From Peristeroidobacter soli (GTDB lineage Bacteria; Pseudomonadota; Gammaproteobacteria; Steroidobacterales; Steroidobacteraceae), in assembly GCF_004138485.1 (NCBI RefSeq), contig NZ_RYEV01000009.1, forward strand, positions 186,001 to 250,000: DNA of 64,000 nt. The letters run 5' to 3'. Within the stretch, counting starts at the first letter, position 1, and every line of letters starts with the position of its first letter. Below, piece after piece: positions 1 through 64,000 of the stretch. The notes under the pieces are model-generated. The model saw only the letters and a list, made by a program, of their open reading frames with translations. It made no database searches and had not been told where the DNA came from. A program made the translations under genes and the position numbers.

Positions 1-466
1 CGCCGGCCGCCGAGCCGACCAGATGAAAGCGGTCGATTTTCAGGTGTTCGATCAGCTCGTGAAGATCGCCGGACCCCGTGCCTGCCTGGTTGGGATTCAT
101 CTCCGAGGCAGCTACCTCCGAGCGAAAATAGCCGCGTCTCGAATAACCAATCACACGATAGCCCGCGGCAACCAGCGCCGGCTGCTGATACTCCCAGATT
201 GCGCCGTGACCACTCGCCGGATGAAGAAGCACGACCGGCTCTGCGTCTCCACCGGTGTCCCAATACCAAAGCCGCGCGCCACCGGGCAGGTTCGCGATAC
301 CTTCTGTGACTCGTGCCTGCACAGGCGGCGAACTCCAACTCGTCTGAGCCGCCAGCACGCGCACCTGGGCATCTGTTGAGGCCGCCCGTGCACTGACCAG
401 CGCTGCTCCGCTGGCGATCAGCGCGCCCTGCAGCAGCGCTCTGCGATTCCTGTTCTGAATGCTCAC
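1..466 (-). CDS. Exported alpha/beta-hydrolase-fold protein lacking the nucleophile Ser (3' part outside window)
   Basis: Reads on the minus strand from a GTG at 466 behind an AGAGGG ribosome site and runs off the left edge, giving the first 155 residues. The N-terminus has a twin-arginine-like signal (NRRALLQGAL, then a hydrophobic run ending SARA). The core shows the strand and oxyanion region VVLLHPASGHG and the elbow VGSAAG, where the family expects GxSxG. The nucleophile position (residue 153) is Ala. This matches three other hydrolase-fold proteins at 38.3, 48.2 and 49.1 kb, also serine-less. A DUF3237 gene lies directly upstream, as a DUF3237 fragment does beside the 36-39 kb module, so a further module may continue to the left. 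Fold assignment is firm; a hydrolase activity is doubtful. Confidence 0.8.
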   Translation of the reverse strand, partial: MSIQNRNRRALLQGALIASGAALVSARAASTDAQVRVLAAQTSWSSPPVQARVTEGIANLPGGARLWYWDTGGDAEPVVLLHPASGHGAIWEYQQPALVAAGYRVIGYSRRGYFRSEVAASEMNPNQAGTGSGDLHELIEHLKIDRFHLVGSAAG

Positions 467-495
467 CTGGTGACCCTCTGCGTATTTTCTCTTCA

Positions 496-509
496 GCTAG
501 CTTTATAGC
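496..509. promoter_or_regulatory. Candidate operator, GCTATAAAGCTAGC on the minus strand
   Basis: Fourteen bases 30 bp upstream of the hydrolase-fold start at 466. The motif differs by one base from that at 17654-17667 and by one base from 6656-6669. Likely bound by a regulator of the left island, perhaps the HutC-type GntR at 8553; the pairing is inferred. Confidence 0.5.
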
Positions 510-552
510 TCTAGAAAATACAGCGACACGAGGGCACGTCAATAGCGAGGGC

Positions 553-1044
553 TTAGAGCAGCTCGTGAAACCGGACGATCGCCGCTGTCGCAGTCCGCCG
601 CGCGACGCCGACGAAGAGTGCACGATTGAGCCAGGCATGCGCGCTGTCGAGCGGCGCTTCGAACTCGGCGCAGGTACGGAAATAATACAAAGCAGGATCC
701 ACCGCCTCTCCCCGACTCAACTTGTCGATGATTTCCGGCGAGCCGTGGCGCAAGCCGCGATTGGTCACCATGATCGAGACACCGTCCGCGGCCTGCAGCG
801 TGTATTTCGCCTCGATCTGCAATACCCCATCCGGACGCACGAATTGCCAGTCGGCGCCGCCCGGTATGACTCGGCCCTGCAGGCGCGGACCAGTCACCTC
901 TCCGCCGGTGACAGGCACGATCCGCCGGAAGCCATGCGCACTCGGTCCGATGACGACCGGGCCATCGACCAGCACGTGCGCTTGGAAAGCGAAACGGGTT
1001 TGAACCGGCGCGGCCTCGGCGGCGAATTCTTTGCGATCGATCAT
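553..1044 (-). CDS. DUF3237 domain protein
   Basis: A 163-residue protein that is essentially one DUF3237 domain. It shows RFAFQAHVLVDGPVVIGPSA near residues 16-35 and GGADWQFVRPDGVLQIEAKY further on, typical of this beta-barrel family. No signal peptide is visible, unlike the truncated homologue at 36558-36716, which starts with one. It lies between a LysR gene (41 bp upstream) and the partial hydrolase-fold gene on the same strand. Biochemical function is unknown to me; neighbours suggest a catabolic role. Start ATG is clear, though its ribosome site is weak. Confidence 0.85.
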   Translation of the reverse strand: MIDRKEFAAEAAPVQTRFAFQAHVLVDGPVVIGPSAHGFRRIVPVTGGEVTGPRLQGRVIPGGADWQFVRPDGVLQIEAKYTLQAADGVSIMVTNRGLRHGSPEIIDKLSRGEAVDPALYYFRTCAEFEAPLDSAHAWLNRALFVGVARRTATAAIVRFHELL

Positions 1045-1084
1045 CCCGATAGCCTATCGATCCAGCGCGTCGATGCAAACCACC

Positions 1085-2035
1085 TCAGCGCGAGCGCTTC
1101 TGAGTACGCTTGCGTCGCTCCGGCTCGCCGACCTGCAGGAACAGCTTGGAAATCAAACCGCGCAGCCAGCGGATTCTCGCATCGTTGTGAAATCGCGTAT
1201 GCCAGTGCTGCCGGACCACCGGTGACTTGACCGTGAAAGGCGGTTCCATCAGTCGCAAGCCGGTGAGCTGCGACAGGCTCGCACCGATGGCATGCGGCAC
1301 CGTAAATATCAGGTCCGACTGCTTCAATATCATTGGTACCGCGAGAAAGTTACCGACGCGAACGACGATACGGCGATGAAGACCCTGCTCCGCCAGCTCG
1401 TCCTCGAGAATGTCGTTGGTGCTGCCCTGCGCATGGACCACGCCATGCAAGGCTTCGATGAATTGCTTGCGACTGATCTCCTGCCCCAGGCGTCGGTTGT
1501 TATCGCGAGTGACGCAGACAAAGGAATGCGCGAACAACCGCTGCTGATACAAAGCCGCGCCCGTCAGGCTCGGGTACGAACCGATCGCCAGATCGACAGC
1601 GCCGGAACGCAGGGCCGGCTCGATCTCCTCTTCGGGAAGCTGGACGGTGGAGACGTCGAGACCGGGCGCGAGCTCCATGAACGCTTCGAGAATACGCGGC
1701 ATGAGCACCAACTCGCCGATGTCGTGCATGGCGATCGTCACGGTGCCTCGGGCCGTCGCCGGCTCGAAGCTGGCCTGCTGCAGCACGTCCGAGCGAATTC
1801 GCTCCAGCACTTCCCGCACCGGAATCGTCAGTCGCTCCGCGAACGGGGTCGGCTCGATGCCTCGCGGCGTCCGAACGAACAGCTGGTCGCCAAACAGTTT
1901 GCGCAGCCGGTTGAGCGAATAGCTGGTCGCCGGCTGACTCATATCCAGCAGCTTCGCGGCAGCGGTCACACTACGTGCCCGCAACAGCACATCCAGAACC
2001 ACGAGCAGATTCAAATCGATCTTGGCGATATCCAT
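1085..2035 (-). CDS. LysR-family transcriptional regulator
   Basis: 316 residues, normal for the family. The N-terminal helix-turn-helix (residues about 5-64, with SVTAAAKLLDMSQPATSYSL and LFVRTPRGIEPT) is followed by a LysR substrate-binding domain. It is transcribed away from the hydroxycinnamate operon starting at 2134, the classical arrangement for a LysR activator that senses a pathway intermediate. A TTTAT-N7-ATAAA palindrome at 2040-2056 abuts its start codon. The inducer cannot be read from sequence; a hydroxycinnamoyl-CoA or the free acid is a reasonable guess from context. Confidence 0.9.
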   Translation of the reverse strand: MDIAKIDLNLLVVLDVLLRARSVTAAAKLLDMSQPATSYSLNRLRKLFGDQLFVRTPRGIEPTPFAERLTIPVREVLERIRSDVLQQASFEPATARGTVTIAMHDIGELVLMPRILEAFMELAPGLDVSTVQLPEEEIEPALRSGAVDLAIGSYPSLTGAALYQQRLFAHSFVCVTRDNNRRLGQEISRKQFIEALHGVVHAQGSTNDILEDELAEQGLHRRIVVRVGNFLAVPMILKQSDLIFTVPHAIGASLSQLTGLRLMEPPFTVKSPVVRQHWHTRFHNDARIRWLRGLISKLFLQVGEPERRKRTQKRSR

Positions 2036-2039
2036 CGTC

Positions 2040-2056
2040 TTTATACTCTACATAAA
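2040..2056. promoter_or_regulatory. LysR-type operator candidate (TTTAT-N7-ATAAA)
   Basis: An exact 5+5 bp inverted repeat in the 98-bp gap between the divergent LysR gene and the hydroxycinnamoyl-CoA hydratase/lyase gene. It sits 5 bp upstream of the LysR start codon, so it could serve autoregulation and activation of the operon. Spacing fits the general LysR T-N11-A pattern. Confidence 0.5.
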
Positions 2057-2133
2057 TCGCATCGAACTACTCAAAGCGAGCCCAGTGCCCGACACTTCCG
2101 GGTCTGATCCGACAGTCCAAAGAGTGAAGTTCC

Positions 2134-2988
2134 ATGAGCACCCCCTCGGCCGCGGCGACCGACAGCGATAACAGCACATTGGTGAGTGTCGAGATCCGCG
2201 ACCGCATCGCCTGGGTGAAATTCAACCGCCCCGACAAGCGCAACTGCATGAGCCCGCGCCTCAATCGGCAGATGATGGTGGTTCTGGACGAATTAGAATA
2301 CCGCAACGACGTGGGCGTGCTGGTCCTGAGCGGCGCAGGCACGGCCTGGTCCGCAGGCATGGACCTCAAGGAATATTTCCGCGAGAATGAAGCCAAAGGG
2401 CTTGGCGCCATTCGCGGTTCGCAGCGTGAAGCCTACGGCTGGTGGCGCCGACTCCGCTGGTTTCAGAAGCCCACCATCGCGATGGTGAATGGCTGGTGCT
2501 TCGGTGGCGGCTACGGCCCCTTGTTCGGCTGCGATCTCGCTTTTGCTGCCGAGGAAGCTCAGTTCGGTCTGTCCGAAATCAATTGGGGCATTCTGCCCGG
2601 CGGCGGCGCCACCAAAGTCGCGCGCGAGTTGTTGTCGTTCCGTCGCGCGATGTATCACTCGTTGATGGGCGAGAACATCGATGGCCGCACGGCGGCCGAA
2701 TGGGGCCTGGTGAATGAAGCCCTGCCCCTCGCCAAGCTGCAAGCACGCGTCGAGGCAGTGGCGCGAACTCTTCTGGCAAAGAATCCGGTCGCGCTGAAAG
2801 CCACCAAGGACGCGATCCGACGGGTCGGCGAGATGACCTACGACAACGCCGAGGACTATCTGATCCGCGCCCAGGAGGCGGCGAACTCCTTCGACAACGA
2901 AGGCCGCAAGGAAGGCATCCGCCAGTTCATCGACGACAAGACCTACAAGCCCGGGCTCGGCGCTTACGACCGCTCCAGGCAGACCTGA
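2134..2988 (+). CDS. ferB: p-Hydroxycinnamoyl-CoA hydratase/lyase (feruloyl-CoA hydratase/lyase)
   Basis: Converts feruloyl- or coumaroyl-CoA to vanillin or 4-hydroxybenzaldehyde plus acetyl-CoA. At 284 residues it matches the HCHL branch of the crotonase family far better than ordinary hydratases. It has GMDLKEYF (the conserved active-site Tyr), MVNGWCFGGG, the catalytic Glu in FGLSEINWGI, and EDYL near the C-terminus carrying the second conserved Tyr. It is first in an operon with the CoA ligase (10 bp downstream) and the aldehyde dehydrogenase, which completes the non-beta-oxidative ferulate route. Pseudomonas usually calls it ech, Sphingobium ferB. Substrate preference among cinnamates is not resolved. 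Confidence 0.9.
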   Translation: MSTPSAAATDSDNSTLVSVEIRDRIAWVKFNRPDKRNCMSPRLNRQMMVVLDELEYRNDVGVLVLSGAGTAWSAGMDLKEYFRENEAKGLGAIRGSQREAYGWWRRLRWFQKPTIAMVNGWCFGGGYGPLFGCDLAFAAEEAQFGLSEINWGILPGGGATKVARELLSFRRAMYHSLMGENIDGRTAAEWGLVNEALPLAKLQARVEAVARTLLAKNPVALKATKDAIRRVGEMTYDNAEDYLIRAQEAANSFDNEGRKEGIRQFIDDKTYKPGLGAYDRSRQT

Positions 2989-2998
2989 AGGACTTGTC

Positions 2999-5134
2999 GT
3001 GAAACCTGTCGTCGATATCACGTCCCAGCGACGTATGGATGCTATTGCGCGCCTGTTGCAGCCGCGGTCGGTGGCAATTGTGGGCGCGTCGGCGACGCCC
3101 GGAGCGCTCGGCGCTGCGGCGATCGCGAACCTGGATCGTTTGAAATTTCAGGGCGAGGTGCATCTGGTCAATCCGAATCGCGACCGGATTGGCGAACGCC
3201 CTTGCCTGTCGTCGGTCGACCAGTTGCCGCTCGGCGTCGACGCTGCCGTACTGACGATTCCTCGAGATGCAGTACTGGACACCCTCCGGGCGCTGGCACG
3301 CCGTGAGGTCGCCAGCGCTGTGATCTTTTCCGCAGGCTTCGCCGAAGGTGGCCAGGCCGGCCTCGATCAGCAGCGCGACCTCGCGCGGATCGCGAACGAC
3401 CATGGGATGGCAGTCGAAGGACCCAACTGTCTCGGCTTCGTCAACTACGTGGACGGCGTAGCACTCACCTTCGTCGAAACACCCGCTCAACCACTCGCCG
3501 GGCGCACCGGCATCGGCATCGTCTCACAGAGCGGCGCGATGGCCGCCGTACTCGGAGTCATGCTCTCGAGCCGGCAACTCGGCATCTCCTATTCCATTTC
3601 AACCGGCAATGAAGCCGTCACCGGTGTCGAGGACTACCTCGAGTATTTGTTGACGGAACCGAACACCCAGGCATTCGGACTCATCGTCGAACAGTTCCGT
3701 CAACCGCGACGCTTCATCGAGCTTGCGCGTCGTGCGCGCGACCGTGGCAAGCTGCTCGTGTTGCTCCACCCCGGTCGTAGCAGCGCCGCTCGCGAATCGG
3801 CGGCCACGCACACAGGAGCAATCGCAGGCGACTACGATGTGATGCGTACGCTGGTGGAACGGGCCGGAGTCATCGTGGTGGACAGCCTCGAAGAGCTCGG
3901 AGACGTGCTTGAAGTGGTCACACGCTGTCCGACGCTACCGAGTGGCGGCACGGCGGTGCTCACCGAATCCGGCGCCTTCAAGGCACTGACGCTGGATCTG
4001 TGCGAGAAGATTGCGCTGCCTTTGCCACCGCTGACGGATGACACCCTGCCGTCGCTGCGCGCAGCACTGCCGGCTTTCATACCGGTTAGCAATCCGATGG
4101 ACCTGACCGCACAGGCGTTGGTCGATCCTGATTTGTATCGTCGCACGCTCGAGGCGCTGCTGGCAGACTCACGTTTCGGCAGTATCGTGTTCGGAATCAT
4201 CCAGACGAATCCCGGCACCAGTGACCTGAAGTTTCCCGCCATCATCAACGCCATTCGAGAGTTGCGGCCGAAGACGCCGGTGATCTTTGCTGGCCTCGAT
4301 GAGGGCGCGGCGGTTCCGCCCGAATACATCGAGCGGCTGCGCGAACTGCGTGTGCCTTACTTTGCTTCTCCGGATCGCGCACTGCGCGCTGTCGCTAGAA
4401 TCAGCGAGCTGGCAGCGCGTGACGACGCGGCCATTGCCGTGACTGCTGTCACGATCACAGGCAACCTGGCCGACGGCATGATGCCGGAGTATCGCGCCAA
4501 GGAATTGTTGGCAAGTGCCGGCATTGCGTTTCCGCAAGGACAATTTGTCACGACGCTGGAGCAGGCGTACACCGCCGCCGAGCGCATCGGTTATCCCGTT
4601 GTGATCAAGGCCCAAGCCGCAGCCCTGCCTCACAAGAGCGATGCCGGCGGCGTACTCTTGAACCTGAAGGATCGTGGCGCACTGAGCGACGCCTGGCATC
4701 GTCTGCACGACAACGTCGCTCGTCATTCACCCGGGCTCGTGCTCGATGGCGTACTGGTGGAACAGATGACTGCGCGCGGCGTCGAACTCATCGTTGGCGG
4801 TCGCAACGATGCGCAATGGGGGCCAGTGCTACTCATCGGCTTCGGCGGCGTCCAGGCCGAACTGATGAAGGACGTGCGCCTGTTGCCGGCGGACCTCACG
4901 CTCGAGCGCATCGTCGAGGAACTGCACTCGCTCAAGCAGGGCGCGCTCTTGCGAGGTTTTCGAGGTGCACCCGTGGCGGATGTGCAAGCCGTTGCGCGCA
5001 TCGTGGCGCGTGTGGGCGCAATCGTCCGGGGCAATCCCGATATTCATGAGATCGAACTGAATCCAGTGATCGCGCATCCGCAGACGCAAGGCGCGCTGGC
5101 GCTCGATGCACTGATCGTGATTCGGCAAGCCTGA
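2999..5134 (+). CDS. ferA: ADP-forming acyl-CoA synthetase, probable feruloyl-CoA synthetase
   Basis: 711 residues joining an N-terminal CoA-binding Rossmann domain (VAIVGASATPGALG near residue 26), a ligase-CoA domain and a C-terminal ATP-grasp domain (about 490-711, with VEQMTARGVELIVGGR). The phosphohistidine of the NDP-forming acetate-CoA ligase family is visible in AATHTGAIAGDYD (His271). GTG start at 2999 follows a GAAGGA ribosome site. Sphingobium SYK-6 FerA is this architecture rather than the AMP-forming Fcs of Pseudomonas; position between the hydratase/lyase and vanillin-type dehydrogenase supports a hydroxycinnamate substrate. Confidence 0.85.
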   Translation: MKPVVDITSQRRMDAIARLLQPRSVAIVGASATPGALGAAAIANLDRLKFQGEVHLVNPNRDRIGERPCLSSVDQLPLGVDAAVLTIPRDAVLDTLRALARREVASAVIFSAGFAEGGQAGLDQQRDLARIANDHGMAVEGPNCLGFVNYVDGVALTFVETPAQPLAGRTGIGIVSQSGAMAAVLGVMLSSRQLGISYSISTGNEAVTGVEDYLEYLLTEPNTQAFGLIVEQFRQPRRFIELARRARDRGKLLVLLHPGRSSAARESAATHTGAIAGDYDVMRTLVERAGVIVVDSLEELGDVLEVVTRCPTLPSGGTAVLTESGAFKALTLDLCEKIALPLPPLTDDTLPSLRAALPAFIPVSNPMDLTAQALVDPDLYRRTLEALLADSRFGSIVFGIIQTNPGTSDLKFPAIINAIRELRPKTPVIFAGLDEGAAVPPEYIERLRELRVPYFASPDRALRAVARISELAARDDAAIAVTAVTITGNLADGMMPEYRAKELLASAGIAFPQGQFVTTLEQAYTAAERIGYPVVIKAQAAALPHKSDAGGVLLNLKDRGALSDAWHRLHDNVARHSPGLVLDGVLVEQMTARGVELIVGGRNDAQWGPVLLIGFGGVQAELMKDVRLLPADLTLERIVEELHSLKQGALLRGFRGAPVADVQAVARIVARVGAIVRGNPDIHEIELNPVIAHPQTQGALALDALIVIRQA

Positions 5135-5149
5135 TAAACGGAGCTGTGC

Positions 5150-6601
5150 ATGCGTGAAGAAAGTCTGCTGATCGGCGGCCGCTACCAGGCTGCGAAAGGC
5201 GACCGCCGCTTCGAGCGGTCGAATCCAATCACCGGCGAAGTGGTCTGTCGCGCGGCGGCGGCCACGGTGGATGATGTCGACCTGGCCGTGAACGCGGCTC
5301 AAGCGGCGTTCCCTGCATGGGCCGCACTGTCACCGGGTGAGCGGCGCATGCGCCTGCTCAAGGCCGCGGATCTGCTCGACGCACGAACACCGGAGTTCAT
5401 CAGCGTCGGCATGGCCGAGACCGGCGGTACGCCGGGCTGGTACGGATTCAACGTCATGCTGGCGGCCAACATGCTACGCGAAGCGGCGGCGATGACGACG
5501 CAGATCAGCGGCGAAGTCATTCCGAGCAATGTGCCGAACAATCTGGCGCTGGCGGTACGTCAACCTTGTGGCGTCGTGCTGGGCATCGCGCCGTGGAATG
5601 CACCTGTGATTCTCGGCGTGCGCGCGTTGGCAATGCCGCTGGCCTGCGGTAACACTGTCGTGCTCAAGGCGTCGGAACAGTGCCCGGGCGTTCATGGCTT
5701 GATCGCCAAAGTGTTGCACGAGGCTGGGCTCGGCGACGGCGTCGTCAATGTCATCAGCAACGACCCGGAGGATGCGCCCGCCATCGTCGAACGTTTGGTC
5801 ATTCATCCAGCGGTACGTCGTGTGAATTTCACCGGCTCCACGCGAGTGGGACGCGTCATCGCGAAGCTGGCTGCGGAACATTTGAAGCCGGCACTCTTGG
5901 AGCTCGGCGGCAACAATCCGCTCATCGTGCTCGACGACGCGGACCTCGACGCCGCAGTCGCTGCGGCTGCCTTCAGCGCCTTCATGAACCAAGGACAGAT
6001 CTGTATGTCCGCCAGCCGCATCGTCGTCGCGGCGAGCATTGCCGATGCCTTTATCGAAAAGCTGGCGAGCAAGACCGCTACTCTGAAAGCGGGCGCCCCC
6101 GGCAAGGAAGGTTTCGCGCTCGGGTCGCTGGTGAACCCCGAAGCCGCCGCCCGTTGTTCGAAACTTATCCGCTCCGCCGTCGAGAGCGGCGCTCGCCTGG
6201 TCACGGGTGGCCAGGTGGACGGTGCGATCATGCAACCCACAGTCGTCGATCACGTGACACCCGCCATGTCCATCTATACGGAAGAATCATTCGGCAATCT
6301 GGTGACGGTGGTTCGCGCGAACTCCGACGTCGATGCCGTGCGTATTGCAAACGACACCGAATATGGTCTGTCGGGTGCGGTCTTCAGCCGCGACATTGCT
6401 CGTGCGCTCGGGGTTGCGAAGCAGGTCCAGTCAGGCATTTGTCACATCAACGGTCCCACGGTGCATGATGAAGCGCAGATGCCGTTCGGCGGTGTCAAAG
6501 CCTCCGGCTATGGTCGATTCGGCGGCAAGGCGGCCATCGACGAGTTCACCGACCTGCGCTGGATCACCATCCAGACGGGATCGCGTCACTACCCCATCTG
6601 A
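5150..6601 (+). CDS. vdh: Vanillin/benzaldehyde-type aldehyde dehydrogenase
   Basis: NAD(P)-dependent aldehyde dehydrogenase of 483 residues, the size of vanillin dehydrogenases. Visible landmarks are GIAPWNAPV (cofactor region), FTGSTRVGR, the general base Glu251 in LELGG and the catalytic Cys285 in NQGQICMSASR. It closes the operon and would oxidise the aldehyde released by the hydratase/lyase to vanillate or 4-hydroxybenzoate. The corresponding ring-demethylation or ring-cleavage genes are not in the window. A GC-rich hairpin follows 14 bp after the stop. Confidence 0.85.
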   Translation: MREESLLIGGRYQAAKGDRRFERSNPITGEVVCRAAAATVDDVDLAVNAAQAAFPAWAALSPGERRMRLLKAADLLDARTPEFISVGMAETGGTPGWYGFNVMLAANMLREAAAMTTQISGEVIPSNVPNNLALAVRQPCGVVLGIAPWNAPVILGVRALAMPLACGNTVVLKASEQCPGVHGLIAKVLHEAGLGDGVVNVISNDPEDAPAIVERLVIHPAVRRVNFTGSTRVGRVIAKLAAEHLKPALLELGGNNPLIVLDDADLDAAVAAAAFSAFMNQGQICMSASRIVVAASIADAFIEKLASKTATLKAGAPGKEGFALGSLVNPEAAARCSKLIRSAVESGARLVTGGQVDGAIMQPTVVDHVTPAMSIYTEESFGNLVTVVRANSDVDAVRIANDTEYGLSGAVFSRDIARALGVAKQVQSGICHINGPTVHDEAQMPFGGVKASGYGRFGGKAAIDEFTDLRWITIQTGSRHYPI

Positions 6602-6615
6602 TCTGCTTCGCGCGC

Positions 6616-6641
6616 CGGGCGGGCGCTGCTTGACCCGCCCG
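6616..6641 (+). terminator. Putative terminator after the ferulate operon
   Basis: A perfect 8-bp stem (CGGGCGGG / CCCGCCCG) with a 10-base loop, starting 14 bp after the dehydrogenase stop. There is no long T run, so termination could be partial or Rho-assisted. Confidence 0.55.
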
Positions 6642-6655
6642 AGATTCCCTCTTAG

Positions 6656-6669
6656 GCTAGCTTTATGGC
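6656..6669. promoter_or_regulatory. Candidate operator overlapping the next start codon
   Basis: GCTAGCTTTATGGC, the inverse of GCCATAAAGCTAGC, matches the sites at 496 and 17654. It overlaps the ATG at 6665. No ribosome-binding site precedes that ATG, so either the message is leaderless or translation starts further in. Confidence 0.45.
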
Positions 6670-7462
6670 CTTAGAACGCGCACCGACCCTGGACGGTCGA
6701 GTCAGCTCAAATCGGGAACCGGGCGGAGTTGCCTTGCTCACCATCGAGCGGGCCGCGAAGCGCAACGCCCTTTCTCTTCACATCAAAGCCGAGCTGGCCG
6801 ATGCCGTATCTCGATGCGCAGCCGATCCCGAGGTTCGCGCGATCGTGCTTACGGGGGCGGGCGGCGTTTTCGTTGCGGGCACCGACGTGGCCGAGATGGT
6901 CGAGATGAATCCACTCGACCATGTGCACGCGCAGACCGACCGCGTCTTCACTGCCCTACGCAACTGCTCGAAACCTCTCATCGCCGCCGTGGAAGCCTAT
7001 GCATTGGGCGGTGGATGCGAGCTCGCCCTCTGTTGCGACATCGTTATCGCCGGTAGCAGCGCGCGCTTCGGCCAGCCGGAAATCCGGCTCGGCATCATGC
7101 CCGGCGCGGGCGGCACGCAACGCTGGGTGAGAGCCATGGGTTCGTATCGGGCCCTGCCATACCTGCTGAGCGGCGAATCCTTGACCGCGGAGGACGCTCT
7201 CGCTGCGGGACTCATCTCGGAAGTCGCGCCACAAGGTGAAGCGTTACAGCGGGCAATGGCGCTGGCCACCACCATCGCCGCGCTTCCACCACTGGCGGTC
7301 AAAGCGATCAAGGCATCGGTGAAGCTCGGCGAGAACGCGGGGCTGGATGCCGCCCTCGCCTTCGAGCGTCACAATTTCCAATTGCTGTTCGGCAGCCACG
7401 ATCAGCGCGAAGGCATGCGCGCCTTCCTCGAAAAGCGCGTGGCGCATTTCGAGGGGCACTGA
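6665..7462 (+). CDS. Enoyl-CoA hydratase/isomerase family (crotonase) protein
   Basis: 265 residues with the crotonase core: AAKRNALS, the oxyanion-hole segment GAGGVFVAGTDVAEM, ALGGGCELALCCDI and FGQPEIRLGIMPGAGGTQ. The first catalytic Glu (QPEI) is kept. The second one, expected where the sequence reads ALPYLLSG, appears to be Pro, so a plain hydratase reaction is uncertain. It starts a new transcription unit with GST and YciI-like genes (15 and 4 bp apart). The ATG overlaps a candidate operator and lacks a ribosome site, so the exact start is open. Confidence 0.85.
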   Translation: MALERAPTLDGRVSSNREPGGVALLTIERAAKRNALSLHIKAELADAVSRCAADPEVRAIVLTGAGGVFVAGTDVAEMVEMNPLDHVHAQTDRVFTALRNCSKPLIAAVEAYALGGGCELALCCDIVIAGSSARFGQPEIRLGIMPGAGGTQRWVRAMGSYRALPYLLSGESLTAEDALAAGLISEVAPQGEALQRAMALATTIAALPPLAVKAIKASVKLGENAGLDAALAFERHNFQLLFGSHDQREGMRAFLEKRVAHFEGH

Positions 7463-7477
7463 CAGTCAGGTGAACTC

Positions 7478-8122
7478 ATGATTCTTCACTGGTCGCCCCG
7501 CTCGCCGTTCGTCCGCAAAGTAATGATCTGCGCGCACGAGCTCGGGCTGGCCGAGCGCATCGAAAAAGTTCGCTCCGTCACCAACATGCTGCTGCCCAAC
7601 GAGCCGCTCATGCAATTCAATCCCTGGAGCAAGATCCCGACGCTCATCACGGATGAAGGCCAGGCGATGATCGACTCGGACGTGATCTGCGAGTACCTAA
7701 ATACCCTGCAGCGAGCCCCTCAGCTGCACCCCGATGGCACGACAGAGAAATGGCGCTGCCTGCGCTGGCGCGCATTCGGCAACGAAATGCTACACGCGCT
7801 GATCCTCTGGCGGAATGAACGGGAGCGCCCGAAGGACAAGGCACTCGCACCGTTGATGACTGCCTTCGCACGCAAGCTCGAGGCTGGCCTCATCGCCCTC
7901 GAGAAGGAATCGGCGCAACTATCGTCGACGCCCTTCAGCGTCGGCCACATCGCCATCGGCACGGCCTTGGGTTACCTGGATCTGCGCTTCGCGGAGCTGC
8001 AATGGCGCCAGGCGGTCCCGGGCCTGAGCGCATGGAACGAGGCATTCAAGGGCCGACCGTCCGTACGTGCCACCGAGCCAGTGGACGATTACGTGCGCCC
8101 CGCCATTCTGGATCAGCCCTAA
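7478..8122 (+). CDS. Glutathione S-transferase family protein
   Basis: 214 residues: an N-terminal thioredoxin-fold domain (LHWSPRSPFVRKVMICAHE, then PWSKIPTLIT and the Glu-Ser-type segment MIDSDVICEYL) and a helical C-terminal domain. The Ser in SPRSPFVRK occupies the activating position. A clear paralogue with the same opening motif is encoded at 26710, at the far end of this island, so the two may act on related thioether or isomerisation steps. Short spacing places it in an operon with the crotonase and the YciI-like gene. Confidence 0.88.
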   Translation: MILHWSPRSPFVRKVMICAHELGLAERIEKVRSVTNMLLPNEPLMQFNPWSKIPTLITDEGQAMIDSDVICEYLNTLQRAPQLHPDGTTEKWRCLRWRAFGNEMLHALILWRNERERPKDKALAPLMTAFARKLEAGLIALEKESAQLSSTPFSVGHIAIGTALGYLDLRFAELQWRQAVPGLSAWNEAFKGRPSVRATEPVDDYVRPAILDQP

Positions 8123-8126
8123 CATC

Positions 8127-8435
8127 ATGAGCTCAACCGCCCTGTTCCTGGTCAGATTGACCGACCACGCCGATAAATCCGCCGTGCGCAGCCAGTTCCT
8201 GGAGGCACACAAAGCCTGGCTCGCCGAAAATCGCGAGCGAGTGCGTGCCGCGGGACTCCTGCGTCCGGACACGGACCAGCCGGCGGTCGGCGCATGCTGG
8301 ATCGTCTCGGCCGCGAGCCGCGCTGAGGTTGAAGGACTGGTGAAAAGCGATCCCTTCCATGTCCAGGGACTGCGCGCGAGCTGCGAGATTCTGCACTGGA
8401 GCCGGGGGTTCCCGGCGGGCGCAGTGTCGATCTAA
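8127..8435 (+). CDS. YciI-like protein
   Basis: 102 residues with the YCII (ferredoxin-like alpha/beta) pattern: LFLVRLTDHAD, AHKAWLAENRERVRAAGLL and VEGLVKSDPFHVQGLRAS. The DPF segment is characteristic. The start ATG is 4 bp after the GST stop, indicating translational coupling. Muconolactone-isomerase-like proteins share this fold, so a catalytic role in ring or lactone chemistry is possible, but function is not established. Confidence 0.8.
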   Translation: MSSTALFLVRLTDHADKSAVRSQFLEAHKAWLAENRERVRAAGLLRPDTDQPAVGACWIVSAASRAEVEGLVKSDPFHVQGLRASCEILHWSRGFPAGAVSI

Positions 8436-8483
8436 GAACCGGGCATGGATTGCGACTAAAGTGCGCAAACTCCATACTATGCA

Positions 8484-8497
8484 CCTATAGTCTTCGG
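8484..8497. promoter_or_regulatory. Possible operator half-site upstream of the GntR gene
   Basis: CCTATAGTC and its neighbours resemble the CTATA cores at 9332-9355 and 26641-26672. It lies about 60 bp before the regulator start and could mediate autoregulation. The match to the main consensus is weak. Confidence 0.3.
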
Positions 8498-8552
8498 TTC
8501 CCAGGGAAGCCGGACGCATCCTGTTCTTAACGCCGCAGTGAGACCTCGTGCC

Positions 8553-9293
8553 ATGGACACGCACCGCCCTACCATTCAACTCGGTCGCAGTGCTGTCGCC
8601 CGGTATATCCAGCTGGCCACGCTGTTCCGGCGGCGCATCGAATCCGGCGTCTGGGCCTCCGGGTCGCAGATTCCCACCATCGATGAGCTGGTAGTCGAGT
8701 GCGGCGTGGCGCGCGCCACGGTCCGTCAGGCGCTCGGCCTGCTGGAAGAAGAAGGATTGATTGCCCGCCATCGGGCCAAGGGCACCTTTGTGCTCGAACG
8801 GCCACGAGAAGGCTTCTGGTGCGAAGTCACGACCGACTGGAACGGTCTGCTGATCTCACGCGCCGACGCCACCATCAAGGTGATTGGCGATCGTATCGTC
8901 GAGGCGCCGCCCCACGTGCCTCATCCCATCGGCGAGCTCTGCCCGTCCTACCGGCACCTGCGGCGCCAGCATTGGCGCAACAACCAGCCCTTCCTGATCG
9001 CGGATGTCTACATCGACGCCGCGCTCGCGAAGAAACTCCCCAAGGCGGCGTTCACGACTCAGACCGCCATGCGAATGGCGGCGAATCTGCCCGGGGTCGA
9101 GGTGACCGATGCGCGACAGACGCTGACAGTCGGCGGCGCCGACATGGAAACGGCCGAAGCCCTTGAAGTCGCCATCAATGCGCCGATCGCGCATGTCCAT
9201 CGATCCGTGGTGGATCAGAACAAGCGGCTCGTGCTCATCGCGAGCGGCATCTACCGCGGCGACGTCATCAAGGTGGACGTCAAGCTCAAATAA
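8553..9293 (+). CDS. GntR-family regulator, HutC/UTRA type
   Basis: About 246 residues. A winged helix-turn-helix (SQIPTIDELVVECGVARATV, RQALGLLEEEGLIARHRAKG) occupies residues 20-85 and a UTRA effector domain the rest, ending GIYRGDVIKVDVKLK. ATG at 8553 is preferred over GTG at 8538. It sits between the crotonase/GST/YciI unit and the dioxygenase-transporter unit, and CTATA-containing inverted repeats flank it. It is the best candidate for regulator of the left island; the ligand is unknown. Confidence 0.88.
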   Translation: MDTHRPTIQLGRSAVARYIQLATLFRRRIESGVWASGSQIPTIDELVVECGVARATVRQALGLLEEEGLIARHRAKGTFVLERPREGFWCEVTTDWNGLLISRADATIKVIGDRIVEAPPHVPHPIGELCPSYRHLRRQHWRNNQPFLIADVYIDAALAKKLPKAAFTTQTAMRMAANLPGVEVTDARQTLTVGGADMETAEALEVAINAPIAHVHRSVVDQNKRLVLIASGIYRGDVIKVDVKLK

Positions 9294-9331
9294 ATCCACG
9301 GCGAACGGTCGGGTGGCTTGGTTGCTTAAAA

Positions 9332-9355
9332 GGCTATAAAGGTAGATTATAGGCC
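9332..9355. promoter_or_regulatory. Inverted-repeat operator candidate GGCTATAA...TTATAGGCC
   Basis: An imperfect palindrome with 8-9 base arms in the 101-bp gap between the GntR gene and the TauD-type gene, about 40 bp before the latter's start. The left arm continues as GCTATAAAGGTAG, near the motif found at 496 and 17654. Confidence 0.5.
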
Positions 9356-9394
9356 ATAGCATCATCACAGCCCGCGTCTCGAGGTCGATTTGCA

Positions 9395-10216
9395 ATGAGC
9401 GATACCCTCCTGGTCCGTCCAATGTCTGGCCACGCCGGCGCCGAGATCGACAACGTCGATCTGAGCAAGCCGCTCTGCGTCGAGCAGAAAAACGGGATTC
9501 GCGACGCGCTCGCCCGCCACGGCGTGGTGTTCTTTCGCAAACAGTCCATCACTCCGGCGCAACACGACCGCTTCGCCCGCCTGTTCGGCGAGCCTACCGA
9601 CGTGAAGATGGTCGATACCGTCCCTGATTTTCCTCACATGTCGCTCGTGGCCAAAGCCGAAGAGCAATTGGACAACATCGGCGGCGGCTGGCACGCGGAC
9701 CAGACTTTCCACGACGTGCCGCCGTGGGGTACGGTGCTGGTCGCTCGCGAATTGCCGGCGTTCGGTGGCGACACGCTCTTTTCCAGCATGGGTGCCGCGT
9801 ACGAGGCACTGTCGGAAGGGTTGAAGAAGATGCTGGACGGGCTGCGCGCCGTGCACGATAACTCCATGATCGGAAAGTTACTGGCTTCGAAAACCGGTAA
9901 GCCTCATATCCCTCGCACGGCGGTCCATCCCGTGGTCGTTCGCAATCCGCTCACCGGTCGCAAATCGCTCTTCGTCAATCGCGCCTACACCACGCATTTC
10001 GAAGGCTGGAGCGAGCGCGACAGCGAAGCCTTGTTGAGCTACTTGTTCATCCACGGCCAGCGGCCCGAGTTTCAATGCAGATTCCGCTGGGAACCGGGCT
10101 CCATCGCGTTCTGGGACAACATCCAGGTGTGGCATTACGCGGCGAATGACTATCACGGCCAGCGACGCGTCATGCACCGTATCGCTATCAAGGGCACGCC
10201 TCTCATCGCCGCTTGA
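9395..10216 (+). CDS. TauD/TfdA-family Fe(II)/2-oxoglutarate-dependent dioxygenase
   Basis: 273 residues. The metal facial triad is visible as His100-x-Asp102 in GGGWHADQTF and a distal His in VWHYAAND near residue 250, followed by the 2-oxoglutarate-binding Arg in RRVMHRIAIKG. Such enzymes hydroxylate and often cleave ethers, sulfonates or phenoxy acids. The gene precedes the importer binding protein by 2 bp, so the imported compound or a derivative may be its substrate. A second, distant TauD-type gene lies at 16616. Confidence 0.9.
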   Translation: MSDTLLVRPMSGHAGAEIDNVDLSKPLCVEQKNGIRDALARHGVVFFRKQSITPAQHDRFARLFGEPTDVKMVDTVPDFPHMSLVAKAEEQLDNIGGGWHADQTFHDVPPWGTVLVARELPAFGGDTLFSSMGAAYEALSEGLKKMLDGLRAVHDNSMIGKLLASKTGKPHIPRTAVHPVVVRNPLTGRKSLFVNRAYTTHFEGWSERDSEALLSYLFIHGQRPEFQCRFRWEPGSIAFWDNIQVWHYAANDYHGQRRVMHRIAIKGTPLIAA

Positions 10217-10218
10217 GC

Positions 10219-11778
10219 ATGTACTCAAAATCCGAGAGCGCGCCGACCAGACGCGACATTCTGCGCGGGGCCGCTGGACTCGTTGCCGGGGCCGCGCTGA
10301 ATTGGAATCCGTTGCGAGCCAATGCGCGCGCCAACGACCGTGTGGTGGTCGCCATCAACCAGATGCCGCCCACACTGGACTACAGCCTGGCCGGCGGTGG
10401 CGTAAACGCGGTTCGGCCTTTGCTCGACAACATCATCGAAGGGCTGGTCGCACGCACGCCGACGGGCGACACGGTGCCGGCGCTTGCGGAGTGGACCGCG
10501 TCGCCCGATGCGCAAGTCATCCGCTTCAACCTTCGACGCGGCGTCCGCTTTCACAACGGCGCGCCGTTCACGAGCGCCGACGTCGAGTTCAGCCATCAGC
10601 GCCTGAGCAAACATGCGCCGTTGTATCGCAGCCGTACCCGTCATCTGCAAGAAGTGAGAGTCATCGACGAGCACACGGTCGATTTTCATTTCAAAGGGTC
10701 GGGACTGTCCTTCGTTCGTAGCGCCGTGCTGCAGATCTTTTCCAAGCGGCATCACGACGACGTTGGTGAACGACGCTTCGTCGCCGACCCGGTCGGCACG
10801 GGCCCGTATCGACTCGCACGTTACCGTCACTTCGAATATGCGGACCTCGACGCCTTCGAGGACTACTGGGGCGGCAAGCCGGAGATTCCCGGTGCGCGCC
10901 TGGTCTTCGTCCAGGAAGATATGACTCGCGTGGCGATGCTGCGCTCGGGCGAAGCGGACGTGATCATGGCGACGCCCTTCGCCATGGTGCCGATGTTACG
11001 AGAAGCCGGCTATCCCAGCGTCCAGGCCGACGTGCATCCCACGTTCAGCGTGCGTTTCCAGCTCGCGAATCGGAACACACCGTGGGCCGACCGTCGCGTG
11101 CGACTCGCCATCGCGCATGCCATCGATGCCCCGGCGATCATCCGCGGCTTGTTTGGCGACATGCCCAAACACTATGCGGGCTTTGCGCCCGGCGAGCTTG
11201 GTTACGATCCGGTGCTGATGCCTTATCCCTACGACCCCGGGCTGGCTCGCGCGCTGCTCAAGGAAGCGGGGCACGCGAACGGATTCAGCATGCCCCTCAC
11301 CTATTGGGCCAACTCGTACTACGGCATCCGCGAGACCACCGAAGCGGTGGTGCTGTATCTGAAAGCCATCAACATCAACTGCGAGGTTGCAGGCATCGAT
11401 ACCACACAGGGCCTGTCGATGAATCGTTCCCTGGCGAAAGATCCGAACGGCCGCGCCGTGACCATCGCGCCAGCCTTGCTCGCAAGCTACGCCGATCCGA
11501 TCGAAGCCATGCGCCAGGGCTACCACAGCAGCTCGGCCTATTCCTGGTACCACGACGCCGAGTTCGATTCGCTCGTGACTCGCGCAATGCAATCGACGGA
11601 CGCTACGGTCCAAGCCTCGGCGCTGCGCGAATGCGCCCGCAAGTTGCATCACGACCTGCCCATCATTCCGATCTGGAACAACGTCGTCGTGTATTCGATG
11701 CGTGCGGGGCTGAGCTTTGCGGCGACAGCCCGCGACATTCCTTCGATGCTGCTGAAGAACCTGCGCTTCAGCTCCTAG
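10219..11778 (+). CDS. Periplasmic substrate-binding protein, peptide/opine (SBP family 5) type
   Basis: 519 residues with a twin-arginine signal (TRRDILRGAAGLVAG, cleavage near ANA). Family 5 hallmarks are RFNLRRGVRFHNGAPFTSADV and VGTGPYRLARY. It delivers oligopeptide-like or bulky polar ligands to the ATPase/permease genes that follow in the opposite orientation. Tat export of an SBP is less common and hints at folding before export. ATG at 10219 is used; a TTG at 10213 is an alternative. Its TAG stop overlaps the stop of the convergent ATPase gene in a shared CTAG. Confidence 0.9.
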   Translation: MYSKSESAPTRRDILRGAAGLVAGAALNWNPLRANARANDRVVVAINQMPPTLDYSLAGGGVNAVRPLLDNIIEGLVARTPTGDTVPALAEWTASPDAQVIRFNLRRGVRFHNGAPFTSADVEFSHQRLSKHAPLYRSRTRHLQEVRVIDEHTVDFHFKGSGLSFVRSAVLQIFSKRHHDDVGERRFVADPVGTGPYRLARYRHFEYADLDAFEDYWGGKPEIPGARLVFVQEDMTRVAMLRSGEADVIMATPFAMVPMLREAGYPSVQADVHPTFSVRFQLANRNTPWADRRVRLAIAHAIDAPAIIRGLFGDMPKHYAGFAPGELGYDPVLMPYPYDPGLARALLKEAGHANGFSMPLTYWANSYYGIRETTEAVVLYLKAININCEVAGIDTTQGLSMNRSLAKDPNGRAVTIAPALLASYADPIEAMRQGYHSSSAYSWYHDAEFDSLVTRAMQSTDATVQASALRECARKLHHDLPIIPIWNNVVVYSMRAGLSFAATARDIPSMLLKNLRFSS

Positions 11779-12758
11779 CTGACCGCGGCTGGCGTTGCAA
11801 AGTGACAGGCCGCGCGGCTCACACCGGTGTCGACTGACGCCGGCACCTGTTCCGCACAGATGGCTTGCGCGTGCGGACAGCGCGTACGAAAGACACAACC
11901 CGACGGCGGATTGATCGGAGACGGCAACGGGCCCAGCAGCTTGATGCGCTCCGGCCGACGATCGGGATGCGCCGGTAGTACTGACGAGAACAGCGCCTTC
12001 GTGTAGGGATGCTGCGGCGAGCGGCGCACCGCCTTCATGGAGCCCGCCTCCACCACCCTACCGAGATACATCACGACCACATCCGTGCACATGTGCGAGA
12101 CGATATCCAGATCGTGTGAGATGAGCAGATAGCTCAATCCATAGCGCTCCTGCAGATCCTGTAGCAGGTTGAGGATCTGCGCGCGAATGGAAACATCGAG
12201 CGCCGACACCGGCTCGTCCAGGATCACCAGCCTCGGCCGCAGGGCAATCCCGCGCGCAATAGCGATACGCTGCCGCTGACCTCCGCTGAACTCGTGCGGA
12301 TACAAATTCGCCGCGTCCTCGCGCAGCCCGACGACCCGCAGCAACTCCGCCACGCGCTCGGAGATCTGCTCCTTCGTCAGTTCGCCAGCGGCAATCAGCG
12401 GTTCCGCAATCGCATCGCCGATTCGCCGACGAGGACTCAAGGAACTATACGGGTCTTGGAAAACCGCCTGGACGTTGCGCCGATACGCGCGCAGCTGGGG
12501 ACCGGTCGCGCGCTGCACCTCCGTCCCGTCGAAACGAATCGCACCGTCGCTTACGTCTTCGAGCCGCAATAACAACTTTGCAGTCGTCGACTTTCCGCAG
12601 CCCGACTCACCGATCAATCCGAGGGTGCCGCCGCTGGGAACCTGGAAGCTCACATCTTCCACGGCATGCACGACAGACCCAGGGCCGCGGCGAAACATGC
12701 CGCCAGGCAGCGGATAATGTTTCTTGAGCCGTACCACATCGAGCAATGGAGCCGTCAT
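11775..12758 (-). CDS. ABC importer ATPase, DppF/OppF type
   Basis: 327 residues with Walker A GESGCGKSTT, signature FSGGQRQRIAIAR, Walker B LVILDEPVSALD and the C-terminal Opp/Dpp extension with PTINPPSGC-like region (SPINPPSGCVFRTRCPHAQ) holding conserved cysteines. It is the last gene of a minus-strand set, overlapping the DppD-type ATPase by 4 bp. With the family 5 SBP at 10219 it makes a complete importer. Confidence 0.93.
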   Translation of the reverse strand: MTAPLLDVVRLKKHYPLPGGMFRRGPGSVVHAVEDVSFQVPSGGTLGLIGESGCGKSTTAKLLLRLEDVSDGAIRFDGTEVQRATGPQLRAYRRNVQAVFQDPYSSLSPRRRIGDAIAEPLIAAGELTKEQISERVAELLRVVGLREDAANLYPHEFSGGQRQRIAIARGIALRPRLVILDEPVSALDVSIRAQILNLLQDLQERYGLSYLLISHDLDIVSHMCTDVVVMYLGRVVEAGSMKAVRRSPQHPYTKALFSSVLPAHPDRRPERIKLLGPLPSPINPPSGCVFRTRCPHAQAICAEQVPASVDTGVSRAACHFATPAAVS

Positions 12759-13792
12759 ACTTCCCCCGCGCGCCAGCAGCTAGCAACGTGACCATCACCC
12801 ATCTCGCGCAGTGGCGGCGGCAACTCGTGACATTTCGGCCGAACATTCGGACATCGCGGCGCGAAGGCGCAACCTTGTGGCAGACGTGCGAGATCGGGCG
12901 GCTGTCCCTCGATGGTTCGCAGCCGACCCTGGCGGTCTTCCTGCGCCTGCGGAATCGCAGCCAGCAATGCTTGTGTATAGGGGTGGCGCGGATGATCGAA
13001 GATCTCACGCACCGGGCCGCGTTCCACCACCGAGCCCGCGTACATCACGAGCACGTCATCGCATAACCTCGCAGTCACACCGAAGTCGTGCGTGACGACG
13101 ATCAACGCGAGCTGATAGGTATCGCGCAGTCGCGCCAGCAGATCGAGGAACTGAGCTTGCGCGGTCGGATCGAGCGCCGTCGTAGGCTCATCGGCGATCA
13201 ACAGCGCCGGGTTGCACGCGATGGCGATGGCGCCCACCACTCGCTGCAACATGCCGCCACTCATCTGATGCGGGTACTGACCGAGGCGTGTTTCCGGAGA
13301 AGGAATACTGACCGCCTGGAGCAGACTGACCTGGCGCTCTCGCAAAGCCGCGCCAGACAGTTTCAGATGCCGCTCGAGCGGTTCGGCGAGCTGATCGCCG
13401 ATCGTGAACAACGGATCGAGCGCAACCATCGGGTCCTGAAAGATCATCGAGATCTTTGCGCCGCGCAGCTCACGCATTTCCTTTTCGGACTTCGCCAGCA
13501 GATTCTCGCCGGCAAACTGAACCTGGCCGCCGGCGACACGCGCCGAGCCGGGCAAGAGCCCCATCAGTGCGAGCGCAGTCGTCGACTTGCCGCAGCCCGA
13601 CTCACCGACGATGCCGAGGGTTCTGCCCCGATGCAGCGGAAAGCTCACGCCATTGACGACATTCAACAGGCGCGCGCCATCCCGGCTGCGCAGCTGAATG
13701 CGCAGATCTCGAACCTCGACCAGCGGCTCGCTCGGCGTGGGCTCGGGCATCAGCGGTAGTACCTTCGCGGCCATTGCATCGGCTTTACTCAT
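12755..13792 (-). CDS. ABC importer ATPase, DppD/OppD type
   Basis: 345 residues with GESGCGKSTTAL (Walker A), MSGGMLQRVVGAIA (signature) and LLIADEPTTALD (Walker B), plus the C-terminal cysteine motif GCAFAPRCPNVRPKC. Overlaps the permease gene upstream by 8 bp and the partner ATPase downstream by 4 bp, so the set is translationally coupled. Confidence 0.93.
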   Translation of the reverse strand: MSKADAMAAKVLPLMPEPTPSEPLVEVRDLRIQLRSRDGARLLNVVNGVSFPLHRGRTLGIVGESGCGKSTTALALMGLLPGSARVAGGQVQFAGENLLAKSEKEMRELRGAKISMIFQDPMVALDPLFTIGDQLAEPLERHLKLSGAALRERQVSLLQAVSIPSPETRLGQYPHQMSGGMLQRVVGAIAIACNPALLIADEPTTALDPTAQAQFLDLLARLRDTYQLALIVVTHDFGVTARLCDDVLVMYAGSVVERGPVREIFDHPRHPYTQALLAAIPQAQEDRQGRLRTIEGQPPDLARLPQGCAFAPRCPNVRPKCHELPPPLREMGDGHVASCWRAGEV

Positions 13793-14702
13793 AGCGGATT
13801 CGAGGATCGACCAGACCGAACAGCAGATCGACGAGCAGGTTCGCGCCGACGGTGAAGAAGGACACCAGCAACGCCCCCGCCTGAATGACCGCGAAGTCGC
13901 GTGCGTTCAAGGCTTCGACCATCAAGCGGCCGACGCCCGGCCAGTTGAACACGGTCTCGACGATGACCGCGCCACCGATGAGATAGGACAGTTGCAGCCC
14001 CAACACCGCGATGACGGGAATGGACGCGTTGCGCAGCGCATGCTTCCAGACGATGAGCGACTTGGACATGCCTTTGCTGCGGAGAAAACGAATGTAGTCG
14101 GCGCTCATCGTCTCGAGCATCGCCGAGCGCGTGAGTCGCAGGACGACGGCGACGGAGCTCAAAGCGAGCGCCATCGTCGGCAGCACCATGTGCGCCAGGC
14201 TCATCCGGCCGCTCGAGGGTAGCCACTGCAATTCCACGGAGAACAACAGAATGAGCATCATGCCGAGCCAGAAGCTCGGCGCCGCTTGACCTACGACGAC
14301 TACGCCGCGCAGGCCACTGTCTATCCAGGTGTCCCGCTTCAGCGCGGTGACCACGCCTAGCAACACGCCGACGATCGTCGAGAGCACAAAGGCTGACAAC
14401 CCCAGCTGCAGCGTCGCGGGCAACACACTCAGCACCAGCGACAGTGCCGGCTGTTGATAACGAATCGACGTGCCGAAGTCGCCCTGCGCGACATGCTCGA
14501 CGAACACGACGTACTGCATCCAGATGGGTTTATCGAGCCCGAGCTCGCTACGGATCTGCGCAAGCTCCTCGGGCGTGGCGTCTTCCGGTGCGAGCTGTAA
14601 CGTCGGGTCGCCGGACAACCGTGCGACGACGAATACGATCACGGAGATACCGACGATCGTGACCAGGGCTCGCCCGAGCCGTCGAAAGAAATAAAACAGC
14701 AT
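13785..14702 (-). CDS. ABC importer permease, DppB type
   Basis: 305 residues with about six transmembrane segments. The N-terminus is typical (FYFFRRLGRALVTIVGISV, then RLSGDPTLQLAP) and the EAA-like loop reads SADYIRFLRSKGMSKSLIVW. Pairs with the DppC-type permease 15 bp upstream. Substrate not deducible. Confidence 0.92.
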   Translation of the reverse strand: MLFYFFRRLGRALVTIVGISVIVFVVARLSGDPTLQLAPEDATPEELAQIRSELGLDKPIWMQYVVFVEHVAQGDFGTSIRYQQPALSLVLSVLPATLQLGLSAFVLSTIVGVLLGVVTALKRDTWIDSGLRGVVVVGQAAPSFWLGMMLILLFSVELQWLPSSGRMSLAHMVLPTMALALSSVAVVLRLTRSAMLETMSADYIRFLRSKGMSKSLIVWKHALRNASIPVIAVLGLQLSYLIGGAVIVETVFNWPGVGRLMVEALNARDFAVIQAGALLVSFFTVGANLLVDLLFGLVDPRIRYE

Positions 14703-14717
14703 CGCGCCTCCTGACGC

Positions 14718-15611
14718 TCAGAGCAAGCTGGCCCTGGCATCCAGCGCATCGCGCAGCCAGTCGCCGAGCAGGTTGGAGCCGAGACAGGTCAACGTGATCG
14801 CAAGTCCGGGGAATGCGGGAATCCACCAGGCCGTGGCCAGGAACGTGCGCCCTTGCGACACCATCAATCCCCATGCGCTGTCTGGAGGTTGCACACCGAG
14901 CCCGAGAAAGCTGATGCCCGCCTCGGTAACGATGGCACGCCCGAGTTGAATGGTGATCAGCACGATACAGGTGCCGAGCAGATTGGGAAGGATGTGCCGG
15001 GTGATGATCCAGTAGTCGCTGCAGTTGGCCACACGTGCCAGCGACACATAGCCGCGTTCGCGAAGAGTGAGTGTTTGTCCGCGGATCACCCGGGCGAAGC
15101 TCGCCCAGAACAACACGACGATGCTGATGACGATGGTGGCGAGGCCGGCTCCGATCGCACCGCCGAGCAGGATGATGAGCAGCGTCGCCGGAATCGACAT
15201 CTTGACGTCCGCCAGCTGCATCAGCAGCGCGTCGACCCTGCCGCCATAGAATCCGGCGACCAATCCAATCGTCACCCCGATCAGCGCGGACCCGAGCGTG
15301 CCCACGACCGCAACGATGAGAGTGACCCGCGCGCCGTCGATGAGCGTGCTGAACAGATCTCGCCCGAAACTATCGGTCCCGAGAAGGTGGCTCCAATCGC
15401 CGCCATCGAGCCACGCAGGCGGCTGCTTGGTGTTCGCCAGATCGATGAGTGCTGGATCGTGCGGCCAGATCCAGGGGCCGAATACACCGAAAATCAGGAC
15501 CGGCGCGATCATGAGAATGGCCAACCAGGGAAGGCGCTGCAGCCCGGACGCCCACTTGACCACTCGCGGCCACGCAGCGCCGCGGTTCGGCAGCGCAATT
15601 TCGCCAGTCAT
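14718..15611 (-). CDS. ABC importer permease, DppC type
   Basis: 297 residues. The N-terminal cytoplasmic and periplasmic region carries HLLGTDSFGRDLFSTLIDGA, the DppC hallmark, followed by five or six membrane helices and an EAA loop (RERGYVSLARVANCSDYWII). Its start overlaps the stop of the 2-hydroxyacid dehydrogenase gene by 4 bp, linking import with oxidation of a hydroxy acid. Confidence 0.92.
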   Translation of the reverse strand: MTGEIALPNRGAAWPRVVKWASGLQRLPWLAILMIAPVLIFGVFGPWIWPHDPALIDLANTKQPPAWLDGGDWSHLLGTDSFGRDLFSTLIDGARVTLIVAVVGTLGSALIGVTIGLVAGFYGGRVDALLMQLADVKMSIPATLLIILLGGAIGAGLATIVISIVVLFWASFARVIRGQTLTLRERGYVSLARVANCSDYWIITRHILPNLLGTCIVLITIQLGRAIVTEAGISFLGLGVQPPDSAWGLMVSQGRTFLATAWWIPAFPGLAITLTCLGSNLLGDWLRDALDARASLL

Positions 15612-16597
15612 TCTCGGCTTGCTCCGGAGCTCGTCGGAAAGGTGAGGACATTCTCCAGAGCCTTGCCCGCCACGAAGCGCTGAAGATTGCGCTCTACAGT
15701 ATCGGCCAGGCGTTGCGGTGACAACGTGCTACCGCCGCCACCACAGTGGGGCGAGATGATCAGGTTCGGCGCGTCCCAGAGCGGATCGTCCGCCGGCAGA
15801 GGTTCCGGATCGGTGACATCGACTGCGGCCCCGGCGATGCCGCCCGAGCTCAAGGAAGCCGCGAGTGCTCTTTGATCGATGAGCCCGCCCCGGCCCACGT
15901 TGACGAGGTAGGCCGAGCGACGCATCGCCGCCAGCGCCGACTCGTTCACGATGTGACGCGACTCGTCCGTCAACGGCAAGGCCAGCATCACCGCATCCGA
16001 TTTGGCCAGCGCCGCGTGCAACTGCTTCGTGCTGAAGGACTCGTCCGCCAATTCATGCGACGAGCCCGACCGCGTCACGCTCAACACGCGAATCTGAAAT
16101 CCCTTCAAGCGCTTTGCAATCTCGACGCCGATGTGACCGAAGCCCAGCACGGTCGCCGTCTGGCCGTACAAAGACTTGTATCGCTGCCGGAAATCTCCGC
16201 CCCAGGTGTGCCGCCCTTTATAAGCAACGAAGTCCGGGACCGCGTGCGCGATGGAGAGCAGTAGAGCCACGGCGTGCTCGGCAACCACGGGCGCGTTGTG
16301 CCCTCCGCTGCCGGTAACGGTGACGCCGGCGCGAATCCCGTGGGTCGCCAGCCCATCGTTGCCGGCCGCCACGGTCTGGAACCATCGCAGCGACGTGCCT
16401 CGCTCCTGGATCGTCGCCGCGACTTCCGCTGTGTATTTGGACGCTCCTCCGGAGATCATGCCTTCGGCGCCATCGAGCACCGGCCCGAGCTCCCTCGGAT
16501 CGTCGATCACGATCAGCTCGACGCCCGAGGCCCCGCCGATCCGGTCGAGAATCGCTTTCTTGTACATCGGCACAGGAACCCAGACCACGATTCGCAT
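15608..16597 (-). CDS. D-isomer-specific 2-hydroxyacid dehydrogenase
   Basis: 329 residues. The NAD-binding domain includes VLGFGHIGVEIAKRLKGF, the active-site Arg region NVGRGGLIDQRAL and the catalytic His in SPHCGG. It reduces or oxidises a 2-oxo/2-hydroxy acid pair. One of three such genes in the island (also 24593 and 25619). Overlaps the permease gene and follows the TauD-type gene by 18 bp in one minus-strand operon. Confidence 0.88.
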   Translation of the reverse strand: MRIVVWVPVPMYKKAILDRIGGASGVELIVIDDPRELGPVLDGAEGMISGGASKYTAEVAATIQERGTSLRWFQTVAAGNDGLATHGIRAGVTVTGSGGHNAPVVAEHAVALLLSIAHAVPDFVAYKGRHTWGGDFRQRYKSLYGQTATVLGFGHIGVEIAKRLKGFQIRVLSVTRSGSSHELADESFSTKQLHAALAKSDAVMLALPLTDESRHIVNESALAAMRRSAYLVNVGRGGLIDQRALAASLSSGGIAGAAVDVTDPEPLPADDPLWDAPNLIISPHCGGGGSTLSPQRLADTVERNLQRFVAGKALENVLTFPTSSGASRE

Positions 16598-16615
16598 CGA
16601 TTCGCTCCTGTTCGC

Positions 16616-17614
16616 TCAGCCCGCCGCGGCCGCCGGCTGATTGTAGATCCACTCGAACGAGCGGCCTCGCAGCGTCAAACCCGGCGTCACCGGCCGACCA
16701 TTCGCCACATCGAGCCAGAGTCGCAGCAGCAGCCGCTTGCGCTCCGCGGAGTTCTTGAACGCGCGGCGGGAATGCAAATGGGTGTAGTTGTTCCAGAGAA
16801 AAATGTCGCCCGGCTCGAGCAGGAATTCGGCCCGCACCTCCGGGCTGGTCGCGACGGCGTCGAAATACTTCAGCGCCTCATCCAGCTCGGCGGGAAAAGG
16901 AATCTTGCGCAGCTCCGCGGCGCGCCGCATGTACGAGGCCGCATAGTTACAGCTGACGACGCCGTCGACATTGCAGAACACCGGTACTTTGTCCGGCGTC
17001 GTGGGGCGTTCGGTGAATTGCAGCTCCTGCAACGTGAAGTAGAACCCTTCATATAAGGGCTCCAGCAACTCCGGCCGCGTACGCAGGATTTCATTGTGAA
17101 TCGTCAGCGCGCTGGCGAGGCTGCTCTCGCCACCGGACTCCGCGCGCTGGACGCACATGAGGCCGATGAGCTCGAAGGCGTCCGTGTGCATGCCGAGAGC
17201 CGCCGAGCTGCGATAACCACGGTCGGTGGGATTCTCCTCCTCTTCTTGCACGTAGCCGAGCAAGTCGCCCTTGCGGCTCTGGGGAAGCCCGCGCCCCAGA
17301 TACGTGCCGAGTCCCCAATAGATGCGCTCGAAATCCTCGTCACTATATCGATCGCGCGTGAGGCCCGTCAGGATGACCACCCCGCAGCCGTGCATGATGA
17401 TCTCGCGCACTTCGTCCATCAGCGCGTTGATCGCCGGATCCTCGAACTGAGCCCTCGTAACACGAAGGGGCGCCGTGTCCCGCGTGGCCGCCAGCAATCG
17501 ATCCAGCGCGGCGAGCTGCTCCGGCGAAAGCGGGTGAGAAAACGTGGACTTGTTCGCGGTCGCGGGCGTCCATGCATTCGGGTGGTCGATGATCTGGCGG
17601 TGAATACTGGTCAT
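16616..17614 (-). CDS. TauD-like Fe(II)/2-oxoglutarate oxygenase
   Basis: 332 residues, longer than TfdA enzymes. His143-x-Asp145 in LGMHTDAFEL and a distal His in YTHLHSRRAF form the metal site, and the Arg-rich segment RKRLLLRLWLD binds 2-oxoglutarate. It resembles the TauD/clavaminate-synthase-like group rather than the enzyme at 9395. First gene of the minus-strand importer operon, divergent from the TonB receptor at 17749 with candidate operators between. Confidence 0.85.
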   Translation of the reverse strand: MTSIHRQIIDHPNAWTPATANKSTFSHPLSPEQLAALDRLLAATRDTAPLRVTRAQFEDPAINALMDEVREIIMHGCGVVILTGLTRDRYSDEDFERIYWGLGTYLGRGLPQSRKGDLLGYVQEEEENPTDRGYRSSAALGMHTDAFELIGLMCVQRAESGGESSLASALTIHNEILRTRPELLEPLYEGFYFTLQELQFTERPTTPDKVPVFCNVDGVVSCNYAASYMRRAAELRKIPFPAELDEALKYFDAVATSPEVRAEFLLEPGDIFLWNNYTHLHSRRAFKNSAERKRLLLRLWLDVANGRPVTPGLTLRGRSFEWIYNQPAAAAG

Positions 17615-17653
17615 GTCGGTTCAATCCCCTTGGCTGCGGCGTCCGACTATAAT

Positions 17654-17691
17654 GCTATAAAACTAGCCTTTCAACTTTAGCAGTGCTATAG
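17654..17691. promoter_or_regulatory. Candidate operators in the divergent TauD/TonB-receptor promoter
   Basis: GCTATAAAACTAGC at 17654-17667 differs by one base from the site at 496. A second GCTATAG occurs at 17685-17691. The pair lies between divergent starts at 17614 and 17749 and could coordinate uptake and transport genes. Confidence 0.5.
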
Positions 17692-17748
17692 ATTGTCGAA
17701 ATGGCGTCGAAAGCCAAGCACTACACCAGCCAGACTAGGGGATGAAGC

Positions 17749-20598
17749 ATGCGAATCTGCTCCAGGGGTGATCGGCTAGAACGGTCGACTTTTCAGCGAT
17801 TGCTCGGCGTATCCGGGCTCGCCGCCGCAGCGTTCAGTGGCGCCACATCCGCGCAGCAGGTCGATGCTGCCGCGGATGATGGCGTTACGGAAGTCATTGT
17901 CACCGCAACACGCGCCAATGTGGCTGGCTTCAGCGCACCGACGCCGACCACCGTCGTCAACGCGGAGGATCTCGAGCGCACTCAGGCGACCAACATTGCC
18001 GACGTGCTGATGACGATTCCCGCCTTCAAGCCCTCCGCCTCGCCGGCAGCAAACGGGGTCAAGACCCAACTCCCCGGAGCAAACCAGGCGGACCTGCGCA
18101 GCCTGGGCCCCAACCGCACTCTGGTGCTGGTGGACGGCATGCGCGTCGTGCCGCAAGCGCCCGCGAGCAATACCGGCACCCCCGTCGCACCGGACTTGAA
18201 TCAGATTCCTTCGCTCATGGTCGAGCGCGTCGATGTGGTCACGGGAGGCGCTTCCGCTCAATGGGGATCGGATGCGGTGGGCGGCGTCGTGAACGTCCTG
18301 CTGCGCAAGCGGTTCGACGGCGTGCAGGTCACCGCACAAGGCGGCATGACCGAGCGCGGCGATGGCGACAACTACCGCGTCGGCGCTATTGCGGGTCAGA
18401 GCTTCTTCGACGATCGCCTACATGTCGTCGCAGCGTTCGATCACACCCGCTCGGACCCAGTCGGCGATATCTACAGCCGCGATTGGGGACGCAAGGAGTA
18501 TCAGATCGTCACGAACTCCGCATCCGCCAGCAACGGACTGCCGGTCAATCTGATCGTTCCGGATGTGCACATCTACAGCTCGCCCGGAGCGCTCATCACC
18601 GGTCCGGCGAGCTTTCCGTTCCGAAACTATGAATTCCAGTCGAACGGCACGGTCACGCCCTTTCAAACAGGTTCGATCGTCAGCGGCACGTCCATGATCG
18701 GCGGCCAAGGCGCCTCGCAGGCCAAAGGTCTGTCCCTGTCGCCGGGCATCGAGCGGTTCGATCCCTACATCCGTGTTCAATATGACGTGAGCGACACGTT
18801 GAACATCTACGCAGTCGGCTCCTACTCCATGCTGCGAACCGAGCTCAATCCCCTCCCCGCACGCATCACGGGCGGCACGATCCGCGCGGACAACGCTTTT
18901 CTGAATCAGCTGTATCCACAGATCGCCGCGGCCATGGCGCCCAACGGCAGCTTCACGTTCAACCGCATCAGCTATGACCTGAACACGAATGGTGTCAACG
19001 GGCCGGCGATAGTCCACAACGATACGCCGCATTTCGCACTCGGAGCGGAAGGCAGCTTCGGCTCGATCTGGAGTTGGGATGGACACGTGGGCTGGGGCAG
19101 CAACCGGTACACGAATGAAACTTCCGGCAATGCCATTCGCCAGAGACTCGACTATGCGACCGACGCGGTTCTGAACAATGGTCAGATCGTCTGTCGCGCG
19201 CTGGTGCCTGGCAGCACCACGTACAATCCCACGGCTGCCGCAGGCTGCATGCCGATCAATCTCTTCGGCGAAGGCTCCCCCTCCGCCGAAGCAAAGGCCT
19301 ACGTCATGGGGACCGCCCGCTCCGAGGCGCGTTATGACCAGACGACGGCCGCATTCAACTTGCACGGTCAACCCTTCTCGAGCTGGGCAGGACCGATTGC
19401 CGTGGCGGCCGGCCTCGAATATCGGCATGAGAAAGAGCGCGTCACGGCGGATGCGATCAGCGCGGTCGGCGGTTTCCTCATCGCCAACGCCGCACCGTTC
19501 GAGGGTTCGTTCGACGTGAAGGAGGTATATCTCGAAACCGTGACACCGCTGCTGGACGATGCTCCATTCGCGAAGTCACTCGATCTCAACGCGGCCGTGC
19601 GCGTTGCCGACTACAGCACCGTCGACACGCAGACCACGTGGAAAGCGGGCCTGACTTACCAGCCGATCTCGGGATTGCGTTTTCGGGGCACCCGATCGCG
19701 CGACATCCGTGCCCCCGCGCTGTTCGAGCTCAACAGCCCGGGCTCGATTACGAACAACAGCGTGAGCGTGCGCAATCCCGGCACTGGCACGACTTACACC
19801 AGCAACATCCCGGTCAACATTACCGCCGGCAATGAGAACCTCGATCCCGAGCGGTCCGACACTTCCACGCTCGGGGTGGTCTTCGAGCCTGTGTCTCTTC
19901 CAGGATTCAGCGCGTCGATCGACTACTACGACATCGACGTGCAGGACGCGATCACATCGCTCAGTTCCACCGCCGCCGCCAGCCTTTGTAACGCGGGTGA
20001 CACGCTCTACTGTTCGGCTTTCACGTTCAGCCCCGCCGGTCCACCGACAGCACTGAATCTCGGCGTACAGAATCTGGCGAGCGTCCGCGTGAAAGGCGTG
20101 GATGTCGCGCTCTCGTACCGCTTCCCGCTGCCGTTCCTGCCAGGAAACGTCCAGACCAGCCTGACCGGCACCTACACGACCGATGTCCTGGTCGACACCG
20201 GTACCGGCGCGGCGGCCATCGACCGCTCGGGAGAGAACAGCGCGATCAACACTTACGCGACCCCGCGTGCGCGCATCAACGCATCGCTGGGTTATGCCCT
20301 GGGAGGATTCAGCACCACAGCGCAGCTCGCCTATGTGTCCTCGGGCAGGATCGACAACACCTTCAATACCTCACCCACGACCACCAGCAATCTGAATCAT
20401 GTGCCGGCGGTCACCTACTTGAACCTGTTCACCGACTATGACTTCAATGGCTCGGTGCAATTGTTTGCCTCGGTTCGCAATGCCTTCGACAAAGATCCGC
20501 CGCCGGTGCCGAGCGTTTCTTTGAACGTCGCCACGAACGGGCAGTACTACGACACGCTCGGACGTAGCTATCAACTGGGCATGCGAGTGAAATTCTGA
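17749..20598 (+). CDS. TonB-dependent outer-membrane receptor
   Basis: 949 residues. A signal region ends near ATSAQQ, a TonB-box-like VTEVIVTATR follows, then the plug domain (GFSAPTPTTVVNAEDL, RTLVLVDGMRVVP, VERVDVVTGGASAQWGSDAV) and a beta-barrel ending in the aromatic GMRVKF. It imports a large or scarce ligand across the outer membrane, probably the substrate of this island. The plug is related to those of the two receptors at 39.6 and 51.9 kb, but the barrel differs. A strong hairpin follows the stop. Confidence 0.93.
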   Translation: MRICSRGDRLERSTFQRLLGVSGLAAAAFSGATSAQQVDAAADDGVTEVIVTATRANVAGFSAPTPTTVVNAEDLERTQATNIADVLMTIPAFKPSASPAANGVKTQLPGANQADLRSLGPNRTLVLVDGMRVVPQAPASNTGTPVAPDLNQIPSLMVERVDVVTGGASAQWGSDAVGGVVNVLLRKRFDGVQVTAQGGMTERGDGDNYRVGAIAGQSFFDDRLHVVAAFDHTRSDPVGDIYSRDWGRKEYQIVTNSASASNGLPVNLIVPDVHIYSSPGALITGPASFPFRNYEFQSNGTVTPFQTGSIVSGTSMIGGQGASQAKGLSLSPGIERFDPYIRVQYDVSDTLNIYAVGSYSMLRTELNPLPARITGGTIRADNAFLNQLYPQIAAAMAPNGSFTFNRISYDLNTNGVNGPAIVHNDTPHFALGAEGSFGSIWSWDGHVGWGSNRYTNETSGNAIRQRLDYATDAVLNNGQIVCRALVPGSTTYNPTAAAGCMPINLFGEGSPSAEAKAYVMGTARSEARYDQTTAAFNLHGQPFSSWAGPIAVAAGLEYRHEKERVTADAISAVGGFLIANAAPFEGSFDVKEVYLETVTPLLDDAPFAKSLDLNAAVRVADYSTVDTQTTWKAGLTYQPISGLRFRGTRSRDIRAPALFELNSPGSITNNSVSVRNPGTGTTYTSNIPVNITAGNENLDPERSDTSTLGVVFEPVSLPGFSASIDYYDIDVQDAITSLSSTAAASLCNAGDTLYCSAFTFSPAGPPTALNLGVQNLASVRVKGVDVALSYRFPLPFLPGNVQTSLTGTYTTDVLVDTGTGAAAIDRSGENSAINTYATPRARINASLGYALGGFSTTAQLAYVSSGRIDNTFNTSPTTTSNLNHVPAVTYLNLFTDYDFNGSVQLFASVRNAFDKDPPPVPSVSLNVATNGQYYDTLGRSYQLGMRVKF

Positions 20599-20611
20599 GG
20601 CGATGCCGAAA

Positions 20612-20641
20612 GCGAGGCGTGGATGAAAATCCACGCTTCGC
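20612..20641. terminator. Bidirectional hairpin between convergent genes
   Basis: A 13-bp stem (one G-T pair) closed by a GAAA tetraloop, 20612-20624 with 20629-20641, in the 68-bp gap between the receptor stop and the enolase-superfamily stop. No T run, but position and stability suit a two-way terminator. Confidence 0.7.
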
Positions 20642-20666
20642 GATCGAGGGCGTTACGAACGTGCGC

Positions 20667-21836
20667 TCAGACGGACCAGGGCGCAAAATCTTCGGGCAGA
20701 AACTCCATTCCAAAGCCCGGCGCATCGGACACCACCAACTTGCCATCGCGCGGCACAGGCATTCCCGGGATGCGATTCGCATCCTGCAACGACACGCCGG
20801 GCGGCGAGCGCAGGACGTACTCGACGAGCGTGGATTCCGCCGTCGCCGCAGCGAAGTGCTGGCCGGCGGGCATGCCGCCCCCGCCATGAGGAATGGTGGC
20901 AATGCCGGCAGCCTCCGCGATCGTGTAGATCTTCATGACTTCCGACAGGCCGCCGGCCCAGCGAATATCGGGCTGAAGCACGTCCGCGCAGCGCCGTTCC
21001 ACCAGCTCGCGAAACGCGTGCCGGCCGTGATGATCCTCGCCAGTTGCGATCGGCAGCGTGGGCACCGCCTGTTTCAATCTCACCAACCCTTCCGTGTCGT
21101 AGGGCATGAGCGGCTCTTCCACCCAGCGCAATCGGTAGGGGCGCAAGCGCTCCATGACTCGAATGGCATATTCGACATTGAAGGACATGACCGGGTTGAG
21201 CATCAGATCGGCATCGGGACCGACCAGCTCACGCGCCTTCGCCACTTGTTCCTCGAGTCGATTGATGCCCTCGATGCCATCGTCATAGTGGGCGGAGTTG
21301 CGCATCTTGAAGGCTTTGAAACCCAGCTCGCGTGCCCATTCGAGATTGCCGGCCGTCACGTAGCAATCGAGCGTGCTCCGACAGGGGCCGCCCAGCAAAC
21401 GATAAACCGGTTGCGCCAATACTTTTCCTTTGAGGTCCCACAGTGCCAGATCGATTGCGCTACGCGCGAGCGATGCCACGCCGGTCGCGCCGAAACGTTG
21501 CGCCGAGCGCCACATCAGATCGTTGAGCAGCTCGATCGCGAAGCAGTCGCGCCCGACCAGCAGCGGCCCGAAGAACTTATCGACCAGCGGCGCGGCGTAG
21601 TCGCCCCAATGCGTATGCCCGAGGCCCCACTCCCCATTCTCCGCCGTCACCCGCACCCACATTTCGCCGCTGACTTCGCCCGGCGTCGTGGCCGGAGTCC
21701 GCCCGAACTCTGGGTACTTGTGAATAGGAAACGGCACGCCAACGACGCGTGCACCAGCACCCGGCGCATTGGGAAGCGGCGCCGGCAGAGTATGAGCGCG
21801 GATGAGCCGAAGCGTCTCGACGGATCGAATCTTCAT
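20667..21836 (-). CDS. Enolase-superfamily (mandelate racemase/rhamnonate-dehydratase-like) enzyme
   Basis: 389 residues with the MR-type capping and barrel domains. Catalytic candidates are Lys in GFKAFKMR, metal ligands Glu240 (WVEEP) and Glu267 (ATGED), and His317 (IPHGG). The first metal ligand, usually Asp in LMLD, appears as Asn214 (DLMLNPVMSF). Nearest in style to L-rhamnonate dehydratases, acting on sugar-acid-like hydroxy acids. Start at 21836, two bases after the stop of the upstream enolase gene; an ATG at 21845 is possible. Confidence 0.85.
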   Translation of the reverse strand: MKIRSVETLRLIRAHTLPAPLPNAPGAGARVVGVPFPIHKYPEFGRTPATTPGEVSGEMWVRVTAENGEWGLGHTHWGDYAAPLVDKFFGPLLVGRDCFAIELLNDLMWRSAQRFGATGVASLARSAIDLALWDLKGKVLAQPVYRLLGGPCRSTLDCYVTAGNLEWARELGFKAFKMRNSAHYDDGIEGINRLEEQVAKARELVGPDADLMLNPVMSFNVEYAIRVMERLRPYRLRWVEEPLMPYDTEGLVRLKQAVPTLPIATGEDHHGRHAFRELVERRCADVLQPDIRWAGGLSEVMKIYTIAEAAGIATIPHGGGGMPAGQHFAAATAESTLVEYVLRSPPGVSLQDANRIPGMPVPRDGKLVVSDAPGFGMEFLPEDFAPWSV

Positions 21837-21837
21837 C

Positions 21838-23049
21838 TCAAGCATCCGCCCGCTTGCCGGACGGTCCTTTGCTGCCGGGATGCGCGCGTGCCACTTCTTC
21901 ATCGATATCCGCGCCCCAACCGGGAGCATCGCTCAACACAAACTCGCCGTTCTCGACTCGGTTGGGCGCGGTCAACAAGTCCGTCCCCCAAGGCACCATG
22001 TCCGCTTCGTACTCCATGATGCGAAAATTGGGAATCGCCGCGCAGAAGTGTGCACTCATCAACGCACCCAGCGGCCCAGCGGAGCAATGCGCGGCGACGT
22101 TGACGTCATAGGTGTCGGCAAGATGCGCCATCTTGGTCGATTCGAGCACGCCATTCCATTGCGGATCGACGATGGCTACGTCCACCGCACCGGCGTCGAG
22201 GAACGGTCGGATGTTCTTTCGACCCAACTGCATTTCCAGAGAGCCGATGGGCGTGTGAGTGGAGTTGCGGATGCCAGCCAGCGCTTGCGGATCGGGCATG
22301 TCCATCTCGAGCCACATCAGATTGAAGCGTTCGACGGCGCGTGCGAGACGGCGGAACCCTTCCGGCTTGTAATTGAAATTCAGATCGACGAGCAAAGCCA
22401 CATCGTTGCCGGCACCCGCTCGCAGCGCGCTGAGCTGATCGACCAGCGCGGCGATGATTCGATCGTCGACATTCAACTCGGGATGGCCTCGCAAACTGCC
22501 GCGCCCGATGCCGGGACTGTAGGTCGTCGGTTTCGGACCATCGAATCGCAACAGGTTGGTCTTCAACGCACGATAGCCAGCAGCCGCCACCTCCTCGCCG
22601 CAGCGACGCAGATCATCCAGAGTGCGCACCGCGGGCTTGCCAATCACTTGCTCGAAGAGATTGGCGTAAGAGAGACGAAACAGTCCGCAATGCGACCAGT
22701 AAACAGGCACGCGTTCGCGAACGGCACCGCCCAACAGCCGATGCACCGGCACTCCAAGGCTCTTCGCGGCCACATCCAGACAGGCATTGAGAATCGCGCC
22801 GGCAGCGCGGGCCACCAGCCCCCCCGGGGCAGGACGCTGCAATGTATAAAGCAGCGCATCGATCTCGTTGAGATGCGTGGGATCTCGTCCCAGGACGCGC
22901 GCGGCCATCGACTGAATGACGGCCGGAATCGTGTCATGCCCGCTGAATTCCGCCCACCCGACCAGACCGCTGTCCGTCGACAGCTTCAGATAGGAGAAGA
23001 CGGCCCAGCCGCCATCGACGTGGATCGTTTCAAGCGCAGTGATCTTCAT
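21838..23049 (-). CDS. Enolase-superfamily (mandelate racemase-like) enzyme, second copy
   Basis: 403 residues. The metal site looks complete: LLVDLNFNY (Asp), MWLEMDMPD (Glu) and IGSLEMQL (Glu), with a Lys in ALKTN and a His in VAAHCSAGPLG. It differs clearly from its neighbour, so the two probably dehydrate or racemise different acids or isomers. Start ATG at 23049 has GGGAAGG just upstream. Lies 28 bp after the fumarase beta gene. Confidence 0.85.
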   Translation of the reverse strand: MKITALETIHVDGGWAVFSYLKLSTDSGLVGWAEFSGHDTIPAVIQSMAARVLGRDPTHLNEIDALLYTLQRPAPGGLVARAAGAILNACLDVAAKSLGVPVHRLLGGAVRERVPVYWSHCGLFRLSYANLFEQVIGKPAVRTLDDLRRCGEEVAAAGYRALKTNLLRFDGPKPTTYSPGIGRGSLRGHPELNVDDRIIAALVDQLSALRAGAGNDVALLVDLNFNYKPEGFRRLARAVERFNLMWLEMDMPDPQALAGIRNSTHTPIGSLEMQLGRKNIRPFLDAGAVDVAIVDPQWNGVLESTKMAHLADTYDVNVAAHCSAGPLGALMSAHFCAAIPNFRIMEYEADMVPWGTDLLTAPNRVENGEFVLSDAPGWGADIDEEVARAHPGSKGPSGKRADA

Positions 23050-23077
23050 GCCTTCCCCAAAACGCGTCGTGACGCTC

Positions 23078-23704
23078 TCAGCGGGCTCGTTCGTTGCGAC
23101 TCGCCGCAAGGTCCGCGAGGATCTGCGGCATGCGGCTCTCGGCCTGAGACTGCAAACTGTCATAGACACTGTTGCCGTGCGCATCGATCGCAACCGTGCC
23201 GGGGCCGAGATCCTCCACTCGCAACTTCACCAGCCGGTAGTGAAAGATGAAGTCCTGCCAGGCCACGGTCACGACTTCTCGAATGGCATTGGTGTACAGC
23301 GTGCAGGCGCCACCGGGAAACGACAAATAGACGCAGCCCTGCTCCTTCATCGCCTGCGCAGAAGCCGCGTCCAACCCGCCCTTGCCGCCCACCACACGCA
23401 ATCCCAAGGAGCGTATCAACCGGGGCATGTAGGGATTGAAGCGCGTGCTCGTGGTCGGATTCATGTAGCGCACATCGAAGGTGCCGTCGCTCTCACTGTT
23501 GTATCCGCCGAAGTGAAGCAGCACAGCGCCGTTGAGGTCGATCGGCAGCGCCGCGCCAGAATCCAGATGAGAGATGAGCCGCTCATGCGTCGGCAAGCCG
23601 GCGCAAAGGGTGATCTCGCCCTTCAGATAGACGAAATCGCCGACCGCCAGCGAACGAACATCTGGTTCGCTCAAGGGCGTCCGCAGGTGGTGAGTGGTAC
23701 TCAT
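23078..23704 (-). CDS. Class I fumarase/tartrate dehydratase, beta subunit
   Basis: 208 residues of the fumarase C-terminal domain: GDFVYLKGEITLCAGLPTHE, LLHFGGYN, NPTTSTRFNPYMPRLIR and GGKGGLD. The alpha subunit is encoded 9 bp upstream. Split alpha/beta enzymes include L(+)-tartrate dehydratase and two-subunit fumarases; with enolase-superfamily neighbours, dehydration of a hydroxy-diacid is likely. Confidence 0.9.
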   Translation of the reverse strand: MSTTHHLRTPLSEPDVRSLAVGDFVYLKGEITLCAGLPTHERLISHLDSGAALPIDLNGAVLLHFGGYNSESDGTFDVRYMNPTTSTRFNPYMPRLIRSLGLRVVGGKGGLDAASAQAMKEQGCVYLSFPGGACTLYTNAIREVVTVAWQDFIFHYRLVKLRVEDLGPGTVAIDAHGNSVYDSLQSQAESRMPQILADLAASRNERAR

Positions 23705-23713
23705 GGCAACAGC

Positions 23714-24583
23714 CTATTCCGAATACACCACTTCGCCGGAGTTGAAGATCCGCGCTCGCGCACGTCGATTGATCCAGCAATTGAAGCACACCGCGACCGG
23801 CGTGAACCCATGACCCGAAGCGTAGTTGATATGCACCGCCATCGCGGTCGTATCGCCGCCGGTGCCCATCGGACCGAAGCCGGTCGCATTCACCGCACGC
23901 AACAGGCGCTCTTCCATCCCTGCAACGATCGGCTCCGGATGCCGCTGGCCGAAGGGCCTGAGCACCGCCTCCTTGGCGATCTTCGCCGCGTAGTCGAACG
24001 TGCCGCCGATGCCGACGCCAACGACGACCGGCGGACAGTGCTGGGAGCCGGCGCGCAACACCACATCCAGGATGTACTTTTCAATGACATCCAGCGTGGG
24101 GAAGCTGAAAATTTCGAGCGCCGCCCAACGCCCCGAGCCGAGCGCCTTGGGCGAGCAAGTGATATCGACATAGTCGGCACCGTCGAGCAGATCGAATGTG
24201 ACGATCGGCATGTCCTTGCCGTGATAGCCGCGCTCGAGCGTCAGCGGATTCGTGACATGCTGAAGCAGCGGCGGCTGAATGGTACGCACCAGGTCAGCGA
24301 AGCCATCGACGATGGCGCGCTTGAAATCGCCCTCGAACTGCACGCGCGTGCCGACTTGCACGAAGTACACCGGCACACCCGCGTCCGAGCAGACAAAGTG
24401 ATGCTGGCGCTCGGCGGCCGCAGCGCTTTCCAACATCACTCGAATCGTCTTGCGAGCCGTATCGCTGCGCTCGGTCAGGCCCGCTCGCGCCAACGCCTGC
24501 TTGGTATCTTCTGGAATCTTCCTGAGCGAAGCGTCGTAAAGCTGCGCGGTGACGGCCTTCACCAGATCGTAAGTGACTGCCAT
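23714..24583 (-). CDS. Class I fumarase/tartrate dehydratase, alpha subunit ([4Fe-4S])
   Basis: 289 residues. Three cluster-ligand cysteines can be placed: Cys65 (FVCSDAG), Cys183 (QHCPPVVVGVGIGG) and Cys269 (FNCWINRRA), spaced as in TtdA-type subunits. Makes a heteromeric oxygen-sensitive hydro-lyase with the beta subunit. Followed and preceded closely by hydroxyacid genes on the same strand. Confidence 0.9.
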   Translation of the reverse strand: MAVTYDLVKAVTAQLYDASLRKIPEDTKQALARAGLTERSDTARKTIRVMLESAAAAERQHHFVCSDAGVPVYFVQVGTRVQFEGDFKRAIVDGFADLVRTIQPPLLQHVTNPLTLERGYHGKDMPIVTFDLLDGADYVDITCSPKALGSGRWAALEIFSFPTLDVIEKYILDVVLRAGSQHCPPVVVGVGIGGTFDYAAKIAKEAVLRPFGQRHPEPIVAGMEERLLRAVNATGFGPMGTGGDTTAMAVHINYASGHGFTPVAVCFNCWINRRARARIFNSGEVVYSE

Positions 24584-24592
24584 GACTACTCG

Positions 24593-25570
24593 CTAAGCAT
24601 AGATGTCGCGATTGACCACTGTAGACGGCCGTTCGCCATTCAGCACGGCGACGATGCTCCGTGCGGTCGAAATGGCCACACGCTCGATCGCTTCCCGCGT
24701 GAAGGTCGCCATGTGCGGCGTCACGATGATGCCAGGGACGCCGATCAAAGGGCTCTTACTGTTGGCGCCCTGCTCTTGCAGCACATCCACCGCCGCACCG
24801 GCCAACTGGCCGCTGCGAACGGCCGCGACGAGCGCCGGCTCGTCGACCAGGCCGCCGCGCGATGTGTTGATCAAGTAAGCGCCGCGTTTCATCCAGCCAA
24901 GCGTACGCTCGTTGATGAGATGGCGGGTATCCGGTGTGAGCGGGGCATGCAAAGAGACGAAGTCGGCAGTGCGGAGCGCGGTCTCGAGAGAAACGATCTC
25001 CACACCATGAGCGGCGGCGAACTCCCTATCGGGGTTGCGGCCCACCGCGAGCACTCGCATGTCGAAGCCGCGGGCGCGTCGTGCGACGCCTTTGCCAATT
25101 CTTCCGAGCCCCACGATCGCCAGCGTCTTGCTCCAGGTTTCGGTACCGGTCACGCGCTCCCACTTGCGCTGCTGGCAAGCCTGGGCAGCATCCAAGATGC
25201 CACGCGTGGCGGTCAGCAATAGCCCCAATGTGAAGTCGGCAACACTCTGGTCGTTGGTGCCCGCGGCAATCGTGATTGCGATTTTTCTTTCCGTGGCCGC
25301 CGCGGCATCCACCGTGTCATAGCCCACCGCCGGGCGCGCAATCACCTTGAGATTCTTCGCGGCCTCGATCAGACGGCGGGTCACGGGCTCCATCGTGAAG
25401 ACCAAGGCATCGACATCCCGACAGTGCTCGATCAACGCCTGCTCAGCCAGCATCGCGGGGGTGATCTTCAGATCGACCTCGCATCCTGCCGAACGCAAAA
25501 TCTCCAGCGCCGCCGGCGAGCCGGCGAGCGATTTAGCCGTGATCAGAACCTTACGGCGCGGCTGATTCAT
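24593..25570 (-). CDS. D-isomer-specific 2-hydroxyacid dehydrogenase
   Basis: 325 residues. LAIVGLGRIGKGVARRARGF is the NAD site, NTSRGGLVDEPAL carries the substrate-binding region and VTPHMATFTREA the catalytic His. Ten bp upstream of the fumarase alpha gene. A candidate operator relative lies 13-36 bp before its start, so it may open the dehydratase operon. Confidence 0.9.
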   Translation of the reverse strand: MNQPRRKVLITAKSLAGSPAALEILRSAGCEVDLKITPAMLAEQALIEHCRDVDALVFTMEPVTRRLIEAAKNLKVIARPAVGYDTVDAAAATERKIAITIAAGTNDQSVADFTLGLLLTATRGILDAAQACQQRKWERVTGTETWSKTLAIVGLGRIGKGVARRARGFDMRVLAVGRNPDREFAAAHGVEIVSLETALRTADFVSLHAPLTPDTRHLINERTLGWMKRGAYLINTSRGGLVDEPALVAAVRSGQLAGAAVDVLQEQGANSKSPLIGVPGIIVTPHMATFTREAIERVAISTARSIVAVLNGERPSTVVNRDIYA

Positions 25571-25582
25571 ACTGCCCCCTCA

Positions 25583-25606
25583 TAGCTAAAGGACAATAAC
25601 CTAGCC
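25583..25606. promoter_or_regulatory. Weak relative of the left-island motif
   Basis: On the minus strand the sequence reads GCTAGGTTATTGTC then TTTAGCTATG, 10 of 14 matches to GCTAGCTTTATGGC. Lies in the 48-bp gap between two 2-hydroxyacid dehydrogenase genes. Confidence 0.3.
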
Positions 25607-25618
25607 CAATGAATCCGG

Positions 25619-26560
25619 TCAACCAGCCCGGCGGCACAGCCAGGCACGAAGGCTCTCGACGCACTGACCATAGATATGGCGGTAGTTGGCTTGGCCGACA
25701 TAGCCGATATGCGGCGTGGCGAGCACATTATCCAAGCGGCGAAACGGATGCTCCGGCGGCAAGGGCTCTTGGTCGAAAACATCCAAGGCCGCGCCTGCGA
25801 TCCTGTGCTCCTGTAGCGCGGCGATGAGCGCCCGTTCGGAAACGATCGGTCCACGGGAGGTGTTAACGATAAACGCGCTCGGCTTCATGAGGCGCAATTC
25901 TCGGTCTGCGACCAGACCGCGGCTGCGGGCGCTCAGCACCATGTGGATGCTCAACACGTCGGCACGTCGAAAGAGCTCGTCCCTTTCCACCCACTCGACG
26001 TCGTAACCGGCAGCAGTTTCGCGCGTGAGATTTTCACTCCACGCAAGGACTCGCATGCCGAACGCCTGGCCGTATCGAGCCACCCGCGCACCGACCTTGC
26101 CCAGGCCGAGAATACCCAAAGTTTTTCCGGACAATTCCATCCCCAAGCCCACCTGCCAGCCGCCTGCGCGAACCTCATTGACCTGCGGCACGAGGTTGCG
26201 CGCGAACGCCAGGATCAGGGCCCACGTCAGCTCGGGTGTGGCGTGCGGTATTGTCTCGGTGCCCACGATGTCGACACCGGCTCGCTTCGCCGCCTCGTAA
26301 TCGATCGCGGCGTTGGTTTTGCCGGGACTCACGATCAGTCGCAAGTTCGGCAGCTGTTCGATCAGCGCGGCGTCGAGCCTGGTGCGCTCACGCATCAGTA
26401 CCAGCACCTCGAAAGGTCGGAGCCGCGCAACCAGCTCGCGGTGATCACGCGCCGGCTCGTGGAAGAACGTAACGACGGCCCCCGACCCAAGCGATGACCA
26501 GGGCGCGAGCCCTTCGGCAACCCTCTGGTAGTCATCGAGAACAGCCACGGACACGGACAT
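25619..26560 (-). CDS. D-isomer-specific 2-hydroxyacid dehydrogenase
   Basis: 313 residues, start ATG at 26560 behind GGAAGGAAG. ILGLGKVGARVARYGQAFGM is the NAD site, NTSRGPIVSERAL the Arg region and ATPHIGYVG the catalytic His. More like phosphoglycerate-dehydrogenase-type members than the other two in this island. Divergent from the GST gene at 26710 with several CTATA motifs between. Confidence 0.88.
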   Translation of the reverse strand: MSVSVAVLDDYQRVAEGLAPWSSLGSGAVVTFFHEPARDHRELVARLRPFEVLVLMRERTRLDAALIEQLPNLRLIVSPGKTNAAIDYEAAKRAGVDIVGTETIPHATPELTWALILAFARNLVPQVNEVRAGGWQVGLGMELSGKTLGILGLGKVGARVARYGQAFGMRVLAWSENLTRETAAGYDVEWVERDELFRRADVLSIHMVLSARSRGLVADRELRLMKPSAFIVNTSRGPIVSERALIAALQEHRIAGAALDVFDQEPLPPEHPFRRLDNVLATPHIGYVGQANYRHIYGQCVESLRAWLCRRAG

Positions 26561-26627
26561 ACGCGACTTCCTTCCGCCGAATGGCGTGGACCTGAAAACT
26601 CGGGGCATTCCGCGGCGCGGGCGCCCG

Positions 26628-26672
26628 GCTAGCATTATGACCTATAAAGACCATTCTCCTAGCCTATAGACC
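26628..26672. promoter_or_regulatory. Operator cluster in the divergent dehydrogenase/GST promoter
   Basis: Three motif relatives lie in 45 bases: GCTAGCATTATGAC (26628-26641), CCTATAAAGACC (26641-26652) and GCCTATAGACC (26662-26672). The first has 12 of 14 matches to the site at 6656. Divergent starts at 26560 and 26710. Confidence 0.45.
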
Positions 26673-26709
26673 ATGATAAGGTGACCGCACTCCGGGCTGG
26701 ACTCGCCGC

Positions 26710-27360
26710 GTGAAACTGCACTGGTCGCCAAAATCGCCGTTCGTACGCAAAGTGATGATCGCCGCACACGAGTGCGGCGTGGCCGATCGCATCGAGCGGG
26801 TTCGCAACGTCGCCGCCATGACCCGGCCCAACGCCGCCATCATGGCCGACAATCCGCTCTCCAAAGTTCCCACTCTCAAACTCGACAATGGCGTGGTGCT
26901 GTACGACTCCACTGTCATCTGTGAATACCTCGACAGCCTGGCAACCCGCGACGAGCGCCAGCAGCCATTGTTTCCAGCGGACGGCGCGGCCCGATGGGAG
27001 GCTCTGCGTCGTAACGCGCTCGGCAGCGGACTGCTCGATATTTTGACTTTGTGGCGCAATGAGCGTGAGCGCAGCCACCCCTCGCACGAGCTGCTCGCCG
27101 CGTTTGACACCAAGACACGGGCCTGCCTCGAGCAGATGGCGACGGACCTGACCGCCGCGTCGGCGCATCGCTTCGACATTGGTGACATCGCGATGGGCTG
27201 CGCCCTCGCCTATCTCGACTTCCGCTTCGAAGATCTCGACTGGCGCGCTTCACAGCCTCTGTTGGCAACGTGGTTCGCACGATTCTCACAGCGTCCCTCC
27301 GTGCTCGCGACGCGCATCGTCGATGACTCCCCGAGCAATTTGCGAGCGCAGCTGCCATGA
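26710..27360 (+). CDS. Glutathione S-transferase family protein
   Basis: 216 residues, GTG start. It opens LHWSPKSPFVRKVMIAAHE, nearly the same as the GST at 7478, then NPLSKVPTLKL and DSTVICEYLD of the thioredoxin-fold domain. The stop overlaps the CoA-transferase start by 4 bp. The paralogue pair, each beside CoA-ester enzymes, suggests glutathione is a reagent in this pathway or that the proteins act as isomerases. Confidence 0.88.
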   Translation: MKLHWSPKSPFVRKVMIAAHECGVADRIERVRNVAAMTRPNAAIMADNPLSKVPTLKLDNGVVLYDSTVICEYLDSLATRDERQQPLFPADGAARWEALRRNALGSGLLDILTLWRNERERSHPSHELLAAFDTKTRACLEQMATDLTAASAHRFDIGDIAMGCALAYLDFRFEDLDWRASQPLLATWFARFSQRPSVLATRIVDDSPSNLRAQLP

Positions 27361-28583
27361 ACACCGCCGGTCCGCTTTCTCACATTCGCGTCCTCGACCT
27401 CAGCCGCATCATGGCCGGTCCCTGGGCCAGCCAGATTCTTGCCGACCTGGGCGCGGACGTAATCAAAGTCGAGCGCCCCGGCGCAGGCGACGACACCCGC
27501 GCGTGGGGCCCGCCCTTCCTAAAGGACGAGGACGGCAAAGCTACCGCCAACTCCGGCTATTTCCTTTGCGTGAATCGGGGCAAGCGCTCGATCACGTTGA
27601 ACCTCGACACTCCCGAAGGCCAGGACATCGTGCGCGCCCTCGCCGCCCGCAGCGATGTGCTGCTGGAGAATTACAAAGTCGGCACGCTGCAAAAATTCAA
27701 TCTGGGTCCGGAGCGGCTGCGCGAAATCAATCCGCGCCTGATCTATGCATCGGTGACCGGCTTCGGACAGACGGGTCCGCGCAGTCACCAAGCGGCCTAC
27801 GACTTCATGATCCAGGCGCTCGGCGGTTTGATGAGTGTCACCGGCGAGCGGGACGACCGTCCTGGCGGCGGGCCGCAAAAAGTCGGCGTGCCCATCGTCG
27901 ATCTCATGACCGGCATGTACACGACCGTCGGCATCCTGGCCGCGCTCGCGCGCCGCGAACAGACGGGGCGTGGCGACTATATCGATATCGCCATGCTCGA
28001 TGTGCAGGCCGCGTTCCTGGCCAATCAGTCGATGAACTATCTGCTCTCGGGCAAACCGCCCAAGCGTGCCGGCAACAGCCATCCGAACATCCAGCCGCAA
28101 GACGTCTTTGCTTGCCGTGACGGACACATCGCGCTTGCGGTCGGCAACGATGGTCAGTTCGTGAAGTTCTGCGAGGCCATCGCTCAACCTCAACTCGCGA
28201 TCGACGTGCGCTTTGCAAAGAACGCCGATCGTGTGCGCAATGTAGCGGAGCTCACGGACATCGTTTCGACGGCACTGCGCGCCGACACGATGCAGGCCTG
28301 GGATGCAAAGCTGTCCGTGGCCGGCGTGCCGTGCGCGCCGATCAACACGGTGCCGGGCGTGTTCAACGATCCGCAGATCATCCACCGCCGGATGCTGCAG
28401 CAGGTTCCTCATCCACTATCGGGCACGGTGCCGCAAGTGATCAGCCCACTGCGCTTTACGGAAGCGCCACTTCGCTTCGACCGCGCCCCACCGCTACTGG
28501 GACAGCATACCGCCGACGTGCTGAACGAGCTCGGCATTGCCGCCGGCGAGCAGAGCGATCTGCAACGACGAGGCGTGATTTAG
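27357..28583 (+). CDS. CaiB/BaiF-type (class III) CoA transferase
   Basis: 408 residues with RVLDLSRIMAGPWASQILAD at the N-terminus, VERPGAGDDTR, and the catalytic Asp149 in AAYDFMIQALGG. Moves CoA from a donor such as succinyl-CoA to a carboxylic acid. In the operon GST, CoA transferase, CMD-like, amidohydrolase, crotonase it would activate the acid for CoA-ester breakdown. Confidence 0.92.
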   Translation: MNTAGPLSHIRVLDLSRIMAGPWASQILADLGADVIKVERPGAGDDTRAWGPPFLKDEDGKATANSGYFLCVNRGKRSITLNLDTPEGQDIVRALAARSDVLLENYKVGTLQKFNLGPERLREINPRLIYASVTGFGQTGPRSHQAAYDFMIQALGGLMSVTGERDDRPGGGPQKVGVPIVDLMTGMYTTVGILAALARREQTGRGDYIDIAMLDVQAAFLANQSMNYLLSGKPPKRAGNSHPNIQPQDVFACRDGHIALAVGNDGQFVKFCEAIAQPQLAIDVRFAKNADRVRNVAELTDIVSTALRADTMQAWDAKLSVAGVPCAPINTVPGVFNDPQIIHRRMLQQVPHPLSGTVPQVISPLRFTEAPLRFDRAPPLLGQHTADVLNELGIAAGEQSDLQRRGVI

Positions 28584-28616
28584 CTCTGTCCAGCACGATC
28601 ATCCGGAGAACTCACT

Positions 28617-29255
28617 TTGCCCCGTATCGCCCCCATCGCCGAATCCACGCTCACTCCCGCGCAGCGGCGTGTCTATGAAAAGGTCATCGCAGGCCCAAGA
28701 GGTGCGGTGATCGGGCCGCTGCGCGCGGTGCTGCATTCGCCGGAGCTGGCGGATCCCTGGCAGGCCCTCGGTGAATATCTGAGGTTCAACTGCAGCCTGT
28801 CGCTGGCGTTGCGCGAGTTGGCCATCATTTGCGCAGGCCGCTACTGGAACAGTCAACTCGAATGGCAGGTCCACGCGCGTGTCGCGCGCGATGCGGGTAT
28901 CACCGCCGAAGTCATCGAAGCGATCCGCACGGCTAGCGTTCCGGAATTCAACAATGCCGAGGAAGCCGCGGTCTATCGATTCGCACGCGAACTACTGCAT
29001 CACGGCCAGACAACCGACGACACCTACGATGCCGTGCGCGATCGATTTGGCGTTGTCGGCGTCGTCGATCTGACCGCGCTGGTGGGCTACTACAGCATGG
29101 TCGCAATGACGCTGAACGCTCATGAAGTGCCGCTTCCCGAGCAGACCACGCGAATCGCGCCACTCCCCATCGACCGCACCAGCGGCTCGCTGCCGCAACC
29201 GACGTTGCTTGCGCAAGCACGCTTGGTCGAATCCGGGCGGACTGTGCCGGCATGA
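28617..29255 (+). CDS. Carboxymuconolactone decarboxylase-like protein
   Basis: 212 residues of the CMD/AhpD-like helical fold: LRFNCSLSLALRELAIICAG, EWQVHARVARDAGI, DRFGVVGVVDLTALVGYY. The AhpD CxxC pair is absent, so peroxidase function is unlikely. TTG start at 28617 follows GGAGAA at good spacing; the stop overlaps the amidohydrolase start by 4 bp. Possibly decarboxylates or hydrolyses a lactone intermediate. Confidence 0.83.
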   Translation: MPRIAPIAESTLTPAQRRVYEKVIAGPRGAVIGPLRAVLHSPELADPWQALGEYLRFNCSLSLALRELAIICAGRYWNSQLEWQVHARVARDAGITAEVIEAIRTASVPEFNNAEEAAVYRFARELLHHGQTTDDTYDAVRDRFGVVGVVDLTALVGYYSMVAMTLNAHEVPLPEQTTRIAPLPIDRTSGSLPQPTLLAQARLVESGRTVPA

Positions 29256-30151
29256 ACGCAGCGACGATGGAACAAGCTCCGCCGCGAATGCCGTCGCCGC
29301 CGACGCTGCCGACACCAAAGCACGCCTGCGACACTCACACTCATGTGTTTGCACCGCTCGCGGACTTTCCTCTCGCTGGTCCCGCCAGCTATGCGCCGCC
29401 GTTGGCACCAGTCTCCTTGCATCTGCAAACGCTGGATGTGCTCGGCGTCGAGCGCGGCGTCATCGTTCAACCTGCGCCATACGGTTTGGATCTTTCAGTG
29501 CTGCTCGATGCGCTGAGTCGAGGGCGAGGGCGACTCCGAGGCATCGGCACCGCGACCGGCGAGACCGCCGATGCCGCGTTGACATCGATGCGGCACGCCG
29601 GCGTTTGCGGCCTGCGCTTCACCGAGGCTCGACTGCCCAACGGCGAGCGTTATCGGGGCAGCGTCGCGGCCGAGCAACTCGGCTCACTCGCCTCTCGCAT
29701 GCGTGAACTATCGATGCACGCGCAATTGTGGCCTTCGCCCGAAGGCATTCCCGGGCTGCTGCAATCGCTGCTGCCATTCGATGTGCCGCTGGTGCTCGAG
29801 CACATGGGTGGCATCGACATCCGACGCGGTGTGAACGATCCGGCCTTTCAATTCCTGCTCGCGGTGCTGCGAGAAGGCCGAATCTGGATCAAGCTGACCG
29901 TGTGTCGCCGTTCGACGGCGGCGCCGGCCTATCCCGACCTGCGCCCGTTTCACGATGCGTTGGTGAACGCGAATCCGCAGCGACTGCTGTGGGGATCGGA
30001 CTGGCCATTCGTGAGAATGGACGAGCGCGCGCCGGACGCAGGCCGCCTGCTCGATTTGTTTGGCGAGTGGGTCGATGACGCCGTGCTCCGGCACATGATT
30101 CTCGTCGACAACCCTCAATCGCTCTATCGCTTTGACAGGACAATCCAGTGA
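29252..30151 (+). CDS. Metal-dependent amidohydrolase (PDC-hydrolase-like)
   Basis: 299 residues, amidohydrolase_2 family. The N-terminal metal/loop motif is CDTHTHVFAP, and the C-terminal Asp is in RLLWGSDWPF. 2-Pyrone-4,6-dicarboxylate hydrolase (LigI) and lactonases of this group open cyclic esters, which would fit next to a CMD-like protein. Overlaps the crotonase gene by 4 bp. Substrate not proven. Confidence 0.85.
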   Translation: MNAATMEQAPPRMPSPPTLPTPKHACDTHTHVFAPLADFPLAGPASYAPPLAPVSLHLQTLDVLGVERGVIVQPAPYGLDLSVLLDALSRGRGRLRGIGTATGETADAALTSMRHAGVCGLRFTEARLPNGERYRGSVAAEQLGSLASRMRELSMHAQLWPSPEGIPGLLQSLLPFDVPLVLEHMGGIDIRRGVNDPAFQFLLAVLREGRIWIKLTVCRRSTAAPAYPDLRPFHDALVNANPQRLLWGSDWPFVRMDERAPDAGRLLDLFGEWVDDAVLRHMILVDNPQSLYRFDRTIQ

Positions 30152-30915
30152 TGAATGAGATCCACGTCGACATCGCCGGCAAGATCGCCACGGTCACTCT
30201 CAACAAGCAGCCGGTGAATGCCTTGACCGGCAAGCTCTACGAACAACTCGGCGATGTGTTCGAGACACTCAGCGGCAACAGCGAGATCAATTGCGCGATC
30301 CTGCGCTCCGCCAGCGTCAAGGCGTTCTGCGCCGGCAAAGACCTGAAAGAGTTTCTCGCCGCGCGAGTCGAGGATGACCCGGCAAACGCGGCAGTCGTAC
30401 GACGAACCTTTTCCGCCATTCTCAACTGCGCGGTACCGGTGATTGCCGAAGTGAACGGACCGGCGTTGGGCGCGGGAGCCGTCATTGCATCCGTTTGCGA
30501 CATTCGCGTCGCGTCGCGTGCGGCGACCTTCGCCTTACCCGAGATCAACGTCGGACGTTGTGGCGGCGGTGCGCACCTCGGGCGGTTGATCCCACAGGGC
30601 GCGCTGCGACGTATGTTCTTTACCGGACTGCCGATCGACGCGACCGAGGCGCACCGCATCGGCTTGGTCGATGTGCTGGTCGAACCTGACGAACTGCAGG
30701 CGGCAGCGCTCGAGCTCGCGAAGACGATTGCGGCGAAGAGCCCGCTGGGGTTGCGCATCGGCAAGAAGGCGCTGCGTGAGACGGAGAGCCTGCCGCTGGA
30801 AGAAGGCTATGCTCGCGAGCAACGCTACAGCACGGAACTCATGCACACCGAAGACGCCCGCGAGGCTACCCGTGCTGTAGTTGAAAAGCGTGCGCCGGTG
30901 TTCGTCGGCCGCTGA
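30148..30915 (+). CDS. Enoyl-CoA hydratase/isomerase family (crotonase) protein
   Basis: 255 residues: CAGKDLKEFLAAR, EVNGPALGAGAVIASVCDI and FALPEINVGRCGGGAHL. The first catalytic Glu (LPEI) is present. The second Glu position appears to be Arg (ALRRMFFTG), so hydratase activity is not assured; carnitinyl-CoA dehydratase-like or isomerase chemistry is possible. Last gene of the GST/CoA-transferase operon, ending 5 bp from the convergent hupE. Confidence 0.85.
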   Translation: MMNEIHVDIAGKIATVTLNKQPVNALTGKLYEQLGDVFETLSGNSEINCAILRSASVKAFCAGKDLKEFLAARVEDDPANAAVVRRTFSAILNCAVPVIAEVNGPALGAGAVIASVCDIRVASRAATFALPEINVGRCGGGAHLGRLIPQGALRRMFFTGLPIDATEAHRIGLVDVLVEPDELQAAALELAKTIAAKSPLGLRIGKKALRETESLPLEEGYAREQRYSTELMHTEDAREATRAVVEKRAPVFVGR

Positions 30916-30920
30916 CCTCT

Positions 30921-31511
30921 CTACAAAATGAGTGCTCCGAGCGAGCAGACACCCACCACCGCGATCGCGTTGCCGCTCCAAGACAGCAATGTCGGCCGTG
31001 ACAGGGGCAACAGGGACCGGGTCACAAGCAAAACGCCGACGCCATGCAATAGCGCCGTGGCCAGCAGGAAACCGATGCCGTAGGTCGTAGCTGAAAGCCC
31101 CACGCCCATCTCTGTCCCATGCGCGTGTCCATGAAAAACGGCAAAACCGATCGTCAGCGCGAACAGCGCCGGCGCACTCAGAAGTCGCTTGGCGGCCAGC
31201 GCCAGTCCGAAGACGATGAGTGAGAGCGCGATGACACCTTCGATCAAGGGCAGGTAGATCCCGCTGGCGCCCAATAGCGCGCCCGTGCCCATGGCAACGA
31301 CAAAACTCGCCGGCAACAGCCACCTAGTGCGCCCGCCGGAAATGCCGGCCAACAATCCCACCGCCAGCATGGCGAGCAGATGATCCACGCCGCTCAGCGG
31401 ATGCAGCGCGCCAGCGATGAAGCCATGCGCGTCGCCGCCCGTGTGGGCCAGCGCGCTCGCGGGCAACGCCGCCCCCAAGAAAAAAACCACCCGAGAGCGA
31501 AGCGATGACAT
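30921..31511 (-). CDS. hupE: HupE/UreJ-family nickel permease
   Basis: 196 residues with a signal-like N-terminus, the metal-binding family motif ALHPLSGVDHLLAM, several membrane helices and a second His-rich segment FHGHAHGTEMG. Imports Ni2+ for urease. Start ATG at 31511 is clear; the frame is open upstream antisense to ureG but that part is not coding. Divergent from ureG with an 87-bp shared promoter region. Confidence 0.9.
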   Translation of the reverse strand: MSSLRSRVVFFLGAALPASALAHTGGDAHGFIAGALHPLSGVDHLLAMLAVGLLAGISGGRTRWLLPASFVVAMGTGALLGASGIYLPLIEGVIALSLIVFGLALAAKRLLSAPALFALTIGFAVFHGHAHGTEMGVGLSATTYGIGFLLATALLHGVGVLLVTRSLLPLSRPTLLSWSGNAIAVVGVCSLGALIL

Positions 31512-31598
31512 TGAGTGCGAACCTCGAGTCGAATGACGTAGGCGATGAAATCTCAGAGCCGTATGATAAGCACGAATCGAGACGCGCGAGGAAGATTC

Positions 31599-32231
31599 AT
31601 GTCGAGAGCTGATGTATTGCGATTGGGCGTGGGCGGTCCGGTCGGATCGGGAAAGACGGCACTGGTGGACAGTCTGTGCAAGCGCATGCGCGAGCGCTTC
31701 AATATCGCTGTCGTCACCAACGATATTTATACCCGCGAAGATGCCGAGTTTCTGATTCGCAGCCAGGCACTGCCGCCGGAGCGCATTCGTGGCGTGGAAA
31801 CAGGAGGCTGCCCACACACTGCCATTCGCGAAGACGCCTCCATGAATCTCGCGGCCATCGACGGTCTGATGCGGGAATTCACCGGCCTGGACCTGATCAT
31901 CGTCGAAAGCGGCGGCGACAATCTGGCCGCGACCTTCAGCCCGGAGTTGTCCGACCTGACGTTGTATGTGATCGACGTTGCCGCCGGCGACAAGATTCCC
32001 CGCAAGGGCGGACCGGGGATCATTCGCTCCGATCTGTTGATCATCAACAAGATCGATCTTGCGCCCCACGTGGGTGCGTCTCTGGAAGTCATGGATCGGG
32101 ACGCGCGCAAGATGCGCGGCGAGCGGCCCTTCGTGTTCACGAATCTGAAGACTGGGGAAGGACTGGACCAGGTGATCGCATTCATCGAACGCGCCGGCAT
32201 GCTCCGTGCTGGTGCGAACTCGAGGGCATGA
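31599..32231 (+). CDS. ureG: Urease accessory GTPase UreG
   Basis: 210 residues. P-loop [11 protein letters not shown] at 12-21, metal-binding Cys-Pro-His in [15 protein letters not shown], and [15 protein letters not shown]. Drives GTP-dependent nickel insertion into UreC. ATG at 31599 has AGGAAG upstream. It stands first here, although ureG is normally last in proteobacterial urease operons. Overlaps ureD by 4 bp. Confidence 0.97.
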
Positions 32232-33061
32232 ACACTCCAGAGCAGTCGCTTCCAGCACCAGGATGGCGCGCTCATTTGCAGCTGACGTTCGCTCAGCATG
32301 CAGGGAGAACCCGTCTCGTCGAACGACAGCATGTCGGTCCATTGCTCGTGCAACGGCCCTTCTATCCCGAAGGACCGTCGTGCCACGCATATATCGTTCA
32401 TCCGCCGGGAGGCGTCGTCGGTGGCGATGAGCTGCGGATGGAAGTCGATGTAGGCGTAGCCTCACATACATTGCTGACGACGCCGGCCGCGGCCAAGTTT
32501 TATCGCAGCGACGGCCGTACGGCACGGCAGGATCAAATCCTGCGCGCCGAGGGCTCGGTGCTCGAGTGGCTGCCTCAGGAAAGCATTTTCTATCCGCGCG
32601 CGATCGTTCGAAGCACCACTCGCATCGAGCTGCGAAGCGGCGCGAAATTCATCGGTTGGGAGCTCGCCTGTCTGGGTTTGCCGGCGCGCGATCAACCCTT
32701 CCACGCCGGCGAGCTGCGCCTGAGTCTCGAGTTGTGGGTAGAAGGTTTGCCGCTGCTGATGGACCGTCTGCGCATCAACGGCGCCGAGGGACTGACCGGC
32801 ACGCGCTGGGGCTTGGGCGGCCACGAAGCAATCGGTACGATGCTGGTCTATCCAGCAACGAGCGCGATGGTCGATGCCGTCCGGAGTTTGCAGCCCCGTG
32901 GTGTCGAGCTGGGTGTGACACTGGTAGACAACGTATTGGTCTGTCGTGCGCTCGCGGCTCAGGCCGAGCCGATCAAGCGCACATTCGTCGAGTGCTGGCG
33001 AACGTTGCGCCCACTTTTGATCGATCGGCCGGCGGTGCCGCCCCGAATCTGGGCGACTTGA
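32228..33061 (+). CDS. ureD: Urease accessory protein UreD
   Basis: 277 residues with [44 protein letters not shown] and WLPQESIFY, all hallmarks of UreD/UreH. Forms the UreD-F-G chaperone complex on apo-urease. Start overlaps the ureG stop; ureA starts 23 bp downstream. Confidence 0.96.
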
Positions 33062-33084
33062 GTCGTGCGCCGAGGAGAATCGCT

Positions 33085-33387
33085 GTGGAATTGACGCCGA
33101 GAGAAAAAGACAAATTGCTGATCTTCACCGCGGCGCTGCTCGCCGAGCGGCGCAAAGCGCGCGGCCTGAAGTTGAATTATCCGGAGGCGGTGGCGCTGAT
33201 CTCGGCGGCGATCATGGAAGGCGCACGAGATGGCAAGAGCGTCGCCGAGCTCATGAGCTATGGCGCCACGATCCTGACCCGTGACGAGGTGATGGACGGC
33301 ATCCCCGAGATGATTCCGGACGTGCAGGTCGAAGCCACGTTTCCCGACGGCACCAAGCTGGTCACCGTCCATCAACCCATCGCCTGA
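33085..33387 (+). CDS. ureA: Urease gamma subunit
   Basis: 100 residues, the standard size. [18 protein letters not shown]-type start (GTG here, behind GAGGA), [20 protein letters not shown] and [17 protein letters not shown]. The structural subunits are separate genes, the bacterial three-subunit arrangement. Confidence 0.97.
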
Positions 33388-33407
33388 TGCACCCGACGCG
33401 AGGACAA

Positions 33408-33713
33408 ATGATTCCGGGCGAAATCTTTCCAGAGCCGGGCGAGCTGCAGCTCAACGTCGGCCGCCGTACCGTGACAATTACCGTGGCGAACACGGGCGAC
33501 CGCCCCATCCAGGTCGGCTCGCATTATCACTTCTTCGAAACCAACGCGGCGCTGCGCTTCGATCGCGCGGCAGCGCGCGGTTTTCGCCTGAACATCGCCT
33601 CGGGCACCGCGGTTCGCTTCGAGCCCGGACAGGAGCGCGAGGTCGAGCTGGTCGCCTACGATGGCGATCGCGTGGTGTATGGCTTCAATCAGCAAGTGAT
33701 GGGCCCGCTGTGA
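33408..33713 (+). CDS. ureB: Urease beta subunit
   Basis: 101 residues from the ATG at 33408 ([19 protein letters not shown]), which has GAGGAC just upstream. An ATG at 33387 would add seven residues and overlap the ureA stop. Core motifs [17 protein letters not shown] and [17 protein letters not shown] are intact. Overlaps ureC by 4 bp. Confidence 0.96.
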
Positions 33714-35413
33714 CTGCCATCGGCCGCACCGCGTATGCCGAGATGTACGGCCCGACCACCGGCGACCGCGTGCGCCTGGGCGACACCGAGTTGATCGTCG
33801 AGGTCGAGCGCGATCACACGATCTATGGCGAGGAGGTGAAATTCGGCGGCGGTAAAGTCATTCGCGACGGCATGGGGCAAAGCCAGCGCAATGCCGCCGA
33901 CGTCGTCGACACCATCATCACCAATGCGCTGATCATCGATCACTGGGGCATCGTCAAGGCGGACATCGGCATCAAGGAGGGTCGCATCGTGCGCGTCGGC
34001 AAGGGCGGCAATCCGGACGTGCAGCCGGGCGTGGACATCGTGATCGGCGCCGGCACCGAAGTGATTGCCGGTGAAGGACTGATCGCGACGCCCGGGGCGA
34101 TCGATTCGCACATTCACTTCATCTGCCCACAGCAGGTCGAGGAAGCGATGATGTCCGGCGTCACCACCATGATCGGCGGCGGCACCGGGCCCGCGACTGG
34201 CACCAACGCAACCACCTGCACGTCCGGTCCCTGGTACATCGAACGCATGTATCAGGCCGTCGAAGCGCTGCCTATCAATTTCGGACTGCTCGGCAAGGGC
34301 AACGCCAGCTTGCCGCGTCCGCTGGAAGAACAGATCGAAGCGGGCGTGATGGGCCTGAAACTGCACGAGGATTGGGGCACGACGCCGGCAGCCATCGACA
34401 ATTGCCTGTCGGTGGCGGATCGCTACGACGTGCAGGTTGCGATTCACACCGACACGCTGAATGAGTCCGGCTTCGTCGAGGACACGCTCGCCGCTTTCAA
34501 GGGACGCGCGATCCATACCTACCACACCGAGGGTGCCGGCGGCGGTCACGCACCCGACATCATCAAGGCCTGTGGCGAAGCCAACGTGCTGCCCTCCTCG
34601 ACCAATCCGACGCGGCCCTACACTGTAAATACCATCGATGAGCACCTGGACATGCTGATGGTGTGTCATCACCTCGATCCGGGCATCGCCGAGGATGTGG
34701 CATTCGCCGAATCGCGTATCCGCCGCGAGACCATCGCCGCCGAAGACATCCTGCACGATCTCGGCGCCTTCTCGATGATCTCTTCGGACTCGCAGGCCAT
34801 GGGTCGCGTTGGCGAAGTCGTCACGCGCACCTGGCAGACGGCGCACAAGATGAAAGTGCAGCGAGGCGCGCTGTCGCCGGACACGGCGCGTAACGATAAC
34901 TTTCGCGTGCGTCGCTACCTCGCCAAGTACACGATCAACCCGGCGCTGACTCATGGTGTCGCGCACGAGGTCGGCTCCATCGAAGCGGGCAAGCTCGCCG
35001 ACATCGTGCTGTGGCGGCCGGCGTTTTTCGGTGCCAAACCCGCCATGATCATCAAGGGCGGGATGATCGTCGCCGCTCCCATGGGCGATCCCAACGCCTC
35101 GATTCCCACGCCGCAGCCGGTCCACTATCGCGCGATGTTCGGAGCGCTCGGCCGCGCACGGAGTGCCACCTCGGTGAGCTTTGTATCCAAAGCCGCGCTG
35201 GACGGCGGCATGGCCCAGCGACTGAAACTGGACAAGCGACTGGTCGCGGTTCAAGGCACGCGCACCGTGCGCAAGCGCGACCTCGTGCTGAACGACTATC
35301 AGCCAACGATCGCTGTGGACTCCCAAACGTATGAAGTGCGTGCCGACGGTCAATTGTTGACCTGCGAGCCCGCCAAAGTGCTGCCGCTCGCGCAGCGATA
35401 CTTCCTGTTCTGA
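33710..35413 (+). CDS. ureC: Urease alpha (catalytic) subunit
   Basis: 567 residues, GTG start. All active-site residues fall at standard numbering: His134 and His136 (DSHIHF), carbamylated Lys217 (GLKLHEDWG), His246 (IHTDTLNE), His272 ([10 protein letters not shown]), His320 (MVCHH) and Asp360 (ISSD). The enzyme should therefore be a functional nickel urease, hydrolysing urea to ammonia and carbamate. Confidence 0.98.
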
Positions 35414-35423
35414 CCCGACGACC

Positions 35424-35885
35424 GTGCTCAACATCACCCGCAAACTCCCCTCCTCCAACGTTCGGGCCGACCTCAGGCTCGTGCTGCCGTTCCAACTACG
35501 CAACAAGAGCCGGTTGCTGACCGCTTTGGAGAATGGCGAAGAAGTCGGATTGATTCTCGAACGGGGCTCGGTCCTGCGTGGCGGCGACCTGTTGCTCGCG
35601 GACGATGGTCGGGTCGTCGAAGTGGTCGCCGAGGCAGAAACTGTTTCTACCGTGCGCGCGCTCGATGCGTGGGCGTTGTGCCGAGCCAGCTACCATCTGG
35701 GCAATCGTCACGTCGCCCTGCAGATCGGCGACGGCTGGGTTCGCTATCAGCACGATCATGTATTGGACGACATGGTGCGCGGCCTTGGCCTGTCCGTCTC
35801 GGTGGAAGCAGCGCCGTTCGAACCGGAGGCCGGCGCTTACGGCGGTCATTCGCACTCCGCGCTCGCACCGCATGCCCACGGATAG
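35424..35885 (+). CDS. ureE: Urease accessory protein UreE
   Basis: 153 residues, GTG start. N-terminal peptide-binding and C-terminal metal-binding domains are recognisable (LPFQLRNKSRLLTALENGEE, YHLGNRHVALQIGDGWVRY, HDHVLDDM). It ends in a short His-containing tail (GGHSHSALAPHAHG), less rich than the Klebsiella tail. Delivers Ni2+ to UreG. Overlaps ureF by 14 bp. Confidence 0.95.
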   Translation: MLNITRKLPSSNVRADLRLVLPFQLRNKSRLLTALENGEEVGLILERGSVLRGGDLLLADDGRVVEVVAEAETVSTVRALDAWALCRASYHLGNRHVALQIGDGWVRYQHDHVLDDMVRGLGLSVSVEAAPFEPEAGAYGGHSHSALAPHAHG

Positions 35886-36549
35886 AACCCGCCTGCTGCG
35901 CATTCTGCATCTCGCCAGTCCCGCACTGCCGATCGGGGCATTCCATTTTTCCCAGGGTTTGGAGTATGCCGTCGAAGCCGGTTGGGTCACGGATGAGCCT
36001 ACGGCGCTCGACTGGATCGGTGGAGTAGCGACACAGTCGATCGGCACACTGGACCTGCCGGTGCTGATCCGCCTGTATCGCGCTCATCGTGCCGGCGATA
36101 GCGAAACACGACGACGTTGGGGACACTTCCTGATGGCGGCGCGCGAGACACGAGAACTACGCGCCGAGGATCGTCACATGGGGTCCGCGCTCGCTCGGGT
36201 TTTACAACAGCTCGAGATCGACGGTCCGCCGCTGGATGCGCAAGGCGAGCAGCCCGGGTACGCCGAAATATTCGCTATCGCCTGCGTTCACTGGAGCATT
36301 ACCGAAGCAGAGGCCGCGCAGGCGTACGCCTGGACATGGGCGGAAAATCAAACGCTCGCCGCGGTCAAACTCGTACCGCTCGGGCAAAGCGCCGGTCAGC
36401 GCATCCTGCATTCGTTGGTGCCGCTGCTGGAACAGCTCGCGACGCGGGCGCCCGACATCGCCGACGAGGACATCGGCGCTTGCGTCATCCGCCAAGGACT
36501 GGCCAGCGTGTGGCACGAATCTCAGTATACGCGCCTGTTCAAATCCTGA
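35872..36549 (+). CDS. ureF: Urease accessory protein UreF
   Basis: 225 residues: HLASPALPIGAFHFSQGLEY near the N-terminus, then AARETRELRAEDRHMG and LVPLGQSAGQRILHSLVP. All features of UreF, the GTPase-activating-type partner of UreG. Last gene of the cassette; its stop is about 8 bp from the point where a truncated DUF3237 gene begins on the opposite strand. Confidence 0.96.
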   Translation: MPTDRTRLLRILHLASPALPIGAFHFSQGLEYAVEAGWVTDEPTALDWIGGVATQSIGTLDLPVLIRLYRAHRAGDSETRRRWGHFLMAARETRELRAEDRHMGSALARVLQQLEIDGPPLDAQGEQPGYAEIFAIACVHWSITEAEAAQAYAWTWAENQTLAAVKLVPLGQSAGQRILHSLVPLLEQLATRAPDIADEDIGACVIRQGLASVWHESQYTRLFKS

Positions 36550-36557
36550 GGCGGCAG

Positions 36558-36716
36558 GCCGGCGCTCGGACCAACGACCAGCGGCGCATCGACTTGCACT
36601 CGCGCCTCGAAAACGAATCGACTCTTCAGTGCCGGCGGCTCGACGGCGGCCGCATTCGGAGCACCGTGCACGGCAAGCAGGGCGGCAGCCCCTAAAATCT
36701 CTCTGCGGTTGGTCAT
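36558..36716 (-). pseudogene. 5' fragment of an exported DUF3237 gene, cut at the urease cassette
   Basis: Begins with a plausible signal (TNRREILGAAALLAVHGAP) and then RFVFEARVQVDAPLVVGPSA, matching the intact DUF3237 protein at 553-1044. After about 53 codons similarity stops and the frame runs into the antisense of the ureF end, halting at 36522. The missing C-terminal two thirds of the domain are not found elsewhere in the window. Eight bases separate it from the flavin oxidase gene upstream, so it was the last gene of that module before truncation. Confidence 0.75.
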
Positions 36717-36723
36717 GATGACA

Positions 36724-38313
36724 TCACCTCACCGCCGCGACGATGCGCCGGTGCAGTCGCTCGACGACTTCCAGCGCGGACATGATGGCGCCATCCTGCC
36801 AGCCATGACCCGACACCCCCTCGCCCGCCAGCACGAACCGCCCATCGATGGCCCGCGCATTGGCGTGATGCTTGCGAATCAGATCGGGCGTCCACTGCGC
36901 GTTGCAACCCATCGTATAGGGATTGCGATGCCAGGCGACGGCCATGCCGTTCTGGAACTCCTTGTGATATTGCGGATGAATCTGCGCTCCGTACTCGACC
37001 GCGCGTCGCACGCGCTCGGCGGGCGTCATGCCGGTGAATTCGTAGGTCGGCGGCCCCCGATGCAGTACCGCGCCATACAACAAACCCGGCCCCGGCGTGT
37101 TGAGCCCGCCGCTCGGATAGAAGATCTGGCGAATCGGCAGGTCGGTGATGCTGAAGCCACCGAAAATACCTTCGTCTTCCTCCCAGAAGCGACGCCGGAA
37201 CTGCAACCCGATCTTGGTCTCGGAGCTGTAGGAGATCGCATCGATGGCCGCCTTCATCGGCGCCCCGATACGCAGCTCGAGCTGGCCGAGGATGGACAGC
37301 GGAATCGTGCAGATACACCAGTTCGCGCTCGCCTGCAGTGACGATCCCGGCCGCGAGACGTCTTCGTAAGTCACAGTGACGCGTGACTCGTCCTGAGTCA
37401 TCGACAACACGCGCGCGTTAGTGCGAATCACACCGGGCAGCCGGCTGGCGAACGCCTTGGGAATCATGTCCATGCCGCCGACCGGCTGGAACAACGTCGT
37501 CTGGAACGACGCGAGTCCGGGATGATTCGCCCCCCGCCACATCGCCGCGTCTTCGCCCAGCTGTAGCACGTCCGCGAATTTCAACAGCTGCGAGTACGTG
37601 ATCGAGGCATCCTCGAAGCTGATCGACTCCGGACCGCGCAAGCGACTGCTACTGGCACCAGTCACATAGCGTCCGGAACCATCCAATCCTCCCCAACTCG
37701 CCAACATCGGCTTGAGCAGCGCCAGATGCTCCGGCGCCAGCGGTTGATCCAAGCCGCCTTTGGACAAGGCCGCCGTCATCATCTCAGCGAGATAGCCCTG
37801 AAAATCCGCGGCCACGTGTGCGTAGCGCTGCGGCTTGCCGCCGAGCACGTTGCGCGAGTGAACGTAGCCTGCGTAGTTCAACTGCACGAACGGCTCGAGC
37901 GCCACGCCAAATCGCTTGCAGTAGTCGAGAATGGCCTTGTGCGTATGTGAAATACGCCAGGGACCGGGATTCATATAAACGCCGGGCGCAAACTCGCAGA
38001 TCTGCTTCTCGCCGCCCAGTTCCGTGTAGACATCGCCGCCGCGCAATGTCCACGAGCGACCGCCGATACGATTGTTATATTCGAGCAACTGCACCTGGTA
38101 GCCAGCGTTGCGCAACTCATAAGCCGCGGTCAGGCCGGCAAGGCCTGCGCCCAGCACCAGCACGCTGGTCTTCTTCGGCGCGCCGTCGAGCTTCATCGGT
38201 CCGCGATAAGGCGGAGTCGTCATGCCCGCGCGCACCGCGCCGGTGGGCCCCAGCACGCTGCCCGCCCCGAGCAGCCCGGCGAGTGCCAGCAAATCCCGTC
38301 GTCGAATCGTCAC
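36724..38313 (-). CDS. Tat-exported flavin-containing amine oxidase/dehydrogenase (module 1)
   Basis: 529 residues from a GTG overlapping the upstream stop. Twin-arginine signal TIRRRDLLALAGLLGAG, FAD-binding VLVLGAGLAGLTAAYEL, YNNRIGGRSWTLRGG and C-terminal FAD motif GRFVLAGEGVSGHGWQDGAI. Members of this family oxidise C-N bonds. A cytochrome c gene in the same operon suggests it works as a dehydrogenase passing electrons to cytochrome, as nicotine oxidoreductase NicA2 does with CycN, rather than to O2. Paralogue at 50352. Substrate unknown. Confidence 0.88.
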   Translation of the reverse strand: MTIRRRDLLALAGLLGAGSVLGPTGAVRAGMTTPPYRGPMKLDGAPKKTSVLVLGAGLAGLTAAYELRNAGYQVQLLEYNNRIGGRSWTLRGGDVYTELGGEKQICEFAPGVYMNPGPWRISHTHKAILDYCKRFGVALEPFVQLNYAGYVHSRNVLGGKPQRYAHVAADFQGYLAEMMTAALSKGGLDQPLAPEHLALLKPMLASWGGLDGSGRYVTGASSSRLRGPESISFEDASITYSQLLKFADVLQLGEDAAMWRGANHPGLASFQTTLFQPVGGMDMIPKAFASRLPGVIRTNARVLSMTQDESRVTVTYEDVSRPGSSLQASANWCICTIPLSILGQLELRIGAPMKAAIDAISYSSETKIGLQFRRRFWEEDEGIFGGFSITDLPIRQIFYPSGGLNTPGPGLLYGAVLHRGPPTYEFTGMTPAERVRRAVEYGAQIHPQYHKEFQNGMAVAWHRNPYTMGCNAQWTPDLIRKHHANARAIDGRFVLAGEGVSGHGWQDGAIMSALEVVERLHRRIVAAVR

Positions 38314-39155
38314 TGGAATCCGTGCTCGCGCAAGAACGCCTGCAACAGCGGCACCACCATCTCGGGCGTTTGGAACGGCGCGTCGTGCCCGGACTCGATC
38401 ACCTGATACGTGCCTTTGGGAATGTGAGTGACCAGTTCCTTGACCGACTCCGGTGTCCGGCGGCTGTACAACGTGGTGGCGACCATCAGCACCGGACACT
38501 GCAACTTGGGAAACACGTCGGCGAACGGCGTGGAATAGATCAACCGCTCGGTGAAGTGCTTGCCGTTCTCGTCGTTCGAAGCGTCCATGGCGAGATACTT
38601 CGCCCAGCGCTGCTCGTTACCGCGCAGTTGCACCGGATAGGTGATCGCGTAGGGATCGGCAGGCGGCGCGGGTCGCGGCTCATGCACCGGTCGCGGCGGC
38701 CGGCCGACCAATTGTGCCGAGGGACTGAAGTTGACGATGCCTTTCACCCGCTGCGGAAACTGTGCGGCGAACTGCATCTGCACCGAACCGCCGAACGCCG
38801 TGCCGATCATCATCACCGGCTTGTCGATCTTCAATGCGTCGAGCAGTGCGCGCAGATCGTCGACTTCATCCTGCATCGTGATCGGCTCTTGCAACCGTTG
38901 TGACAGGCCGATGCCGCGCAAATCGTACGTCAGGATTGTGCGCCGCTCGCTCGCGAGCAGCGGCAGGATCTCGTCCCAGTATTCCAGCGGTTTGCCGGTG
39001 CTGGGCAAGAGCACCAGCACATCCGGCCCATTGCCGGTCAGCTCATAACGCAGCGAGACATCGTTGACGCGCACCCAGGCAGGCGCGGCCGACACAGTCG
39101 ACAGACTGGCGAGCAGCAGCCCGAAGATCAGAACAGGCGACCTGAAACATTTCAT
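38310..39155 (-). CDS. Exported alpha/beta-hydrolase-fold protein lacking Ser nucleophile (module 1)
   Basis: 281 residues with a signal peptide (VLIFGLLLASLSTVSAA). Fold landmarks are LVLLPSTGKPLEYWDEILP and TYDLRGIGLS. The elbow reads IGTAFGGS, so the nucleophile position (residue 120) is Ala. The usual acid motif after PVLMVA lacks Asp. The His of the triad is present (ESGHDAPF, His257). It overlaps the cytochrome gene by 4 bp and the flavin oxidase gene by 4 bp. A non-hydrolytic or binding role is likely. Confidence 0.85.
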   Translation of the reverse strand: MKCFRSPVLIFGLLLASLSTVSAAPAWVRVNDVSLRYELTGNGPDVLVLLPSTGKPLEYWDEILPLLASERRTILTYDLRGIGLSQRLQEPITMQDEVDDLRALLDALKIDKPVMMIGTAFGGSVQMQFAAQFPQRVKGIVNFSPSAQLVGRPPRPVHEPRPAPPADPYAITYPVQLRGNEQRWAKYLAMDASNDENGKHFTERLIYSTPFADVFPKLQCPVLMVATTLYSRRTPESVKELVTHIPKGTYQVIESGHDAPFQTPEMVVPLLQAFLREHGFQ

Positions 39156-39574
39156 CTTGATTGTTCTCCATCGGTTGCGGGACGCACGGCGTTGACCTCG
39201 GCGGCGCTCACGGTGTCGGTGTAGCGATTGCCGAAGTTGCCGCGCACGTAGTTGACGACGGCGGCGATCTGTTCGTCGTCCAGCACGTCGCCGAAGGCGG
39301 GCATCGCCTTCAAGCCGTTGACGACGATCACGGCCGGATACAGCGGCGACTGCAAGTTGGGATTGGACGCCAGCGCCGGATAAGCCGCGGCACCACGCGC
39401 GCCCTTCGCATCGGCCATGTGACATCCCTGGCAAATAGCGCGATACAGATCGCCGCCGTTCCTGGCGATGAACTTGCTTGGATGGGCGAGCACAGGATCG
39501 GCGGGCGCCTCCTCGGCGCCCGCGATCTGTGCGGCCAGGGCGGCGATCGCCGCCACCCACGCCGCCCGACTCAC
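39152..39574 (-). CDS. Small periplasmic cytochrome c (module 1)
   Basis: 140 residues with a signal peptide (WVAAIAALAAQIAGAEE). One haem-c site CQGCH (Cys48-His52) and an axial Met91 in GLKAMPAFGDVL, followed by the class I helix QIAAVVNYVRGNFGN. Overlaps both neighbours by 4 bp. Most likely electron acceptor for the flavin enzyme. Its homologue at 49099 is fused to a hydrolase-fold domain. Confidence 0.93.
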   Translation of the reverse strand: MSRAAWVAAIAALAAQIAGAEEAPADPVLAHPSKFIARNGGDLYRAICQGCHMADAKGARGAAAYPALASNPNLQSPLYPAVIVVNGLKAMPAFGDVLDDEQIAAVVNYVRGNFGNRYTDTVSAAEVNAVRPATDGEQSR

Positions 39575-42372
39575 GGCTTCACCCGGAAACCCACCATGAA
39601 GGTGCGCCCGATCACATCATGAAACGTGGCGTTGTACGGGTTGCCTTCGCTCGACGTCGGATCGAACGGCGGCGCCTTGTCGAACAGGTTCTGCACGTTC
39701 GCATACAACTGCACCTCGGCCGTATCGCGCCACGCCGGCAGGTCGTAACCCAGCGCGAGCGAAACATACGTCGCGCTCTTCACACTGTTGTCGTCGATGT
39801 CCTGAGCCGTGTACATCACGTTCTTCTTGCCATTGCCGACATAGCGCACGCCAAGCGTCGCCGACAACTCGTTGAGACTGTATGTGAAGTAACCGCTCCA
39901 CTTCAGTTTCGGTCCGCCGTAGGGGGTCGATGCGGTGCCCATGTCGCCGGCGCGATTGGTGCTGCTGCTGCCGTTATCCACGATGATGTCGGGCTGGTAG
40001 GTGAGGAAGTAGTTCACATCGAGACGACCGGCCAGCGCGCTCGACAGACTGTCCAGCTCGAAGCCATAGCCCAGCTCGGTGTCGAACCCCTTCACCTTCA
40101 ACCCCGCCAGGTTCAGCAGCGGAGCACGCACCACGGCGGACTGTTCCGAGAGCCGGGTGATCAGCGCACAGAAGCTCGCCGCGCCGGCATAACAGAAGTC
40201 CACCACCTGCTGCGTACTGACCGAGGAAATCACATCCTCGATGTCGATGTCGTAATAGTCCACGGCGAACTTCAAGCCCGGCACTGCCTGCGGCGTGAGC
40301 ACGATGCCCGCCGTGAACGTCTCGGCCTTCTCAGGCGTGAGCGCCGCGTTGCCGGAGGTCTCGGTGCGCGTAGTCAGATTCGCGCCGTTCTCCGGGTTGA
40401 TGACGTTGACGTTGCTGGAAGACACCGACGTGTACAGCTCGCTCAAGTTCGGAGCGCGGATGTCGCGTGAGAATGACGTGCGCAGACGAACGCTGCTGTT
40501 CAATGCATCGGTCAGGCCCACTTTCCAAGTTGTGACGCTGCCGCTGTTTCGGTAGTTCGTCTCGCGAACGGCGGCGTTCAACTCGAGCGACTCCGCGAAC
40601 GGCTTGTCTTTCAGCAGCGGCAGCGCGGTCTCTATATAACCCTCCCGCACGGTGTCCGAACCGGACAGCGGCTGAGCGTTACCGAAAATATAGCCACGGG
40701 CCAATGCAATCGGATCGTTCTGAATCAGCTCCGCATCGTCCTCGCGATATTCCACGCCCGCGGCAACCGACGCCTCACCGGCCCAGGTCGAGAAAGGTTC
40801 ACCGCTCACGTTGGCGGCCACGACCCAGCGATCGTAGATGGTCTCCGTGCGCTGCGAGCCCGAGTAGTACTCGAATGCTTCGCGGGTGACCGACCCGAGA
40901 CCGAACAAATTGACCGGCACGCAGCCGTCGGTGGGATTGGTAAGCGTGGAGCGGCAGACGACGTTGCCGTTGCCATCCAGCACTGCATCCACCGAGCGAG
41001 CGAAGTTCGCGTTGATACGATACCCCGTGCCTCGCGTCTTCACGGCCGAGCGCGCGAACTGCGCGTAACCGTCCCAGGTCCAGCCGCCAGTGCGGCCATT
41101 CACGCCCAGCGTATAGATCTGATTGCGAGTGTAGTTGTCGATCTCGGTGCTGGTGCCGTAACCGTTGCCGTAAATATCTTCGCGTGCGAAGCGATTGAGG
41201 CCGAAGCTGGTGAGCCCCAACGTGTCCATGCGCGACTGCAGCTCATCGGGAATGAAAGGATTGCCGCTGCGGATCGTGATCGGCGCGTTGTCGCCAGCCG
41301 ACGGCCCCCATGTGTTGACGTGCACGTAACCATAGTTCGCCTGACCGAACACTTCGATGTCCGGCGTGAGCTCGAAGCCGAGTCGCGCTTGGGTGACGAC
41401 GCGCTCGACCGGCACCGATAGACGGCGGGCGACGCCATCGCCGAGACCGTAGCCTTCGCCGCCGGACATCGCGCCCGAGCCGTTGGGGCTGCCGTACACG
41501 AACGGGCGCGAGCTGCCATCAGAATTGAACGTCGTGCCCGCGAGCGGGCCGGTGCTGATGATGCCGGCCGCGACCAGTACATTTCGATGCACGTGAGGCG
41601 CGGTGAGTGTCCGGGGCAGACCGTTCGTGCCATAGCCAGTGTTGCTCACCAGCCCCCACTCTTCACGCCCCCAGTCACGCGTATACATGTTGCCGACGCC
41701 TTCGTTGTCGACCCATTCCGAGCCGATCGTGAAGTGCGCGCGATCATCGGCGAAGCTCGTGCCGTAGAGCGCCGCGACGCGCTTCTCGCGATTGTCGCCG
41801 TAGTTGCTCATGCCATAGCTCACATCGGTCTCGAAGCCATCGTAACGTTTCTTCGTGACCATGTTGACCACGCCCGCGACCGCATCGGAGCCCCACTGCG
41901 CCGACGCACCGCCCGTCACGACATCGACACGGTCGATGAGAATCTGCGGCACGGTGTTGAGATCCGTCTGGCCGGTGAGCGCACTCGGCGGCAAGCGCTG
42001 ACCGTCTTGCAGGACCAGCGTGCGTTGCGAGCCGAGATTGCGCAGGTTTGCGTAACGCCGACCGGCGGCCCCGCCCAAAGTGTTGGTGGACGCATTCTGG
42101 TCGGATTGAAAGGATGGCATCCGACTCAACGCGTCGCCGATATTGGTCGCGCCGCTCTTGATCAACAGCTCACCGTCGAGCACCGTCGTCGGCGTCGGTG
42201 CGGTGAATCCTTCGCGCTGGATGCGCGAAGCGGTAACGCTCACTTCCTCCATCGGCGAGCCGGTCATGGAAACGTTGTCGGCCGCCGCCACTGGCCCCGT
42301 CACCGTCCCGCCAAAAACTGCCAGCGCACTCGCTGCGCCCCATGTGGAAACTTTGTTGGTTGTACGAATCAT
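39571..42372 (-). CDS. TonB-dependent receptor (module 1)
   Basis: 933 residues from ATG 42372, behind GGGAGGG. Signal then EEVSVTASRIQREGF (TonB-box region), plug with NLRNLGSQRTLVLQDGQRLP and DRVDVVTGGASAQWGSDAV, and a 22-strand barrel. It ends GFRVKP, not in the usual aromatic residue. Closely similar along its length to the receptor at 51941, so both probably take up related ligands. Opens the module with a 4-bp overlap into the cytochrome gene. Confidence 0.92.
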   Translation of the reverse strand: MIRTTNKVSTWGAASALAVFGGTVTGPVAAADNVSMTGSPMEEVSVTASRIQREGFTAPTPTTVLDGELLIKSGATNIGDALSRMPSFQSDQNASTNTLGGAAGRRYANLRNLGSQRTLVLQDGQRLPPSALTGQTDLNTVPQILIDRVDVVTGGASAQWGSDAVAGVVNMVTKKRYDGFETDVSYGMSNYGDNREKRVAALYGTSFADDRAHFTIGSEWVDNEGVGNMYTRDWGREEWGLVSNTGYGTNGLPRTLTAPHVHRNVLVAAGIISTGPLAGTTFNSDGSSRPFVYGSPNGSGAMSGGEGYGLGDGVARRLSVPVERVVTQARLGFELTPDIEVFGQANYGYVHVNTWGPSAGDNAPITIRSGNPFIPDELQSRMDTLGLTSFGLNRFAREDIYGNGYGTSTEIDNYTRNQIYTLGVNGRTGGWTWDGYAQFARSAVKTRGTGYRINANFARSVDAVLDGNGNVVCRSTLTNPTDGCVPVNLFGLGSVTREAFEYYSGSQRTETIYDRWVVAANVSGEPFSTWAGEASVAAGVEYREDDAELIQNDPIALARGYIFGNAQPLSGSDTVREGYIETALPLLKDKPFAESLELNAAVRETNYRNSGSVTTWKVGLTDALNSSVRLRTSFSRDIRAPNLSELYTSVSSSNVNVINPENGANLTTRTETSGNAALTPEKAETFTAGIVLTPQAVPGLKFAVDYYDIDIEDVISSVSTQQVVDFCYAGAASFCALITRLSEQSAVVRAPLLNLAGLKVKGFDTELGYGFELDSLSSALAGRLDVNYFLTYQPDIIVDNGSSSTNRAGDMGTASTPYGGPKLKWSGYFTYSLNELSATLGVRYVGNGKKNVMYTAQDIDDNSVKSATYVSLALGYDLPAWRDTAEVQLYANVQNLFDKAPPFDPTSSEGNPYNATFHDVIGRTFMVGFRVKP

Positions 42373-42647
42373 CGTCGCCGCCCTCCCGTTCCGTTCGTTG
42401 TCAGTTCTTGTATTCCTTTGGTATGCCATACGAACACCACGAATGGAATAGGCATCGGCGTCGAAGACGAAAAAATCTCGAATGCGCGGGGCGCGGAAGA
42501 AATAACGGGTCGCGGCAACCGCGGCACCGCTCACCGAGATGGAAACAAATGGAGCAGACAGGTGCGCGACACGCGCATTCATAGTGCGCGAGTCGCGAAG
42601 AATGGCGTCGCGAGCTACGACGACGGCATAGCTGAAGCGTGGACGAA
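42373..42647. promoter_or_regulatory. Promoter region with TGGTATGCCA operator (42419-42428)
   Basis: The gap between the receptor start and the RidA stop. The palindrome at 42419-42428 lies 47 bp upstream of the receptor start and matches three other promoter sites (54866, 55907, 61340). Outer TATTCC and GGAATA repeats surround it at about 42411-42450. No gene is seen in the remainder. Confidence 0.55.
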
Positions 42648-43040
42648 TCAACCCGCCGGCGGCGAGTACGCGATCACTTCGATCTCGACTTTGCAATCCG
42701 ACATCAGGTCGGCGCGCACGCAGGAGCGAGCCGGCAACTCTTCCCCGAAATACTCGGCATAGACCCGATTGAAACTCCAGAAGTCACGCACGTCGTCGAT
42801 CCACACTGTCGCCTTCACGACGTCGCGCAAGCCCAGTCCGGTCGACTCCAGGATGGCGCGCACATTCTCGATGGTGCGACGAGTCTGCTCGACGATGCCG
42901 CCTGCCACCACTTCTCCGTCCGGACCGATGCCGATCTGTCCGGAGACGAACACGAAATCGCCGGCACGCACCGCTTTCGCAAAAGGCAGGCGGGTGCCGC
43001 CGCCGCCCGTGCCGCCCAGACCGTAGCGCTGGATAGTCAT
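42648..43040 (-). CDS. RidA/YjgF-family protein
   Basis: 130 residues: PFAKAVRAGDFVFVSGQIGIG, QTRRTIENVRAILESTGLGL, VVKATVWIDDVRDFWSFNRV and a C-terminal ARSCVRADLMSDCKVEIEVIA. The Arg of RSCVRA is the conserved carboxylate-binding residue. Members deaminate enamines/imines or act in catabolic ring-opening steps. Last gene of the long minus-strand operon, 29 bp after the permease gene. Confidence 0.9.
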   Translation of the reverse strand: MTIQRYGLGGTGGGGTRLPFAKAVRAGDFVFVSGQIGIGPDGEVVAGGIVEQTRRTIENVRAILESTGLGLRDVVKATVWIDDVRDFWSFNRVYAEYFGEELPARSCVRADLMSDCKVEIEVIAYSPPAG

Positions 43041-43069
43041 GCAATCGACCTCATCGAATATTGGAACCG

Positions 43070-43879
43070 TCAGTGTTCGGCGTTGCGCGCCGAGACATGC
43101 CATGGAATGGCGCGACGTTCGATCCATTCCGTCGCCCAGAAGAACAGTAACCCGAGTACCGACAACAGCAGGATGGCGGAGAACTGACGGGTGACATCGA
43201 AAGTCGACGACGCCGACAGGATCACGTAACCCAAGCCCGCATCCGCACCGACGAACTCCGCGACCACGGCGCCGATCACCGCGAGCACCGAAGCCATCTT
43301 CACGCCGGCCAGAATGCTCGGCAGTGCCTGCGGCAGCCGGAAGCGCCAGAAAATCTGCGCCGTGGATGCGCCCATGGAACGCGCCAGATAGATCATCTGC
43401 GGCGTCGCCGAGCGCAACCCCACCACCGAGTTGATGACCACCGGGAAGAACGCAACCGTGATGATGATCGCCACTTTCGGCGTCATGCCGAAACCGAACC
43501 ACGCCAGCATCACCGGCGCGATGGCCACCTTCGGCACCACCTGCGAGCCGACGATCAGTGGATACAACGCACGATCCAGCACGCGCGAGAACGTAATCAG
43601 GATGGCCACCGGTAGCCCCACTGCGATGCTCGCGAGGAAGCCAATCAGCACTTCGGCCGCCGTCATGCCGATGTGCGGCATGAAGTAGCGCCAGTTCTCC
43701 ATCAGATCCTTGGCGATCGCCGTCGGCGCCGGCAATAGATAAGCGCCGATCTCGAACACGACACACGCCAGCTGCCAGGCCGAGACCAGCAACACCAGTG
43801 CGATCCATGCATAAGGAACTTCGAATCGCTTACGCGGCTTGGGCGTCATCGCGCCGAGATCCTGAATCGTCGTGCTCAT
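43070..43879 (-). CDS. ABC importer permease, SsuC/TauC type
   Basis: 269 residues, start at 43879 behind GGGGAG. Six predicted membrane segments and the EAA loop IYLARSMGASTAQIFWRFRLP. Partner genes are split: binding protein at 47265 and ATPase at 61389 on the other side of module 2. Such importers carry sulfonates, nitrate, pyrimidines or related small anions. Confidence 0.9.
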   Translation of the reverse strand: MSTTIQDLGAMTPKPRKRFEVPYAWIALVLLVSAWQLACVVFEIGAYLLPAPTAIAKDLMENWRYFMPHIGMTAAEVLIGFLASIAVGLPVAILITFSRVLDRALYPLIVGSQVVPKVAIAPVMLAWFGFGMTPKVAIIITVAFFPVVINSVVGLRSATPQMIYLARSMGASTAQIFWRFRLPQALPSILAGVKMASVLAVIGAVVAEFVGADAGLGYVILSASSTFDVTRQFSAILLLSVLGLLFFWATEWIERRAIPWHVSARNAEH

Positions 43880-43909
43880 GTCGTCTCCCCTGCAGGCAGC
43901 GCCCACAGC

Positions 43910-44872
43910 TCACAAATCGAGAACCAGCCTGGGTCCCAGGCTCCCCGAACAACAAATCATCATTTTTTTATTGGACGCCCGTTCGCGCTCCGACAGCACT
44001 TGATCGCGATGATCGGGCTCGCCTTCCAGCACCGCGGTCTCGCAGGTCCCGCAAACGCCGGACATGCAGGAGCGCGGCACTTCCAAGCCGCGCGCCAGCA
44101 ACGTCTCGAGAATCGTCTTGTCGTCCGGAACGAACAACGTCGTGCCCGAACGCGCCAGCATCACCTCGAATCCGCCGCGGGCCGGTGCCTGTGCAGCGCT
44201 GAAATATTCCACATGAACCTGCGATGCCGGCACCGACGCCGTCGCCGCCTCGAACGCCGCAAGCATGCCCGCAGGTCCACAACAGTAGAAATGTGCCTGC
44301 GGCCCATGCGACGCGACGATCGCCTGCAGATCGAGCATGCGCGCGCCGGGCTCCTGATCGAACACGGTGACGAGCCGCCCAGGGGCGCGGGACTCCAACT
44401 GGCGCAACGGTTCCAGAAACGCCGCTCGTTCGCGCGTGCGCGTCGCGTAGTACAACTGCCAGCGGCGCCCGAGTTGCTCGAGCCTTTGCACCATGCACCA
44501 CAGTGGCGTGATGCCAATGCCGCCTGCGATGAGCACGCTCAGCGGCGCGTCCTCGAACAGTTCGAACGAATTGCTCGGCGTGGTCACCTCAATGATGTCG
44601 CCGACCTTCAAGCCGTCAAACATGAATGCCGATCCGCCGCGGCTGGTAGCCGAGCGCTGCACGCCGATGCGATAGCGATACGACTCCAGCCCCTGATCCA
44701 GCAGCGAATAGCTACGCTCGATGCCGCCCGGCAGGAGCACATCGAGATGAGCTCCCGCCGTGTAACGCGGCAGATCGCCCCCTCCGGGCGACCGCAATTC
44801 GAAGGAACGAACGTCCTCGGCCTCGTAGGTCACCGAGTGAACGCGAACCGGCAACAGATCGGTGCGACTCAT
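43910..44872 (-). CDS. PDR/VanB-type ferredoxin reductase for the Rieske oxygenase
   Basis: 320 residues: FMN/NAD domain (RSYSLLDQGLE, IAGGIGITPLWCMVQRL) then a C-terminal plant-type [2Fe-2S] domain with CMSGVCGTCETAVLEG and a final Cys pair in MMICCSGSLGP. Transfers electrons from NAD(P)H to the oxygenase encoded 10 bp upstream. Domain order matches phthalate dioxygenase reductase and VanB. Confidence 0.93.
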   Translation of the reverse strand: MSRTDLLPVRVHSVTYEAEDVRSFELRSPGGGDLPRYTAGAHLDVLLPGGIERSYSLLDQGLESYRYRIGVQRSATSRGGSAFMFDGLKVGDIIEVTTPSNSFELFEDAPLSVLIAGGIGITPLWCMVQRLEQLGRRWQLYYATRTRERAAFLEPLRQLESRAPGRLVTVFDQEPGARMLDLQAIVASHGPQAHFYCCGPAGMLAAFEAATASVPASQVHVEYFSAAQAPARGGFEVMLARSGTTLFVPDDKTILETLLARGLEVPRSCMSGVCGTCETAVLEGEPDHRDQVLSERERASNKKMMICCSGSLGPRLVLDL

Positions 44873-44882
44873 CCCTCGCGCA

Positions 44883-46193
44883 TCAACCTGTGGTCACCGG
44901 CGCACGCACGGCGCGCTTCATCGCTTCTTCATAGCCTTCCAGCCAATCGGTGTTCTCCGGCACCACCATGTCGCCGCCGCGCGCAGTTCGACTGATGGCC
45001 GGGTTGTCCAACACTTCGGGCAACTTGCCAGTGCTGGCAAACTCGCGCGCGGCCGCTAGCATCGCCCGACGAGTCATCATCACCATGCGGTCGCTGGAGG
45101 CCAGGTGTTCGAGGGAACGATCGACGATCGGCCCCATGCTTTCGATCATCGCCTGGTCCTGCAACGGGATGCCGCTCACGCCGATGAAGGTGGACTTCAA
45201 TGTTTCTTCGGTGCGGCCGTAGTCGTTGCCCCGATTCTGGGTCGGCCGCCAGCGGCCCATCCAGTCGTTGGTGCGCGGCAGGTACTCCAGCGGACGCGCC
45301 AGCGTCGGCACCACGGTGCCGTCCTTGTAGCGCATCGCCGTGTCCTTGCCTTCGCCACGGAACAGATCGATGTTGAAGATCATCGTGTTCTCGTCGTCGA
45401 TGGGCACCCAGGCATTGACCGACACGTTGTGTTCGATCATGTCGCTCGGGTACGTGACCCAGAACGGAAAAATGAAACAGGCGAAGCGATGATGCTCTTC
45501 GCCCGGCCCGGCCGGCCGCTGCGCCGAATACATCGTGCCGAAGGGCATGTCGGCGACATTGATCTTGGGCGCCTTGTTGATGACGGTGTAGCGCTGCGGA
45601 TCCTTCTCCTCGATCGCTTCTCCATCGATCAGACCGGCGTGCAGGAAGCCCAGGTGCGACGTATCGATATCGCCTTCGAGTGCCTGCAGCCAGTTGCAAT
45701 CGCGTTGCGTGAGCGCGATACCGTCGCCATGCATGGGACCGAACGTCGCTTCGATATCCGGCAGCGGCGGCGGCACCGGACGCTTGCCCATATAGACGAA
45801 TACCATTCCGCCCCGCTCGGCCGTCTTGTACGCCATGGCTTTGGTGCCGGCGGGGAAACGGTTCTTGTCCGGCAGATTCGGCTGGTCGAGACAGTTGCCT
45901 TCGACGTCGAACTTCCAGCCGTGATAGCCGCAGCGAATGCCGCCCTGCTCGTTGCGCCCTAACGCGAGCGAGGCGCAGCGATGCGGACAGCGATGATCGA
46001 AAATGCCGACGCGGCCCGCGGTATCGCGAAAGGCCACCAGCTTCTCGCCGAGCAGCATCAGCCGCATCGGCATGCCGTCGGGCGCCAGCTCGTTCGACTT
46101 GCAGGCGGGAATCCAGAACTCCCGCATGAAATTCCCCATCACGGTGCCACGGCCCACTCGCGTGAGCGCTTCGTTGTCAGCTGTTGTAAGCAT
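44883..46193 (-). CDS. Rieske non-haem iron oxygenase, phthalate 4,5-dioxygenase-like
   Basis: 436 residues. Rieske ligands Cys69-x-His71 (CPHRCASL) and Cys88/His91 (CGYHGW); mononuclear iron site in LEGDIDTSHLGFLHAG. N-terminal TTADNEALTRVGRGTVMG is typical of the phthalate-dioxygenase/O- and N-demethylase group. Could hydroxylate an aromatic ring or remove an N- or O-alkyl group. With nitrilase, RidA and hydantoinase neighbours, an N-heterocyclic substrate is plausible. Confidence 0.92.
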   Translation of the reverse strand: MLTTADNEALTRVGRGTVMGNFMREFWIPACKSNELAPDGMPMRLMLLGEKLVAFRDTAGRVGIFDHRCPHRCASLALGRNEQGGIRCGYHGWKFDVEGNCLDQPNLPDKNRFPAGTKAMAYKTAERGGMVFVYMGKRPVPPPLPDIEATFGPMHGDGIALTQRDCNWLQALEGDIDTSHLGFLHAGLIDGEAIEEKDPQRYTVINKAPKINVADMPFGTMYSAQRPAGPGEEHHRFACFIFPFWVTYPSDMIEHNVSVNAWVPIDDENTMIFNIDLFRGEGKDTAMRYKDGTVVPTLARPLEYLPRTNDWMGRWRPTQNRGNDYGRTEETLKSTFIGVSGIPLQDQAMIESMGPIVDRSLEHLASSDRMVMMTRRAMLAAAREFASTGKLPEVLDNPAISRTARGGDMVVPENTDWLEGYEEAMKRAVRAPVTTG

Positions 46194-46212
46194 GATCGAT
46201 CTCCAAGACGAA

Positions 46213-47268
46213 TCAGGGTGTGGCCGGGCGACGGACGACGCCGGTGGTGAGCAATGTCTGTAGCGCTGCCGCCGATGTTTCTTGTGTCTGCGCGGAATTG
46301 GTCATCGGCTGCGCGGCAAAGGCATTCGGCGGATAGCAGGTCACATCCCGCAGCAGCGGGCGATACATCTCCCAACGGGCGCGCAGCAGAGCATTGCCCA
46401 GTCCCAAATCGTTGCGCGCGCGGCGTTGCGCCTCGACATCGATCAGCGAACTCACCGTGAATGTTTCATCCGCATCCTGTCGATAGGCGACAGTCTCGCC
46501 TCGAAAGTCGACGATTCTCGAACGTCCTCCCGGCACCTTGCCGTCCCACGAGAAGCCGATCGGCCCGGCGACGTTCGCGCTGATCACATACATCATGTTC
46601 TCGGCGGCACGTGCGGTCTTCGCCGCCTCCTGGCCGGCGGACATCTCATCGTTGGTTGGATGAAGCAGCACTTCCGCCCCTCGCAACATGAATGCGCGCG
46701 ACACTTCGGGCACGGCAATTTCCCCGCAAGCGATCACCGCCAGCCGTCCCAGCTCGGTATCGACCACCGGGAATGTTCCCTCGACGCCGTACTCCGCGAA
46801 GTAATCGTCCATGAAGTCATGCGGCGACGGCCACAGCGCGGTGTTGATGCGCCGATAGCGCAGGATCACCTCGCCGCGCGGATCGATCAGGAAACACGAG
46901 TTGAAGAAGCGCCCTGGCCAGCGCACATCGCGCTCGAACAGATTGCCGGCGATATAAATGCGATAACGCTCGGCGAGCCGCTGCAAGGGCGCGGTGGCCC
47001 GTCCTGGAATCGAGTCGCACGCCTTTTCGATCCATTCCTGCACCGTCGCCCGGTGCGGCGGACCTTGAAACGCAAACTCCGGCAGCACGACCAGGCGCGG
47101 TGGATGCTGAGATTCGCAAGCTTCGGTGACGAGTTTCACCGCACGCTGAACATTGGCATCGATGATGCTCCTGGCGGCGGTGGGCGAGTCTGCCCTGGCT
47201 GCGAGCTGCGAGGGCATCTGGATACACGTGGCGCGCCACGGTGCGATAGGTTGAGTTGAGGACATCAT
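46213..47268 (-). CDS. Nitrilase-superfamily amidase, Arg in place of catalytic Lys
   Basis: 351 residues of the carbon-nitrogen hydrolase fold. Glu64 (LPEFAFQG) and Cys181 (VIACGEIAVPE) of the Glu-Lys-Cys triad are present. The Lys position reads RYRRIN (Arg140) and the paralogue at 55958 has the same change. Candidate reactions are amide or N-carbamoyl hydrolysis. Overlaps the ABC binding-protein gene by 4 bp. Confidence 0.85.
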   Translation of the reverse strand: MMSSTQPIAPWRATCIQMPSQLAARADSPTAARSIIDANVQRAVKLVTEACESQHPPRLVVLPEFAFQGPPHRATVQEWIEKACDSIPGRATAPLQRLAERYRIYIAGNLFERDVRWPGRFFNSCFLIDPRGEVILRYRRINTALWPSPHDFMDDYFAEYGVEGTFPVVDTELGRLAVIACGEIAVPEVSRAFMLRGAEVLLHPTNDEMSAGQEAAKTARAAENMMYVISANVAGPIGFSWDGKVPGGRSRIVDFRGETVAYRQDADETFTVSSLIDVEAQRRARNDLGLGNALLRARWEMYRPLLRDVTCYPPNAFAAQPMTNSAQTQETSAAALQTLLTTGVVRRPATP

Positions 47269-48245
47269 TCGACGAACTGACCGGTGTAGACCTTATCCGC
47301 GGTGATACGAGCAGGCAGCGAGTAATAGTCACGCATGACCTGGAGCATTTCTTCCACGTCCTCGCGTGCCAGCCAACCAAACGGCTTGCCGGCGCTGTGC
47401 TTGGTGTGCAGGTACGGCGGCAGGCCCTGCATTTCGGCCGCGAGCACTTCGCGGCTCAATTCCGGCCTCGCCCGCCGCACGGCATCCACGCCGAGCTGCG
47501 GATCCTTCGCAACGTCGGCGGCTCCTCGCTGAGTTGCGGCGATGAACTTCTTCAGCACGTCGGGTTTGGACTCGAGCGTCTTGCGCGTGACGAACATCGA
47601 CGTGCCCAGCGTGTTGAGGCCGGCGTCGGCAAACCTCATCGGTTCACCGATCGGCTTCACGCGCGAGATCTTCAAACCATCCTGCAATGCCCAGGCGCAG
47701 ATGAAATCGACATCGCCGTTCACCAGCGAGGTGATGGCCGCGCTGTGATTGAGCGTGACACGGCGAATCTTGCGCATGTCGAGTTTGTTTCGTGCGGCGA
47801 ACGCAGTGAACAGGCGCTGCGCCTCATCGCCTGCGACCGCGCCCCAACGCTTGCCCTCGAGATCCTTGGGCGTGCGAATTCCGGAGGACTGCAACGTGAT
47901 CACTGCCTCGGGCGCGCGCTGAATCACGCCGGCAATCGCGACAACTGGAACGTCGCGAGCGGCGGCCAGCGCCAGCGCCGAAATGTTAGCAAGCCCGATG
48001 GTCTCGTTGCCCGAGCCGACGACCTGCAGCGTCGAGATGCTGCCCTGGCCGTTGTTGATCTGCACGTCGAGCCCCTGCTCGGCGTAGTAGCCTTTGTCCT
48101 TGGCCACGAACAGCGCCGCGTGATAGGCGCCAGGCAGCCAGTCGAGTCGCACGGACACTTTCTCAGCCGCCACGGCCGGCAGCGCGAGCAGCGCCAGGGC
48201 CGCCCATAGCCAGGCGCGCAGCGTCGCCCGTATCGTTCGACTCAT
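47265..48245 (-). CDS. ABC substrate-binding protein, NMT1/SsuA/ThiY-like
   Basis: 326 residues with a signal peptide (LWAALALLALPAVAAEK). Opening VSVRLDWLPGAYHAALFVAKD and GYYAEQGLDVQI is typical of NMT1/THI5-like binders for pyrimidines and related small molecules. Start at 48245 overlaps the hydrolase-fold gene stop by 4 bp. Feeds the permease at 43070 and probably the ATPase at 61389. Confidence 0.9.
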   Translation of the reverse strand: MSRTIRATLRAWLWAALALLALPAVAAEKVSVRLDWLPGAYHAALFVAKDKGYYAEQGLDVQINNGQGSISTLQVVGSGNETIGLANISALALAAARDVPVVAIAGVIQRAPEAVITLQSSGIRTPKDLEGKRWGAVAGDEAQRLFTAFAARNKLDMRKIRRVTLNHSAAITSLVNGDVDFICAWALQDGLKISRVKPIGEPMRFADAGLNTLGTSMFVTRKTLESKPDVLKKFIAATQRGAADVAKDPQLGVDAVRRARPELSREVLAAEMQGLPPYLHTKHSAGKPFGWLAREDVEEMLQVMRDYYSLPARITADKVYTGQFVE

Positions 48246-49102
48246 AATCCCAACTCCGTCATGAAGGCCTGAAACAGCGGCGTTACCCGTTCGGGCGACT
48301 GAAAAGACGCCACGTGCCCGGTATCGAGGACGGCGAAGCGGCCCTTCGGCAACGCCTCCGCCAGCGCTTTGACTGAATCCACCGGCCGCACGAACTGCGT
48401 CGTGGCGATCAGCAACACCGGGCACTGGACCTTGGGCAGCACGTCGGCGAACGCCGTCGTGTTGATCAATTTCTCGATCAGCATTTCGCTGTCGGGATCG
48501 ACCGATGCGTGCATGCCCTGATACTTCACCCAGCGCTCTTCGTTGGCGCGAAACGGCTCCGGATATGTCACTTTCAGTGCGCGCTCGTCGGCCGCTCTCG
48601 CACCGGCGGGATCCACTGCCGGATCGATCCTCGGCCGCGCCGGACGCGCTTCGAGCAACGCCGACGGACTAGTGACCGCAATGCCCCTCACCCGCTCTGG
48701 ATACTGCGCGGCAAATTGCAAAGCCACCGAACCGCCGAACGCGCCGCTCAGGAACACCACCGGCTGCCGCAGATCGAGCGCGTCCATCAGTGCGCGCAAG
48801 TCGTCCACCTGATCCTGCATCGTGGTGGGCTTGCGGAATTTCTCCGACAGGCCGACGCCGCGCGGGTCATAGCGCAGCACTCGACGATTGGGTGTCGACA
48901 ACGAGGGCAGGATCTCGTCCCAGATCTCGAGCGGCTTACCCGACTCCTGCATGAGAACCACGGTGTCGGCACCGCTGCCGGACAATTCGTAGCGCAAGCT
49001 CACATGATTGACCGTCACCCACTCGGGGCTCGCCGCTGCGAGACCCGCTGACCCTAACAGCCACAATGCCGCCAGCACGCGTATCGCTCGTACCAAATTC
49101 AT
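48242..49102 (-). CDS. Exported alpha/beta-hydrolase-fold protein lacking Ser nucleophile (module 2)
   Basis: 286 residues, signal peptide LAALWLLGSAGLAAA. Close to the module 1 protein at 38310: TVVLMQESGKPLEIWDEILP, RYDPRGVGLSEKF, TMQDQVDDLRALMDALDL. Elbow SGAFGGSV gives Ala at the nucleophile position (residue 121). His263 (DTGHVASF) remains. 4-bp overlaps with both neighbours show tight coupling with the cytochrome fusion. Confidence 0.85.
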   Translation of the reverse strand: MNLVRAIRVLAALWLLGSAGLAAASPEWVTVNHVSLRYELSGSGADTVVLMQESGKPLEIWDEILPSLSTPNRRVLRYDPRGVGLSEKFRKPTTMQDQVDDLRALMDALDLRQPVVFLSGAFGGSVALQFAAQYPERVRGIAVTSPSALLEARPARPRIDPAVDPAGARAADERALKVTYPEPFRANEERWVKYQGMHASVDPDSEMLIEKLINTTAFADVLPKVQCPVLLIATTQFVRPVDSVKALAEALPKGRFAVLDTGHVASFQSPERVTPLFQAFMTELGL

Positions 49103-50355
49103 CGATCCAGCTCCGCAAGAAACTGCCGCACCAGCGGTTCGACCAGCTCGGGCGATTGCACACCGGCGTAGTGTCCGGTGTCCAGTTCGACGAAGCGCGC
49201 ATTCGGAATCGCGTTCGCCATCTCACGCACCACTGAGACCGGTCGCACGAAGCGCTTCCCAGCGGCCATGATGACAGGACAACCGACCTTACCGAATGTT
49301 TCCTTGAACCCCACCGAGTACAAGGCACGCATCGTCAGGACCGCGCTGGTCGGATCGGTGGAGTATGCAGTGCCGAGGAAGCGCGCATAACGCTTTTCAT
49401 CGGTCCGCAGACTCGGCGGATAGATCACATCGAAGCTCTTCTCGCGCGCTTTATGCGCAGCATCCGGATCGTCCGCGGCGATCGGGTCGGAGGATTCCGC
49501 TAGTGTCGCCGGCGCCGCGCCGGGCAACAGAGGATCGGGGAACTTCGCCAGTTGCTTGGGTTGTTGTGTGAGATTGCCGGTCGGCCCGAGCGCGACCACG
49601 CCGGCAGCGCGCTTCGGATAGGTCGCGGCGAATTGCAAGGCAATCGTCGCGCCGAAGGTATCGCCGACCAGCACCACGGGCTCGCTCAACCCCAGTTTAT
49701 CGAGCAACGCGGCGAGATCCTCGACCCACACCTGCATACCGACGGGCTCGCGAATCTTGGTCGACAATCCCGCGCCCCGCTGATCGAAGCGCAGGATGGT
49801 CCGGTCGCGCCTCGCGAGCGCCGGCACCAATTCGTCCCAATGCTCCAACGCCGAACCCAGGGAATGCAGCAACACGACGGTGCTACGACCTGTGCCCGTG
49901 CGCTGATAACGCAGGAATGTGTGCGGAGAGACTTCGAGCCACTTCGCGGACATTGGCGTCGGCGCCGGGAGCATCGCGCGCACATCCTCGGCCGTGACTT
50001 TGTCCGTGAACGAGTTGCCGAAACTCGTGCGCACATAGTTGACGACAGCGGCGACCTGCGCTTCGTTCAACAGACTGCCGAAGTCGGGCATGCCCCGCTG
50101 ACCGTTCAACACGACATGGATCGGATAGCCGGCGGCCGCCAGCTTGGGATTGCCGGCCAGCGCCGGATACGTGCCCGCCCCCGTGGCGCCCTTGCCGTCC
50201 TGCATGTGACAGCCCTGACACGCCATCTGATAGAGCTGGGCGCCATCGGTGCCCACGAATCGCCTTGGATCGGCGAAGGAAGGTTCGGCGGCGTGCGCGA
50301 CTTGCAGTCCGAACGCGACCAGGCTCAGTAGACTCATCAACCGGCGCGCCATCAT
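49099..50355 (-). CDS. Cytochrome c / alpha/beta-hydrolase-fold fusion protein (module 2)
   Basis: 418 residues. Signal peptide (LLSLVAFGLQVAHAA), a class I cytochrome c domain at about 30-125 with CQGCH (Cys46-His50) and axial Met89 in QRGMPDFG, then a complete hydrolase fold at about 138-418. At the elbow VGDTFGAT the nucleophile is Thr233, not Ser; the triad His395 (DTGHYAGV) is kept. The joined parts correspond to two adjacent genes of module 1 (39152 and 38310). Overlaps the flavin oxidase gene by 4 bp. I know of no described function for this fusion. Confidence 0.88.
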   Translation of the reverse strand: MMARRLMSLLSLVAFGLQVAHAAEPSFADPRRFVGTDGAQLYQMACQGCHMQDGKGATGAGTYPALAGNPKLAAAGYPIHVVLNGQRGMPDFGSLLNEAQVAAVVNYVRTSFGNSFTDKVTAEDVRAMLPAPTPMSAKWLEVSPHTFLRYQRTGTGRSTVVLLHSLGSALEHWDELVPALARRDRTILRFDQRGAGLSTKIREPVGMQVWVEDLAALLDKLGLSEPVVLVGDTFGATIALQFAATYPKRAAGVVALGPTGNLTQQPKQLAKFPDPLLPGAAPATLAESSDPIAADDPDAAHKAREKSFDVIYPPSLRTDEKRYARFLGTAYSTDPTSAVLTMRALYSVGFKETFGKVGCPVIMAAGKRFVRPVSVVREMANAIPNARFVELDTGHYAGVQSPELVEPLVRQFLAELDR

Positions 50356-51938
50356 GCAGCCACCACACGCTTGTGAATGCGCTCGACCACATCGAGCGCC
50401 GACAAAATCGCCCCTTCCTGCCAGCCACCGACCGCGGCAGCGACCGACTCGCCTGCCAGCACGATGCGTCCATCGATCGCGCGTGTGTTCTGATAGTGCT
50501 CGACTCGCTTCTCAGGCGTCCAACGCGCGGTGCAGCCCAACGAGAACGGCTGACGATGCCAGGCGACCGAGACGCCGTTCTGGAATTCGGCTGGATACTG
50601 CGGATGAATCTGCGCGCCGTACTCGACGGCTTTCTTCACCCGCTCGGCGGCGGACATGCCGGCGAACTCATATGAATATGCGCCGAACATGAACGCGCCA
50701 TACAACACGCCCGGCCCCGCTTTGTTGAAGCCATGCGTCGGATACGAGATGGTCCGAATCGGCAACTGCGTGTGGCTGAAACCACCGTAGATGCCGTCAT
50801 CCTGTTCCCAGAAACGCCGTTTGAACTGCAGCGCGACCTTGACGGCCGTCGCGAACGGAATCGCATTGATGCCCGCCAGCATGCCGGGACTGACTTGCAA
50901 GTCCATCTGGCTCAAGATCGGAAACGGCACAGTGCAGATACACCACTGCGCCTTGGCCTGCTGCGGCCGGCCGGGGCGCGCAGTGTCTTCATAGGTGACG
51001 GTCACACCGCTGTCGTTCTGGTGAATGGCAGTGACCTTGGTGTTGAAACGAATCGCACCAGGGACCTGCTTCGCCATCGCCCTGGCGATCATGTCCATGC
51101 CGCCGACCGGATGGAACAGCGGATTCTGCAGATCGCGGTAGCCGCTGTGATTGGAGATCGCCCAAATGTCGGAGTCGAGGCAAAGCTTCAGCACTTCCCG
51201 AAGCGGCAGCGGCGCAGAGGCCGTTCGCGTGCCGGCGGAGAGATCCATCGAATCGTAGCCGCGCATCTTCGCGCTCTCCGCGCCCAGCGTGTAACGCGAG
51301 TTCGAATCGAGGCCTGCCCAGATCTTCAAGACCTCGCGCAGCATGTCCGCATCCGCAGCCGTGAGCTCTTCATCGAGCGCGTGCTGCTGCGAAGCCTTCG
51401 ACAACAACTCCGCAACGTGTCCCTGCAGATCGGGAATCACATGCGCCAGCCGCTGCGGCTTGCCGCCGAACGCCGTGCGGGAATGCAGATAGCCGTTGTA
51501 GTTCACTTCCACGAACGGCTGAATCTCCACCCCGAGCCGGCGGCAATAGTCGAGGATCGCGCGGTGATGATGAGCGAACCGCCACGGCCCCGGATTCATG
51601 AACTCGCCTGGTGCGAACTCACAAGTCTGCGTCTCGCCGCCCAGCTCGGTGAACCGATCGCCGCCGCGAATCGTCCAGGAACGCCCGCCGACGCGAGCGT
51701 TGTACTCCAGGATCTGCACCTTGTAGCCGGCCTTGCGCAGCTCCATCGCTGCGGTCAGGCCGGCCAGTCCTGCGCCGATGATCAGCACGCTCGTGCCCTT
51801 GCCTGCATCGCCGAGCTCGAGCGGCCCGGCGTAAGGCGACTCGGCGGCGTGCCCGAGCGTGGTCATCGCGTGGTACATGGCGGCGCCGCCACTGGCGGCG
51901 CCGATCATCGAGAGCAGTTTGCGACGGGTGATCGACAT
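50352..51938 (-). CDS. Tat-exported flavin-containing amine oxidase/dehydrogenase (module 2)
   Basis: 528 residues from ATG 51938, two bases after the receptor stop. Twin-arginine signal ITRRKLLSMIGAASGG, FAD site VLIIGAGLAGLTAAMEL, YNARVGGRSWTIRGG and C-terminal GRIVLAGESVAAAVGGWQ. Similar along its whole length to the module 1 enzyme. Periplasmic and coupled with a cytochrome, so a dehydrogenase role is expected; substrate unknown. Confidence 0.88.
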   Translation of the reverse strand: MSITRRKLLSMIGAASGGAAMYHAMTTLGHAAESPYAGPLELGDAGKGTSVLIIGAGLAGLTAAMELRKAGYKVQILEYNARVGGRSWTIRGGDRFTELGGETQTCEFAPGEFMNPGPWRFAHHHRAILDYCRRLGVEIQPFVEVNYNGYLHSRTAFGGKPQRLAHVIPDLQGHVAELLSKASQQHALDEELTAADADMLREVLKIWAGLDSNSRYTLGAESAKMRGYDSMDLSAGTRTASAPLPLREVLKLCLDSDIWAISNHSGYRDLQNPLFHPVGGMDMIARAMAKQVPGAIRFNTKVTAIHQNDSGVTVTYEDTARPGRPQQAKAQWCICTVPFPILSQMDLQVSPGMLAGINAIPFATAVKVALQFKRRFWEQDDGIYGGFSHTQLPIRTISYPTHGFNKAGPGVLYGAFMFGAYSYEFAGMSAAERVKKAVEYGAQIHPQYPAEFQNGVSVAWHRQPFSLGCTARWTPEKRVEHYQNTRAIDGRIVLAGESVAAAVGGWQEGAILSALDVVERIHKRVVAA

Positions 51939-51940
51939 CG

Positions 51941-54802
51941 TTACCACTTCGCCCGGAAGCCCAGGTTGTAGGTGCGCCCGATCACGTCGTGGAACACGGC
52001 GTTGACGGGGTTGCCGGAGCTGGCGGTCGGATCGATCGGCGGATCCTCGTTGAGGAGATTCTGCACGTTGGCATACATCTGCAGATCCAAACCGGACTTG
52101 AACGTCGGCAACTTGTAACCCAGCGACCACGACACGTAGAACACGCTGTCCACCGTGTTGTCGCTGATGTCTCTCGCCGTATAAGTTACGTCCTTCTTGC
52201 CCTCGCCGACGTAGCGCACGCCAAGCGTGGTCGAGAAGTCGTTGTAGCTATACGTGGCAAGCGCGTTCCATTTCCACTTCGGCCCGCCATACGGCGTCGC
52301 AGCCGTTCCCATGTCGCCGGCGCGATTGATGACGCTGGTGCCATTGTCGACACGCATGGTCGGCTGGTAGGTCGCGAACAGATTGAAATCCATGCGACCG
52401 GCGAGCGAGTCCCACACCGTATCGAGCGGCAAACCGTACGCGCCTTCCATATCCACGCCACGCACTTCGAGGCCCGCCAGGTTGAGCAACGGCAAACGCA
52501 CGGTCGCGGTCTCAGGCGTCGTGTAAGTGATCAACGAGCAGAAGCTCGCGGCGCCACCGTTACAAAAATTCACCACGGTCTGTGCGCTCACCGCCGAAAT
52601 CACATCGGTCATGTCGATGCTGTAGTAGTCGGCGGACAGCTTCAAACTCGGCGCGAACTGCGGCGTGAGCACGATGCCAAACGTCGTGGTACGTGCACGC
52701 TCGGGTTCGAGCAGCGGATTGCCTGAAGAGATCGTGGTTGCCGTCAGGTTGCCGCCGGTGACCGGGTTGATCAGATTGCTGCTGCCGCTGGAGGTCGATG
52801 TGAACAGCTCGCTCACGTTGGCTGCGCGGATATCGCGCGACACCGAAGCTCGCAGCCGCAGATTGTCATCGATGGTGTAGACGAGACCTGCCTTCCAAGT
52901 CGTCACGTTGCCGCTGGTGCTGTAATCCGTGAAACGAACCGCACCGTCGAACTCCAACGCTTTGGCCCACGGCTGATTCGCAAGCAGCGGCACCACCGAC
53001 TCGAGATAGCCTTCGCGAACCGTAACCTCGCCGCTGATGGGCTGCGCATTGCCATAGTTGTATTGGCGAGCGAGCGCACGCGGATCGAGCTGCTTCATGC
53101 TGGCATCGTCCTTGCGATATTCCAAACCCGTGGCGAGCGACACCGGCCCTGCCCAAGTGGAGAACGGTGTGCCATGCAAGTTCACGGCACCGACGGTCCG
53201 ATCGAAGTTGGTGACCGTGTGCTGAGTCCCGGTGAAATAGTCGAACGCCTCGGGAGTGACCGAGTCGCGCCCGAACAAATTCACGGGCACGCAGCCGTTG
53301 GTCGGATTGGTGAGCGTGGAACGACACACAATGTTGCCGTTGCCGTCACGGACCGCATCGACGGCCTCATAGAAGCGTGCTTGCAGGCGATAGTCCGCGC
53401 CCACGTAGTCCTGTTCGCTGGTGCCGTACTGCGCGTATGCGTCCCACGTCCAGTTCGCGCCCAACGTGCTGTTGATGCCGATCGTGTAGGACTGCGTGGT
53501 GTTGGTGTTCTCGATCGCGGGGCGCGACAGGCGATAGCTGTCACCGCTGACGTTGTCTTTCCAATAGCGGCCCATGCTGAAGGACGCGAGCCCCAGTGTG
53601 TCCATCTGCTGCTGGGTCGCGGCGGGAATGAAAGGATTGCCGCTTCTGATGACGAGTCCCGTGCCGGAGTAATCGATCGGCCCCGGACCGTTGGTGTTGA
53701 CTTCCAGCCGGCTGTAGTTGGCGAGCGCAAAGATTTCCGTGCCGGGGGTTAGATCGAAGCCCACTCGCAACTGCGCAGCGCTGCGAGTCAGCGGCACCGA
53801 CAGCGGCGTGCCTTGGCCATCGCCTTCCGCGTAACCGTCGCCGCCGGACTGCGTGCCAGCGCCGCTCGGACTGCCGTAAACAAATGTCTCCGGCGTGCCG
53901 CCCGGGCCGAACGTGGTACCCGCCAGCGGCCCGCTGATGATCAGACCGCCATCGGCGAGCTGATTGCGACGTACGTTGGGCAGCACCAGGATTCTTGGCA
54001 AGCCATTGGTTGCATAGCCGGCGTTGTTGACGAAGCCCCACTCCTCTCGTCCCCAGTCGCGGCTGTAGATATCGCGCACGCCGTCGTTATCGACCCACTC
54101 GCCGCCTACGACCAGGCGACCGCGACCGTCGGCGAAGGAATTGCCGAAAGCGATCCCGACGTGATTCTCTTTGTTGTCACCGTAGTCACTCTCGCCGTGC
54201 GAGAGGTCGATGTCGAAACCGTCCATCGAGTCGCGCGTAACGATGTTCACCACGCCGGAGACCGCATCCGAACCCCATTGCGCCGAGGAGCCGCCGGTGA
54301 CCACGTCCACACGCTCGATCAGGAGCTGCGGCACACTGTTCAAGTCAGTCTGTCCGGTCAGCGCGCTCGGCGGCAGACGCCGGCCGTCCATCAACACCAG
54401 CGTGCGTTGTGAACCGAGGTTTCTCAGGTTCGCGTAGCGCCGACCCGCATTCGAGCCCAGCGGATTGGTCGAGGCGTTCTGATCGGCCTGGAATGCCGGC
54501 ATCTGGTTCAGTGCCGAGGAAATGTTGGTGGTGCCCAACTTCTCCAGCATGTCCGCACCCATCACCGTGGTAGGTGTAGGCGCTTCGAACCCGGCGCGGC
54601 GCACGCGCGAGCCGGTGACAACAATCTCAGTCAGCACCTCGGACAATTCACTGCCTGTCGTCGAGGTGGCGTCAGCCCCACCAGTTGCCGCTGCATCCTG
54701 AGCGTGCGAGGGGATCGAGACCAGGGTGCACGCCAGCGTAGTCAACGCCAACGCCGCCCTTTCCAACCGAACTTTCGAACCGCGCATCGCCCATGTAGTC
54801 AT
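51941..54802 (-). CDS. TonB-dependent receptor (module 2)
   Basis: 953 residues; start ATG at 54802 behind GGGGAG. Signal then LTEIVVTGSRVRRAGF, plug NLRNLGSQRTLVLMDGRRLP, ERVDVVTGGSSAQWGSDAV, EWVDNDGVRDIYSRDWGREE, ending GFRAKW. Paralogue of the receptor at 39571. It opens the long minus-strand series that runs through oxidase, fusion, hydrolase-fold protein, binding protein, nitrilase, Rieske pair, permease and RidA. Confidence 0.93.
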   Translation of the reverse strand: MTTWAMRGSKVRLERAALALTTLACTLVSIPSHAQDAAATGGADATSTTGSELSEVLTEIVVTGSRVRRAGFEAPTPTTVMGADMLEKLGTTNISSALNQMPAFQADQNASTNPLGSNAGRRYANLRNLGSQRTLVLMDGRRLPPSALTGQTDLNSVPQLLIERVDVVTGGSSAQWGSDAVSGVVNIVTRDSMDGFDIDLSHGESDYGDNKENHVGIAFGNSFADGRGRLVVGGEWVDNDGVRDIYSRDWGREEWGFVNNAGYATNGLPRILVLPNVRRNQLADGGLIISGPLAGTTFGPGGTPETFVYGSPSGAGTQSGGDGYAEGDGQGTPLSVPLTRSAAQLRVGFDLTPGTEIFALANYSRLEVNTNGPGPIDYSGTGLVIRSGNPFIPAATQQQMDTLGLASFSMGRYWKDNVSGDSYRLSRPAIENTNTTQSYTIGINSTLGANWTWDAYAQYGTSEQDYVGADYRLQARFYEAVDAVRDGNGNIVCRSTLTNPTNGCVPVNLFGRDSVTPEAFDYFTGTQHTVTNFDRTVGAVNLHGTPFSTWAGPVSLATGLEYRKDDASMKQLDPRALARQYNYGNAQPISGEVTVREGYLESVVPLLANQPWAKALEFDGAVRFTDYSTSGNVTTWKAGLVYTIDDNLRLRASVSRDIRAANVSELFTSTSSGSSNLINPVTGGNLTATTISSGNPLLEPERARTTTFGIVLTPQFAPSLKLSADYYSIDMTDVISAVSAQTVVNFCNGGAASFCSLITYTTPETATVRLPLLNLAGLEVRGVDMEGAYGLPLDTVWDSLAGRMDFNLFATYQPTMRVDNGTSVINRAGDMGTAATPYGGPKWKWNALATYSYNDFSTTLGVRYVGEGKKDVTYTARDISDNTVDSVFYVSWSLGYKLPTFKSGLDLQMYANVQNLLNEDPPIDPTASSGNPVNAVFHDVIGRTYNLGFRAKW

Positions 54803-55088
54803 CTAGCTCCCCTTACGTTGTTTAAAGCGCCGCACTATGGCGGCCGGTGGAAAGCAGTATGCACATGGTATACCACTGGAACTCCTTGGCTGTCCATCCA
54901 ACCTCCGCAACTCTGGTCAACTCGCGTAGTTATGCGAGCGGAAGTGGCATACGATTGCGTGAATTCCCGCTCGGCAGGCTTTAAAAATAGCGGCGCGTGA
55001 TTGCTCGCCGTGGCACAAAGTGGTGCGCCAACGGTACACTCGTGCCCCATTGTGTGGCCGTCGACGTGCCTTACCGGATGAAAATGGA
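54803..55088. promoter_or_regulatory. Divergent promoter region with TGGTATACCA operator (54866-54875)
   Basis: 286 bp between the module 2 receptor and the FCD GntR gene. The perfect palindrome at 54866-54875 sits 64 bp upstream of the receptor start. Its position suits control of the receptor operon and autoregulation of the regulator. No reading frame of note lies in the region. Confidence 0.6.
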
Positions 55089-55838
55089 ATGGAGACAGAC
55101 AGCGTGGCTTTGTTGAAAAAGAAGGACACAGCGAAGACAGGTGCCACCGCACGGGTGGGCCATATCAACGTGGCGGAGTTGAGCGCTGCCGAGCGTAGCC
55201 TGCGTGAAATCGCCTACGAGCGACTGCTGGATATGCTGCTCTCCGGCCAGTTGCTCTCGGGTTCACCGTTGCAAGAACGGCGCCTGGCGGACGCATTGAA
55301 GATTTCTCGCACCCCGGTGCGCGAAGCTTTGCGCCAGCTCGAAACCGAAGGCCTCATCATTCGTCAGATGGGCCGGCTGATGACGGTACCGCAGATCTCC
55401 CCGCAGGACTACATGGAGATCCTGAACGTGCGCAAACTGTTGGAAACCGAAGTGGCCGGCCTGGCCGCCGGGAAGATTTCCAAAGGCACGGCCGAAAGCC
55501 TGCGGCAAGCGGTCTGGCAGCTCATGGAGGAAGAGGACCCCTCTCCGTCGCGCCACTGGGAGGTGGATGACCTAGTGCACTTCACCATCGCCGAGGCCGC
55601 CGGCAACAAGCTGCTCACCACGATGATCCGCGACTTGCGCCGTCGCACCCACGTATTCAACACCCGCCGCATTCCCTCGCGACGCCGCCCTGGCGCGCTC
55701 GAACATCTCGCGCTCATCGACGCGATCGCCGCTGGCGATGCAGAGAAAGCCCGCCGCCTCATGTCCGAGCACCTCGAGAACGTCAAGTCATCGATCATCG
55801 AGCAGGTGGTGTCGGTGGCGAATCGCGCCGAGCCCTGA
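55089..55838 (+). CDS. GntR-family regulator, FCD (FadR) type
   Basis: 249 residues from ATG 55089 (another ATG out of frame at 55084). Winged helix at about 35-100 (LLSGSPLQERRLADALKISR, TPVREALRQLETEGL), then the helical FCD effector domain with VRKLLETEVAGLAAG and metal-type His residues (ALEHLALIDAIAAGD, SEHLENVK). FCD regulators bind TGGT-ACCA palindromes; four TGGTATnCCA sites nearby make it the probable local repressor. Confidence 0.92.
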   Translation: METDSVALLKKKDTAKTGATARVGHINVAELSAAERSLREIAYERLLDMLLSGQLLSGSPLQERRLADALKISRTPVREALRQLETEGLIIRQMGRLMTVPQISPQDYMEILNVRKLLETEVAGLAAGKISKGTAESLRQAVWQLMEEEDPSPSRHWEVDDLVHFTIAEAAGNKLLTTMIRDLRRRTHVFNTRRIPSRRRPGALEHLALIDAIAAGDAEKARRLMSEHLENVKSSIIEQVVSVANRAEP

Positions 55839-55906
55839 CCCCTTTCGAACTTTGACGCCGTTTCGCGCCGGTGCCAGCGGCGCGCACGGGCTGCGCTTGA
55901 CGAACT

Positions 55907-55916
55907 TGGTATTCCA
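55907..55916. promoter_or_regulatory. Operator candidate TGGTATTCCA
   Basis: Lies 42 bp before the nitrilase start at 55958, followed by a degenerate second copy TGGAATATCA at 55918-55927. One of four sites of the TGGTATnCCA set. Confidence 0.55.
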
Positions 55917-55957
55917 ATGGAATATCATTGGCGCACACCCACTCTACGGCCGTTCCC

Positions 55958-57010
55958 ATGACAATTGCCCCCTGGCGCGCGACCTGCGTCCAAATGACGA
56001 GCGACCTGGCCGTGTCGGCCGCCAACCCGGAAGCGGCGTGGGACATCATCCGCCGTAATCTGGCAACCGGTGTACGGATGATCGAAGCAGCGCAACGGCA
56101 CACCCCGGCGCAGCTCTACGTCACGCCCGAATTCGCTTTCCAAGGCGCGCCCCACTCGATGCCGGTCGCGCGCTGGATCGAACAAGCCTGTTGTGAATTG
56201 CCGGGTCCGATCAGCGAACCGCTACAGAAGCTGGCTGCCCGCCTCGGCGTTTACATCGGCGGCAATCAGTTCGAAAGCGTGGCTCGATGGCCGGGCCGAT
56301 ACTTCAACACCAGCTTTCTCATCGACCCGCGCGGCGAAGTGATATTGCGCTACCGCCGTCTCACCACCGCGGCCTTTCCGTCGCCACACGATTTCATGGA
56401 CGAGTATCTGGCGCAAACCGAGCCGCAGCAGGTGTTTCCCGTGGCCGACACGCCGCTGGGACGCCTCGCGATGATTCCCTGCAGCGAGATCGCCGTACCG
56501 GAAGTGGCACGAGTGATGATGATGCAAGGTGCAGAAGTCATCCTGCATCCGACGAACAGTCGGAAGATCCCGGCCGAGGACGCCGCGAAGATTGCCCGGT
56601 GCAGCGAGAACAAATGTTATTTGATCAGCGCCAACGTCGCCGGTCCGATCGGCTTTTCGGAGGACCGCACCGAGCTCGGCGGCCGCTCGCGTATCCACGA
56701 TTTCCACGGCCGGCTGCTCGCTTACCACGAACCGTCGGATGAAACGACCAACGTGTCGGCCCTCATCGACATCGAAGCTCTACGGCGCGACCGCGCCGAA
56801 GACGACGGTCCATCGGGCCTGCTTCGATCACGCTGGGAAATGTATCGCCCGTTCTTCGCGAAAGCTTCGTTCTATCCCGCCAATGGCTTCTTGCGTGAGC
56901 CGATGGGCGCGGTATCCGAAACCGCTCGATTGCTCGAAGGCGCGCGCCAGAACATGCAGCAAGCGGGCATCGTATTGAACAACTCCGGAAAGGCCGGCGG
57001 CCGTCACTGA
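55958..57010 (+). CDS. Nitrilase-superfamily amidase, second paralogue
   Basis: 350 residues from ATG 55958; this start lines up IAPWRATCVQM with the paralogue at 46213 (a TTG at 55928 is less likely). Glu58 (TPEFAFQG) and Cys175 (MIPCSEIAVPE) are kept; the Lys position is Arg134 (LRYRRLT). Both copies share PSPHDFMD and NVAGPIGF, so they form one subfamily. Leads an operon with the aldolase, SDR and racemase genes. Confidence 0.85.
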   Translation: MTIAPWRATCVQMTSDLAVSAANPEAAWDIIRRNLATGVRMIEAAQRHTPAQLYVTPEFAFQGAPHSMPVARWIEQACCELPGPISEPLQKLAARLGVYIGGNQFESVARWPGRYFNTSFLIDPRGEVILRYRRLTTAAFPSPHDFMDEYLAQTEPQQVFPVADTPLGRLAMIPCSEIAVPEVARVMMMQGAEVILHPTNSRKIPAEDAAKIARCSENKCYLISANVAGPIGFSEDRTELGGRSRIHDFHGRLLAYHEPSDETTNVSALIDIEALRRDRAEDDGPSGLLRSRWEMYRPFFAKASFYPANGFLREPMGAVSETARLLEGARQNMQQAGIVLNNSGKAGGRH

Positions 57011-57059
57011 AGGCCGCGCCTCCCCTACTCATCTCGAATTGAATCCAGGAAACGATCGG

Positions 57060-57998
57060 ATGTCTCAACTTGACGAACACGCCCGCGGTGTTTACATCGT
57101 CACCGCCACTCCCTTCAACGAGCGGGGCGACATCGACTTCGACAGCACCGACCGCATGGTCGATTTCTATCTGGAGCATGGCGCGAGCGGCATGACCCTG
57201 CTCGGCATGATGGGCGAGGCAGCCAAGCTTTCCGCCCAGGAGTCGCGCAAGTTCGTTCGACACATCGCGGCCCGCGTCGCGGGCAAAGTGCCGCTCGTGG
57301 TGGGTGTTTCCAATCCAGGCTTCGTCGCCATGGGCGAACTGGCGCGGGCCGCGATGGACGACGGTTGTGCCGGCGTCATGGTCGCACCGCCCAATACGCT
57401 GCGCACCGACGATCAGATCTTGCAGTACTTCCAGCAGGCAGCGCGCCAACTCGGCTCGATTCCGTTCGTATTGCAGGATTTTCCGCTCGCCACCGGCGTG
57501 CAGATGGCAACCTCCGTCATCAGCCGCATCATTTCCACCACGCCGACCTGCGTGATGCTCAAACACGAAGACTGGCCGGGCCTGGGGAAGATCACAGCAC
57601 TGCGCCAGGCCACCGAACAGGCGGGCCTGCGACGCATCAGCATTCTGGTCGGCAACGGCGGCTTGTTCCTCAGCGAGGAACTACTACGCGGCGCCGACGG
57701 TGCAATGACCGGATTCGCTTTTCCCGAAATGATGGTGGGCATCTGCAAGGCGCATGATGCCGGCGATCTCGAACGCGCTCGCGATCTGTTCGATGCCTAC
57801 CTGCCGCTGATGCGCTACGAACAACAACCGAACGTCGGCCTGGCCGTACGCAAATATGTGCTGGCCAAGCGCGGTGTGATCGGTTCGGCGGCGCTCCGCG
57901 AACCTCGAACGCAGCTCGGGCCTCGCGAGATTCAGGAGATAGAAACATTGCTGGCGCGCCAGGAGCGCCGGCTGAAGGAGTTGGACGCATGGACCTGA
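57060..57998 (+). CDS. Dihydrodipicolinate synthase-family aldolase/lyase
   Basis: 312 residues, TIM barrel. GVYIVTATPFNERGDIDFD at the N-terminus and the Schiff-base Lys168 in VMLKHEDWPG. The GTTGE motif reads LLGMMGEAA, and the usual Tyr of the proton relay is replaced (VLQDFPLATG), so it is not a lysine-biosynthetic DapA. Probably forms or cleaves a pyruvate-like adduct in this catabolic route. Overlaps the SDR gene by 10 bp. Confidence 0.87.
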   Translation: MSQLDEHARGVYIVTATPFNERGDIDFDSTDRMVDFYLEHGASGMTLLGMMGEAAKLSAQESRKFVRHIAARVAGKVPLVVGVSNPGFVAMGELARAAMDDGCAGVMVAPPNTLRTDDQILQYFQQAARQLGSIPFVLQDFPLATGVQMATSVISRIISTTPTCVMLKHEDWPGLGKITALRQATEQAGLRRISILVGNGGLFLSEELLRGADGAMTGFAFPEMMVGICKAHDAGDLERARDLFDAYLPLMRYEQQPNVGLAVRKYVLAKRGVIGSAALREPRTQLGPREIQEIETLLARQERRLKELDAWT

Positions 57999-58774
57999 AC
58001 ATCAGTCAACGGCGCGCACTCGTACTCGGCGCCAGTCGCGGCCTCGGCGCCGCCATCGCCAAGTCCCTGCTACGCGAAGGCGTAACGGTGTATGGCGCGG
58101 CTCGCAATTCTGACGATATCGATCGCATGCGGTCCACGCTGGACGCGGAGTATCGAAGCAAGCTGCACGCCGTGCAGCTCGATCTCGCCGATCCCGCCAG
58201 CGTCCAGCGAGTCACGACGGCACTGCTCGCAGATGGCGGCGTCGATATCCTCATCAATAACACGGGTGGCCCACCCGCCGCGGCCGCGAGCGCTGTCGAC
58301 AACAATCTGTGGGCCGGCCAGTTTCAACAAATGGCGGTCTCGCTGTTTACGATTACGCAGGCACTGCTCCCGGCGATGCAGGAACGCAAGTGGGGACGCA
58401 TCCTCACCATTGCCTCATCCGGTGTGCCGCAACCGATTCCCAATCTCGCGATTTCCAACGCCATTCGCGCCTCGGTCGTCGGCTGGTCGAAAACACTTGC
58501 GTCAGAAGTGGCCGCGCACGGCGTCACGGTGAACGTGCTGATCCCGGGTCGCATTCACACCGATCGGGTCGATGCACTCGATCAGATCGCTGCCACCAAG
58601 CAAGGCAAGACGGCGCAGGAAGTCGCTGCCGCATCGATAGCAACCATTCCCGCGGGCCGCTACGGCAAGCCCGAGGAATTCGCCGCGGTGGCAACGTTCC
58701 TCGCGAGCGAACAAGCGTCTTACGTAACCGGCAGCATGATCCGCGTCGACGGCGGACTCATCCGGAGTGTGTGA
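57989..58774 (+). CDS. Atypical short-chain dehydrogenase/reductase without YxxxK
   Basis: 261 residues with LVLGASRGLGAAIAKSLL (cofactor site) and ILINNTGGPP. Where SDRs have YxxxK, this reads NLAISNAIRASVVGW, with no Tyr or Lys. That fits the FabG-like subgroup known to lack the catalytic tetrad. C-terminal ASYVTGSMIRVDGG is normal. Activity may use other residues or the protein may only bind cofactor. Its stop overlaps the racemase start. Confidence 0.85.
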   Translation: MDLNISQRRALVLGASRGLGAAIAKSLLREGVTVYGAARNSDDIDRMRSTLDAEYRSKLHAVQLDLADPASVQRVTTALLADGGVDILINNTGGPPAAAASAVDNNLWAGQFQQMAVSLFTITQALLPAMQERKWGRILTIASSGVPQPIPNLAISNAIRASVVGWSKTLASEVAAHGVTVNVLIPGRIHTDRVDALDQIAATKQGKTAQEVAAASIATIPAGRYGKPEEFAAVATFLASEQASYVTGSMIRVDGGLIRSV

Positions 58775-59424
58775 TGGCACGCATTCTCGTCATCAATCCA
58801 AACTCCTCCACCGCGGTCACCGCGCAGATCGACACTGCAATCGGCACATTACACCGCGACGGCGGCCCAAGCATCGACGTCTTGGGACTCGCCGACGGAC
58901 CGCCCGGCATCCAGAGCCAAGTTCATGTCGAGAGCGTCGTGCAGCCCCTGCTCCGCTGTGTGCGCGAAGAGCCAGCGGACGCATATGTCATCGCCTGCTT
59001 CAGCGACCCAGGGCTGCACGCCGCGCGTGAGATTGCTCGAGCGCCGGTGTTCGGAATCGCCGAGTGCGCCGTGTTCTCGGCGCTGCAACGAGGCTCACGC
59101 TTCGGCGTCATTGCCATCTTGAACAATTCGATTCCTCGACACCTGCGTTACTTCGGCGCGATGGGCGTCATGTCGCGTTTCGCGGGCGATCGTGCCATCG
59201 GCATGGGCGTCGCCGAGCTCGCCGATGAACACAAAACTTTCGAGCGCATGCGCAAAGCGGCCATCGATCTTCGGGACATCGATGGAGCGGACGTGCTCAT
59301 CATGGGTTGCGCCGGTATGGCACAGCAGCGCCAACGCTTGGCCGACGATGTCGGCTTGCCTGTGATCGAACCTACGCAAGCCGCCGTGAGCGCTGCTATC
59401 GGCGCGCTCACGCTCGGTTGGTAG
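58774..59424 (+). CDS. Asp/Glu/hydantoin racemase family protein
   Basis: 216 residues: ILVINPNSSTAVTAQID at the start, then the two catalytic cysteines, Cys75 (VIACFSDPG) and Cys179 (IMGCAGMA). The NPNSS opening is typical of hydantoin and allantoin racemases. With the hydantoinase convergent next door it would supply the reactive enantiomer of a hydantoin or ureide. Confidence 0.9.
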   Translation: MARILVINPNSSTAVTAQIDTAIGTLHRDGGPSIDVLGLADGPPGIQSQVHVESVVQPLLRCVREEPADAYVIACFSDPGLHAAREIARAPVFGIAECAVFSALQRGSRFGVIAILNNSIPRHLRYFGAMGVMSRFAGDRAIGMGVAELADEHKTFERMRKAAIDLRDIDGADVLIMGCAGMAQQRQRLADDVGLPVIEPTQAAVSAAIGALTLGW

Positions 59425-59440
59425 CAATTCTCCGTAACTA

Positions 59441-59466
59441 GCGCGACGTCTATGTCGACGTCGCGC
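59441..59466. terminator. Hairpin between convergent racemase and hydantoinase genes
   Basis: A 9-bp perfect stem (GCGCGACGT / ACGTCGCGC) with an 8-base loop, overlapping the last codons of the hydantoinase gene. Likely terminates both transcripts. Confidence 0.6.
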
Positions 59467-60925
59467 CCTTGGCCGCCAGATCCTTCTGCATGCGCTCTAT
59501 TTCCGGCGTGCTACGGCCGAGCGGCGCGGCACTCGCAGGCGTAGCGCAAGGAAGAAACTCGCCACTCCCCGCCTGCACTCGCAACTGTCCCTCGCTCACA
59601 ACGATGCGGCCGCGATTCACGACGGTTTCCGGCCAGCCTACGAGGCGACGTCCCTCATACGGCGTGTAACCGACATTGTCATGCAGGTTCGCAGCCGCAA
59701 TGGTTACTTCACGCTCGGGATCCCAGATGGCGATGTCGGCATCGGAGCCGACGGCAATCGTACCTTTGCGTGGATGCAAGCCATACATCTTGGCGTGATT
59801 GGTGGAAGTAAGCGCGACGAACTCCGTGAGGCTCAGTCGTCCCTTGCGCACACCCTCGCTGAACAACAGCGCCTGACGCAACTCGATGCCTGGCACACCG
59901 TTGGCAATCTCCTTGAAGGTCGTCGCCTCGCCCTTCGGCAACTTGCCGCTGCTGTCGAAACGATATGGCGCATGGTCCGAGGAGAACACCTGGAACGTAC
60001 CGTTGGTCAGACCCAACCACATCGATTCCTGGGACGCGGCGTCGCGTGGCGGCGGACTGCAGCAGTATTTCGCGCCCTGCACGCCATCGCGATCGAGATC
60101 GGCCGCCGTCAGAAACAGATATTGAGGGCAGGTCTCGCCGTAGATTCGCAACCCTTTGCCGCGGGCCTCGCGGATCGTCGCAGCTGCGTCCGTGCTCGAC
60201 ACATGCACGATGAGAATGGGGACATCCAGCAACGTGGCGAGCGCGATCGCTCGCCCGGTCGCCTCGCTCTCGGCGATGCGTGCATGTGCCAGCGAGTGGT
60301 GAAATGGCCGCGTCAAGCCACCATCCACCAATCGCTTGGCGAGCCACTTGATGACGTCGTTGTTCTCGGCATGAACCATCACCAACGCGCCGTGTTCGCG
60401 CGCCGTACTCAACACATCGAGAATCTGACCGTCCTCGAGCTTGAGCTTGTCGTAGGTCATGTAGATCTTGAACGACGTGTAGCCCTCGGCGATCAGCGCC
60501 GGCAGTTCCTTGTCCAGCACCTCGGCGCTCGGATCCGAGACGATGAGATGGAATGCGTAGTCGATGACCGCCTTCGGGCCCGCGCAAGCGTGATAGTCCT
60601 GCACCACCTTGCGCAGCGAATCGCCTCGATGCTGGGCCGCGAACGGGATCACCGTGGTGGTTCCGCCGAAAGCCGCCGATACGGTCGCCGAATGAAAATC
60701 ATCGGCGGTCATCAACCCCGTGGAGGATTTCTGCTCGATGTGACAATGGCTATCGACACCTCCCGGCAATACCAGCTTGCCGCGCGCGTCGAGGTCCACC
60801 TTGCCTTTGGGCAGCCCCCGCCCGAGCATGGCGATGAGCCCATCGCGAATGCCTACGTCCGCATCGAACTCGTCGCTCGCGGTCGCCACTCGGCCATTGC
60901 GCACAACAATGTCGAAATCGCTCAT
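59450..60925 (-). CDS. Dihydropyrimidinase/D-hydantoinase
   Basis: 491 residues. Binuclear metal site: His60 and His62 (DSHCHIEQ), carbamylated Lys153 (SFKIYMTYDK), His185 (MVHAENND), His241 (IVHVSSTDAA) and Asp317 (SSDHAPYRF), all in place. Hydrolyses cyclic ureides or imides such as hydantoin or dihydrouracil to N-carbamoyl acids. The neighbouring nitrilase-family enzymes are candidates for the next step. Confidence 0.93.
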   Translation of the reverse strand: MSDFDIVVRNGRVATASDEFDADVGIRDGLIAMLGRGLPKGKVDLDARGKLVLPGGVDSHCHIEQKSSTGLMTADDFHSATVSAAFGGTTTVIPFAAQHRGDSLRKVVQDYHACAGPKAVIDYAFHLIVSDPSAEVLDKELPALIAEGYTSFKIYMTYDKLKLEDGQILDVLSTAREHGALVMVHAENNDVIKWLAKRLVDGGLTRPFHHSLAHARIAESEATGRAIALATLLDVPILIVHVSSTDAAATIREARGKGLRIYGETCPQYLFLTAADLDRDGVQGAKYCCSPPPRDAASQESMWLGLTNGTFQVFSSDHAPYRFDSSGKLPKGEATTFKEIANGVPGIELRQALLFSEGVRKGRLSLTEFVALTSTNHAKMYGLHPRKGTIAVGSDADIAIWDPEREVTIAAANLHDNVGYTPYEGRRLVGWPETVVNRGRIVVSEGQLRVQAGSGEFLPCATPASAAPLGRSTPEIERMQKDLAAKGATST

Positions 60926-60956
60926 CTTCGGCTGTTCCGTAAAAGGTCGCTGTTGC

Positions 60957-61271
60957 TCAAGAAATCGGCGAGAACGACGCCGGCACCAGAATGCGATTCT
61001 CCTGTCGCAAAATTACTTGCGGGCTCGATTTCAAGTAAGCCTGCCAATCCGGATCGGCGGCGAGCACCGCGCGCAACCGCTCGCGCTCGGCGTAGCTGTC
61101 GAAGCCCCAAAGCTGGATCGCCTGGTTCAATTCGCCAATGTCGGCCACGAAGAATCCCAGGAATTTACCCAGGATGCGCTTCTGCGCCGGCAGACCATGC
61201 TCGGCGTAGTAGTCACGGTAGATATTCATCTTGCCTACCTGGATGGTGTAGGTACGCTGTTCGACGATCAC
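60957..61271 (-). CDS. NIPSNAP-family protein
   Basis: 104 residues from a GTG at 61271 behind GGAGAAG; a longer frame from TTG 61370 would cover the operator. VEQRTYTIQVGKMNIYRDYY, IGELNQAIQLWGFDSYAERE and LRAVLAADPDWQAYLK are typical of the dimeric alpha+beta-barrel NIPSNAP fold. Role in catabolic clusters is not known to me. Confidence 0.82.
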   Translation of the reverse strand: MIVEQRTYTIQVGKMNIYRDYYAEHGLPAQKRILGKFLGFFVADIGELNQAIQLWGFDSYAERERLRAVLAADPDWQAYLKSSPQVILRQENRILVPASFSPIS

Positions 61272-61339
61272 TAAGGCTTCTCCTGGTTTGTCAGTCGACG
61301 GCAGGCGCTGAAATTCAGTTCTCGCCGGCCGTCGCTTTA

Positions 61340-61349
61340 TGGTATACCA
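61340..61349. promoter_or_regulatory. Operator candidate TGGTATACCA
   Basis: Perfect palindrome identical to 54866-54875, with a partial repeat TGGTATGTA right after. It lies 69 bp upstream of the NIPSNAP start and 40 bp upstream of the divergent ATPase start, so it can serve both. Confidence 0.6.
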
Positions 61350-61388
61350 ATGGTATGTAGCCTTTGGCAAGCGCGGTGAGGCAAGTTA

Positions 61389-62270
61389 GTGAGCGACGAC
61401 AACGGCGAATACCCCGGCGAGCGGGGCATGCTCGGTGGAGATCAGGTCGAGTCCATGCAACGACGGCTCGACATCGGCAGTGTGCCAGCGCAAGAGTCCC
61501 CGATGATCCGCATCCAGAACGCTTCCAAGGAGTTCGACACCGCGCGCGGTCGCCTGCGCGCGCTCGATCCGGTCAACCTGGACATCGCCAAAGGGGAATT
61601 CGTTTCGGTCATCGGCCCGAGCGGCTGCGGCAAGAGCACGCTCATGATGATGCTTGCGGGCCTGGAGTCCCCCACCACAGGCACGCTGAGCATCGACGGC
61701 ATCGACGTCCAGGGGCCGGCCGAGCGGCTCGGCATCGTATTCCAGCAGGACGTGCTGCTCGAATGGCGCACGGCACTCGAGAACATCATGTTGCAAGCGG
61801 AAATCCGCAAGCTCGACCGGCAGGCATCGCTCGAACAGGCGCACCGCCTGCTGGCCATGGTGGGATTGGAGAAGTTCGCCAACGCGTATCCGCACGAACT
61901 GTCCGGCGGCATGCGTCAGCGTGTTTCGATCTGCCGCGCGCTGTTACACAACCCCTCGCTGCTGGTGATGGACGAACCTTTCGGGGCACTGGACGCACTC
62001 ACCCGCGATCAGCTGCAGATCGACCTGCTGCGCCTGTGCGCCAATCATCGGATCACGGTTCTGTTCATCACTCATTCCATCGTCGAGGCGGTGTTCCTGA
62101 GCGACCGCGTGGTTGTAATGTCGCCGCGGCCCGGCAAGATCGAAACTATCGTTCCGATCGATCTGCCACGTCCCCGACGACTGTCCGTGCGTGAATCGCC
62201 CGAGTTCCTGCGCGATATACAGACGGTCACGTCCGTGTTCGAGTCCCTCGGCGTTCTGCACGAGGACTGA
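61389..62270 (+). CDS. ABC importer ATPase, SsuB/TauB type
   Basis: 293 residues from GTG 61389 (GAGGCAAG upstream); an ATG at 61503 would drop a 38-residue extension. Walker A GPSGCGKST, Q-loop FQQDVLLEWRTALEN, signature LSGGMRQRVSICR, Walker B LLVMDEPFGALDAL. Only ATPase of this type in the window, so it most likely energises the permease at 43070 and binding protein at 47265, though 13-18 kb away. The shared operator supports this. Confidence 0.88.
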   Translation: MSDDNGEYPGERGMLGGDQVESMQRRLDIGSVPAQESPMIRIQNASKEFDTARGRLRALDPVNLDIAKGEFVSVIGPSGCGKSTLMMMLAGLESPTTGTLSIDGIDVQGPAERLGIVFQQDVLLEWRTALENIMLQAEIRKLDRQASLEQAHRLLAMVGLEKFANAYPHELSGGMRQRVSICRALLHNPSLLVMDEPFGALDALTRDQLQIDLLRLCANHRITVLFITHSIVEAVFLSDRVVVMSPRPGKIETIVPIDLPRPRRLSVRESPEFLRDIQTVTSVFESLGVLHED

Positions 62271-62277
62271 GCGAGCG

Positions 62278-62994
62278 TCAGATAAAGAGAGATCGTTGGA
62301 CAGGGACCGCAGCCCCAGCCCGGAGCAGGCGGTACTTTCGATTCACCAAGGCGCGGTTGAATGACACGAGCGCCAATGGCTTCAGCACGATGGCCGAGCG
62401 CAGCAGACGAGCCGGACGCGTCAGGCCCGCGTTTCGGGCGCGAGACCGCACTACGTAAGTTGTCGGGATCGTGAGCGCAGCAACACCGCCCATCGATTCA
62501 TACATTCGAACGTGACAGTCGAGCCGCACCGGTAGCGCCTGTGACAACGTGGCGATCGCGAAGGTGTACGAGCTCGCGCCCAGGGCCCGTACAAACAACT
62601 GTGTCCGAACCAGCTCGCCCGAGTCCGGAGCGATCATCGCGATGCCGTCGCAGAAGTCGACGAACACTTTCTCACCGGCGCGATGGCGTTGGCGCAGGAC
62701 GACGGAGAGCTTCTTCTCAAAGCGTCGATACAAGTCGACGAACTGCGAGTATTGATAGCCGTCCGGATGCTCGGCTTTGTATTCGGTCCACAGCAGCGCC
62801 AACGTCACGTGATGATCGCGTCGAGCCCGCTCCTCACGCACCTTGCTCCAGTCGGGCAGCGGTCGGTGCCTGCGAATGATGGGCACAGTTTCAGCCTCGA
62901 CTGAACCATCGGGCGGTCGGTACGTAGCCGTTGAGGGCATTTCCTCGTGGCCTGCATCGTTGCTCACGTGCGAAATCGATGCACCAGCCAACAC
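62278..62994 (-). pseudogene. IS21-family transposase (IstA) remnant
   Basis: Residues about 48-170 of the frame match the IstA core: PDWSKVREERARRDHHVTLA, HPDGYQYSQFVDLYRRFEKK, GEKVFVDFCDGIAMI (first catalytic Asp) and RTQLFVRALGASSYTFAIAT. After MYESMGGVAAL the similarity fades and the usual C-terminal half is absent. No istB and no terminal repeats were seen. A decayed insertion bordering the catabolic region. Confidence 0.75.
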
Positions 62995-63095
62995 GGTGCG
63001 CTTCAGCTCACGGAGAATGCCGCTTGCCTCTCAGACACCCATTCCCGGCGTCCCCGGAAGGCCCGCCTGCTTCGCTGCCAGATGCCCGACTCGGC

Positions 63096-63398
63096 ATGGT
63101 GATTCGTGAGATCGAATTGGTGCTGGCCGAAAAGCGCACGGCGTTGTCGTTACTGCGCACGGGCATCGCCATATTCGCATTGCCGCTTTCGGTGCTGAGC
63201 CTGTTGATCGCCACTTCGCATCTATACGAAGCGGCGCGCGTTCTTCCGATGCTGGTGGCGTTGCTGGCAATCAGCGCGGCCTTGACGTTGCTCGGCATCT
63301 TTCTCGTGGTCCGGGCGCTGCATCGTATTCATTCCTGCGATGCCAAGATCCGAAGCATGAAAGCCCACTATCGAGATCTTGCGCCCTACCTCGAATAG
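63096..63398 (+). CDS. Small DUF202-like membrane protein
   Basis: 100 residues. EIELVLAEKRTALSLLRTGIA resembles the LAxERTxLAWLRT signature of DUF202 proteins. Two hydrophobic segments follow (FALPLSVLSLLIATSHLY and MLVALLAISAALTLLGIFLV), then a basic tail. ATG 63096 is chosen, with GTG 63099 possible. No functional link to the catabolic genes is evident. Confidence 0.65.
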   Translation: MVIREIELVLAEKRTALSLLRTGIAIFALPLSVLSLLIATSHLYEAARVLPMLVALLAISAALTLLGIFLVVRALHRIHSCDAKIRSMKAHYRDLAPYLE

Positions 63399-63423
63399 GC
63401 TTGCCACTGCCCGGTCAAAGGGA

Positions 63424-64000
63424 TCAAGGCGCGGAGCGCACCCGCGTCTTGAACGAACGCGGTTTGACGACCAGCACGTCACAATCGAGCGTATCGAGGA
63501 TGCGTTCGGCGGTATTGCCGATGAAAGCACGCTTGAGGCCGCTGCGTGAGACCGCCCCCATCACAAACACGTTTGCACGCCATCGCTTGGCGATCGCGGG
63601 GAGTAACTGTCCCGGTTCGCCTGGCACGAGCGTTCGATCCTTGCGCATCACCTGCCTCGCGCCAAGCAGCCGCTCCACGGCACCCTCCGCCTTTGATCGC
63701 AATTCACGCTCCTCCTGTGCGGTGAGCGGAACCACAACGGGGGTGCCTGGAACCGGCACGGCCGTGAAGGGCAACGGATATACATAACAAATGCCTAGCC
63801 GCCCCTGAAGCGCGTCAGCGAAATCGCCCGCCGCGGACACGATCTCTTTATCCAAGCGAGCCGATTTCGCGTGCGCATGCGAAGGATCGACCGCCGCCAT
63901 CACGGTCGGTCGGGCCGGTAGCGACGCCGAGCGGCTGATCCAAAGCGGGCACGGACACTCGCGAATCAATTCCCAATCGGTGTTCGTCAGCAGCCATCGC
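63424..64000 (-). CDS. Universal stress protein, C-terminal part (N-terminus outside window)
   Basis: At least 191 residues, open to the right edge (RWLLTNTDWELIRECPCPLW at the boundary). That segment looks like the end of one Usp domain, followed by a second domain starting PTVMAAVDPSHAHAKS and ending VFVMGAVSRSGLKRAFIGNT and AERILDTLDCDVLVVKP. The tandem arrangement resembles UspE. The nucleotide-binding pattern G-x2-G-x9-G(S/T) is partly present. Confidence 0.85.
   Translation of the reverse strand, partial: RWLLTNTDWELIRECPCPLWISRSASLPARPTVMAAVDPSHAHAKSARLDKEIVSAAGDFADALQGRLGICYVYPLPFTAVPVPGTPVVVPLTAQEERELRSKAEGAVERLLGARQVMRKDRTLVPGEPGQLLPAIAKRWRANVFVMGAVSRSGLKRAFIGNTAERILDTLDCDVLVVKPRSFKTRVRSAP

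Follow-up and report, generated by a model that had tools for sequence, protein, structure and literature searches.

Alpha/beta-hydrolase-fold proteins without the nucleophile serine beside flavoprotein and cytochrome c genes in Peristeroidobacter soli: members of an enol-lactonase-like clade

The window, by which we mean the whole 64,000-nucleotide stretch of the Peristeroidobacter soli contig NZ_RYEV01000009.1 (positions 186,001 to 250,000), carries two cassettes with five genes between them, and part of a further hydrolase-fold gene at its edge:

2..466, minus strand, N-terminal stretch of the protein of the second family (GSAAG at the elbow, its Ala encoded at 8-10; the frame leaves the window)
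36724..38313, minus strand, flavin amine/L-amino-acid dehydrogenase-like protein of cassette 1 (RR signal seen by eye; putative start, chosen for its 4-base overlap with the 38310 gene)
38310..39155, minus strand, hydrolase-fold protein 1 (281 aa; elbow GTAFG with Ala120, codon 38796-38798; His257, 38385-38387)
39152..39574, minus strand, free-standing cytochrome c of cassette 1 (4-base overlap with the hydrolase-fold gene)
39571..42696, minus strand, TonB-dependent receptor-like gene of cassette 1 (longest frame, start unsure; named by a look at the sequence)
42648..43040, minus strand, RidA of the Rid family (TIGR00004 above cut-off; no visible signal peptide; operon end)
43070..48245, minus strand, five genes between the cassettes: ABC permease (43070), flavin/2Fe-2S reductase (43910), Rieske oxygenase (44883), carbon-nitrogen hydrolase (46213) and NMT1-type binding protein (47265)
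48242..49102, minus strand, hydrolase-fold protein 2 (286 aa; elbow SGAFG with Ala121, 48740-48742; Arg239; His263, 48314-48316)
49099..50355, minus strand, cytochrome c and hydrolase-fold protein 3 in one frame (418 aa; elbow GDTFG with Thr233, 49657-49659; His395, 49171-49173)
50352..51938, minus strand, flavin amine/L-amino-acid dehydrogenase-like protein of cassette 2 (RR signal by eye)
51941..54802, minus strand, TonB-dependent receptor-like gene of cassette 2 (longest frame; named by a look at the sequence)

The cassettes have 4-base gene overlaps. The order in cassette 1 puts the hydrolase-fold gene between those for the cytochrome and the flavoprotein, and the 49099 hydrolase-fold protein is fused to a cytochrome, with PF13442 at residues 36-108 (CxxCH at residue 46) and PF00561 at residues 159-398. 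The reading frames of all four hydrolase-fold genes were confirmed, and that at 38310 starts at 39155; a longer frame (to 39560) would run into the cytochrome gene. The three proteins match PF00561 at 62.3, 62.7 and 80.2 bits (cut-off 25.8), which places them in the alpha/beta-hydrolase superfamily, and together with the second-family protein they match Pfam Abhydrolase_1 above its cut-off. Export signals, claimed for all four from the letters alone, are visible by eye, of the Sec type on the 38310, 48242 and 49099 proteins and of the RR (Tat) type on the fourth.

The sequence-only reading had further claimed that all four proteins replace the Ser of GxSxG, and this we confirm: the trio has Ala, Ala and Thr, the fourth protein GSAAG, and in a profile alignment the Ala of the trio falls on the nucleophile Ser of the enol-lactonase 2xua and the esterase 4uhc. 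The triad His is present in all four, as had been noted for the three complete ones, whereas the absence of the Asp fails as a common trait: GDADLYMP supplies an acid in the complete fourth gene, and the Asp is kept by the second family and by 14/14 other loci of the clade described below, the window three alone having lost it (the loop that follows strand 7 reads ATTQ, ATTL and AGKR). Two of the three have also lost the Glu of the clade's HE[LM]xG loop, and in light of both losses the trio's His may be weak as a base. The fusion protein does have a hydroxyl at its elbow, on Thr233. An AlphaFold model of the 48242 protein (pLDDT 69.3, pTM 0.73) found esterase 4uhc first (E 2.6e-15) and enol-lactonase 2xua sixth among solved structures, at rmsd 8-10 A; it was built on 3 sequences, and we use it for the fold match and not for geometry.

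The four proteins had been taken for paralogues sharing a single loss, a view that we dropped. While 38310, 48242 and 49099 are paralogues (tree support for the trio 100/100), the protein at 1-466, which is 319 aa when read complete from the assembly (G000 contig C8), has 22% identity to 48242 over 245 columns and falls in a separate, unrelated family in the tree, in which none of the 8 members read has Ser at the elbow; hence the nucleophile has been lost at least twice. Abhydrolase_1 has 67 matches in this genome, 5 rows of which are the four proteins and 2 the second pieces of other frames. In the remaining 60, read by a motif script with 12 looked at by eye and 3 below the family cut-off, the elbow residue was read as Ser, Cys or Asp in 57 (one Cys reading, C3:335328, being unsure) and as Gln, His or Arg in 3. 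An elbow with none of Ser, Cys or Asp is found in 4/4 window proteins, three of which represent one lineage.

In the tree the trio joins proteobacterial relatives in one clade (support 89/70). Ser is absent from all 17 distinct clade loci read, the window three included (Ala in 16, Thr in 1), and each of them keeps the His together with an Arg specific to the clade; 15 of these stand in the main alignment, and the 2 further members, left out of profile building, likewise have Ser replaced and His and Arg kept. By contrast, Ser is present in 41/41 distinct next-nearest, enol-lactonase-like loci read among the best matches (fetched at up to 30 a search from a larger homologue set), and these have Thr, Ser, Ala or Leu at the position of the clade Arg. 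The alignment comprises 54 rows, with L139 = L172 and L144 = L184 each counted once; clade counts obtained by scoring the best 6 candidates per genome are lower bounds. The question raised from the letters, whether Ala or Thr is conserved among homologues, is answered in the affirmative within the clade; the ordinary GxSxG, named beforehand as a refuting result, prevails in the nearest proteins outside it but not inside.

A first contig scan with the three proteins as queries yielded no relative, and strict searches of 59 other relatives (E 1e-20) and of 368 others of the class (E 1e-40) recovered no member beyond this genome; among 245 others of the order, 12 gave weak matches (E 1e-13), all with Ser. 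One search matched 99 plasmid records and another 586, and of the 9 whose elbow was read (3, plus 6 picked among the top entries of the 586) 5 are clade members without Ser and 4 are others with Ser; the cytochrome-hydrolase fusion was covered to 80% by none of the plasmid records searched. A limited search over titles and the beginnings of abstracts turned up no paper that we recognised as dealing with a serine-less enol-lactonase-like clade or with such a fusion. The trio are members of a nucleophile-less clade that, judging by sequence, most likely split from the enol-lactonase (PcaD)-like alpha/beta-hydrolases. PcaD-type models (TIGR02427; 2xua) come first in NCBIfam for all three, and the fold and the position of the His are common to both; however, the scores of 110.1, 92.2 and 91.9 bits lie below the cut-off of 255.85 for PcaD itself, the Ser-Asp-His triad of PcaD is reduced to Ala/Ala/Thr, no Asp and the kept His, and the trio differs further in its export signals (by eye) and in having Arg where the Ser relatives have other residues.

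We then considered the flavoproteins. The best solved relative of the 50352 protein is the Rhodococcus opacus L-amino acid oxidase 2jae; an Arg of 2jae that we take to be the one binding the substrate carboxylate aligns with an Arg in the 50352 protein, and at the position of a Tyr, presumably the second carboxylate ligand, the flavoproteins have Phe or Met, the position not being conserved. A fourth flavoprotein of this genome is found at C4:1236061, and another contig carries, in a row, a flavoprotein gene, a cytochrome c-type gene and a gene for a RidA whose signal is visible. Both window flavoproteins carry a Tat-type signal (RR at 51938 and 38313, by eye) with a cytochrome c adjacent (49099 and 39152), a combination described in PMC12224317 as a mark of flavoprotein amine dehydrogenases such as NicA2 and Pnao; the fusion reported there joins flavoprotein and cytochrome, whereas the one here joins cytochrome and hydrolase fold. 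Enzymes of this kind are further characterized by poor reactivity with O2 and by reduction of their cytochrome. Similarly, both loci resemble the lao-cccA-ridA cluster of Gluconacetobacter diazotrophicus, as described in PMC5053998, in joining an L-amino-acid-oxidase-like flavoprotein, a cytochrome c and a third gene; that gene is RidA, of unrelated fold, there, and its counterparts here are three hydrolase-fold proteins, one cytochrome-fused, accompanied by TonB receptor-like genes.

Among the best 80 of 156 flavoprotein loci, which include near relatives and some contexts ended by contig ends, 75 have a cytochrome c no more than 900 bases away, 40 have RidA (an imine deaminase) within 2.5 kb and 1 has a hydrolase-fold match within 3 kb. 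Where a cytochrome but no RidA is present (35 loci), inspection by eye found no family in the next place that recurs across distant genera; at three Acetobacter loci of this survey the cytochrome escaped the gene caller, and in L095 and L096 the gene after the cytochrome is an SDR gene. In this genome the serine-less proteins occupy RidA's place beside the flavoprotein-cytochrome pair, one of them fused to the cytochrome. The likeness to RidA is one of gene place and proposed role, as the trio has the hydrolase and not the Rid fold. A constant companionship of such proteins with flavin oxidase and cytochrome genes, which the sequence-only reading had raised, was dropped, since 0/12 clade contexts outside this genome (L044, L045, L046, L167, L168, L169, L170, L197, L200, L201, L259 and L260, from 10 records, L168/L169 and L200/L201 being two copies of one cluster each; flanks ~4-13 kb; the contexts of L173 and L188 in G1058 were left out) have a flavoprotein, cytochrome or RidA match nearby. 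Elsewhere, the clade members inspected for one carry no export signal, and the neighbors differ, resembling ring- and oxo-acid-degrading types, with metallo-beta-lactamase-fold genes close to some; consequently, the original reaction of the clade was probably a different one.

Based on these contexts we tentatively propose that the trio was recruited in this genome into a periplasmic dehydrogenase module for L-amino acids or amino-acid-like amines, comprising the TonB receptor, the Tat-exported flavoprotein and a cytochrome c to accept the electrons; in it, a hydrolase-fold protein working with His and Arg and no nucleophile would handle the imine or oxo product of the flavoenzyme. Each trio protein would bind the carboxylated imine or oxo-acid released, with the conserved Arg holding its carboxylate and the conserved His and the oxyanion-hole amides moving protons and water, such that imine hydrolysis or a following isomerization might be promoted without a covalent acyl-enzyme step; this is the position that RidA holds in many other bacteria. 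We infer the location of the module, its substrate, the reaction and the place of the Arg in the pocket. The narrower version, a cytochrome-coupled, exported 2-imino-acid hydrolase with Arg and His replacing the triad in RidA's place, we regard as doubtful; if true, it would represent a new use of the hydrolase fold. The nucleophile loss, the conserved His and Arg, the gene overlaps, the cytochrome fusion and the presence of RidA near the flavoprotein elsewhere are direct observations in support of the proposal. The imine step is not obligatory, given the absence of RidA near half of the flavoprotein loci. A RidA without a signal already present in the same operon (42648) also speaks against the proposal, as do the different setting of the clade members elsewhere, a flavin link seen in one genome, the trio's lost acid and loop Glu, the hydroxyl of Thr233 and the unconserved Tyr position of the flavoproteins.

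Other readings account for part of the same evidence. That all three lack nucleophile and acid, that two lack the loop Glu and that one is fused to cytochrome c would suit a non-catalytic partner, a subunit of the flavoprotein-cytochrome pair that binds substrate or product, docks, or acts as a chaperone; yet His and Arg are kept in 17/17 clade loci, trio included, and the Asp by 14 others, and we consider this reading somewhat unlikely. We hold a similarly low opinion of catalysis on a ring or beta-oxo compound by a lyase, decarboxylase, isomerase or cofactor-free oxygenase, the base being the His, joined in most of the clade by the Asp. The model here would be HOD and AqdC, cofactor-free 2,4-dioxygenases whose defining reaction is the dioxygenolysis of 3-hydroxy-4-quinolones. 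PMC10548524 describes the two as having the hydrolase fold, a dispensable nucleophile, naturally Ala in AqdC, and His as base; thus Ala at this elbow already has precedent, and the trio shares the fold and dispenses with the nucleophile. The ring- and oxo-acid-type neighbors of the clade elsewhere and the Rieske oxygenase within the operon point the same way, but the acid partner of the His is missing in the window three, and no molecule named dioxygenase occurs among the best 60 of 197 solved relatives of 48242 or the best 60 of 338 of the trio profile.

That the proteins still hydrolyze, through direct activation of water by the His or, in the fusion protein, with Thr serving as nucleophile, appears improbable: the fold is kept, the 49099 elbow has Thr, and metallo-beta-lactamase-fold genes lie near some clade members, but Ala stands in 16/17 clade loci against Ser in 41/41 next-nearest ones. 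Several catalytic positions are gone, as in functionless relics of decaying paralogues; however, the frames are intact and overlapping, dN/dS (NG86) among the three is 0.36-0.51, below 1, with dS high, and His and Arg are invariant, with the Ser-less state kept in distant genomes. Decay was therefore rejected, and we deem relics very improbable; the retained His and clade-specific Arg argue instead for a nucleophile-independent role. The earlier interpretation, selection for a non-hydrolytic role, is supported in part: the loss is inherited and maintained across species (17/17 clade loci), and sequence leaves binding, lyase, isomerase and oxygen chemistry as candidate roles.

The clade has a clear signature of its own: an Ala elbow, an Arg that is invariant in the loop following the acid, HE[LM]xG in most cases and the kept His. 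Annotation calls it alpha/beta hydrolase, yet the serine mechanism is closed to its Ala members. The nucleophile was lost separately in a second family, and the cytochrome fusion links one branch of the clade to a redox module, offering a direct handle on its reaction.

The sequence-only reading had claimed that four hydrolase-fold proteins encoded in the window lost the nucleophile serine, and this observation is correct and useful, if partly misread. All four frames exceed the Abhydrolase_1 cut-off in Pfam matching, and at the elbow, the nucleophile position of GxSxG, they carry Ala, Ala, Thr and Ala in the order of the list.

Hydrolase-fold genes of the window and the two flavoprotein cassettes
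2-466: hydrolase-fold frame cut by the window edge (the 1-466 protein); reading frame confirmed; full frame, from the assembly, 319 aa; elbow Ala
39574-39152, minus: cytochrome c; 4-base overlap with the hydrolase-fold gene
39155-38310, minus: hydrolase fold; reading frame confirmed; elbow Ala; 4-base overlap with the flavoprotein gene
38313-36724, minus: flavoprotein; start inferred
51938-50352, minus: flavoprotein; 4-base overlap with the fusion gene
50355-49099, minus: cytochrome c-hydrolase fold fusion; reading frame confirmed; elbow Thr; 4-base overlap with the hydrolase-fold gene
49102-48242, minus: hydrolase fold; reading frame confirmed; elbow Ala; 4-base overlap with the binding-protein gene
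48245-47265, minus: binding protein; 4-base overlap with the hydrolase-fold gene

The fusion joins a cytochrome c domain (residues 36-108) to a following hydrolase fold (residues 159-398). The proteins at 38310, 48242 and 49099 are paralogues, with 54% and 43% identity to the 48242 protein. In a profile alignment the Ala matches the serine that 4uhc and 2xua have in their GxSxG motif. The four proteins had been taken as one family and are instead two, the 1-466 protein being only 22% identical to 48242 and lying in a separate clade of seven rows (support 100/100). Ser, Cys or Asp occupies the elbow in 57 of the 60 other Abhydrolase_1 matches of the window genome, the remaining three having Gln (C2:312449), His (C3:1472339) and Arg (C3:334346). 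The Gln protein (C2:312449-312742, L223; GYQLG) and the His protein (C3:1472339-1472629, L231; GFHTG) have N-terminal parts similar by eye, and possibly constitute a third nucleophile-less family.

Profile searches covering 398 genomes in the phylum and 146 from a single genus yielded further members of the clade containing the three paralogues (the first clade). Ala is present in the best three plasmid matches (Aminobacter MSH1, Massilia putida and Paracoccus MC1862; 32-35% identity), and on first reading 15 distinct clade loci gave Ala in 14, Thr in one (49099) and Ser in none. All 15 keep the His and an Arg at the position of Arg239 (48242 numbering); in 13 the oxyanion loop carries a Glu (HE[LM]xG, QE in 48242), replaced by Ser in 38310 and 49099, and the Asp is kept in 12/12 loci outside the window. 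Among the non-clade rows of this reading Ser was found in 37/37 distinct rows and the Arg in 0/37; profile scores were at least 297.9 for clade loci and at most 172.6 for Ser-bearing rows. As a fresh test we read six more plasmid matches, none used in building the profile: those from Pseudomonas luteola and Paraburkholderia (274.9 and 263.4 bits) both show HE[LM]GG, Ala, Asp, Arg and His, and the other four (193.0 bits or less) all have Ser and lack the Arg. With these rows, Ser is absent from 17/17 clade loci and present in 41/41 distinct others. The 15 members read first fall into a single clade (support 89/70; recovered in 88% of the 200 bootstrap trees), within which the three paralogues group together (100/100). 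Based on these sequence comparisons, we conclude that the nucleophile loss in the first clade is real and inherited. Judged by the score gap, the phylum search has three or more carriers among 397 other genomes and the genus search four or more among 146, so the clade looks rare.

In the second family, that of the 1-466 protein, eight elbows were read (Ala in six, one of them partial; Gly in two; Ser in none), with Asp and His retained in 7/7 rows readable there. Three genomes from a single genus carry two first-clade copies and one second-family copy inside a stretch of about 23 kb (first-clade copies at L168-L169 in G803 and L200-L201 in G1090; the spacing in G1058 is the same), and the genes of the two groups are about 38-50 kb apart in the window genome. 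Glutathione S-transferase-like genes adjoin the Gly-elbow members (L198 5978-6595, L199 7841-8518) and one first-clade member (L197 8412-9101); the window has two (7523, 26755). A DUF3237 gene (553-1044) adjoins the window's second-family protein.

The proposed link to flavin enzymes holds in the window genome and is so far confined to it: in the 12 clade contexts examined in other genomes, neither a flavoprotein nor a cytochrome nor RidA was matched. Recurrent neighbours there, named partly from record annotation and partly by Pfam for window relatives, are glutathione S-transferase (L046, L168, L197, L200), metallo-beta-lactamase fold (L044, L167, L197, L259), dimeric alpha-beta barrel (L045, L170, L197, L260), carboxymuconolactone decarboxylase type (L045, L170, L260) and BKACE (L044, L197) proteins. 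Since, in addition, no export signal is visible at the starts of eight clade members inspected, export and the redox link appear special to the three paralogues.

The two window flavoproteins are 55% identical and both carry RR signals, by eye; the top match of the 50352 protein is the R. opacus L-amino acid oxidase 2jae (E 8.9e-77). Of 156 relatives matched by a scan with this pair, the best 80 were kept: 75 have cytochrome c within 900 bases, 40 have RidA within 2.5 kb, and one (L053, weak) has a hydrolase-fold match no more than 3 kb away. The 35 loci with cytochrome and without RidA show, by eye, no recurrent next gene across distant genera. Flavoprotein, cytochrome c and RidA occur in three of five plasmid records viewed (Microvirga, Comamonas, Paracoccus marcusii); RidA is absent from the Rhizobium gallicum record and was not found in the unannotated Paraburkholderia record, which has flavoprotein and cytochrome. 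On contig C1 of the window genome, genes for a flavoprotein (36%), a protein bearing two CxxCH-type motifs and a RidA whose signal is visible follow one another. Published accounts already describe a lao-cccA-ridA cluster (PMC5053998) and cytochrome-linked flavoprotein dehydrogenases (PMC12224317).

The Ala proteins cannot work through a serine acyl-enzyme. Their retained His and Arg suggest a reaction on a ligand that bears a carboxylate. In RidA an Arg holds the substrate carboxylate, and in the 2jae enzyme Arg and Tyr do so; the 50352 flavoprotein shares this Arg and lacks the Tyr. Tomato methylketone synthase 1 is another Ala-elbow case. A precedent is HOD/AqdC, where, as described in PMC10548524, a His-Asp pair is the base and the nucleophile is dispensable; AqdC carries Ala.

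Genes for a carbon-nitrogen hydrolase, Rieske oxygenase, reductase, permease and RidA separate the two cassettes. Genes further out, listed together with 46213:

33710 (stretch 31629-36549): urease alpha subunit; neighbours resemble further urease genes, by look alone
46213 (the one between the cassettes) and 55994: carbon-nitrogen hydrolases
58774 (stretch 55994-60925): Asp/Glu/hydantoin racemase
59450 (stretch 55994-60925): hydantoinase/dihydropyrimidinase, above its cut-off

The urease, hydantoinase and racemase would fit an amino-acid-like nitrogen compound, and 31629-36549 and 55994-60925, with 46213, look like a nitrogen-compound catabolic island. Placed next to flavoprotein and cytochrome, the three paralogues would act on the flavoprotein's product, an imine or oxo compound, a role that, judged from gene position, we hold to be possible but rather less than even in likelihood.
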